Positions 1 to 37,417 of a DNA stretch of 37,417 bases are shown in pieces (position 1 is the first letter of the stretch; the number at the start of each line of letters is the position of its first letter). The DNA is taken from the NCBI GenBank assembly GCA_014361205.1, contig JACIVZ010000009.1, forward strand, positions 1 through 37,417, given 5' to 3'. The position numbers and the translations under genes were made by a program. Origin of the DNA: Methanomethylovorans sp. GTDB lineage: Archaea; Halobacteriota; Methanosarcinia; Methanosarcinales; Methanosarcinaceae. Under the pieces are notes generated by a model. That model was not told the origin of the DNA. It saw only the letters and a program-made list of their open reading frames with translations, and made no database searches.

Positions 1-1456
1 TCCTGAAGAAGGAGAACTCAGACCGCAGCTTCTCGATAGGTTCGGACTGATGGTCTCAGTGGAAGGTATTACGAACCCTGAAGAACGTATGGCCATCATC
101 GAAGCGGCAGAGAGATGGGAAAAAGATCCATTGAGTACAGAAAGGGAAAATTATGAGGCTCTTAATGAACTACGATTTTCCGTTACTACAGCTCAAAAGC
201 TGCTTCCTCAAGTAACTATTGATAAGAAGCTGGTTCGTAAGGTTGTCGATGCATGTCTTTCTCTGGGGATAATGACACACCGTGCAGAAATTACTGTAAT
301 CCGTACTGCAAAAACAATAGCAGCCTTCTATGGTCGTACAGAGGTACTTCCTGCAGATATCCGTGAAGCTATGGAACTTGCTCTTCCACACAGGATGCGC
401 AAGAAACCATTTGAAGAGCCACGTATGGATACTCAAAAACTGGACAATCTAGTACCTGATCATGATGAAACTGAAGATTCACATGACTATGGACCTGAAA
501 ATAAAGGAAGTGTTCAGCAGGAGAAGGAAGATGGAGTAGGTGCACAGGAGAAAGAAAACCATGAAATGTCTTCCCCCGCCGGAAGAGGCTCAAAAAAGTA
601 TCCAATTGGTTCTCCAGTAACAACAGCTCCAATATGGGATAAACAGGAAGCTGACCATAATCTTCGTAAAACTGCACGTGGTAAACGAATTGCAACTCCT
701 ACTAAAGACATACGTGGCAGAAGAACAACCACCAAACCAGCTTCTGAATGGCAAGGGCTTGCACTTGACGCAACTCTCAGAGCTGCAGCTCCCTATCAAT
801 CCCGTCGTCTAAAAAATGGATGTGCAATATCGGTTCTGCCTGAAGATATCCGACAGGCATGCAGGACAGGAAAAGCTGAAGTAGCTTGTGTTTTTGTGGT
901 AGACGCAAGCGGTTCCATGGGTGCAGAAGAGCGAATGGAAAGTGCCAAAGGTGCCATATTTTCTCTTCTTGAAGATGCCTACATCAACCGCGACAGGATA
1001 GGACTTGTGGCTTTCCGTGGCAACAGTGCAGAAGTTCTCCTACCCCTTTCAAGAAGTCCCGAACTTGCCTATAAAAGACTCTCAGATTTGCCCACAGGAG
1101 GACAAACACCTCTGGCATCCGGCATGCTCAAGGCCCTTGAAGTCCTTCAGAAGGAGAGAACAAAGAAGAAAGAAATCCTTCCCATGATGATGCTGATCTC
1201 CGACGGCCGGGCGAACATCGGATCCGGCTCCATTAGGGAAGAGATCAGAAAGGTTTCCGGTGCCATCGCAAAAGCTGGTATCAGAACAGTGGTTATTGAC
1301 ACAGAAGCAGTCTCCTCCCGCCACCTACTCTCGCTCGGCTACTGCAGGGAGATAGCAGAGATCAGCGGCGGCAGCTATTGTGCACTCAGCGACTTGTCGG
1401 CAGAGACAATAGAATCCATTGCCCGACAGGAAAAAGCTATGTTTGTGGGTTCGTGA
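1..1456 (+). CDS. Fused ChlI/ChlD-type chelatase ATPase subunit (5' partial)
   Basis: The gene enters from the left edge. The frame is open from base 2 and reads PEEGELRPQLLDRFGL before the first ATG at 50, so that ATG is internal. The visible part holds the end of a ChlI-like AAA+ domain, ending near LPHRMRKKPFEE, then an acidic, low-complexity linker, then a VWA domain. The VWA domain carries the MIDAS motif DASGSMG, the conserved TGGQTPLASG threonine and SDGRANIG aspartate. In the Mg-chelatase and cobaltochelatase families this subunit hydrolyses ATP and docks on the CobN/BchH large subunit to drive metal insertion into a tetrapyrrole. Methanogens make no chlorophyll, so the metal is probably not magnesium for chlorophyll; cobalt, nickel or another metal is possible. 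Family assignment is firm, substrate unknown. It converges on the next gene. Confidence 0.9.
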   Translation, partial: PEEGELRPQLLDRFGLMVSVEGITNPEERMAIIEAAERWEKDPLSTERENYEALNELRFSVTTAQKLLPQVTIDKKLVRKVVDACLSLGIMTHRAEITVIRTAKTIAAFYGRTEVLPADIREAMELALPHRMRKKPFEEPRMDTQKLDNLVPDHDETEDSHDYGPENKGSVQQEKEDGVGAQEKENHEMSSPAGRGSKKYPIGSPVTTAPIWDKQEADHNLRKTARGKRIATPTKDIRGRRTTTKPASEWQGLALDATLRAAAPYQSRRLKNGCAISVLPEDIRQACRTGKAEVACVFVVDASGSMGAEERMESAKGAIFSLLEDAYINRDRIGLVAFRGNSAEVLLPLSRSPELAYKRLSDLPTGGQTPLASGMLKALEVLQKERTKKKEILPMMMLISDGRANIGSGSIREEIRKVSGAIAKAGIRTVVIDTEAVSSRHLLSLGYCREIAEISGGSYCALSDLSAETIESIARQEKAMFVGS

Positions 1457-1511
1457 TATAGATGATAACTCTGTAATATATTTCATTTTATTTCAAGTCT
1501 TTCTTTTTCAT

Positions 1512-1859
1512 CTATCGAAATGTATTGACATTGCGCCCTTCGACAACAGATTCAGTCTCATTTATGAAACGTATACTGCTGCAGCCTACGCCTTTTGAGA
1601 TACAAAAGGAAAGTATTGACCAGCCGATTTCTTTGCATTCTTCATTTATCTTTTCTTCTTCCTGTCCCACTATTCTGCATGACATTTCATATCTATCACC
1701 CTTTTTATCATTTTTCAGAGGAGTCACCTGAATTTGCCGCCCATCTAATTCAATTCCACGTGAAACTAATGCATCGAATACATCTCTTGCCTTTCCTGTA
1801 TCACATGTTGTCACTCTCACAAACTTTCTAATAATAGTGCCTCTTGTTTCTGCTGACAT
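1512..1859 (-). CDS. Hypothetical small soluble protein (115 aa)
   Basis: I do not recognise this protein. It is 115 residues long, has no signal peptide or membrane segment, and alternates charged and hydrophobic residues in a way that suggests a small alpha/beta fold. It contains five cysteines, four of them in the second half (CRIVG, EECKE, SFCIS, VGCSS). The start at 1859 is supported by an AGGTGAG ribosome-binding site a few bases upstream. It lies 64 bases downstream of a 52-aa reading frame on the same strand, so the two may be cotranscribed. It converges on the chelatase subunit gene. Function unknown. Confidence 0.6.
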   Translation of the reverse strand: MSAETRGTIIRKFVRVTTCDTGKARDVFDALVSRGIELDGRQIQVTPLKNDKKGDRYEMSCRIVGQEEEKINEECKEIGWSILSFCISKGVGCSSIRFINETESVVEGRNVNTFR

Positions 1860-1923
1860 TGTATCTCACCTGAATATCGTATTTCATCTGTAGAATTGTT
1901 TAATATCGCATCTTTATTCTTGC

Positions 1924-2082
1924 TCATCCTGCCATAATATCTTCGATCTTCGAGCCGTCATAATTGCAACTGGTATTGATAATTCCCTGGCGTATGGGCG
2001 TGTAGTCGGAATCATCTTCTTCCTTTGTGGCTGTTGCAGAACGGTCGTAATAGCTTTCCTGTTTATTTTCCATAATAGTCAT
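1924..2082 (-). CDS. Possible small protein (52 aa)
   Basis: An ATG at 2082 opens a 52-codon frame (an in-frame ATG at 2073 would give 49 residues). The product is acidic in its middle (KEEDDSDY) and ends IINTSCNYDGSKIEDIMAG, with a single cysteine. No family is recognised. It sits directly upstream of the 115-aa gene on the same strand, behind an AT-rich promoter-like stretch. The ribosome-binding site is weak (AGGT about 16 bases upstream of the ATG). Support is composition and position only; it could be a chance frame. Confidence 0.4.
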   Translation of the reverse strand: MTIMENKQESYYDRSATATKEEDDSDYTPIRQGIINTSCNYDGSKIEDIMAG

Positions 2083-2554
2083 CCATTACCGGACCTAGAG
2101 TGTCGTTAAATTTGATTAAAATGTTTTGTTTACAAGTACTTTTGTTTGTAGAATGAATCTACATCATATTTAATGCTATAATATGATATAAATTACTTAT
2201 TAATTAATACTTTTACATTAGTTCGTAATATTAAAATAATAAGAAGGTTTATTAGAATCATTTAGGTCAAATCTTGTTAAGATAATCTGATTGTTCTCCG
2301 ACAATGTGTGCGTTCTTGCTCAGTTATCTCATGACTGCCAGATTTCACCTGTTAAAATGGCCAATCCGCTGAATTACCTCAAGTGATTGGCCATTTCTCC
2401 TATGCACTAGCATTCAGGTTGTAAATCATGGAATGGATGATTTCATCCCACAATGGTATCAATGACAACAGCAGCCGGATTTCCTTAACTTATGCCTTTG
2501 AGAATGGAAAAGATAGTCCTGCCTTTTTTCCCGGCTAGCGAAATACACAGTAAT
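2083..2554. other. Intergenic stretch, no convincing gene
   Basis: About 470 bases without a supported gene. The left part is very AT-rich and contains, on the minus strand, a TATA-like stretch near 2180-2200 that could drive the two small genes to its left. A 6-bp inverted repeat at 2147-2163 (TGTAGA, 5-base spacer, TCTACA) lies near the expected start site and could be an operator or leader hairpin. The right part contains the inverted repeat at 2355-2396. A 35-codon frame begins near 2428 but has no recognisable features. Confidence 0.5.
2355..2396. repeat. 12-bp perfect inverted repeat, possible terminator hairpin
   Basis: The left arm at 2355-2366 (AAATGGCCAATC) is perfectly complementary to the right arm at 2385-2396, with an 18-base loop. 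It lies about 160 bases past the stop of the minus-strand operon 7289-2555, so it may end or stabilise that transcript. No strong T-tract follows on the minus strand. A transposon-end remnant is an alternative, but no transposase is visible. Confidence 0.5.
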
Positions 2555-2911
2555 TCATTTGTATGTCAGATAAATAAAGATTATTACGAGGATGAAAAAC
2601 AAAAAAGGCCATGCTAAACCGAATATTGTTGCATACTCAGGGAAAAGGGCCTCTATAGCATATGAAATGACAGATACAGCAACAAGCAGATACAAAAATC
2701 TGCGATTCAGTGGATTTGAACCTTCAATAGCAGTTTTATCACCTGTTTCCCGGATTTGCCCGTTTTGTATCAATTGCCTCAGTTCCCTGTTTGCTTCAAT
2801 GACAAAGGTGCCTATGTATCCGCAGCGCTTGCAGCGATAAAGAGGGCCAAGTTTCATTCCGGCCTCATAATAGAGTTCCGTATGGCCACAGTTAGGACAG
2901 CAAAAAAGCAT
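2555..2911 (-). CDS. Zinc-ribbon membrane protein
   Basis: The N-terminus carries a zinc ribbon with two CxxC pairs, CPNC and CKRC, about 20 residues apart. After a charged segment there are two C-terminal hydrophobic helices (roughly residues 72-90 and 95-117). The protein is therefore probably membrane-anchored with a metal-binding cytoplasmic head. I chose the ATG at 2911 because GGAGA precedes it at good spacing; an upstream in-frame start at 2959 would add 16 residues without better support. It is the last gene of the minus-strand operon, 72 bases after the PD40 protein. Zinc-ribbon proteins of this sort are common in methanogens; role unknown. Confidence 0.75.
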   Translation of the reverse strand: MLFCCPNCGHTELYYEAGMKLGPLYRCKRCGYIGTFVIEANRELRQLIQNGQIRETGDKTAIEGSNPLNRRFLYLLVAVSVISYAIEALFPEYATIFGLAWPFLFFILVIIFIYLTYK

Positions 2912-2983
2912 GTCATCTCCTGTATCACCAGATTCCTGTTTAGAGATATGAGCAAACACTTATTAGATCAGTCCTGGCATTAT

Positions 2984-4255
2984 CTATCTTGTTATCTTTT
3001 GGAGTTCAAGGGCAATCAAAAATGCCATCATTACTAAAGAGATGGTAAATCCCGGTGACTTCTTGCCGTTTCCCTGTGGAATGGCTGGCAGGGATGCAAT
3101 AGCTTCTGACTGTGCTGATCGCCATTTTTCATCGAGTATTATGATTGATATATCTGTCTTTTCATCTTTTAAGGAGACAAAGGCGATTTTATCCCCTTTT
3201 GGGGACCATTTCGGAAATGCTCCTCCTCTGATATCTGCTGTAAGGATTGCTGAGTCTGATCCGTCTGCTTTTATAACAACAACATCATATCTGCCGACAT
3301 CACTCCTGCGCTCAAAAGCAATTTTTTGACCATCCGGTGACCATGAAGGATAAAAATAAATGCTCGCATTGGGAAGGATCAACTTCGTTTTATTGGTACC
3401 ATCAGTATCCATTGTCCAGACCGTGGTAAAGAAACCCTCAAACGAAGAAAGATTTGTTCTGTCTATGGTATTCCTTGATGCATATACTATTTTACTTCCG
3501 TCAGGGGAAAAAGCTATTCCCATTGCATATTCATCTTCAGGTGTTGATGTAAGCTGCTTTTTTCCCGAACCATCGGAATCCATTATCCATATATCGTAAT
3601 TTCCCGAATCTTTTGAAACATAGATAATGCTGTTTCCTTCAGGCTGCCACAAAAACCTGGTATTCCCTCCACTGAGGATGGTAAGCAATGATTTATTGGT
3701 GCCGTCCGAATCAATCAGCCAGAGTTTTTGTGTATCGCCCCCATCTTCCACAATAAACAATTTTGATTCATTGACCCACTGAAGGGAAGTGATCTTACTT
3801 TTACCATCGGAGCTGCCCGAATAAACTTTTTTGAATATCACGCTATAGATTGCAGAAAGATAATCAGTCGAGAACACCGGCTTATCGAAATCCCTGTCAA
3901 TCCTCTTTCTTTCTTCTGTATTGAGATCATAGGTCCAGGAACCTGGCATTATCCAGTATTTGATTGAGGAATAGAATATCTTCGAACCATCCGAAGACCA
4001 TGGATAATCAAATCCGAATCCTGTCAGACCTGAAGTAATCTGTGTCTTATTGTTTCCATCACTGTCCATTATCCAGATATTTGCCTGATGCCAGCCAGGC
4101 GATGAGACATAAACGAGCTTCTCCCCATCCGGTGACCATTGTGGTGCAAGAAAAATTGATTCAATGTCATCTGTCAGCTGCACAATCTCATGCGCTGTGA
4201 CTGGTGCCAGTGTGAACAGGCAGGTAAAAATAAAGAGGAAAGCAATTGTTTTCAT
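2984..4255 (-). CDS. Secreted TolB/PD40 beta-propeller protein with PGF-CTERM-like tail
   Basis: A 423-aa exported protein. It has an N-terminal signal peptide ending near PVTAHEI, then at least six PD40/TolB-type blades with the consensus WSPDGxKIxY, and a C-terminal PGF-CTERM-like sorting signal: SPGF, a hydrophobic helix, then basic residues. In archaea such tails are handled by archaeosortase, which leaves the protein attached to the outer face of the cell. Beta-propellers of this type usually bind proteins or ligands and are not enzymes. It is a tandem paralogue of the gene just upstream (12-base gap), and the DNA of the two C-terminal regions is unusually alike. Confidence 0.85.
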   Translation of the reverse strand: MKTIAFLFIFTCLFTLAPVTAHEIVQLTDDIESIFLAPQWSPDGEKLVYVSSPGWHQANIWIMDSDGNNKTQITSGLTGFGFDYPWSSDGSKIFYSSIKYWIMPGSWTYDLNTEERKRIDRDFDKPVFSTDYLSAIYSVIFKKVYSGSSDGKSKITSLQWVNESKLFIVEDGGDTQKLWLIDSDGTNKSLLTILSGGNTRFLWQPEGNSIIYVSKDSGNYDIWIMDSDGSGKKQLTSTPEDEYAMGIAFSPDGSKIVYASRNTIDRTNLSSFEGFFTTVWTMDTDGTNKTKLILPNASIYFYPSWSPDGQKIAFERRSDVGRYDVVVIKADGSDSAILTADIRGGAFPKWSPKGDKIAFVSLKDEKTDISIIILDEKWRSAQSEAIASLPAIPQGNGKKSPGFTISLVMMAFLIALELQKITR

Positions 4256-4267
4256 GGTAATCCCGGC

Positions 4268-5458
4268 TCATTTTCTCTTTCGAAGCACAAAAGCAATCAA
4301 AAATGCCATCACTACTAAAGATGCTGGAAATCCGGGTGACTTCTTGCCGTTTCCCTGAGAGATGGCAGGTACAGATGCCATTGTTTTTGTAGGTGCAGAT
4401 TTCCATTCATCATCAAGTGTAATAACTGAAACAAACATATTCTTACCTTTAACGGAAGTAAACGCTATTTTGTCTCCTTCAGGAGACCATTGAGGAAACA
4501 TATCACTTGTATCATTTCCCGTCAAGACCGTGAGATTAGAGCCGTCTGAACTCACCACAACAATATCCACTTGATCTCCGGCAATATTCCTGCTTTCAAA
4601 AGCTATTTTAGTACCGTCTGGGGACCATGAAGGACGATCAATATACCTTTTTTCATCTACATGAATCAATTGTTTTTTATTACTACCATCAGCATCCATT
4701 ATCCAAATAGCGGGTATAAAATCTTCAATATCCGAAATATTATCTAAGGTATTCCTTGAAGAATATACTACTTTGCCTCCATCAGGAGAAAATCCCATTG
4801 CATATTCATTTGAGGGTGCAGAAGTTAATTGTGTCTTCCCTGAACCATCGGGGTTCATTATCCATATATCGTAATTGCCCGATTCGTTTGAAGTGTAAAG
4901 TATCCTGTTTCCATTAGGTTGCCATGAAATAACGGTGTTTTCACCACTTAAAGAAGAAAGAAATGTTTTGCTAGTATCATCTGGATCGACCAGCCACAGT
5001 TTTAGCAAACTGCTACTACCATCTACAATAAATAATTTCGAGCCATTATATACCCACTGAGCACCCTTTGTTTTTTCCATATCAATTACTTTTGTTTTTT
5101 TAGAAGTGCAGGTATCATACAGCCAAACATCTGAGGCATACCAATATTCAGGTGATGAATTAAATAGAGAGAAATAGATTATCTTTGTGCCATCAGGAGA
5201 CCAAGGATCAGCTCCAGTTATAGCTGATGAGGAAATCTGCTGCTTATTGCTTCCGTTACTGTTCATTATCCATAGTCCCAACTGATTTGAGTCGTTAAAT
5301 GAAATGTACACAAGCTTTTCGCCATTTGGAGACCATTGTGCGAAGTAATTTGATGAGGAGTCATCTGTCAACTGCACAATCTCGTTTGCAGACACAGATA
5401 TAGACATAGACACCAAAAATAAGCAGATATAAATTGAAAGAAGAAACTTTAATTTCAT
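4268..5458 (-). CDS. Secreted TolB/PD40 beta-propeller protein with PGF-CTERM-like tail (paralogue)
   Basis: A 396-aa paralogue of the downstream neighbour. It has a signal peptide followed by NEIVQLTDD, six or seven PD40 blades (for example WSPNGEKLVYIS and WSPDGTKIAFES), and an SPGF-hydrophobic-RKRK terminus typical of PGF-CTERM proteins. It is expected on the outer surface. The start at 5458 is backed by AGGAG seven bases upstream. It follows the Ig-like protein gene by 23 bases in the same operon. The function of the pair cannot be told from sequence; ligand or protein binding is the usual role of this fold. Confidence 0.85.
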   Translation of the reverse strand: MKLKFLLSIYICLFLVSMSISVSANEIVQLTDDSSSNYFAQWSPNGEKLVYISFNDSNQLGLWIMNSNGSNKQQISSSAITGADPWSPDGTKIIYFSLFNSSPEYWYASDVWLYDTCTSKKTKVIDMEKTKGAQWVYNGSKLFIVDGSSSLLKLWLVDPDDTSKTFLSSLSGENTVISWQPNGNRILYTSNESGNYDIWIMNPDGSGKTQLTSAPSNEYAMGFSPDGGKVVYSSRNTLDNISDIEDFIPAIWIMDADGSNKKQLIHVDEKRYIDRPSWSPDGTKIAFESRNIAGDQVDIVVVSSDGSNLTVLTGNDTSDMFPQWSPEGDKIAFTSVKGKNMFVSVITLDDEWKSAPTKTMASVPAISQGNGKKSPGFPASLVVMAFLIAFVLRKRK

Positions 5459-5481
5459 AGTTTGCTCCTATTTTTGTATCA

Positions 5482-6237
5482 TCATAAGGAACAAGCACAA
5501 TACCCGTTTTCTTTAGCCGCCGTTACAATTTCTGTCAGAATAGGAACATTGAGTTCACCTTCAGGAGTAACCAGATGAACAACCGGATGAGCATAACACT
5601 CAACATCTACTTTTACAAATGCTCTACACTCCCGATAAACATTGTCAAAAGTATTTAATCCAGATGCTTCACGTGTATTTGTTTCTTGAACTTGTTGAAG
5701 TATATTATCAGCCGGTGCTCCCGGGTAGGTAAGATTATTCCAATAAACCCCAACAGTTACAATCATTTTACACGCAGGACCGTAAGTAACAGGAGAAAAA
5801 TTATAACTCCCTGCAGCTATTGATTGGCAGGCACCTACATACCAGTCAATATCAATAGAGTAAGTTCCATTCGGTCTTTTGTGTAGAGTTGCATTTTTAA
5901 TCTTAACGTAAACATTTCCACTACTACTCATGTAAGAATTCGAACAACTGCTAATCAATTCATCAACATTCCAAGTCCAAGATTTAGACACTAATACACC
6001 ATTTTTCTCTGCTTCTACTTTTAGTTCATGGATTCCGGCCACCGCATTAGCAGTATAGGACATCTGAGTATTTGCTGGCAGATTCATGGCTGCTTGAACT
6101 AAAACACCATCAAGTTTCCACCTCACAATAGGATTATCCATATTTACACTTGCTTTAAATGTTCTTGATTCGCCAGCACGATTCGAAACCGGCGACATCG
6201 GGCTAATCAATGTAATCAGCATGCCTCCACCACCCAT
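5482..6237 (-). CDS. Ig-like/beta-sandwich protein of unknown function
   Basis: A 251-aa protein. The first third reads like an Ig-like module (aromatic and hydrophobic strands, VRWKLDGV and GIHELKVEAEKNG). The second part is beta-rich with several cysteines (SSCSNS, GACQS, GPACK, ECRAF, ECYAH) and ends NGYCACSL. The start at 6237 is chosen because GGAGGTG lies directly upstream; the longer frame to 6297 would overlap the preceding gene. There is no classical signal peptide, although the cysteines suggest an extracellular or metal-binding setting. It is two bases downstream of the P-loop gene, so translation is probably coupled. Function not recognised. Confidence 0.65.
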   Translation of the reverse strand: MGGGGMLITLISPMSPVSNRAGESRTFKASVNMDNPIVRWKLDGVLVQAAMNLPANTQMSYTANAVAGIHELKVEAEKNGVLVSKSWTWNVDELISSCSNSYMSSSGNVYVKIKNATLHKRPNGTYSIDIDWYVGACQSIAAGSYNFSPVTYGPACKMIVTVGVYWNNLTYPGAPADNILQQVQETNTREASGLNTFDNVYRECRAFVKVDVECYAHPVVHLVTPEGELNVPILTEIVTAAKENGYCACSL

Positions 6238-6239
6238 AA

Positions 6240-7289
6240 TCACACCTCCAGATATCCTTCTCTGATAAGATATTGCGGTAGAATCCAGCCGTTGCAAAAA
6301 GTCATATTATCTTTCTGACTGAGCATAGGAAGGTTTCGGTTATTCCACAAAATATCACAATCCGGCGTCCAGAATTTATTGTTATATACTTCATAAAGGC
6401 AACCTTCATCTGCTAGAGGGGTACCGACAGGTTCTTCCTTAATCCTTCTGAATATTTCCAAAGGATCACTTTTCACAAGCATATTTGAATGCTGGTCTTC
6501 ACAAGATAAGGTTGAAGATTCCAGATAGCAGGAAGGCTGGTAACAAATCACAGGGGATTTCTCTGGTTTGTGCAGTAATTTTAAATTTCTATCCAGGCAG
6601 GAACCAACAATTGCTAACTCGTATCGCTCTGTCCTGTACTCATCCATAAATTTGACATAATCGTAACCATACCATTTCAGGTTAGGGTAAATATCCCAGA
6701 ACTCAGCCGGAAACGCGCCTACTGCTACTACTCTGGCATCACTTTTTGGGAGCAACATCTTGGGGTTGACGGTATCGGATACAAAATCTTCCGGATGGTG
6801 AAGATTGAAAGATGTATCAACACAGGGAGACTCAATTTTAGAAGGAACTTTTGTGATAACTCTCTGGACATTTCTCGCATAAATAAGATCCCAGATTGAT
6901 AAAAAGGAGGAACTTATACCTAAGACATAATTTTTCCAGTTATCTTTCACTTCATTGGAAATTACTTCATTGATTTTTTGGAACAGATCTATATATGCAG
7001 CGCCAATCGGACCATGTGGAAGTGTCACTTCAAGGATATATTTGTCATATCCTTTGGGAAGCCATAGCTCAAGCATTTTTTTACTTTTCGCCGCTTCTAA
7101 AGGGAGAGTGTACTGGTAGCAATTATGTTGTAGAAAAGTTCCAACATCATATTGTCCTTTCATTGTTTGCAGGCAGGCAACTCTCAGACCCTTTGACCTG
7201 AAATATTTCTCAAGTAGTAGTGCCGTTGTAGTTTTTCCCTGATTACAGGGAGATGCGAGGACGTATATTTGCTTTCTTTTTTCATTCAT
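6240..7289 (-). CDS. Divergent CbiA/DTBS-like P-loop protein
   Basis: A 349-aa protein whose N-terminus reads YVLASPCNQGKTTTALLLEK: a beta strand followed by a Walker A loop (A/SxxxxGKT). The order of motifs resembles the CobB/CbiA/dethiobiotin-synthetase group of P-loop proteins, some of which amidate tetrapyrrole carboxylates. I see no C-terminal glutaminase triad, so ordinary cobyrinate a,c-diamide synthase activity is not supported. The C-terminal half has several cysteines. The start at 7289 (MNEKRK) is chosen over an upstream TTG. It is the first gene of the operon that continues with the Ig-like and beta-propeller proteins. Nucleotide binding is likely; the reaction is unknown. Confidence 0.6.
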   Translation of the reverse strand: MNEKRKQIYVLASPCNQGKTTTALLLEKYFRSKGLRVACLQTMKGQYDVGTFLQHNCYQYTLPLEAAKSKKMLELWLPKGYDKYILEVTLPHGPIGAAYIDLFQKINEVISNEVKDNWKNYVLGISSSFLSIWDLIYARNVQRVITKVPSKIESPCVDTSFNLHHPEDFVSDTVNPKMLLPKSDARVVAVGAFPAEFWDIYPNLKWYGYDYVKFMDEYRTERYELAIVGSCLDRNLKLLHKPEKSPVICYQPSCYLESSTLSCEDQHSNMLVKSDPLEIFRRIKEEPVGTPLADEGCLYEVYNNKFWTPDCDILWNNRNLPMLSQKDNMTFCNGWILPQYLIREGYLEV

Positions 7290-7634
7290 AGTACCGCTCT
7301 TAAAAACTTGTTTCAACCAAACGTAAAAAGTAGTGCAACATACTTAAAATTAATGATAATATATGCTATTATTTTTGGGAAGGAGGAAGAAATCAATTTC
7401 ATTCAAAATCCAGAATAATATTCTATCGCATTGAGTCTGAGACTGACAGAAATTATCGTTTTCACCACCTTGGGCGGGGTTATCATCAAAAGCCTAAGAA
7501 CCGTGATGATACAAATTACAGAATGAATTAAACATGCTTTCAGATAAATTTGAACGATGACCTGTTAACCAGATATCACCGACAACAAAAAAATATAACT
7601 GGTAGCTGTCAGAGATGTAAAAATTAGCATTATA
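7290..7634. other. Intergenic stretch with promoter-like element
   Basis: About 345 bases without a gene. On the minus strand a TATA-like GCATATATTATC near 7357-7368 could drive the P-loop operon. The remainder holds no supported frame. The patch at about 7455-7510 (ACCTTGGGCGGGG and flanks) is more GC-rich than its surroundings and might be a relic of a mobile element, but no transposase or defined ends are visible. Confidence 0.4.
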
Positions 7635-8360
7635 TCACACCGTAGCCTTCCTGAACACATACACACTCACTGCAAGCACAATGGCCGCACCTGCTATCAG
7701 TCCCAAGAAAGTATCGGCTGGGAAAACACCTGCCTGCAGCTCCCGGATGCCGTCAATGGCATAACTCACAGGGTTGAGCCTTGCAATAGATGCAAGCCAG
7801 CCCGGCATCTGGTCGTATGGCATCAGCGCACTGCTTGTAAAGAACAGTGGCATAGAAACCATTGAGTTGAATGCAGCATAGGAGTCATGGTCCTCGAGGA
7901 CAAGGGCAACAGCGGTCATTGCTGATGAGAGCAGAACTCCAAAGATCATAAGGATCAGATATGTCTGGATAAGGAGCAATGGATCAAGGAAATGTGCCCC
8001 AAGAATCAAGGCAATGATCAGAATAACCGTTGATTGAAGCAGGCCCCTCAAGGCTATGAAAAAGATCTTTCCAAACAAAATTGTCTCGCGTGGGGCAGGC
8101 ATAGCAAGAAACTTGGGCAGAAAACCCAGCACCTTATCGAACATCAGAAGAGCTCCTCCCTGGAGAGAAGCACCAAGCATTGTAAGCACAAGGATACCCG
8201 GCGTTATAAAATCAAGGTAATTGTCAGTGAAACGAATCGGAAGGGCAAGACCCACAAATATAAGCCATGCTGCAGGCATTACTAGGGAAGAAATTACATT
8301 AATCCGGCCACGTATCCATCGTCTGAAGTCTCTTTCAAGATAATAAAAACTATGGATCAT
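7635..8360 (-). CDS. ABC-2 type transporter permease
   Basis: A 241-aa integral membrane protein of the ABC-2/DrrB type with about six transmembrane helices; the N-terminal RDFRRWIRGRINV segment precedes the first helix, as is usual. It pairs with the ATPase just upstream (4-base overlap, so translationally coupled). ABC-2 transporters usually export lipophilic molecules, polysaccharides or drugs, or handle metals. Here the pair closes an operon that also carries BtuFCD and CobN, so an export function linked to tetrapyrroles or metals is possible. This is inferred from context, not from sequence. Confidence 0.85.
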   Translation of the reverse strand: MIHSFYYLERDFRRWIRGRINVISSLVMPAAWLIFVGLALPIRFTDNYLDFITPGILVLTMLGASLQGGALLMFDKVLGFLPKFLAMPAPRETILFGKIFFIALRGLLQSTVILIIALILGAHFLDPLLLIQTYLILMIFGVLLSSAMTAVALVLEDHDSYAAFNSMVSMPLFFTSSALMPYDQMPGWLASIARLNPVSYAIDGIRELQAGVFPADTFLGLIAGAAIVLAVSVYVFRKATV

Positions 8361-9313
8361 CCCCTCCTCCTGAGCATTGTCCTGAACCGGCGATAGTCAA
8401 ATGGTCCACTTTCTTCTGATTCGGATATCAGAGAAAGAAAAACATCATCCAGTGTTGGTTGCCTTATTGAAAATGACTTTACTTTCATTCCTGAATCAGA
8501 GAGGGCACGGGCAAGTTCAAAACCCATTTCTTCACCGGCAGTTGTTTCAAATCTCAGCTCATCCTCATTCTGACCAATGAACTTAACCCCTTCAATGATA
8601 TTACCCCTGTATTTCCCCTCTGCTCTGATTACAATAATATCATTGTAGCAACGGGCTTTAAGAGCTTCAGGAGAATCATTAGCAACTACAACACCATGGT
8701 CAATGATTGCTACCCTGTCACAGGCATAATCAGCCTCATCCATATAATGTGTTGTTACAAATACTGTCATCCCATTATCTTTAAGATTAATTATATGCTC
8801 CCATATCTTTTTTCGGCCAGATACGTCAAGTCCTATGGTTGGCTCGTCCAGAAACAGAACTTCAGGATCATGAACAAGAGCCTGTGCAAGTTCAAGCCTT
8901 CTGCGCATACCACCTGAGTAATCCCTAGCAAGATCATCAGCACGCTCTCCAAGTTCCATTTTTTCAAGGACTTCATCAGCTATATCACGCGGTCTTTTTA
9001 CACCATACAGCTTTGCAAAAAAGATTACGTTTTCCCGTCCGGTCAGCTTAGGGTCAACAGCCATGTCCTGTGGAACATAACTTATCTTCTCTCTTACCAG
9101 TTGAGGTTCTTTGATGATAGAGTGACCACATATAGCTGCATCACCTGAAGTTGGGTTAAGTATTGTAGTAAGCATCCTGACAGTTGTAGTCTTTCCTGAG
9201 CCATTTGGTCCGAGTAACCCAAATATCTCATTATCAACAGAAAGATCCATCTCAGCAACGGCTTTCAAATTGCCAAAACTTTTTGTAAGCTTCATTGTCT
9301 CGATTGCACACAT
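8357..9313 (-). CDS. ABC-2 type transporter ATP-binding protein (DrrA/CcmA-like)
   Basis: A 318-aa ABC ATPase with Walker A GPNGSGKTTT, signature YSGGMRRRLELA, Walker B VLFLDEPTIGLD and an H-loop in VTTHYMDEADY. The C-terminal extension beyond the nucleotide-binding domain is typical of DrrA-like proteins. It would energise the adjacent ABC-2 permease. It starts nine bases after the CobN stop, so it is part of the same operon as the chelatase and the BtuFCD importer, an unusual pairing of import, chelatase and export functions. Substrate unknown. Confidence 0.9.
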   Translation of the reverse strand: MCAIETMKLTKSFGNLKAVAEMDLSVDNEIFGLLGPNGSGKTTTVRMLTTILNPTSGDAAICGHSIIKEPQLVREKISYVPQDMAVDPKLTGRENVIFFAKLYGVKRPRDIADEVLEKMELGERADDLARDYSGGMRRRLELAQALVHDPEVLFLDEPTIGLDVSGRKKIWEHIINLKDNGMTVFVTTHYMDEADYACDRVAIIDHGVVVANDSPEALKARCYNDIIVIRAEGKYRGNIIEGVKFIGQNEDELRFETTAGEEMGFELARALSDSGMKVKSFSIRQPTLDDVFLSLISESEESGPFDYRRFRTMLRRRG

Positions 9314-9322
9314 ATATAATCT

Positions 9323-12300
9323 CTATGATTGTATATTTCTATCTTTATTTCTACGGATTTCCTTTATAGTCAGAATATCAATGCTTCCACCCTGAATAGA
9401 GCCTTCCGTTCCATCTAACCTATCTTCAAGCCATCCTTCTGCCTGAAGGTATGCTTCTCTTAACCCTTCCGCAACTTCAGGGTCTGGATTCCATAAACCA
9501 CGGCTTTGTGCTTCGAGAAGTCTTCTTCCTATTTCCTCAAATGCATATGGATTCTCTTTTTCAAAGAACTCACGGTTATCAGAATTCAGAATGAAGGTTC
9601 TTGTTATTTCATCGAATATTCTGTCATCAACTTCACCTGTAGAGGCTTCCCATCCATATACTGTACCTACCCTTTTTGCAATATCACCTGCTCCCTTGTA
9701 TCCATGCCTTTTCATTCCTTCTATCCAGACAGGATTAAGGAGCTTCGTGGTGACGACTCTACGTAATTCAGCTGCGAGGGTGCGTACCTCTACTTTAGAG
9801 GGTGTTCTTGTGTCACCGTAATAAGCCTCGACCTTTTTTCCTGAAAGTGTGCGGGCTGCTGCTGTCATCCCGCCATGTGTACCAAAATAGCAACAACAGC
9901 CACAAAGGTCATATTCATCAGTGGCAGTTTTGTTGAAAGTCATATCGACACGAGAAAGCAAGCCTGAAAATCCAGCCCGATTCTCTGTGCCTGTATCACC
10001 ATCACCATATGAATAACTATTCCATTCAAGGAATACATCAGCAATGTCTTTTTCTTCTTTCCACGCGGATGCATAGACAGCAAGATTGACCCCGTTCCCA
10101 TAAGTTCCGGGACGGCATGAGAATATCCTTCTCGCCGTTCCGATCTCTCTTGTATGCATGCGTATTGGATTCATTTCATCAGTTTCCTCAAGAACAGAGA
10201 CTGCAGCTATAGCTCTGTCAAGCATTTCTATTGCACAGAAGAAACTATCACGGAGTATTCCGCTTACCCTAACAGTAACATCAACGCGTGGTCTTCCTAA
10301 TTCCTCTATTGGAATTACTTTGAAAGAAGACAATTTACCTCCTTTCCATATGGGCTCCACACCTATAAGCATCAGCATCTGGGCGAATTGCTCGCCATCT
10401 GCCCACATCAGGTCCGAAGCCATCCAGTACATTGCCACAGATTCCGGATATTTCCCATGTTCTTTCAGATATGTATCCAAAAGAGCATTGGCAAGACGGC
10501 AACCTACCAGCCATGCAGCCCTGGTAGGCACAGTTGCAGGGTCAAGGGAATAGAAGTTCCTTCCAGTTGGAAGAATATCAGGTCTTCCACGAGTTATAAG
10601 TCCTGAAGGACCCGGTTCAATGAAACCCCCTGAAAAACCTTGAAGAAGGCTTGCAATCTCTTCTGAGTTCTCTATTCCGGAATTAAGTGTAATTATAACA
10701 GATGTGACTTCTTCCAACAATTCTTCAGTCCCGGGTAATGGGCGACGACCGCATATCTTGATAACTGCATCTTCCCAATTATTCCCGGCAAGGATTTCAC
10801 GTATGAAAGCAAGTTCTGCCTGTTCGCGCTGTCTTAGAGAGATTGTATCTTCGAAAGTTGTGTCCTTTCCAAAGAGAGCATTACTAACAGCATTATCAAA
10901 TCTTGCTGCACTGTGAATGAATAGCAGACGGTCATCACCTTCTGGCTGCTCCCCGAATATATGCATACCGTTGGGTATTCTGGTACTTTCTATCCGTGTC
11001 AGTGCTCTGTGTACAGATTCGACGAATTGCTGGAATTCTATTTTTTTGTCTTTAAGGTCTGTGAGGTCAGTATCATCTGCTATTCCAGCATCCTGTACAC
11101 AATCTATGATGAGGTGTTCAAGATTGTGAGTGCGAGCAGGATCGCTGTCTTTTGCACGTATATATTCTTCCAGCAGGTTATCCAGTTCCTTAAGGTCGCC
11201 ATATAATCCCGATGCCTGCATTACTGTCTGCATATGATCCACAAGAGTGGAAGCTGCTCTTCTTTTTGCTACAGTTCCTTCTGGAGGGTTATCAGAGTTA
11301 TAGATGTAAAGATGCGGAATTGTTCCTATAGCAATGTCAGGAAAACAACATTCTGAGGGTGCAGCTGATTTTCCTGGCAGGAATTCCAGATTCCCATGTG
11401 TTCCCACATGCACTATGACATCTGCACCAAATACTCTTTCTAGCCAGCGGTAAGTTGCAATATACTGATGAGTTGGAGGGATCTGCGGATCATGGAGGAT
11501 CTTACATACCTGGCCGTCACAACGTGATCCGGCACAACCGCGCTTGGGTTGCACACAGACCACTGCATTCCCATAAAGGACTCCTGTAACAACTATTCTG
11601 CCTTCATATACCATTGCTGCTGGCACACCATCAATCTTCTCTCCGGGTGGTTTTCCCCATGTACTTTCCATAGAAGCCTGAACTGAAGAATCAAGTTCTC
11701 TGAACCATTCAAGATAGTCGTCTTTGCTTATAAGGGCAAGAGCACCTCCCGATCTTACTATGGATCCTACGGACGTCCATCTGAAATCACTTATTGCACG
11801 GCGTTCCATAATCCTTTCAATAAGCTCCTTGCCACTGGCAGGAGGATCTATAGAATATCCTTCGTTCTTCATCGCGTTCATTATGCGTGCTGTGCTTTCA
11901 AGAGTATCAAGATGAGCACCAGCTCCCACTGTCGCTTCCACAGAAGAGCATGGTTTGTTATGTAAGATAAATGCCACTTTTCTTTCAGCGGGACTCTTTG
12001 ACTTAAGGCGCAGCCATGCCTGAGTACGTCTTGCAATGCGCTCGATTCTTTCTGTGATCGGCTCATGAATTCCTATTTCTCCGTTATCATTTTCTTCACT
12101 TCCCACAGGAAGCATTTCTATCATACCCTGCATCTCAGGGAGAGCAATGCTCCAGCCGATTTCCACAGAAGATGGACCTAAGCAGGAATCAAGCCACTGT
12201 TGCTTGCTTCTATGGTAAAGCAGCAGTGGATGGAGGATAGGCGCATTGAGATCATTGAGTTTGTCATTCTCCGGTGTTTTAAATATTGGTTGCAGGTTAA

Positions 12301-12991
12301 GGATCACTCCTGCTTCCCCTGCTAACCATTCTTTTGTTACCTGCAATCCCGGCCTTGCACCCAGTTCATTATCACCATGCGACAGACAGAATATGGCAGT
12401 GACATCAGCGAACTCTTCTATACGCCTGATGAGAGCATCTACTACCTTCAGATCTCCGTTGGCCCAGTAAGTGCGGGAAAATACTATTCCTACTAAATTA
12501 CTATGTCTGCGTGGACGCCAGCTACGATACGATATATGATCAGTAAAAGGTTCATCATGGTCTGGATGATAGATTCCCTGCCAGGGAAGAAGTACGGGAG
12601 GTTCAGGATATTCATTTTTTCCCTCTGTAATGGATATGAGGTAGCGGACCATCCTTCTGAAATTTTCTTTTCCTCCGTTGATCATATATGCTGAGATAAT
12701 TGCCACGATTTTAACAGGAACATTTGAGAGTTCCCAGAAGTTCTGGTTGTAGCCAAAGGAAATTAGCGGAATGTCCTTCCTGAGTTGTGGTATTATTTCA
12801 TCCCATACCGCTTCCATTGATGGATGCAGCAGGATGATGTCTGCGTCATTTTGCTCTTCAAGGAACCTTGCCTGTACATCAGGATTTCTAATTTCATGGG
12901 TTGCAGTAACGGAAAGAGTGATACCTTCAAGTTCTGCCGCTTCTTTAAAAAGCGGACAATCAGATCCCCATACGGCAGCTACGATCTTCAT
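9323..12991 (-). CDS. cobN: CobN/BchH-family chelatase large subunit, cysteine-rich variant
   Basis: A 1222-aa CobN/BchH homologue of normal family length. The core motif HVGTHGNLEFLPGK lies at about 528-541, and the GPSG-RG-LPTGRNFYSLDP region at about 794-818. In the family this large subunit binds the tetrapyrrole and inserts a divalent metal with ATP-driven help from ChlI/ChlD-type partners; cobalt in hydrogenobyrinate is the classical case. Two cysteine clusters are odd: C486-x4-C491-x4-C496 just before the core motif, and C1030, C1032, C1033, C1034 (LCGCCCYFGTHGG). The paralogue at 31238-34981 has DILDNDDDYMYHGG at the second place and lacks the first cluster. The gene follows btuD by one base and precedes the ABC-2 genes. 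Metal and tetrapyrrole are not determined. Confidence 0.9.
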   Translation of the reverse strand: MKIVAAVWGSDCPLFKEAAELEGITLSVTATHEIRNPDVQARFLEEQNDADIILLHPSMEAVWDEIIPQLRKDIPLISFGYNQNFWELSNVPVKIVAIISAYMINGGKENFRRMVRYLISITEGKNEYPEPPVLLPWQGIYHPDHDEPFTDHISYRSWRPRRHSNLVGIVFSRTYWANGDLKVVDALIRRIEEFADVTAIFCLSHGDNELGARPGLQVTKEWLAGEAGVILNLQPIFKTPENDKLNDLNAPILHPLLLYHRSKQQWLDSCLGPSSVEIGWSIALPEMQGMIEMLPVGSEENDNGEIGIHEPITERIERIARRTQAWLRLKSKSPAERKVAFILHNKPCSSVEATVGAGAHLDTLESTARIMNAMKNEGYSIDPPASGKELIERIMERRAISDFRWTSVGSIVRSGGALALISKDDYLEWFRELDSSVQASMESTWGKPPGEKIDGVPAAMVYEGRIVVTGVLYGNAVVCVQPKRGCAGSRCDGQVCKILHDPQIPPTHQYIATYRWLERVFGADVIVHVGTHGNLEFLPGKSAAPSECCFPDIAIGTIPHLYIYNSDNPPEGTVAKRRAASTLVDHMQTVMQASGLYGDLKELDNLLEEYIRAKDSDPARTHNLEHLIIDCVQDAGIADDTDLTDLKDKKIEFQQFVESVHRALTRIESTRIPNGMHIFGEQPEGDDRLLFIHSAARFDNAVSNALFGKDTTFEDTISLRQREQAELAFIREILAGNNWEDAVIKICGRRPLPGTEELLEEVTSVIITLNSGIENSEEIASLLQGFSGGFIEPGPSGLITRGRPDILPTGRNFYSLDPATVPTRAAWLVGCRLANALLDTYLKEHGKYPESVAMYWMASDLMWADGEQFAQMLMLIGVEPIWKGGKLSSFKVIPIEELGRPRVDVTVRVSGILRDSFFCAIEMLDRAIAAVSVLEETDEMNPIRMHTREIGTARRIFSCRPGTYGNGVNLAVYASAWKEEKDIADVFLEWNSYSYGDGDTGTENRAGFSGLLSRVDMTFNKTATDEYDLCGCCCYFGTHGGMTAAARTLSGKKVEAYYGDTRTPSKVEVRTLAAELRRVVTTKLLNPVWIEGMKRHGYKGAGDIAKRVGTVYGWEASTGEVDDRIFDEITRTFILNSDNREFFEKENPYAFEEIGRRLLEAQSRGLWNPDPEVAEGLREAYLQAEGWLEDRLDGTEGSIQGGSIDILTIKEIRRNKDRNIQS

Positions 12992-12992
12992 A

Positions 12993-13772
12993 CTATACCC
13001 CCGTTATTGGACGGAGTGGTGTGATAATAAGTCCTGCTTCAGGATCCTGAATTATCTTAGTTTCCACTCCATACACTTCTCTGATACGTTCTTTTGTTAC
13101 CAAGTCTGCAGGATTCCCTATTGCAACAAGATTACCATCCTTTAACATCATCAGCTTATCAGCATACCTTGCAGCAATATTCAGATCGTGGATAGCCATT
13201 ATAACTGTAATCTCTTTTTCTCTGGAAAGTTTATGGATGATGGAAACAGCTTCAAGCTGATGACGGATATCCAGATTATTAGTGGGTTCGTCAAGCAGCA
13301 ATACCTGTGGATTCTGTGCTACCGCGCGGGCTATCAACACTTTCTGTTGCTGACCTCCGGAAAGTTCATTATATTGTCTCTCTGCAATTTCCTGAATTTC
13401 CAGAAGCTGGATTGCCTCTTCCACCATGACAAAATCTTCTTCGCCTGCCTGCCATCCCATATGGGGATTCCTGCCCATCATCACAACATCAAAAACTGTT
13501 GTGGAGATGATTTTTGACCCTGTCTGAGGAACATAGCCGATAATTTTTGCTATTTCTTTTCTGTGCATATCACGGATATTCTTCCCATCAATGAATACTG
13601 ATCCCTCTGGCTCAAGAATTCGATCTATACAGCGTATAAGAGTGGTCTTTCCTGAACCGTTGGGTCCAACGAGACAAAGAACGGTACCATTTGCTGACTG
13701 AAATGTCACGTCCTTTAGAACCGGATATTTGCGGTATGCAAATCTGAGAGAATCAACATTTACTTTTACCAA
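12993..13772 (-). CDS. btuD: BtuD/FepC-like ABC importer ATPase
   Basis: A 259-aa ABC ATPase with Walker A GPNGSGKTT, Q-loop YVPQTG, signature LSGGQQQK, Walker B VLLLDEPTNNLD and the H-loop in AIHDLN. These match the ATPases of cobalamin, haem and ferric-siderophore importers (BtuD, HmuV, FepC). It overlaps the permease gene by seven bases and lies one base before cobN. Its position beside cobN makes a tetrapyrrole or corrinoid the most likely cargo, but sequence alone cannot exclude siderophore or haem. Confidence 0.88.
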   Translation of the reverse strand: MVKVNVDSLRFAYRKYPVLKDVTFQSANGTVLCLVGPNGSGKTTLIRCIDRILEPEGSVFIDGKNIRDMHRKEIAKIIGYVPQTGSKIISTTVFDVVMMGRNPHMGWQAGEEDFVMVEEAIQLLEIQEIAERQYNELSGGQQQKVLIARAVAQNPQVLLLDEPTNNLDIRHQLEAVSIIHKLSREKEITVIMAIHDLNIAARYADKLMMLKDGNLVAIGNPADLVTKERIREVYGVETKIIQDPEAGLIITPLRPITGV

Positions 13773-14806
13773 TAATCATTCCTCCTTCTTAGAAAGAGGT
13801 ATATAAAGAATGGAACACCAAGAAATGATGTCATTATACCCACAGGCAGTACCTGGGGTGCCATGATGGTTCTGGCTATGCTGTCTGCACCAAGCAACAG
13901 CATGGAACCTACCACTGCTGTTCCCGGCAAAAGGAATCGATGGTCTGAGCCTATGATCATCCTGGTGATGTGAGGAGCCACAAGTCCGATGAAACCTATG
14001 GTGCCGGTATAACAGATAACAGTGGCTGTAATAAGTGATGCACCCGCCATACCTGTAATGCGAACCCCCTCAACATGAACTCCCAGACTTTTGGCCGTTT
14101 CATCTCCTGCAGAGAGGGTGTTAAAGCTTTTTGCCAGGTACATAAAGAGCGGGAATGTGACAAAAAAAACTACTGTTGCCACAGTGACAGTATGCCATGT
14201 GGAACTTCCGAGACTTCCAAGCATCCAGAATACCACCGCATGAACATCCTCAGATGCTCCTACGTATTGAAGAAAACTGGTAAGTGCCGAAAACAGGTAC
14301 ATTATAGCAATACCTGCCATAATCATTGTCTCTGGACTTATTCCTTTGTACCTGGCAAGACCGTATACAGCAGCGGAGGCAATCATGGCAAAAAGAAAGG
14401 CGTTGCCTACTACCAGAGAGCCACTGCTTACAAAACCTGCTCCGAGTACAATGGCAAGAGATGCACCGAAACTTGCTGCAGAAGCTATACCCAGCGTAAA
14501 TGGACTTGCCAGAGGATTTCTGAGAATTCCCTGCATTACTGCACCTGCAAGTCCGAGAGCTGCACCTGCAAGGATGGCCATGAGAACCCTTGGAAGACGG
14601 TAATTCCAGATAATAGTAGTAAACTCTGAATCATATGCGGGTCCTGCAATTATTGTCTTGTAGACATCATGAAGACCGATATTGTAAGAACCGAGGGTTA
14701 CAGCAATACCTGCAAGCAGAAAAAGAAGGCAGAACAGCACAATTATGAAGGTCAGCCTTTGAGCTGTTCTCCGAATATACCCTTCACGAATCGATTTTGT
14801 TTTCAT
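13766..14806 (-). CDS. btuC: BtuC/FecCD-like ABC importer permease
   Basis: A 346-aa permease of the FecCD/BtuC family with about ten hydrophobic helices. Family hallmarks include the RLPR segment with AGAALGLAGAVMQGILRNPLA, SLGV, and GTIGFIGLVAPHITR followed by GSDHR. It forms the membrane channel of a type II ABC importer with the ATPase that overlaps its 3' end. Its start codon overlaps the stop of btuF by one base, so the three genes are tightly coupled. Confidence 0.9.
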   Translation of the reverse strand: MKTKSIREGYIRRTAQRLTFIIVLFCLLFLLAGIAVTLGSYNIGLHDVYKTIIAGPAYDSEFTTIIWNYRLPRVLMAILAGAALGLAGAVMQGILRNPLASPFTLGIASAASFGASLAIVLGAGFVSSGSLVVGNAFLFAMIASAAVYGLARYKGISPETMIMAGIAIMYLFSALTSFLQYVGASEDVHAVVFWMLGSLGSSTWHTVTVATVVFFVTFPLFMYLAKSFNTLSAGDETAKSLGVHVEGVRITGMAGASLITATVICYTGTIGFIGLVAPHITRMIIGSDHRFLLPGTAVVGSMLLLGADSIARTIMAPQVLPVGIMTSFLGVPFFIYLFLRRRNDYW

Positions 14807-15981
14807 CAGTCTTTACCGTCCGGATAGTAAAATGTTCCAGAATCCCAGATTTCTTTGCTGGTATGAGTGAAGTTGGCAAGATATTCATGATGCAGAGCCG
14901 TTGTGTTTATGTCTGAGAACCTGTCCGGATACAACCATGAAGCTATCTGTATCAGAGCTACAGGAGACGATGAACCGAAAGCAAACTCTGGGGTGAGCAC
15001 ATAAACTTTTTTGTTCTTTACCGCTGAAATAGTGTTAAATCCGGGCATGCTGATCAGGTTATCATGTAATGCAATGACCTCGCTTCGCTCATCGGTTGTA
15101 TAACCTCCTTTTGATGACCAGATAAAAATTGCTTCTGGATTCTGCCTGATTACCCATTCATTCTCCACATCTGCATAATCTTTGATATATCCTCTGGCTA
15201 CGTTCACTCCCCCTGCTGCAGTACACAGATCATCCAATCCTGTTCCTTCTCCGTAAGCCCTTCTTCCAAAGGATTTTCCACTTCCTGATTCTGCATAGAA
15301 ACGCACGCGTTTATCTTCCGGGATATCTGCTATGCGTTCACTTACAAGGTTGAAGTATTTATCATACCAGGTTAGGTATCTGCCTGTATTTTCTTCTTCA
15401 TTCAGCAGATGACCGATGGATTCTATTTCAGTGCGATAGTTATTTGCTTTGTAAAACTCCATGCGCAATACAGGCATGCTGGAAGGAAGGTGTTTTTCAA
15501 GCTTTGCAGGATCCGGCCAGTTAATATAGCTTATGATCAGGTCAGGTTTTAATGCCATAATAGCTTCTATGTTAGGCTCTGAAAATTTTCCAACGCTGGG
15601 AAGAGCACTTACCTGTGGGTACTGGAGAGTTTTCTCTTTAACGGATTCGGCAACTCCGACTATCAGCCTGTCTGCACCGATGATGGTCATTGCATCAGCA
15701 GCGTTGGTGTTCAGGATAACCACACGTTCTACAGGAGTATAAAAAACGAATTTTTTTCCTGTGGAATCAGTTATACTGCGTGGATATTCGGGATACAGTG
15801 ATGCAGCCTCGCGTAGCTCTTCAAGAGATGGAGTGCTCTGACCCTTATTTTGCAGATAGGAAAGGATACCCTGTGATAAAAGATAACGTGCTTCACTTTC
15901 ATTATCTTCAAAGGCAAAAGCTTGGCCTGTAGTAAGCAGTGACATGAATAGAAGACAGAGAATCAAATAAACAGCTCTCAT
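14806..15981 (-). CDS. btuF: BtuF/FepB-like substrate-binding protein without visible membrane anchor
   Basis: A 391-aa exported periplasmic-binding-protein homologue (TroA/BtuF superfamily). Its signal peptide ends around GQAFA, a 50-residue N-terminal extension follows, and the binding fold begins near RVVILNTNAADAMTIIGA. The start at 15981 is chosen because GGAGG lies seven bases upstream; the longer frame would add 12 residues inside the preceding gene. I see no lipobox cysteine and no PGF-CTERM tail, so it is probably free or held by a partner, unlike the second BtuF at 26449-27450. The gene overlaps the preceding surface-protein gene by four bases. Confidence 0.85.
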   Translation of the reverse strand: MRAVYLILCLLFMSLLTTGQAFAFEDNESEARYLLSQGILSYLQNKGQSTPSLEELREAASLYPEYPRSITDSTGKKFVFYTPVERVVILNTNAADAMTIIGADRLIVGVAESVKEKTLQYPQVSALPSVGKFSEPNIEAIMALKPDLIISYINWPDPAKLEKHLPSSMPVLRMEFYKANNYRTEIESIGHLLNEEENTGRYLTWYDKYFNLVSERIADIPEDKRVRFYAESGSGKSFGRRAYGEGTGLDDLCTAAGGVNVARGYIKDYADVENEWVIRQNPEAIFIWSSKGGYTTDERSEVIALHDNLISMPGFNTISAVKNKKVYVLTPEFAFGSSSPVALIQIASWLYPDRFSDINTTALHHEYLANFTHTSKEIWDSGTFYYPDGKD

Positions 15982-16415
15982 CGATATTGCCTCCTCAAAA
16001 GTGCAATACAAATACAAGCAAAGCAGCCTGAAACAATTCCAAATCCAGGTGCTTTATTGTTATCTATAATTGTTTCGGCCTCTTCGGCACGAAGGTCTGT
16101 CCATGTACCTGTTATCCTGGGTGTGCCTGTACCTTTAAGTGAATACACAATCTCTTCTTCTCCGATAACAGCAAAATGAACTTTGTTTGCTTCTGCAAGT
16201 GTCTGATCTGCGGGATGCTCAGTGACCATAAATTCATATCCTTGAGGGATTACCTCAGTTACCCCACCAATAGTGTTTTGGGGAAATTCCAGTCTGACAG
16301 TTATAACACCCTCCACATCTGCCGATGTGATTGTCCGTTCCACATGAGCAGCTGCTGGGCCGACAAAAAATGCAGCTACCATTAATGCCACAATCAGCCA
16401 GTGAATTTTTAGCAT
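15978..16415 (-). CDS. Small surface protein with PGF-CTERM-like anchor
   Basis: A 145-aa protein with a signal peptide (cleavage near GPAAA), a single beta-rich domain and a C-terminal APGF, hydrophobic helix and RRQYR, which is a PGF-CTERM-like archaeosortase signal. The domain (RTITSADVEGVITVRLEF, VTEVIPQGYEF, EEEIVYSLKGTG) resembles a beta-sandwich module often seen in methanogen surface proteins. It leads the operon and overlaps btuF by four bases (ATGA), so the two are made together. A role as anchor or docking partner of the unanchored BtuF is my inference. No Shine-Dalgarno is visible; a TATA-like stretch about 30 bases upstream suggests a short or absent leader. Confidence 0.7.
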   Translation of the reverse strand: MLKIHWLIVALMVAAFFVGPAAAHVERTITSADVEGVITVRLEFPQNTIGGVTEVIPQGYEFMVTEHPADQTLAEANKVHFAVIGEEEIVYSLKGTGTPRITGTWTDLRAEEAETIIDNNKAPGFGIVSGCFACICIALLRRQYR

Positions 16416-16707
16416 GGTGAAATAGCAGAGGTTATACTATTTATTCTTTTCTTAGCAAATAGTTATACAAATAAAAATATAATTCATAACATGTTATTAT
16501 TAAAATTATTAATGCTATTTACAGATAACACAATATCACAATCAATAATTATTAGATGTTTAAAAATAAATTACAAAAAGTGAATTGTAAACTTAATTAA
16601 TATGATAAACTATTATAAAAATATGACATCGTAATAAATATATAGAATTATGTGTTACTGTACATGAAAGTCAGAGGACACTGAACCTTTGATTGGAGGT
16701 AAACGAT
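16416..16707. promoter_or_regulatory. Divergent promoter region between BtuFCD-cobN operon and pilin operon
   Basis: An AT-rich region separates two divergent operons. For the + strand, AAATATATAG at 16636-16645 is a good TATA candidate, giving a leader of about 40 bases before the pilin. GGAGGT at 16695-16700 is its ribosome-binding site. For the minus strand a TATA-like AGTATAAC lies close to the start at 16415. A 15-base string TTTACAGATAACACA at 16518-16532 recurs exactly in the promoter of the ATPase gene at 18036-18050. A TAAACTATTATA string near 16606 resembles the palindrome upstream of the ArsR gene. Confidence 0.5.
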
Positions 16708-17355
16708 ATGAAAAATAAATTCAGCAACAATGAAGATGCAGTGTCACCTGTCATCGGTGTAATGCTGATGATAGTTGTTACGGTGATATTGGCTGCCGCA
16801 GTTTCAGGATATGCTGGCGGCTTAACCGGTAACATGCAGAAAGCTCCGCAACTGGTAATGGATGTATCGATTTCGAATACAGGACATTGGATAGGTAGTC
16901 AGATTCAATTTGACGTGTTAGGTGTAAGTGAACCTATCCCGACAAAAGACCTGAAGATTGTTACTTCATGGACTAATGCAACGGGGGCACTCAAAGGAAA
17001 TACAACAACAGGATGGGATGGAACTACTTACAATACAAATTACTACAATTACCAATATCAGGCACCAACTGGATATGGGAAAGGTGTTAAATCTGATCAA
17101 CAGCGTACATCAGGTGGCTATTCTCCTGCACAGTTCTTCGGAAATTACACACTCATTCCCGGCACATCCATGAAAAACTCTCCAGACTCAATGTATCAAA
17201 ATTTTGAATATAGCTCAGACCGTGGTATTGACGCTATTGAAGCTATCCTAGGTGTGGGATGGCAGGAGTTGCGTACTGGAGATATCGTGAATGTGAAAGT
17301 AATACATCTTCCCAGTGGTAAAGTAATCTTTGAGAAGAACGTGGGGGTGCAGTAA
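16708..17355 (+). CDS. Archaeal type IV pilin (class A of pair 1)
   Basis: A 215-aa prepilin. A short charged leader (KNKFSNNED) precedes AVSPVIGVMLMIVVTVILAA, the hallmark of the archaeal type IV pilin N-terminus (Pilin_N). It would be processed by an archaeal prepilin peptidase and assembled through this hydrophobic helix. The rest is a beta-rich head. I place the start at 16708, behind GGAGGT, not at the upstream TTG at 16693, which overlaps that site. The head shares TKDLKIVT, FGNYTLIPGTSM and a VNVKVIxLxSxKVIF ending with the pilin at 27888-28541, so the two are paralogues. Stop and next start overlap (TAATG). Confidence 0.9.
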   Translation: MKNKFSNNEDAVSPVIGVMLMIVVTVILAAAVSGYAGGLTGNMQKAPQLVMDVSISNTGHWIGSQIQFDVLGVSEPIPTKDLKIVTSWTNATGALKGNTTTGWDGTTYNTNYYNYQYQAPTGYGKGVKSDQQRTSGGYSPAQFFGNYTLIPGTSMKNSPDSMYQNFEYSSDRGIDAIEAILGVGWQELRTGDIVNVKVIHLPSGKVIFEKNVGVQ

Positions 17356-17939
17356 TGAGATTTTTCAGGAATGATGAAAATGCAGTTTCGCCTGTTATAG
17401 GCGTCATGCTGATGCTGGTGGTAACTGTTATCCTTGCTGCGGCAGTTTCAGGTTTCTCAGGAGGTCTTGTAGGGGATACCAGTAAACCATCACAGATGGC
17501 AATAAAAGCAGATTTTAGCCAGTCCAAGGGTCTGACCATTACTCACATGGGTGGCGATACTATCAACACCATGGAAACGGCAATCATTGTAAACCCCACC
17601 CGTGATTTCGGAAGCTATGACCAGATGAAATGGGATGCAAACACATCTGTAGTAAGAATCAATAAAGGAACTCAAAGCAGGGTATGGTACAGTCCGAACT
17701 CATATTCAAGTCAGCTTGCAAGAACCTTCCAGCCTGGAGAAACTGCATATGTGGCTGCGTCAGATCTTTACGAAGTTCAGCCTGAAACATACGTAAGAGG
17801 CTCCTCCCCAGAGGAAGATGCACTTCATCCGAACTATGGTTTTATGACCACAACCGCAGTTGGTCAGAGGTTTGTTCTATCACTTGTTGACAGCGATGGC
17901 AAGACTATTGCAAAGACAGAGGTGGTGATTCGGCCATAA
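17355..17939 (+). CDS. Archaeal type IV pilin (class B of pair 1)
   Basis: A 194-aa prepilin with leader RFFRNDEN, then AVSPVIGVMLMLVVTVILAA. The head contains ITHMGGDTI, a motif also present in the pilin at 28542 (LEHLGGDIL) and the pilin-like protein at 21553 (IVHAGGDIL), so the three heads are related. It is translationally coupled to the preceding pilin. Two different pilins in a fixed pair suggests a heteropolymer or major/minor pilin arrangement. A hairpin and T-tract follow. Confidence 0.9.
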   Translation: MRFFRNDENAVSPVIGVMLMLVVTVILAAAVSGFSGGLVGDTSKPSQMAIKADFSQSKGLTITHMGGDTINTMETAIIVNPTRDFGSYDQMKWDANTSVVRINKGTQSRVWYSPNSYSSQLARTFQPGETAYVAASDLYEVQPETYVRGSSPEEDALHPNYGFMTTTAVGQRFVLSLVDSDGKTIAKTEVVIRP

Positions 17940-17978
17940 TGGCCTGATATATCCTTTTTATTCTTTTCTTTTTTTTTG
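17932..17978 (+). terminator. Hairpin plus T-rich tract after pilin pair 1
   Basis: GGCCATAATGGCC at 17932-17944 is self-complementary and overlaps the stop codon. A T-rich tract follows at about 17954-17978. T-tracts of this kind end archaeal transcription, so the pilin pair can probably be transcribed apart from the ATPase gene that follows. Confidence 0.6.
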
Positions 17979-18017
17979 ATAAAATACTAACATATGTTGC
18001 TAACATGATATCATTAT

Positions 18018-18050
18018 CTTTTTATAGACCTAAAGTTTACAGATAACACA
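18018..18050 (+). promoter_or_regulatory. TATA box and repeated element upstream of pilus ATPase gene
   Basis: CTTTTTATAG at 18018-18027 is centred about 28 bases before the ATG at 18052, so the transcript is probably leaderless; no Shine-Dalgarno is visible. Between TATA and start lies TTTACAGATAACACA (18036-18050), identical to the string at 16518-16532 in the divergent promoter region. It could be a shared regulator site. Confidence 0.5.
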
Positions 18051-18051
18051 C

Positions 18052-19668
18052 ATGAGTGCATTGCTTGAAGACATAAAGACCTTTGCTAACAGGATTCTTG
18101 CCCCTCCCGGAAGAGCGAAACATACTGCCATTTATGAGCCGGAAGAAGAAGGCGATCTTGTTACGTTTGAGGCTCCTGAGGAGTATGAAGAGATAGAACG
18201 GTACTGGGTGGACGAACCATATGCTTTTATTTGCATTTTACTGCACCGCGAAAAAAGAGATTATGTGTATCATGTAGTGGAGCCTAAGCTTAACAAGTTT
18301 GAGAAGGCACTGCTTGAACAGTTGTTCATGGAACTCGGGGACGTGATAAGTCTCAAAGGAGTGGAAGATATAGACAGGCTTACAGATGCCAGGAAAACAG
18401 AACTGCTCCGAGAACAGGTAGATCGTCTGATTTCGGAATATTCCACGTTACGTCCACGTTCTTTTGAAAAAATTTTTTATTACATCAAACGCGACTTTAT
18501 TGAGTTCGGCCAGGTAAGTGCCATAATGCGTGACAGTCACATAGAAGACTTGTGGTGTAACGGGGTGGGTATTCCTGTATTTGTCCACCACGTTGCCTAT
18601 AGTAACGTTATTACCAATATAATATTTCATACCGATGAAGAACTTAATGCCTATGTAATGCGTGTTGCACAAAACAGCGGCAGGCATCTTTCCAAAGCAA
18701 CTCCTATCCTTGATACGGTCATGAGGGACGGTTCCCGTATCAATATAACATATGGAAGTGAAGTAAGTCCCAAAGGCAGCTCATTCAGTATAAGGAGACA
18801 GAAAAAAGTTCCTATCACACCCCTTGACCTTATAGCATGGAGGACGTTCACCTCAGAAATGATGGCATATTTCTGGCTATGTATGGAAAACGGCAAAAAC
18901 ATATTATTCTGCGGAGGCACTGCTTCAGGAAAAACATCTTCTCTAAATGCTATCTGCATGTTCATTCCCATGGATATAAGAATTGTTACCCTCGAGGATA
19001 CCCGGGAGATACAGCTCCCGCACCAGAACTGGATACCCACTGTTACAAGAGATGGTATTGGCGCAAATGAAGTAGGTGCAGTCGACCTTAACGACCTGCT
19101 TAAAGCCGCATTGAGACAACGTCCTGAGTACCTCCTTGTAGGTGAAGTGCGTAGTAAAGAAGCCCAGATACTTTTCCAGGCAATGAACGCAGGCCATGCC
19201 ACATGTTCCACATTTCATGCAGGCACACCAAGAGAAGTGATCAACCGTTTTACAAATCCGCCTATTAATGTGCCCCTTGCTATGTTCACTGCTCTTAATA
19301 TAATATCCATGCAGTCAAGCTCATACGTAAATGGGGTTCAGAGACGCAGAACATCAGTGGTTACTGAAGTAACAAGCAATTCAGACAGAGTAGATCTAAA
19401 AGAGGTGTTCGTATGGAAGCCCATCACCGATGAATTCGAGAAAAAAGAATCACATATACTGGAGCAGATTAAAGCACGTCATGGATGGAGCACTGAACAG
19501 CTCAAAAAAAATCTGCAGCTAAAACAGCTTCTCCTTGACAAAATGCTGGAACACGGTATACGTGACTATAATGATGTTGTCAGCTGGCTTGATGCCTTCC
19601 GAAAGAATCCGGATAAAGTAATCAGCCTTCTCACTTCTGGACAGCCAAATCAAAAAGATCAAAAGTGA
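18052..19668 (+). CDS. Type II/IV secretion-like ATPase (TadA/GspE family) for pilus assembly
   Basis: A 538-aa hexameric secretion ATPase homologue. Walker A GGTASGKTS lies at about 288-296, an Asp box TLEDTRE at 313-319, Walker B-like LLVGEVR at 361-367, and a His box in CSTFHAGTPREV. The long N-terminal domain before the ATPase core is normal for archaeal GspE/PilB-type proteins. It would power pilin polymerisation from the cytoplasm together with the membrane protein encoded six bases downstream. The archaellum ATPase FlaI is a relative, but no archaellum-specific genes (flaH, flaG/F set) accompany it, so a type IV pilus or secretion filament is more likely. Confidence 0.9.
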   Translation: MSALLEDIKTFANRILAPPGRAKHTAIYEPEEEGDLVTFEAPEEYEEIERYWVDEPYAFICILLHREKRDYVYHVVEPKLNKFEKALLEQLFMELGDVISLKGVEDIDRLTDARKTELLREQVDRLISEYSTLRPRSFEKIFYYIKRDFIEFGQVSAIMRDSHIEDLWCNGVGIPVFVHHVAYSNVITNIIFHTDEELNAYVMRVAQNSGRHLSKATPILDTVMRDGSRINITYGSEVSPKGSSFSIRRQKKVPITPLDLIAWRTFTSEMMAYFWLCMENGKNILFCGGTASGKTSSLNAICMFIPMDIRIVTLEDTREIQLPHQNWIPTVTRDGIGANEVGAVDLNDLLKAALRQRPEYLLVGEVRSKEAQILFQAMNAGHATCSTFHAGTPREVINRFTNPPINVPLAMFTALNIISMQSSSYVNGVQRRRTSVVTEVTSNSDRVDLKEVFVWKPITDEFEKKESHILEQIKARHGWSTEQLKKNLQLKQLLLDKMLEHGIRDYNDVVSWLDAFRKNPDKVISLLTSGQPNQKDQK

Positions 19669-19674
19669 ACACGA

Positions 19675-21504
19675 ATGGACCTCAAGCTAAATACAAAATT
19701 CATCCGGCAGTATTTCAAGAAAAATCCGGAAAAGTACGCTGAACTACGGAAGAGCCTTCGTGCTGCACGGATGGACATACATTATGCTGCATATATAGAG
19801 CAAGGCATCATTTATGCTGCCCAGAACTTCATATTAATGTTTGTATTATTCTATATGATGCCCACTATAATCAAAATTGAATTTTTCTCATTTTTACTTC
19901 AGTTCCAGAGAATTTTACTTTCCTATGAAGCCTTAATAACAGTACCTGTCGTATCATCTGTTTTTGTCTATTATCTTCATCTGTCCACTCCGATATTCAA
20001 GGCATCTGCCCGTAAGACTAGGATAGATATGGTGCTTCCTCATGCTGCAGCTTTCTGTTATGGTATGAGCAAAGGTGGTGCCACCATGTATGAAACTGTA
20101 ATGGAACTGGCCAGAAATCCACATATTTACGGTGAAGTCGCCACTGAATGTCTGTATATCGTAAGGGATGTTGAGCTGCTGGGTGCTGATCTTGTAAAAG
20201 CGATACGTAATGTTGCAGAAATAACCCCATCTCCCACATTCAGGGATTTTCTTGAAAACATGATCCCTATGGTGGAAGGTGGCAGTCACGTTGACAAGTA
20301 TTTTGAAGTGAAGATGAATCAATACTTTGAGCATGCAAGAAAAGCACAGATAATGTTCATCAAAACACTTGAAATGATTTCTGAAGTATATGTTGTGGCT
20401 TTTGTAGCAGTTCCCATTTTCCTTCTGATAACCTTAGTAACCATAGGTCTGCTTAATGTTGGTCAGACCGGATATATGTTCCAGGCTCTCTACCTGGGAC
20501 TACCTCTTGGCTCAATTGCTCTGATTATACTGTTGGATGCCATTTCTCCCAAGGAAGAACTCGGATTAAAGTATATGGATAAAGTAATTCTCACAAGATC
20601 CATATCTATTGAAGAAGAAGAGATTGAAGAGTCAGAGTACAAGAAAAAAATGAGCAAGCTGGAAATGAACAGATATAAGAAAAAAATCTATGATATACTG
20701 AAAAATCCCTTTATTCCCATCTCCAAGAAACCCATCTATGCAGCAGTTTTCAGCGTGCCTCTGATGATACTTCCTTTTATCTATTTTGACGATACTTTTT
20801 CAAAGCGGGCAGTTTTATCCATGATACTGGGAATATTGCCTGTTACGGTGGCTTTTGAATACAGGAAGAGAAGACTCAAGAAACTGGACAGTGCCATTCC
20901 TGATTTTCTGAGGAGACTGGCTGAAATAAATGAACTTGGACTTCCTCTTAAGAATGCTATAGGTCTGCTCCTGCAATCAAACATTGGTCTGCTGTCTGCA
21001 GAAATAAGAAGGGTTTGGCTGGATATGGAATGGGGTGGCGAAATGAGAGACGCTCTGGCACGATTTGAGAACAGGATAGGTACACCTGCTTTGAGGCGTG
21101 CAGTTACTCTTCTTATAAAAGCAAGTGAAGTGAGTGATGATACGAAAGATGTACTAATTATCGCCGCAGAAGATGCTGAAAATCTGAACAAGCTGCGTTC
21201 GGAAAGATCCGAAACGGGGTTCATGTATCTTGCAACAGTTTACCTGGCATTCGGGACTTTTCTGTATGTGTGTTACTCTTTTTCTAATCAGTTTCTTGTA
21301 TCTATTGTGGGCATGGGGAACAATCAGGTAATGATCAATCCTGATGAAATAAAAGCTACAATGTTTGATACCTGTGGAATACTGGGTCTTTTTTCAGGTA
21401 TCATTCTGGGAGTAATGGCTGAAGGCAAAGTAATGGCAGGGCTTAAACATTCACTTATTCTGCTTACACTGGCATTTGTGATGTTCCAGGTAGTGATCAA
21501 ATGA
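19675..21504 (+). CDS. TadC/FlaJ-like membrane platform protein with two T2SSF domains
   Basis: A 609-aa polytopic membrane protein. Two T2SSF-type cytoplasmic modules are visible, one around residues 120-240 (AAAFCYGMSKGGATMYETV) and one around 400-510 (IPDFLRRLAEINELGLPLKNA), each flanked by pairs of membrane helices. This double arrangement matches archaeal TadC/FlaJ-type proteins that form the platform on which pilins are assembled. A charged segment rich in glutamate and lysine (residues about 310-345) links the halves. It is six bases downstream of the ATPase, as in most such loci. Confidence 0.9.
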   Translation: MDLKLNTKFIRQYFKKNPEKYAELRKSLRAARMDIHYAAYIEQGIIYAAQNFILMFVLFYMMPTIIKIEFFSFLLQFQRILLSYEALITVPVVSSVFVYYLHLSTPIFKASARKTRIDMVLPHAAAFCYGMSKGGATMYETVMELARNPHIYGEVATECLYIVRDVELLGADLVKAIRNVAEITPSPTFRDFLENMIPMVEGGSHVDKYFEVKMNQYFEHARKAQIMFIKTLEMISEVYVVAFVAVPIFLLITLVTIGLLNVGQTGYMFQALYLGLPLGSIALIILLDAISPKEELGLKYMDKVILTRSISIEEEEIEESEYKKKMSKLEMNRYKKKIYDILKNPFIPISKKPIYAAVFSVPLMILPFIYFDDTFSKRAVLSMILGILPVTVAFEYRKRRLKKLDSAIPDFLRRLAEINELGLPLKNAIGLLLQSNIGLLSAEIRRVWLDMEWGGEMRDALARFENRIGTPALRRAVTLLIKASEVSDDTKDVLIIAAEDAENLNKLRSERSETGFMYLATVYLAFGTFLYVCYSFSNQFLVSIVGMGNNQVMINPDEIKATMFDTCGILGLFSGIILGVMAEGKVMAGLKHSLILLTLAFVMFQVVIK

Positions 21505-21552
21505 TTAACTATATCGTAGGATTGATCTGTACAAGAAATTCAGGTGATGCAA

Positions 21553-21963
21553 ATGGCTTCTGAAATGGTCGGAGAGATATTGAAACTTGCTATATCTGTT
21601 ACTCTGGTTGCTGTATTCTCAATAGGCGTATATGCTTATCTGCCTGAAGAAAGAGTGCCATATCTTGAGATAGAGATGAGCTGGAATGCAAATCAACAGG
21701 GATCTGTTGATATCGTACATGCAGGTGGTGATATTCTGCATACACAAGAAATAACAATACTGGTCATGGATGCAGAAAAACCTTTCCTGCCGCCGGAAAA
21801 CATAAAACTTTCAGATATTATTACGGACACAAATGTATGGCGTTTTCCAAGAACAGTAACCATTGATCTCAGTGACTATTTCACAGATGTTCCTGATATA
21901 GTCACTGTGAGAGTTATACATCCACGAGCTATACTTGCAGAGGGGACGGTGTATAGCTCATGA
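21553..21963 (+). CDS. Pilin-like protein lacking the AVSPVIG processing site
   Basis: A 136-aa protein with one N-terminal hydrophobic helix (EILKLAISVTLVAVFSIGVYAYL) and a beta-rich outer domain. It shares the IVHAGGDIL motif with the class B pilin heads, but it has no charged leader followed by AVSPVIG, so it may stay in the membrane uncut as an accessory or anchoring subunit, somewhat like archaellum FlaF/FlaG. I place the start at 21553, four bases after AGGTGAT; GTG 21544 and ATG 21547 are alternatives. Its stop overlaps the next start (ATGA). Confidence 0.75.
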   Translation: MASEMVGEILKLAISVTLVAVFSIGVYAYLPEERVPYLEIEMSWNANQQGSVDIVHAGGDILHTQEITILVMDAEKPFLPPENIKLSDIITDTNVWRFPRTVTIDLSDYFTDVPDIVTVRVIHPRAILAEGTVYSS

Positions 21964-23096
21964 GGAGTGATATCCGGATAAATGAGCACGCTGTTTCGAC
22001 AGTGGTTTCTGCCATTCTCCTGCTTGCAGTGCTTACAACCTTCCTTGCAGCTATCAACAGCTATTACATTCCTTCCCTTATAGCTGACCATGAGATCCAT
22101 CACATGCAGGATGTAAGGAACTCATTTATGGAAATAGCAGCTGCTGCATCCCCGGGATCTTCTAAAGAAAGGGTGCTTGTTCCCCTGGGAGATGGGGGAA
22201 TGCCTTTCATTTCGTCATTATCTTCCAGTGGTACGTTGATAGTTTCATCGGATAAGGGGAAGATCGAAATAACTATGACAGGTGCCCGGCCTGTGGAATA
22301 CCAGCAACTGGAATTCAAAGATGATACTACAATTCAAAACATCCAGTCTCTTTCCCATTTGATGCTTATAATTGAAGATTCTGATGAAGATGGTGTTTAT
22401 AGTGCCACTATTGATAATACAGAAATTAAAATAGTAGTAAATTCAAATACTGTTTCTGTTGATTCTCCCGGATACAGCGGAACTGTACTACGTAACAGCC
22501 CTCAAAGTTTTTGTCTTGACCTGCTTAATCCGGCATATGGATTTGATGAAATTGTAGCTGATGCACAAAACTCTCCCCCCTTTAATTTAGAGCTTAAAGG
22601 AGCAACAAATTCCAGCTACTTTGATGCAGAATTTACCATTCTTCTGAACGATATCGACGTTAATCCCATCTCAGCACAAGGTCAGATAAGATACATATCC
22701 GGCAATAACCAGTGGATAGACCAGGATTACATATTTGAGGGCGGAGCAGTAATCCTTAAACAAGGCTCCAATTCCACGATAAGATCACAACCATTTTTCA
22801 GAATAGACGACAAGAACATAGAACTTTGTCTGTTCAACATCAATACAGATGCAAGTATAAGTGGTAATGGTGCTGTCGTTGTGAATGTGTTTGGTACTGA
22901 AGGAAAAAAGTACGAATACAGGAATGTGGAGAATACTACAATTACTGTTCATTCCCTGTATACTGAAGCATGGTATAACTATTTTTCAAAATGTGGTGGA
23001 AATCCTGAGACAGATAATGGGAAAATTACCGTCAGTTTTCCAGGAAGGAACGTTTCAATTATCACAAGTGATGTACACGTAATATTACCAAAGTAA
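21960..23096 (+). CDS. Large pilin-like surface protein
   Basis: A 378-aa protein with a short charged leader, then HAVSTVVSAILLLAVLTTFLAA, a divergent type IV pilin-like helix. The following SLIADHEIHHMQDVRNSF continues as helix and the long remainder is beta-rich and probably extracellular. Similar proteins are found as minor subunits in archaeal pilus loci. It closes the pilus gene set, coupled to the previous gene by a four-base overlap. It may cap or initiate the filament. Family assignment rests on the N-terminus and context. Confidence 0.75.
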   Translation: MRSDIRINEHAVSTVVSAILLLAVLTTFLAAINSYYIPSLIADHEIHHMQDVRNSFMEIAAAASPGSSKERVLVPLGDGGMPFISSLSSSGTLIVSSDKGKIEITMTGARPVEYQQLEFKDDTTIQNIQSLSHLMLIIEDSDEDGVYSATIDNTEIKIVVNSNTVSVDSPGYSGTVLRNSPQSFCLDLLNPAYGFDEIVADAQNSPPFNLELKGATNSSYFDAEFTILLNDIDVNPISAQGQIRYISGNNQWIDQDYIFEGGAVILKQGSNSTIRSQPFFRIDDKNIELCLFNINTDASISGNGAVVVNVFGTEGKKYEYRNVENTTITVHSLYTEAWYNYFSKCGGNPETDNGKITVSFPGRNVSIITSDVHVILPK

Positions 23097-23140
23097 ATAT
23101 GGTTACATGTATAAATATATAAATCATTAGCAAAATCGTA

Positions 23141-23153
23141 AACTATAATAGTT
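23141..23153 (+). promoter_or_regulatory. Palindrome overlapping the promoter of the ArsR-type gene
   Basis: AACTATAATAGTT is a perfect 5-bp inverted repeat with a 3-base centre. Its TATAATA lies about 25-31 bases before the ATG at 23175, the place expected for the TATA box of a leaderless transcript; no Shine-Dalgarno is seen. A second TATA-like stretch lies at about 23110-23122. A regulator bound here would block its own promoter, so autoregulation is plausible. Confidence 0.5.
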
Positions 23154-23174
23154 AGAAGTTTAATTTAAATACAT

Positions 23175-23738
23175 ATGAGCAAAAAATGTAATGATATTTT
23201 TCCACAAATAGACCATTGCGAACGAATCAAAATATTAAATGCTCTTGGCAGTGAGACCCGGGTGAAAATTATTCAAATAATCTGTGAGGGTAATATCCAT
23301 GTGTCAGAACTGGCAAGAACAATTGGTCTTTCAGTACCTGTTACTTCAAAACATGTAAATTTACTGGAAGAAGCAGGTCTTATCAAAAGAGAGATTTATG
23401 GAAAAAGTCATGTACTGAGTATCAATAACAGGAACCTTTATGCTGCCCTTGATATTTTCGCACCGAAAAAGAAACTTAAAGTAAAAAAAGGTACAACTCT
23501 GCTGGAAGCTCTTGAACAGGTAGCAGTTGTCGAAGTTCAGAACGTGAAGGGGTATAACAATATAGTATCTACCAATGGTGAAGAAGGGTTTTTTGTATAT
23601 GAGGTTGATGGGGAGTTCTCCAATAAGACCGTTCAGGAATATACTTTTGAAAAAGACGTTACTATTGCATGGAAAAAACTTGAGCCTATCACCAAACTTA
23701 AGCTTGAAGTCAATGTAAATGAAGAGAAGGATTATTGA
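23175..23738 (+). CDS. ArsR-type winged-helix regulator with DUF4430 (transcobalamin-like) C-terminal domain
   Basis: A 187-aa protein. Residues 15-85 form an ArsR-type winged helix (LGSETRVKIIQII, HVSELARTIGLSVPVTSKHVNLLEEAGLIKRE). Residues about 100-170 (GTTLLEALEQVA, GYNNIVSTNGEEGFFVYEVDGE, DVTIAWKK) match by eye the pattern of DUF4430, the transcobalamin-like C-terminal domain. In DUF4430 proteins this module is usually extracellular; joined to a DNA-binding domain it could sense a corrinoid or related ligand in the cytoplasm. No ArsR metal-binding cysteine pair is apparent. It sits between the pilus genes and the second BtuFCD operon. The HTH call is firm, the C-terminal call moderate. 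Confidence 0.8.
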   Translation: MSKKCNDIFPQIDHCERIKILNALGSETRVKIIQIICEGNIHVSELARTIGLSVPVTSKHVNLLEEAGLIKREIYGKSHVLSINNRNLYAALDIFAPKKKLKVKKGTTLLEALEQVAVVEVQNVKGYNNIVSTNGEEGFFVYEVDGEFSNKTVQEYTFEKDVTIAWKKLEPITKLKLEVNVNEEKDY

Positions 23739-23812
23739 ATAAATATAAGTAATATCGTATTCAGTATATACTTGATGATGTCTGCTTCTCAGAATATACT
23801 TTTTGTGTAGCT

Positions 23813-24193
23813 TCAGACGAGTCCCATTAACTGTAGCAGGCTGTAGTCATACCATATAACCATAATATTATTAATCATCAGGAATAAGCCTGTAAAAGCA
23901 ATTCCTTTTTTTGACAATGTCCACAATAAATTCATATTCTTTGAATTAGCATTTTTTATTGACACATAATTATAATAAACAATTAATATAAAAAGCAATT
24001 TTAAAAACAGCAAAGACCATATTCCATATGCGTCCATGAATGCAGCTAAAAATTTGTTTTCTTCAAAACCGTATTGAAGAGCATGCATTGTAGTAATGAA
24101 GTCTCCAAGGATGTAAAATAATATAATATACCTGATTTCCATTAAAAATGACGGAAAATTCCTTATGTTATGGGCGAAAGCAGATGAATTCAT
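23813..24193 (-). CDS. DUF5658-like small membrane protein
   Basis: A 126-aa protein with four predicted hydrophobic helices. GDFITTMHALQYGFEENKFL fits the D-x-TT-x-x-L-x-x-G-x-x-E-x-N pattern of DUF5658 membrane proteins, followed by LLFLKLLFILIVYY. Function unknown. It is a single gene between the ArsR-type regulator (convergent) and a 395-base non-coding stretch. Confidence 0.6.
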   Translation of the reverse strand: MNSSAFAHNIRNFPSFLMEIRYIILFYILGDFITTMHALQYGFEENKFLAAFMDAYGIWSLLFLKLLFILIVYYNYVSIKNANSKNMNLLWTLSKKGIAFTGLFLMINNIMVIWYDYSLLQLMGLV

Positions 24194-24588
24194 GAAGTAG
24201 GTATATTATAAAAATAATATATATAATTTTTTATTATATACTAACTCTTTGCTTTTTAAATACATTCGGTTAAAATAACAGCTTCCACTTCCCTCTTTGA
24301 TACCGATACATGAAAATATTATTTAAGGGGTTACATGTTCTTTCAGTATTTGCAAGAAAAGCTGCATGAAAAACAGCGGAGAAAACATCAATGTATTTGT
24401 TATATATTTTAACGTGTTTACTGAATTTTTTATTTATGCTGAGCACAGCTGTATGGAATTGATGCCGTCTTATCAATCCAGCTTGTTACAAACTTGTGGC
24501 TGGTATGAAGGTGCAGGACAAAAAAGGAAAAACAAAGTTATTTAACTGACTGACTATTCCCCACCCACATCTTTAGACTAATCTTTAT
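24194..24588. other. Intergenic stretch, no supported gene
   Basis: About 395 AT-rich bases lie between the small membrane protein and the end of the second btuD. A TATA-like stretch near 24210-24230 on the minus strand may drive the membrane protein. A 68-codon frame on the minus strand (24270-24476) begins with TTG, lacks a ribosome-binding site and matches nothing I know. I see no other structure worth naming. Confidence 0.4.
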
Positions 24589-25371
24589 TTATCCAGCTTT
24601 AGAAACTCTTTTTAAGAGGGGCATGATATAGAGAGAATTAGTACTTTTTAAGGTGTTTACTTCCACAGGTATGTTGAATGTATTCCGGATATTCTCTTCT
24701 GTAAACACTGTTTCTGGTTGGCCTGTACATACAATCTCTCCGCTTTTAAGCATGCAGATACTGTCACAGTAATGTGCTGCGAGATTTAGATCGTGGATAA
24801 CCGCTATCACAGTCAGTCCACTGTCAGCTGCCTCTCTTACGAGATTTAATATTTCTACCTGATGAGCAATATCCAGATGTGATGTGGGCTCATCCAGCAG
24901 GAGTATCTTTGGTGTCTGTGCCAGAGCCCTTGCAATTATGACACGCTGCAGTTCTCCGCCGCTTAGCTCAGTTACCATGCGGTCTTTGAATTCGTATGTA
25001 TTTGTTTTTCTCATGGCATCTTCTGCTATCATTATGTCCTCAGGTTTTTCGCTGCCTTTTATATAGGGAGTACGCCCCATAAGCACAATGTCCCTGGCAG
25101 TAAAGTCAAAATCTATTGATACTATCTGTGACACCACTGCCACATTTTTGGCAATCTCACGGTTATCCATTTCAGTGATATTGACATTGTTGATGTATAT
25201 ACTTCCGGCATCAGGGATCAGGTACTTTGCAAGACTTTTGAGGAATGTTGTCTTGCCTGAACCATTTGGCCCTACAATGCCTACTATTTCTCCTTCATGA
25301 GCTCTTAGGTTTACTTTATTCAGAATCTTTCTGTTGCCATAACTTACACAGACGTCTTTGACTTCAAGCAT
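24589..25371 (-). CDS. btuD: BtuD/FepC-like ABC importer ATPase (second copy)
   Basis: A 260-aa ABC ATPase with Walker A GPNGSGKTTF, signature LSGGELQRV, Walker B ILLLDEPTSHLD and the H-loop in VIHDLN. It belongs to the BtuD/FepC group, as does the copy at 12993-13772, but differs enough to be an old paralogue. It overlaps the permease gene by eight bases and ends the operon. Cargo is most likely a corrinoid or other tetrapyrrole given the neighbourhood; ferric siderophore or haem cannot be excluded. Confidence 0.88.
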   Translation of the reverse strand: MLEVKDVCVSYGNRKILNKVNLRAHEGEIVGIVGPNGSGKTTFLKSLAKYLIPDAGSIYINNVNITEMDNREIAKNVAVVSQIVSIDFDFTARDIVLMGRTPYIKGSEKPEDIMIAEDAMRKTNTYEFKDRMVTELSGGELQRVIIARALAQTPKILLLDEPTSHLDIAHQVEILNLVREAADSGLTVIAVIHDLNLAAHYCDSICMLKSGEIVCTGQPETVFTEENIRNTFNIPVEVNTLKSTNSLYIMPLLKRVSKAG

Positions 25372-26452
25372 AGATAGTCTTCCTTCTTTTTCTAAGCAGA
25401 TATATGAAAAACGGAGCTCCGAACATGGCGGTGATTATCCCCACCGGCAGGTTTTCGGGGGGTATAACTATCCTGGAGATTGTATCACACATGATGAGAA
25501 ATATAGAGCCTGCGATGGTGGATGTGGGAAACAGTATCCTATGGTCCGGACCTACTATGATTCGTGTGATATGGGGAATGATTAGTCCTACAAAACCGAT
25601 TATGCCGCTTACTGCAACTGCGGCGCCGGTGATAAGAGAAGCAAGTAAAAGAATGTACCTTTTGACCCATTCGATATTAACTCCCAGATACTGTGCCTGT
25701 TCTTCTCCAAGGAGCATTACATTAAGATTCCATGCATGGCGGTACAGCAGAATAATACCTGCAATGATCATCACTGATGAAGTTCCCACCTTTTCCCATG
25801 AGGCATTAGCAAAACTGCCCATCATCCAGAATATGACATGGTCTCTGGATTGATTGATATATACAAGAAAAGAGGTAAAAGCACTGAGAAATGATCCTAC
25901 TGCAATACCTGCAAGTAAAAGAGTGTCTATTGGAACACTACGTCCTACCCTTGAAATGTTGTAAACGAGAAAGATGGTGAGGATGGAAAATACAAACGCT
26001 GTTGTCTGAACATAAAGACCTAACAACATTGCAAGGGAAGCGCCCAGGGAGGCTCCTGAGGACATACCGATAATGTAAGGATCTGCCATTGGGTTCTTAA
26101 GAAGTCCCTGCATGGCACATCCTGCTGTACTGAGAGCTGCTCCCACAAGACCTGCGAGCACTACCCTTGGAATGCGGCTTTGTAACACGATTACTTCGTA
26201 CTTTGGAGGCCATGTTTTGGTGAGGGAGAGGTAATCCCATACAGGGCTCTGACCGATGGAGGGAACAAAATGTGAGAGGGTGTTTTGTGTTCCTTCCAGG
26301 ATACCCATGTAGGTTATCTTTGCTACCATCATTGCGGATATATCAGCACTTCCTACGGCTGCATTACTTACTATGACAACTGCCAGGCATGCTGTCAGTA
26401 AAAAGAGTATTGATTTGCCGTGCCTTTTGGTGTCTGTCATGTTATTCATCAT
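25364..26452 (-). CDS. btuC: BtuC/FecCD-like ABC importer permease (second copy)
   Basis: A 362-aa FecCD/BtuC permease with about ten helices. Hallmarks are RIPRVVLAGLVGAALSTAGC with MQGLLKNPMADPY, LGVNIEWVKR, and GIIGFVGLIIPHITR followed by GPDHR. The first ATG is used here; an in-frame ATG four codons later (MTDTKRHG) is also possible. It overlaps btuF by four bases and btuD by eight, so the three form a coupled unit. Confidence 0.9.
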   Translation of the reverse strand: MMNNMTDTKRHGKSILFLLTACLAVVIVSNAAVGSADISAMMVAKITYMGILEGTQNTLSHFVPSIGQSPVWDYLSLTKTWPPKYEVIVLQSRIPRVVLAGLVGAALSTAGCAMQGLLKNPMADPYIIGMSSGASLGASLAMLLGLYVQTTAFVFSILTIFLVYNISRVGRSVPIDTLLLAGIAVGSFLSAFTSFLVYINQSRDHVIFWMMGSFANASWEKVGTSSVMIIAGIILLYRHAWNLNVMLLGEEQAQYLGVNIEWVKRYILLLASLITGAAVAVSGIIGFVGLIIPHITRIIVGPDHRILFPTSTIAGSIFLIMCDTISRIVIPPENLPVGIITAMFGAPFFIYLLRKRRKTIYA

Positions 26453-27450
26453 AGTTTTTTGTTTATTTTATATGCAGCAACTGATACAACTATAAAAGCT
26501 GTGAGCCAGGCTGTAAAACCGGGTGCTGTGCCGGCAGATGCTGATGCATCAGCTTCTTCCTGTGCCAGACTGATATAGTGGTGTATCTCTTCAAGCCCCT
26601 GCACTATTCTGGGTCCGGGTCTTTCAATGATATTGGAATCTGAGATGACGTACACCCGCTGGTTCTTTACCGCATCTGTCATTGCAATCATGCTGTTGTT
26701 CATAACCTGTTGTTTTATGGTGTTTCCGTAAGTGCCCATACCGGAACAGATTATGATCTGCGGATTCTTATCCACAACTTCCTCCAGAGATATCTGGGGC
26801 CATTTCCTGGATTCTACTATGTTTCTGCCACCTGCAAGCTTTATGAGACTGTCCGGAAAACTGTCCTTGCCTGCTACGTACATGGGATCAAAAGATACAA
26901 GGAAAAGTACTCCGGGACGCTCTGTTTCTGGTATGCCGGCAGTCTGGCTGCCGATATTGCCGATTATTTCTTTCATGCCGGCGGTAAGCTTCAGGGCTTC
27001 TTCCTCATGTCCGGTGATAGTGCCTGCAAGTTCAATATTGTGCAGGATGTCGTCCATAGTGGCGGCGTCCAGAGTGATGACTGTAAGACCAAGCTTTTTG
27101 AGTGTGTCAAGGGTTTCGTTACCGTTTGCAGAATAGGCAAGAATCACATCAGGCTCAAGGTTCACTATGCTTTCGATGTCGATGCTTGCATAACCTCCCA
27201 CCTTTGATATGCCTTCAACTTCAGGAGGATAGTTGTCATAACTGGTAACACCTACCACGGCATCTCCTGCACCGACGGCAAAAAGGATTTCGGTGTTGCT
27301 TGGTATTAAAGATACTATTCTTTCAGGTTTTTCCTTGATTGTAATATTCTTGCCATAACAGTCAGTGATCGTCACAGGAAATGCCGCCGCACAATTTACA
27401 AAAAGCAGGGCAGTTAATATAAGAATTGCAGTCAGTGATGTTTTTGACAT
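26449..27450 (-). CDS. btuF: BtuF-like substrate-binding protein with PGF-CTERM-like anchor
   Basis: A 333-aa exported binding protein. The signal peptide ends near NCAAAFP, the TroA/BtuF fold begins at RIVSLIPSNTEILFAVGAGD, and continues with VGGYASIDIESIVNLEPDVIL. The C-terminus is a serine/alanine stretch, then APGF, a hydrophobic helix and KINKKL, a PGF-CTERM-like signal, so this copy is anchored at the cell surface by itself. GAGGAGA lies at good spacing before the start at 27450. It leads the second importer operon, divergent from pilin pair 2. Confidence 0.88.
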   Translation of the reverse strand: MSKTSLTAILILTALLFVNCAAAFPVTITDCYGKNITIKEKPERIVSLIPSNTEILFAVGAGDAVVGVTSYDNYPPEVEGISKVGGYASIDIESIVNLEPDVILAYSANGNETLDTLKKLGLTVITLDAATMDDILHNIELAGTITGHEEEALKLTAGMKEIIGNIGSQTAGIPETERPGVLFLVSFDPMYVAGKDSFPDSLIKLAGGRNIVESRKWPQISLEEVVDKNPQIIICSGMGTYGNTIKQQVMNNSMIAMTDAVKNQRVYVISDSNIIERPGPRIVQGLEEIHHYISLAQEEADASASAGTAPGFTAWLTAFIVVSVAAYKINKKL

Positions 27451-27558
27451 CGGTCTTTTCTCCTCTTGTTCATATTACATGTATATTACAATAATCCCTT
27501 AAAGTATGTTTGTGTTTTAATTACATATATTTTCGGTTAAGGTTATCTTATCATTAAT

Positions 27559-27575
27559 ACTGTAACTTTTACAGT
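27559..27575. promoter_or_regulatory. 17-base palindrome, candidate operator
   Basis: ACTGTAA, three-base spacer, TTACAGT: a perfect 7-bp inverted repeat about 110 bases upstream of the second btuF. Its size and symmetry suit a dimeric winged-helix regulator. Its half site TTACAGT recurs at 27712-27718 near the pilin transcription start, so one regulator might act on both divergent operons. Confidence 0.45.
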
Positions 27576-27693
27576 TTGTACTAAGGTTAATTACACTTTT
27601 CTTTTTAAAACATTCTCTTATACACAGGTAAATAAAAGATTCTAAAAAATTATATTAGTATAAAATGAAATAAATGTTATCAAAAAAGTTTTA

Positions 27694-27703
27694 TTTATAT
27701 AGG
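27694..27703 (+). promoter_or_regulatory. TATA box for pilin pair 2
   Basis: TTTATATAGG, preceded by a purine-rich BRE-like stretch (CAAAAAAG). Transcription would start about 26 bases downstream, near 27722-27728, giving a leader of about 160 bases before the pilin ATG. That is long for a methanogen pilin gene and contains the structured element that follows. Confidence 0.5.
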
Positions 27704-27753
27704 AAGAGGTTTTACAGTAAACAGTGAATGCTTGATACAAAAAGCGTTCCTTG

Positions 27754-27878
27754 TGTGGAGTAAGACTTGTACATGGGTGGCTGCAGAACCAGACACTGTC
27801 TTAAAGCCGGGATTCTGCAAAAATTGTGCGCCTCTGCCTGAGGTACTATTTACTCCACAGATATAAAAAAGCGAGGTG
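27754..27878 (+). promoter_or_regulatory. Structured 5' leader, riboswitch-like, upstream of pilin pair 2
   Basis: A closing stem of 10 perfect base pairs joins 27754-27763 (TGTGGAGTAA) to 27850-27859. Inside are a 7-bp stem (27782-27788 with 27813-27819), a small hairpin AGAC-ACT-GTCT within it, and CCTC-TGCCT-GAGG at 27831-27843. The ribosome-binding site GAGGTGA at 27873-27879 lies just outside. CGCCTC at 27829-27834 can pair either with GAGG inside the element or with GAGGTG of the ribosome-binding site (six pairs, one G-U), which would give an on/off switch. It does not match the cobalamin riboswitch core. The pairing is read by eye; no folding was computed. Confidence 0.55.
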
Positions 27879-27887
27879 AAAAAGAAT

Positions 27888-28541
27888 ATGAAAATGCTTA
27901 AAGATTCAAAAGCAGTGTCGCCAGTTATCGGTGTCATGCTCATGCTCGTGGTGACCGTGATACTGGCGGCAGCAGTAAGCTCTACGAGCAGCGGACTTAT
28001 GAAGACTACTGATGCAGCACCGACAGCAGTGTTTGATGTGAAGGTTGCAAAAGATGTAGAGCAAGAGATGGGAGGTTATTCGTTTAATACCTCTTACATG
28101 GTAATTAAACAGGTCACGGGAGATGCCATCGATACCAAGAACCTGAAGATAGTTACCACAAACTATAAAGCATATGGACAGCAGACCCGTGAAAAGTTGC
28201 CGAGTGATTCCCATGTATATGGTGATCCTAACGGTATCACTCAGGAAGGTAATGTTCCTTACTGGAACAACGTTGCATACGGTTACTTTGGTTCTAATCC
28301 ACTAGTTGACTTTGGGAATTACACAGTAAAGCCAGGTGTTTCAATGACCGCTCAGAGCTCTCCAGCACATGAGTTGGGCGTCTGGAATGGAACAGACTAT
28401 GACACAACCGCCGGTTTCGGACAGATGCAGGACATGTTCGCAGACTGGGGTAATGTATCCAAGGGAGACTTTGTCAACGTCAAGATCGTCGATCTGAAGA
28501 GTAATAAAGTTATATTCGCCAGTGATGTAGAGGTGATGTAA
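27888..28541 (+). CDS. Archaeal type IV pilin (class A of pair 2)
   Basis: A 217-aa prepilin with short leader KMLKDSK and AVSPVIGVMLMLVVTVILAA. The head contains TKNLKIVT, DFGNYTVKPGVSM and a C-terminal VNVKIVDLKSNKVIF, shared with the pilin at 16708-17355. The start at 27888 is chosen because GAGGTGA lies eight bases upstream; a GTG at 27876 falls inside that site. It is the first gene after the structured leader. No pilus ATPase or platform gene follows, so it probably uses the machinery encoded at 18052-21504. Confidence 0.9.
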   Translation: MKMLKDSKAVSPVIGVMLMLVVTVILAAAVSSTSSGLMKTTDAAPTAVFDVKVAKDVEQEMGGYSFNTSYMVIKQVTGDAIDTKNLKIVTTNYKAYGQQTREKLPSDSHVYGDPNGITQEGNVPYWNNVAYGYFGSNPLVDFGNYTVKPGVSMTAQSSPAHELGVWNGTDYDTTAGFGQMQDMFADWGNVSKGDFVNVKIVDLKSNKVIFASDVEVM

Positions 28542-29039
28542 ATGAAGTTCAAAAAATTGTTCTCATCAGAGAAAGCGGTTTCTCCCGTGATTGGTGTCAT
28601 GCTGATGATAGTCGTGACGGTAATTCTGGCTGCAGCCGTCAGTTCCTATGCAGGCAGTACGAAGGTCAAGGATGCTGCTCCTCAGGCAACCTTAAAGGCA
28701 AGTGCCAGCTATGCTGATGGATATATAAGACTTGAGCATTTGGGTGGAGACATATTGGCAAAAACAAATTTGAATATAGAGATCGCCACTGACAACCCAT
28801 TAACAAGCGGATATGTAGATTCTGCCAATGTGACTTTTTCGAACCCGGCTTATCTGAGACCCGGTGACACTGCACAAATCAGTTTTGAGCAACGTGATGG
28901 TTTTGGTGGACTAAATGCCGCGTTTATAGGAGATGCAATCCGCCTGGCAGTTTATGTTGGTACTCCCTTCAAGATCAGCATAATCGACAAGGAAACCGGC
29001 CAGACAGTGTATACAGCAAAAGTCGTAATGAACCCATAA
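28542..29039 (+). CDS. Archaeal type IV pilin (class B of pair 2)
   Basis: A 165-aa prepilin with leader KFKKLFSSEK and AVSPVIGVMLMIVVTVILAA. The head contains IRLEHLGGDIL, the same motif as in the pilin at 17355-17939. It follows the class A pilin without a gap, with AGGTGAT four bases before the ATG. Pair order and type repeat those of pair 1. A terminator overlaps its stop. Confidence 0.9.
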   Translation: MKFKKLFSSEKAVSPVIGVMLMIVVTVILAAAVSSYAGSTKVKDAAPQATLKASASYADGYIRLEHLGGDILAKTNLNIEIATDNPLTSGYVDSANVTFSNPAYLRPGDTAQISFEQRDGFGGLNAAFIGDAIRLAVYVGTPFKISIIDKETGQTVYTAKVVMNP

Positions 29040-29074
29040 ATACCTCTGTGGGTTCTCTTTTTTTCTTTATTTTT
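29031..29074 (+). terminator. Hairpin plus T-tract after pilin pair 2
   Basis: AACCCA at 29031-29036 pairs with TGGGTT at 29049-29054 and a T-rich tract covers about 29058-29074. It probably ends the pilin transcript, although some read-through into the transglutaminase-like gene is possible. Confidence 0.65.
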
Positions 29075-29117
29075 CAAATCACCATCTTTTGACATAATAT
29101 TTGAGAGGAATGCAGGG

Positions 29118-29843
29118 ATGGGGTCATATCTGAAAAAACCTGAAATGAAGCATAAAGGACAGGTACTGTTTTCCAAGAACGGACCTTTAAATGATCCCCG
29201 GGGATACAGGACAAGAAGAGACAGAAAAAAAGATAAGATAGCGAAGTTAGCTTATGTAAAAGTAACTGTCTTCATTGTAATGATTCCTGTTGTATTGCTT
29301 TTGGTTTCCGGTTCTTTCCCTGCACCAGCGGGTTTTATTAAAAACGAGACAGCCCGTGACCCCACATGGGATGAACTGATGGCTTTCCTAAGAGAAGATG
29401 ACACGGACAGGCAACAGTATCAGGAAGAGGTATTTGACTGCACCCATTTTGCACAGCGGCTCCATAACAATGCAGAGCAGGCAGGGATACGTGCAGCCTA
29501 TGTTACTGTTTTCTGGTACAATAACAGCACAGGGCATGCCCTTAATGCATTTGAGACAACCGATAAGGGTCTGACCTTCGTGGACTGCACAGGTTCTGGA
29601 AATATCCTCACAGAAAGGCAAAGCATGGATAAAATTGCATACGTGGAAAAAGGAAAGAAATATGGCACTATTTCCATCTATCATGCCACAAGTCCGGAGT
29701 ACGATTATTATCTGCAGTACATACAGAATAAAGATTCCCTATATTCTTCTGAAGACCCTAATATTGTCAAGGAAGTGAATATCTACTGGTGTGACTACAG
29801 TCTTGGGGATACTATTGCATACAGGCTTCACCAGAGGATTTAG
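29118..29843 (+). CDS. Membrane-anchored transglutaminase-like protein
   Basis: A 241-aa protein with a basic cytoplasmic N-terminus, one membrane helix at about residues 45-67, and an outer domain with the transglutaminase-like triad: C108 in FDCTHFAQ, H140 in TGHALNAF and D156 in FVDCTG. The family includes cysteine peptidases and cross-linking enzymes, so cleaving or cross-linking of surface proteins is likely, with the neighbouring pilins as possible targets (inference). GAGAGGAA seven bases before the ATG supports the start. The gene lies just after the pilin terminator on the same strand. Confidence 0.8.
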   Translation: MGSYLKKPEMKHKGQVLFSKNGPLNDPRGYRTRRDRKKDKIAKLAYVKVTVFIVMIPVVLLLVSGSFPAPAGFIKNETARDPTWDELMAFLREDDTDRQQYQEEVFDCTHFAQRLHNNAEQAGIRAAYVTVFWYNNSTGHALNAFETTDKGLTFVDCTGSGNILTERQSMDKIAYVEKGKKYGTISIYHATSPEYDYYLQYIQNKDSLYSSEDPNIVKEVNIYWCDYSLGDTIAYRLHQRI

Positions 29844-30037
29844 TATCATATTCAGCAACAACAAGCAGATAAGAAATTTTCTGCCTGAAAATTAAGATAA
29901 AAAATACATTTAAGACAATTCTGATGCCATAAACTGATTAAGGCAAGACAGGACAGTATCACCGGGATTCACATGGAATTATTAAAACTGTCTCAGGTTA
30001 AAATACAGAACTGCATGAATATTTCAAACCTTTGAAT

Positions 30038-30066
30038 TGTGGCAACGCCTCCTGTACGTTGCCACA
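30038..30066. terminator. 10-bp GC-rich hairpin between convergent genes
   Basis: TGTGGCAACG at 30038-30047 and its perfect complement at 30057-30066 enclose a nine-base loop. It lies between the ends of the transglutaminase-like gene (+) and the CbiK-like gene (-), the place for a bidirectional terminator. Flanking T-runs are short. Confidence 0.6.
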
Positions 30067-30083
30067 TCCATTCATTTTACCGT

Positions 30084-30932
30084 TCAAAGAAAACCATGAC
30101 TTTTTCCGGTATCGGCAACAGATTGTATGAAAAGTGCAGCTATCTGGGGAGATTCGCCAAGGATCTTGCTGCTCACCGAGACAGTATATCCTGCTGCTTC
30201 CAGTTTATTCTTCCATGAATCAGGACCGCTGCCATCAAGTTCATAATCCGTATGTTTGCCGGGTATCAGTGTAAGAGGAGCAAGAGTTACCTTTCTGGCA
30301 TTGATATGTTTAAGACGCTGCAGAACCCAGTCTGCCCCCGGATAGCCGCAGCTGGTACCGATCACAATCCTTCCCCCAGTCTTTTCGTCCATCATAAGCT
30401 GCAGCTGGCATAGGGAAGGATCAGCACCTCCTTCATCAATGGGTGAAACGAGCACAGTTGCTTCGTTCTCTGCCGGCATACCAAAATATGCAGTTATGGC
30501 ATCTGCTGCTGACCAGTAGTCCTCAGTGTTCATCAGCAGAGGTTTCCCTATAAGTATACCGTCTATGCCGAAGGACACATGCTTGCCTGAGAACTCATTG
30601 AAGGTGCTAACTGTTGAATAAAGCACATGCAGACCGTCGCCTGGTGTAATGTACAACGGCTGAACTATCATTTTTGTAAAGCCTTCATCAATAAGTTTCG
30701 CCAGTGCACCTACAGGGCTGCTTACGATATTCCCTTCTTTTGCCATAACCTGTCTTACAAGCTCGGATGCTATGGCATACCGTACAACCGAATTCGGATA
30801 TGCGTTCTTAAAAGCATCCACACAGTTCTCAAGTATCTTTTTTGCACCATCCCTCGTAGTGCTGCTGGCAACGAGCAGTATGGCAGTCCTTGCGTCTTTC
30901 TTTATTTCATGACCGGATTTCGTTTCATTCAT
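30084..30932 (-). CDS. CbiK-family protein with altered active site
   Basis: A 282-aa homologue of CbiK, the anaerobic sirohydrochlorin cobaltochelatase. Family features include an AILLVASSTT start, QPLYITPGDG, LIGKPLL, VTLAPLTLIPGKH, and PDSWKNKLEAAG followed by LGESPQIAALF. Of the residues that matter in Salmonella CbiK (H145, E175, H207), only the last has a counterpart, H227 in GKH. The MGHG histidine is replaced by SPIDEGGAD (about 163-171) and the glutamate before xYP by cysteine (SCGYP, about 194-198). It may therefore use another metal or tetrapyrrole, or be a non-catalytic carrier. The start at 30932 is backed by GGAGG; a longer frame to 31157 adds unrelated residues. Confidence 0.8.
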   Translation of the reverse strand: MNETKSGHEIKKDARTAILLVASSTTRDGAKKILENCVDAFKNAYPNSVVRYAIASELVRQVMAKEGNIVSSPVGALAKLIDEGFTKMIVQPLYITPGDGLHVLYSTVSTFNEFSGKHVSFGIDGILIGKPLLMNTEDYWSAADAITAYFGMPAENEATVLVSPIDEGGADPSLCQLQLMMDEKTGGRIVIGTSCGYPGADWVLQRLKHINARKVTLAPLTLIPGKHTDYELDGSGPDSWKNKLEAAGYTVSVSSKILGESPQIAALFIQSVADTGKSHGFL

Positions 30933-31136
30933 GTATTTTCCTCCTATCATATTGCTTCTTATTACAGCTCCCGGGGAGCCATAAACAGTAGTTTTCCATG
31001 CCTTCCTGTTCACATTGATTTTTTCTTTCCCACCCACAGGACAATGTCTTCCAGTTTTCACACTGCAGCTGATACCTCTCTTACACAGCATTGTATCAGA
31101 TAATAATACCATGTTTGTAGAGAATGATATATAAAA
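30933..31136 (-). promoter_or_regulatory. Promoter and long leader of the CbiK-like gene
   Basis: On the minus strand, a TATA box TTTATATATC lies at about 31125-31134, predicting a start near 31100 and a leader of about 165 bases. The leader would begin with a 7-bp hairpin (arms 31093-31099 and 31069-31075). It also contains AACAG/CTGTT arms at 30984-31010 and the palindrome GCTCCCGGGGAGC at 30967-30979, before GGAGG and the ATG. So the gene has its own promoter and a structured leader. The 100 bases between 31137 and the CobN stop show nothing further. Confidence 0.45.
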
Positions 31137-31237
31137 CAAAGTTTTAAAGTAATACATGTTATTTTTTATCCTAATATACCCCTTTATTCAAAGTGTGTCA
31201 CCCGATCAAAATGATGCATACCCCCTTTTACGCCACT

Positions 31238-34200
31238 TCAGCCGTTCATGCCCTCCAGCATATCCTCACCTTCCATATAGATATCCGTCAGTTTCTGCAC
31301 AGTTTCCTCATCAGCATCCCACATGCCCCTCTGTACAGCTTCCAGCAGCCTGCCTGCCATCTGCCTTAAAGCATATGGATTGTTCTCTTTGATCCACTGC
31401 TTTGTCTCTTCATCAAACAGGAACTTCTCGGCAAGTGACTGGTACATCCAATCATCCATCATATCAGCGGTGGCATCCCATCCGAAAGCATAGTCCACAA
31501 GGATGGAAAGTTCCTGTGCTCCCCTGTAACCATGTCGCTTAAGACCTTCCAGCCATTTTGGGTTCAGCACACGGCTTCTGAACACGAATCTCCCCTCCTC
31601 GTCCACCCTCCTGCTACGGGGGCGGTCAGGGTCAGAGCTGTCACCCACCATAGAGAGAGGATCCTTGTTCCCGAAAGCCTTGACACATGAAATCATACCC
31701 CCATGGTACATGTAATCATCATCATTGTCAAGAATATCGATCTCTCTTGAATTGTGATTCTTTACCGTAACGTCAAGCTGGCTGAGGCGCATTCTGAACA
31801 GTTCAGGCATTTTCTCACCTTTCAGATCACGTCCATATGCATGTCCTCCCCATGCAACGTACATATTTGCCAGGTCTTCCTTTGAGTCCCATTTCGATGA
31901 TTCCACAAGTTCTCCGACTCCAACCCCGTATGTTCCTGGCGGACAGCCGAATATGCGGATTACAGCCCTTTCATGTGCCTGCTCTTCGCTCATGCCGGCC
32001 TTTATGGAATCTATCAGTTCTCTGCGAAGATGTTTGAGCAGATAGTTCTCTTCCTCGGTTTCATCAAGAGCTGCTATCATCTTCACACCATCATCGATCA
32101 TGTGTATAAGATTCGGAAAAGCATCCCTGAAAAGCCCGGTGATACGCAGCGTCACGTCCACCCGCGGCCTTCCCAGCTCAGAGGGAGGGATAACCTCAAT
32201 ACCCGTCACAACACTGCCCCTTGCCGACCACACAGGCCGGAGCCCCATAAGCCACAGTACATAGGCTATATCGTCACCTCCGCTTTTCATGGTATCTGTA
32301 GCAAAGATTACCACTCCCACATTCTCAGGATAGCAGCCTTCCTCCTCTATATACCTTGCAACCATCTGGTCTGCGAGCTTTTTCCCCACCTCCCATGCTG
32401 AGGGAGTGGGAATAAGTGCCGGATCAATGGAAAAGAAATTCCTGCCTGTAGGCAGGAGATGAGCATTGCCACGGGTGGGGGCACCCGAGGGACCCGGAGG
32501 CACATAATGTCCATCTACTCCTCTCAAAAAGTTCCTTATCTCATCCGTCGTGTTCCTCAGGCGGGGAACAACCGAACTGCAGATATATTCCACAGTTTCC
32601 GGTACCTGCAAGGAACCAGGGAACATATGAGCAGCAAGATCAGTACAGGCAGCTGCTTCATATCCGAGCTCATCCATACCCTTAATAAGAGCACGGCTCC
32701 TCTTATCCACATCCTCAAGCAGCGCCCCTTTCAGTTCTCCAAGTTCAGGATGGAACTGTGCGGCATTTTCCTGCAGGTCGTGCAAGTCAAGACCCATATT
32801 TTCCGCAATCCCTTGCCTCAGAGAAGACACATCTCCGTTATTGAGGCGTGTAAGGCTGTACACCAGTTCGGTGAAGCGCTCCTCCTGAGGAGTCTGACCA
32901 AAAATATGAAGACCGTCCTTGATCAGGTTATCCTTCACATCGCATAGGTAATGATAAAGCGCATTCAGGTGCTCTTCCAGCTCTTGTGGGGGAGTATCTT
33001 CCGGCAAACCAAGGTCATTGAGAAGATTGTGCTTCTTTACATCACGGTGTATTTCTTCCAGCAACAGTTTTACCTTGTTGTCATCTCTTGCATTCACCGC
33101 ACGGAAGTATTCCTGCAGCTTCATTTCTATATCTTCAATCTCCCCATACCCGTCAGCCCGCATCATGGCAGGAATGAGATGATCAAGTATGACCGCCCTG
33201 CTGCGCCGCTTGGCCTGTGCCCCTTCTCCGGGATTATCTATAATATAAGGATAGATATGAGGTATATCATCGAGCACCACATCCGGGAAACACTCCTCTG
33301 AAAGCCCCACGCCCTTGCCCGGAAGCCATTCCAGAGTCCCGTGTGTCCCCACATGTATAATGGCATGGACACCGAAATCCTCCTTCAGCCATCGATAGTA
33401 AGCGAGGTACTGGTGGGGCATCACAAGATCCGTGCTCTCATATATCTCCATAGCCTTCTCTAGAAAACCCCGCAAAGGCTGCAGTCCTATGAAAATGTTT
33501 CCGTTTATGACACCCGGTACTATTAGGTTTCCATCTGCTGCCAGTATCTCCCCCGGTGGCTCGCCCCAGTCTCTCATCATTTCCCGCCTGCTCCTGGCAG
33601 GTATGTTTTCGAACCACCGTCCATAGGTATCACCATTGATGAGCCCTGCAGCTCTCTCCATCATTTCCCGGGGCGAGAGCCATTCGCAATCATTGCTGAC
33701 ACCTGCAAGGATCTCCCGGACAACCTCGTTCCCGGATCCAGGTAGCCTCTGCACATAATAGCCTTGTTCATGAAGAGCCTGGAGCATTGTCACAACACTT
33801 TCCGGAGCATCAAGTCCGTAAGCACCGCCTACCATATCGTTGCGTGGGGGATTCTGGTGCAGGATTATTGCCAGTTTCCTCTGTGCAGGAGGTGTTCTCC
33901 TCAGCCTTGCCCATTCTGCAGCCATCCGTGCCACTCTGCCTACCCTGTTCCTGATGGGTGCAACATGACGTTTACCCTGAGAATCTCCGATTTCAGTACT
34001 AGCTATGGGCACGGTTATTATCTGTCCGTCATACTCAGGCCACACGACATTGGTCGAAAGCTCAGTTGCCTGAAGGCCCTGGATATCTTCCTTCCAGCCT
34101 TCATACGAGTGAAACGTAGTCATGGCCTGGATAACAGGCACATCAAGGGTATCAAAGAAGTTCTCCGGTGGCTCGTGTTCGGTCCCGTCGCCGGGTGATG

Positions 34201-34981
34201 CCAGGAATATCTGGGAAAAGCCTGTGTTCAATATAAGAACATCTATCCTTGCCACTCCTTCTTCCATGAAGTATTGTTCAATGACCTTTCTGATACCCAG
34301 AGACCCCGTAACGCTGTTAGGAGACGTCTGGAAAAATACAGGGATGGTATTCATTCCCTGTCCTTCAAGTTCCCTGATCAGTGCATCAATAGCCTGAAGG
34401 TCTCTCATAAGCCAGTGACCCTGCCAGAACAGTATGCCTGCTGTCGGTTTTTTGGTATCCGTTGTTTTGAGATATTCCTCAAGGGAAATATCTCTGTCAT
34501 GGTCAGGATGGTATATGCCTTCCGTTCTGGGATATACGGGTTTCGGCACTGTCACGTCCATGCCCTCTATGCTGTGCAAAGCCCAGAGCAACAATCCTCT
34601 GGCGTTTTCTTCACCTCCCAGCCTTATATACCTGTTAACAGTATCATATTCCAAATCACTTAACCTGAACAGATGCCTGTGCTCCTGCATTTCCTCCATT
34701 ATCTCGCTCTGGAGAAAAACAGGTGCATCTATCCTTTCCAGTATTTCATGCAGCCTGGAGAATTTTTTGAAATTGGGAATTGCACCATGGAAATGAAGGA
34801 TCACCAGGTCTGCCTCCTCTGTCTTTTCAAGTGTTCTCTGGAAATCCCTCTCATTGCTATCAAGGTTCTCAGCAGTCTCTGAAAAAAGATCCACTGCATA
34901 GCCTTCGCTTCTGAGGAGTGCTGTTGCTCTGATAAGCGCCTCGTTCTTTCCTGTACCAGCTCCGATATCAACTATCCTCAT
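31238..34981 (-). CDS. cobN: CobN/BchH-family chelatase large subunit (second copy)
   Basis: A 1247-aa CobN homologue of normal length. The core motif [15 protein letters not shown] is at about 543-557, then [25 protein letters not shown], and near the C-terminus [15 protein letters not shown] with the acidic residues usual in the family. It binds the tetrapyrrole and receives energy from ChlI/ChlD-type partners, which are encoded directly upstream in the same operon (72-base gap). GAGGAAGT precedes the start at 34981. Compared with the copy at 9323-12991 it lacks the cysteine clusters and looks like the conventional enzyme. Cobalt is the textbook metal, but methanogens make cobamides by early insertion, so its real role is open. 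Confidence 0.92.
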   Translation of the reverse strand: [1247 protein letters not shown]

Positions 34982-35053
34982 TATACTTCCTCTTTTTTAC
35001 CCCTTCCCTGTATCTATCAGGTCATTACAGTCCCGTTTTTCCATGTTCCACTA

Positions 35054-36970
35054 TCAGATCTTCCTTTTTTCATGTACTACTGTATGCACAGAGGCTGCCA
35101 GCAGACCAGCATCAAGTTCCTCAAGACGGAAATAGGTTCCTTCAAGAGCAGCAGAGATTTTAGCTGCAAGGCCCAGCCTCGGATAACCCGATTCCGTATC
35201 CACTACCACAAAACGCAGGGGAAAGTCAACAGACCTGCGTGCAACGGACAGTGCATCCTCCAGAGCATTACCGCCATTAAGAGCTACATTAGCCCGTCCA
35301 TCCGATACCAGCACAATGACAAAATCTTCCCACGGAGCCCTTTTCTTCAGACTCATCATAAGTTCGAGAGACCTGACAAGGCCCTCGGCAAGAGGCGTTT
35401 TACCTCCGGTAGGAAGGTGACGCAACTTATGATATGCAAGGTCCACGCTGCGGGTAGGAGGTAGGAGAAGCTCTGCAGAATCCCCAAAGAATGTCATAAG
35501 TCCCACTGCATCTCTCTTCTGGTAGGCATCCTCCAGAAGTGAAAGAATTGCACCTTTTACTGCTATCATCCGTCTTCTGGCACCCATCGAGCCGCTGGCA
35601 TCCACAAGGAAAAGAATAGTTACACCTTTTTTCCTCACACGCACCTTCTCCCTGAGATCAGAACTCTGCAATGCCACTGCAAGTTCTCCTTTTTCCCTCC
35701 ATCTCTGATAAGGTGCAGCTGCCCGCAGAGTGGCATCAAATGCAAGGTCCCGTAGCTTACCCTTTGGACTTCTGAAGGAAACATACCTTCCTGAAATGTC
35801 AGGAGATATCATTCTCCCTCTTCTCCCCTTTGATATTGATCTCTGGAGCCTTTCCCGTTTTTTCGCAGAAAGGTAGTCCGTGACTGTAAATGTCCTGCCT
35901 GTGGAGAATACCTGTTTATGAGCCTGACTTGAAAGATCATCCTTGCCTTTTTCGTTATCTTGTTCAGGCATTGAGGGATATGTAGCAGACGTTTCCTGCT
36001 TCTCAGCTTCTTTATGAGATGCAGGCTCCTTTTTCTGATCTTCTGATGACTGACCGCATGGTCCTTTTTCTGACTGTTGTTCCGAAGGTGGTGGTTGCAT
36101 GCTATTGCGACGGTGCTCCAGGGCAAGTATCGCTGCCTCCCTGATGTCTTCCAGAAGCACCTGTTCCCTTCCAGCCAAAGCCGCAAGTGCACGTGCTGCC
36201 CTTGAAACTGCAAGATCCCCTCTGTGACCATGAACACCCATTTCAACCGCAAGCTGGCAGATGATCTCTACGTGTCCTTCAGGTAACAGCACGAAGGGGA
36301 AACGAGCCCTCGCTTCGAGTATCAGATTCTTTAATTCATTTATATGCCCTTCATACCTTTTACAGAAGGCAGAGGGGTCTTTCTCGTATTCAAGGCGTCT
36401 GCGCAGAATCTCTTTTCTGAGAAGGAATTCACTCTGTGGGGACATGTGTACGCAGAGATCGAACCTGTCCATCATATGAGATGAAAGTTCACCTTCCGAG
36501 GGGTCCATTGTCCCCACAAGTATGAAATCTGCGGTATGGCTCCAGGATATACCCTCTCTCTCTATGACATTAGTCCCCTTCTGAGAAACACCTATCACAG
36601 TATCCAGCAGTGCATGCTCCAACAGGTTCACATCGTCGATGCAGAGTATCTGTCCATTGGCATCATGCAGCAAGCCTGGCTGGATGACCCTGTCGCCCTG
36701 CAGGATGGCCTTTTCTATATCCACAGATCCTACAATACGCTCTTCAGTAGCGTTCAGGGGCAGATTAACAACCCTTTTACTGTCAAAGATACCATCTATT
36801 GACCGCACAATTGTTGATTTCGCTGTTCCCGTGCTGCCCATAAGCAGCACACTGCTTATCTGCGGGCATATAAGTGTGCAGAGCAGGGCTTTTTTCGCTC
36901 TTTCCTGTCCAACAATGGCAGGAAACGGATAAACATTGCATTTCAAGCTGCTTTCAGCTCCCTCATCCAT
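35054..36970 (-). CDS. ChlD/CobT-like chelatase subunit (AAA+ plus VWA)
   Basis: A 638-aa two-domain protein. An N-terminal AAA+ module has Walker A GSTGTAKST at 45-53 and a Walker B-like ILCIDDVNLL at 107-116 (the usual glutamate after D is D). A long polar linker (about 295-350, rich in E, K, Q and S) leads to a VWA domain with MIDAS motif DASGSMG at 457-463, then TGGKTPLAEG and SDGRAN. This is the ChlD-type partner that joins ChlI to the large subunit. Because of the altered Walker B it may bind ATP but hydrolyse it poorly, as ChlD proteins often do. It overlaps the ChlI gene by 28 bases and precedes cobN. Confidence 0.9.
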   Translation of the reverse strand: MDEGAESSLKCNVYPFPAIVGQERAKKALLCTLICPQISSVLLMGSTGTAKSTIVRSIDGIFDSKRVVNLPLNATEERIVGSVDIEKAILQGDRVIQPGLLHDANGQILCIDDVNLLEHALLDTVIGVSQKGTNVIEREGISWSHTADFILVGTMDPSEGELSSHMMDRFDLCVHMSPQSEFLLRKEILRRRLEYEKDPSAFCKRYEGHINELKNLILEARARFPFVLLPEGHVEIICQLAVEMGVHGHRGDLAVSRAARALAALAGREQVLLEDIREAAILALEHRRNSMQPPPSEQQSEKGPCGQSSEDQKKEPASHKEAEKQETSATYPSMPEQDNEKGKDDLSSQAHKQVFSTGRTFTVTDYLSAKKRERLQRSISKGRRGRMISPDISGRYVSFRSPKGKLRDLAFDATLRAAAPYQRWREKGELAVALQSSDLREKVRVRKKGVTILFLVDASGSMGARRRMIAVKGAILSLLEDAYQKRDAVGLMTFFGDSAELLLPPTRSVDLAYHKLRHLPTGGKTPLAEGLVRSLELMMSLKKRAPWEDFVIVLVSDGRANVALNGGNALEDALSVARRSVDFPLRFVVVDTESGYPRLGLAAKISAALEGTYFRLEELDAGLLAASVHTVVHEKRKI

Positions 36971-37417
36971 TTTTCCAGTTTGTCCATGTCAAGATTCCCT
37001 TCCTCAAAAGGACGGCGTCTCATCCTGTGGGGAAGTGCAAGGCGTGCAGCCTTCAGTATGTGATCGAATTCGACCCTGTCCTTTCCTTCAAAAGCTGCCT
37101 CTGCAACCGCAGCCTTCACTATGGTGAGATCAGCCCTGTGTCCGTCCACTCCGAGATGTAGTGCGATCTCAACTGCCATGTCGAGTGTTTCTTCATCAGG
37201 CACAATGTAAGGAAGCTTTTCCCGGGCCTTCACTATCCTGTCAACCAGAGACTGCTGCTGCTCAGCATATCTTTTAATGAAATTTTCAGAATCTGCGTCA
37301 AATGCAAGCCTGCGCTTGATCACTTCTTTCCTCAGATCCGCATCATGCTCTCCCGCAACATCGACAGTTAACCCGAAGCGGTCCAGCAACTGTGGACGCA
37401 GATCACCTTCTTCTGGG
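36943..37417 (-). CDS. ChlI-type AAA+ chelatase subunit (5' part outside window)
   Basis: The frame is open to the right edge and begins PEEGDLRPQLLDRFGLTV. Only the second half of a ChlI/BchI-type AAA+ module is inside, including the sensor-2 region GVDGHRADLTIVKAA and the end LPHRMRRRPFEE. Unlike the gene at the left edge, it stops after this domain (RELKAA) and has no VWA part, so it is a stand-alone ChlI. It would form the ATPase ring of the chelatase with the ChlD-like protein that overlaps its 3' end. Walker A and B lie outside the window. Confidence 0.88.
   Translation of the reverse strand, partial: PEEGDLRPQLLDRFGLTVDVAGEHDADLRKEVIKRRLAFDADSENFIKRYAEQQQSLVDRIVKAREKLPYIVPDEETLDMAVEIALHLGVDGHRADLTIVKAAVAEAAFEGKDRVEFDHILKAARLALPHRMRRRPFEEGNLDMDKLEKWMRELKAA

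Follow-up and report, generated by a model that had tools for sequence, protein, structure and literature searches.

Between two operons for corrinoid-type importers and beside a set of pilus genes, the stretch of Methanomethylovorans sp. DNA analysed here (37,417 nucleotides, hereafter the window) carries a gene for a short protein with a DNA-binding N-terminus. This raises the question of what the protein senses and which genes it controls. A preliminary description had read it as an ArsR-type regulator fused to a DUF4430/transcobalamin-like domain, and possibly as a one-component corrinoid or tetrapyrrole sensor. The setting was found as described there, with a BtuCDF-type operon on either side and a type IV pilus operon ending 78 bp before the regulator gene (Table 1). 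For the operon downstream, BtuF, BtuC and BtuD could each be aligned with BtuFCD-CbiZ genes from a control stretch, L139. An Rfam scan of the window gave no match.

Table 1. Features of the window and the basis of their assignment.
Feature	Position	Strand	Basis
CobN/Mg-chelatase large subunit homologue	9323-12991	-	PF02514; L226 synteny, 79% identity
Second BtuDCF-type importer operon	12993-16415 (BtuCDF part 12993-16017)	-	Pfam; L226 synteny
Small secreted protein of second importer operon	15978-16415	-	L226 synteny
Type IV pilus operon, just upstream of the regulator gene	16693-23096	+	Pfam; order shared with L034, L036
Two Pilin_N-type proteins, pilus operon	16693-17355, 17355-17939	+	Pfam
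PilB-like ATPase, pilus operon	18052-19668	+	Pfam
T2SSF membrane protein, pilus operon	19675-21504	+	Pfam
Pilin_N, pilus operon	21544-21963	+	Pfam
DUF7289, pilus operon	21960-23096	+	Pfam
Perfect palindrome AACTATAATAGTT upstream of the regulator gene	23141-23153	.	possible but unsupported operator
ArsR-DUF4430 regulator gene, 187 aa	23175-23738	+	open frame from ATG; family of relatives
ArsR-type winged helix, residues 26-71, PF01022	23250-23387	+	Pfam E 3e-10; Foldseek top = ArsR/SmtB
DUF4430/transcobalamin C-terminal-domain-like segment, residues 106-167	23490-23675	+	PF14478; Foldseek to transcobalamin
Small membrane-like protein, 126 aa	23813-24193	-	no Pfam match
BtuDCF-type ABC importer operon, downstream side of the regulator	24589-27450	-	Peripla_BP_2
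Palindrome ACTGTAACTTTTACAGT	27559 (27559-27575 in the preliminary description)		found as described
CbiK-type cobalt chelatase	30084-31157	-	PF06180
Second CobN homologue	31238-34981	-	PF02514

Three further genes or gene pairs of the window were noted. The small membrane-like protein is encoded convergently with the regulator, and a counterpart (62% identity) adjoins the relative at L034. At 29118-29843 (+), beside the second pilin pair, a protein of 241 aa with an N-terminal hydrophobic segment has the Cys/His motifs DCTHFAQRL and GHALNAF, which are reminiscent of a transglutaminase-type fold. At 2984-5458 (-), two secreted proteins resembling beta-propellers are encoded in tandem, each ending in a similar PGF-type tail; the start of L226 truncates a related protein.

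The fusion of an ArsR-type winged helix (residues ~19-89) with a DUF4430/transcobalamin-beta-like domain (~100-170) was confirmed. The protein scored 40.2 bits against HTH_5 (PF01022) with its curated cut-off of 22, and its N-terminus reached 58.2 bits on the NCBIfam profile HTH_metalloreg (NF033788, cut-off 55), which assigns it to the ArsR/SmtB metalloregulator subfamily. The three motifs by which DUF4430 had been recognised occur exactly and in order in the translation, namely GTTLLEAL (106-113), GYNNIVSTNGEEGFFVYEVDGE (126-147) and VTIAWKK (162-168). On PF14478 (DUF4430, cut-off 23.8), the window copy scored 18.7 bits as a whole protein (E 0.0024) and 20.8 bits with the C-terminus alone (E 5.5e-4). 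In the family alignment, DUF4430 was matched by each of the 23 members (best E 7.9e-8), and fusion-sized frames from ANME-1 reached up to 35 bits, above the cut-off.

Hmmsearch with the C-terminal profile of the family against PDB sequences gave nothing meaningful, so the sequence link to transcobalamin runs through extracellular DUF4430 domains as a bridge. The family profile aligned to an extracellular archaeal DUF4430 profile in hhalign (probability 79.9, E 1.4e-5, 29 columns). Among PDB sequences, the extracellular profile in turn detected transcobalamin-1 (E 8e-5) and transcobalamin-2 (E 1e-3), both human. Structures were modelled with AlphaFold (mean pLDDT 80). A Foldseek search with the whole protein returned only ArsR/SmtB structures, as the HTH dominates, and the C-terminal domain was therefore folded alone. 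For this isolated model, ranks 2-5 were transcobalamin chains (7qbe, 7qbg and 5no0, the last an apo beta domain) with probability 1.00 and TMq of 0.51-0.57, at weak E-values of 0.03-0.04. The expected DUF4430 match and the transcobalamin-like fold, the latter as predicted by modelling, are thus borne out by the Pfam matches of the family, the profile-profile link and Foldseek; a C-terminus lacking both was not what the searches returned. Within the family, Phe stands where extracellular DUF4430 typically has Trp, and the strand EEGFFVYEVDG is almost invariant. Pfam scans of the window protein and its aligned relatives detected no B12-binding domain PF02310.

The match to the metalloregulator profile above its cut-off would also suit an ArsR protein that senses cobalt or nickel and controls metal/corrinoid supply genes, DUF4430 then serving dimerisation or structure instead of corrinoid binding. 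Consistent with this, a cobalt transporter cbiMNQO adjoins L073, and His42 (within EMHISELA), His60 and His79 are invariant in the family alignment. His42 stands where classical ArsR/CadC proteins have their CVC motif. However, the alignment of 23 relatives contains no invariant Cys, and the place of the CVC-type metal site in alpha3 is taken by His42-Ile-Ser. Some ArsR proteins are of the effector type and have no metal site; the lack of an invariant Cys therefore excludes only the metal-sensing type with an alpha3 site, and membership in the fold family stands. Moreover, a mere spacer would give no evident reason for a transcobalamin-like domain with such a conserved strand to be kept in 130 genomes. 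We regard a metal sensor of this kind as unlikely.

Relatives of the protein were found in 130 of the 186 genomes of the order and, in addition, in ANME-1. The window genome has two DUF4430-like places, the window copy and a second copy (G000:C123) with 55% identity to it. Two members of the wider family were conspicuous. On a contig labelled Desulfuromonadales bacterium (L058), an ANME-1-type copy is near-identical to L049/L050 and probably reflects a binning error, and the member at L080:6582-7895 (G085) lies in a 437-aa frame, which may reflect an extended fusion or a misplaced start codon.

The gene context of the family was compared with random 16-kb stretches from the same ten genomes. 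Corrinoid/cobalt genes were present in 10 of 14 family stretches versus 2 of 40 random ones (Fisher p 2e-6), with lone ABC ATPases left out and ChlI/D-type genes counted on both sides. Neighbours were labelled from their similarity to reference genes in the window and the loci; the names of these come from Pfam/NCBIfam for many genes and from sequence inspection for cbiM/N/Q/O, cbiD/T and BtuC/D. Directly downstream of the regulator lies BtuF-BtuC-BtuD-CbiZ in L078 and, also downstream, cbiMNQO in L073, while BtuFCD is divergent from it in L070. In Methanolobus and for the second copy of the window genome, the order is CbiZ - AP_endonuc_2 - regulator - radical SAM/HhH - DUF4130 - MutS-like, so that the canonical Methanolobus copy also adjoins a DNA-repair-like cluster. 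Such neighbours speak for a corrinoid/tetrapyrrole role of the family in Methanosarcinales. ANME-1 loci are mostly without corrinoid neighbours, CobN being found in L054 only (two genes upstream of the regulator), and the claim is limited accordingly.

In ANME-1, two recurring arrangements place the gene after CofE (F420-0 gamma-glutamyl ligase) or near an ADP-ribosylglycohydrolase gene (L051, L052, L056, L062 and L049, L050, L055, L057-L061). These neighbours, and the wide distribution of DUF4430 in archaeal surface proteins, would agree with another ligand such as an F420-like compound, haem, F430 or a nucleotide, and with a family of more general cofactor sensors. Yet genes specific to corrinoids (CbiZ, BtuFCD and cbi) are found repeatedly, in several Methanosarcinaceae genera and in L078, and we consider a different ligand quite improbable.

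In a maximum-likelihood tree, the window copy grouped with L005 and L006 (support 100/99); these two Methanolobus genes also appear as L034 and L036. All three members of this subclade lie after a PilB-ATPase/TadC/pilin operon, and in another subclade (L075, L077, L230), the regulator likewise follows a PilB-type ATPase gene. Together with the short same-strand gap in the window, this could point to a regulator of local scope, confined to the type IV pilus operon and responding to a non-corrinoid signal, the corrinoid genes being passengers of the island. Against it, BtuCDF and CobN genes occur in the same island in all three lineages of the window subclade although gene orders differ, and across the family, the context is corrinoid rather than pilus; a purely pilus-related function therefore seems doubtful and, in our view, unlikely. 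We instead regard the window copy as a paralogue that settled in an island of pilus, BtuCDF and CobN genes. The islands of the subclade's other members differ in detail. L226 is syntenic with window positions 9323-16415 (CobN and BtuDCF, followed by the small secreted protein and by pilins in divergent orientation), while the island of M. vulcani B1d holds CbiZ-BtuF-BtuC-BtuD together with two pilins and a number of large CobN-like proteins.

Two observations on related loci are added here. The locus L113:7906-10347 (G135), near L075, encodes a secreted protein of 813 aa with five DUF4430 repeats (E 2e-46); an ArsR-DUF4430 gene linked to pilus genes lies ~13 kb away, so that extracellular and cytoplasmic DUF4430 occur together in this region, and G136 is arranged similarly. 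CobN-like proteins of very large size (about 1450-2100 aa) form arrays at L225:10004-19837, L228, L189 and L190:6738-19901. Several seem to carry a signal peptide as well as additional N-terminal regions, and some adjoin ExbB/DUF2149/DUF2162, which possibly represents a surface-exposed tetrapyrrole system energised by ExbB.

A DNA site shared by the orthologue's neighbours came from two genera, g13 (probably Methanosarcina) and g5. There, the DUF2162 gene adjoins the orthologue in 28 of 28 listed genomes and, where neighbours were read, heads an operon DUF2162-ExbB-DUF2149-CobN divergent from the regulator. Each of these 28 promoters contains a palindrome close to GGTAAY-N4-RTTACC, 48-49 bp before the start codon, with a third half-site GTTACC about one helical turn further upstream. 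In the promoters that were read, the palindrome directly precedes a TATA-like TTTTTATTTAA. The palindromes have 0-3 mismatches, and 25 of 28 have 0-1, a level that shuffled promoters reached in 6 of 5800 trials; the 28 promoters are related to each other and thus not independent. Half-sites were changed together in G170 (GTTACC to GTTAGC), and the palindrome was absent from the sole DUF2162 promoter of the set located away from the regulator (L260). Within 300 bp upstream, it was found for 5/7 DUF2162, 2/10 CobN3 and 8/2566 other genes. The exact 16-mer showed no overall excess over a reversed control across 17 whole genomes; the signal is positional. Of 30 genomes that have the regulator, 29 also contain DUF2162, versus none of five that lack the regulator; the one exception (G169) is 75% complete.

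The palindrome also precedes CobN-like genes at L189:5480, L191:7128 and L192:14945. At L190:12172, it lies in the gap before the next operon, which has a CobN-like gene, and in L070 between BtuF and the operon of the regulator. In L054, it stands before the ANME-1-type regulator gene itself. We infer that the regulator binds the DUF2162-promoter palindrome as a candidate operator, the position of which does not distinguish repression from activation.

This candidate operator was found for the orthologue of the two other genera and not for the window copy: in the window genome, the pattern was not enriched (16 sites versus 44 for a reversed control pattern). The preliminary description had proposed DNA binding to two palindromes of the window, at 23141 and 27559. 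Both exist, but a role as operators of the regulator did not hold up. Their sequences differ and the two closest relatives have no conserved counterpart of them, so the reading as a shared operator was rejected.

On balance, we lean towards a one-component corrinoid/tetrapyrrole regulator of uptake and handling genes, the window copy acting on the pilus operon and/or the importers. The sensor foreseen in the preliminary description is supported by the family context, the co-occurrence with DUF2162-ExbB-CobN and the conserved promoter palindrome. In this model, the N-terminal winged helix would have as its operator an inverted repeat adjoining archaeal TATA boxes, and the cytoplasmic transcobalamin-beta-like domain would bind a corrinoid or a closely related tetrapyrrole, altering the affinity for DNA. 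Across the family, the presumed targets would be DUF2162-ExbB-DUF2149-CobN, BtuFCD-CbiZ and cbiMNQO. A corrinoid as ligand is suggested by these neighbours, and the targets of the window copy by its position; it probably controls the pilus operon, the flanking importers or both.

A search for cobalamin riboswitches had no hit in 60 genomes from the order, against hits in 8 of 14 control genomes. Another sensor is therefore to be expected, and since relatives of the regulator adjoin and share a DNA site with B12-type uptake-like genes, the regulator may be the missing B12-type sensor of these archaea. A bolder version, which we put forward only tentatively and hold to be rather doubtful, would make the family the general corrinoid sensor of Methanosarcinales, a transcobalamin-like cytoplasmic B12 receptor replacing the bacterial riboswitch. 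The window copy would then control a pilus/surface apparatus that scavenges corrinoids with BtuCDF and with CobN-like proteins, which in some relatives seem to be secreted or anchored to the surface.

Corrinoid methyltransferases are enzymes on which methylotrophic methanogens and ANME archaea rely. If the sensor model is true, it would explain how these archaea sense the corrinoid cofactor, via a domain resembling the vitamin B12 carrier of animals, and it would provide a testable ligand for DUF4430, which is found across archaeal surface proteins. With a single-copy orthologue and a conserved candidate operator in two related genera, the idea is directly testable in genetically tractable Methanosarcina. 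In the literature searched, no ArsR-DUF4430 protein was found described and no protein regulator of corrinoid uptake genes in these archaea was found named. An ArsR regulator of corrinoid methyltransferases is known with MM2441 from M. mazei (PMC3510493). The parts are thus already known; the combination of ArsR and DUF4430 and the proposed role are new to us.

Compared with known systems, the protein resembles ArsR/SmtB regulators (PF01022), often found beside transport genes, in its N-terminal winged helix and as a short one-component regulator, but its family lacks invariant metal-site cysteines and has an extra C-terminal effector domain, a type for which the literature searched gave no description in such regulators. 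This domain resembles the beta domain of transcobalamin and intrinsic factor and DUF4430 (PF14478) in the family-wide profile match and predicted fold. Unlike in these carriers, it is cytoplasmic, single and fused to a DNA-binding domain, with Phe in place of Trp. The window protein has no alpha6/alpha6 barrel, which in transcobalamin contributes the second half of the cobalamin site. The functional idea, cobamide binding coupled to DNA binding, is proposed here as it applies to B12-binding regulators of the CarH/LitR type; these, however, use a MerR HTH and a B12-binding (Rossmann) domain, both absent from the window protein. The proposed role, control of corrinoid uptake and biosynthesis, is that of the cobalamin riboswitch (RF00174), with a protein as the putative sensor.
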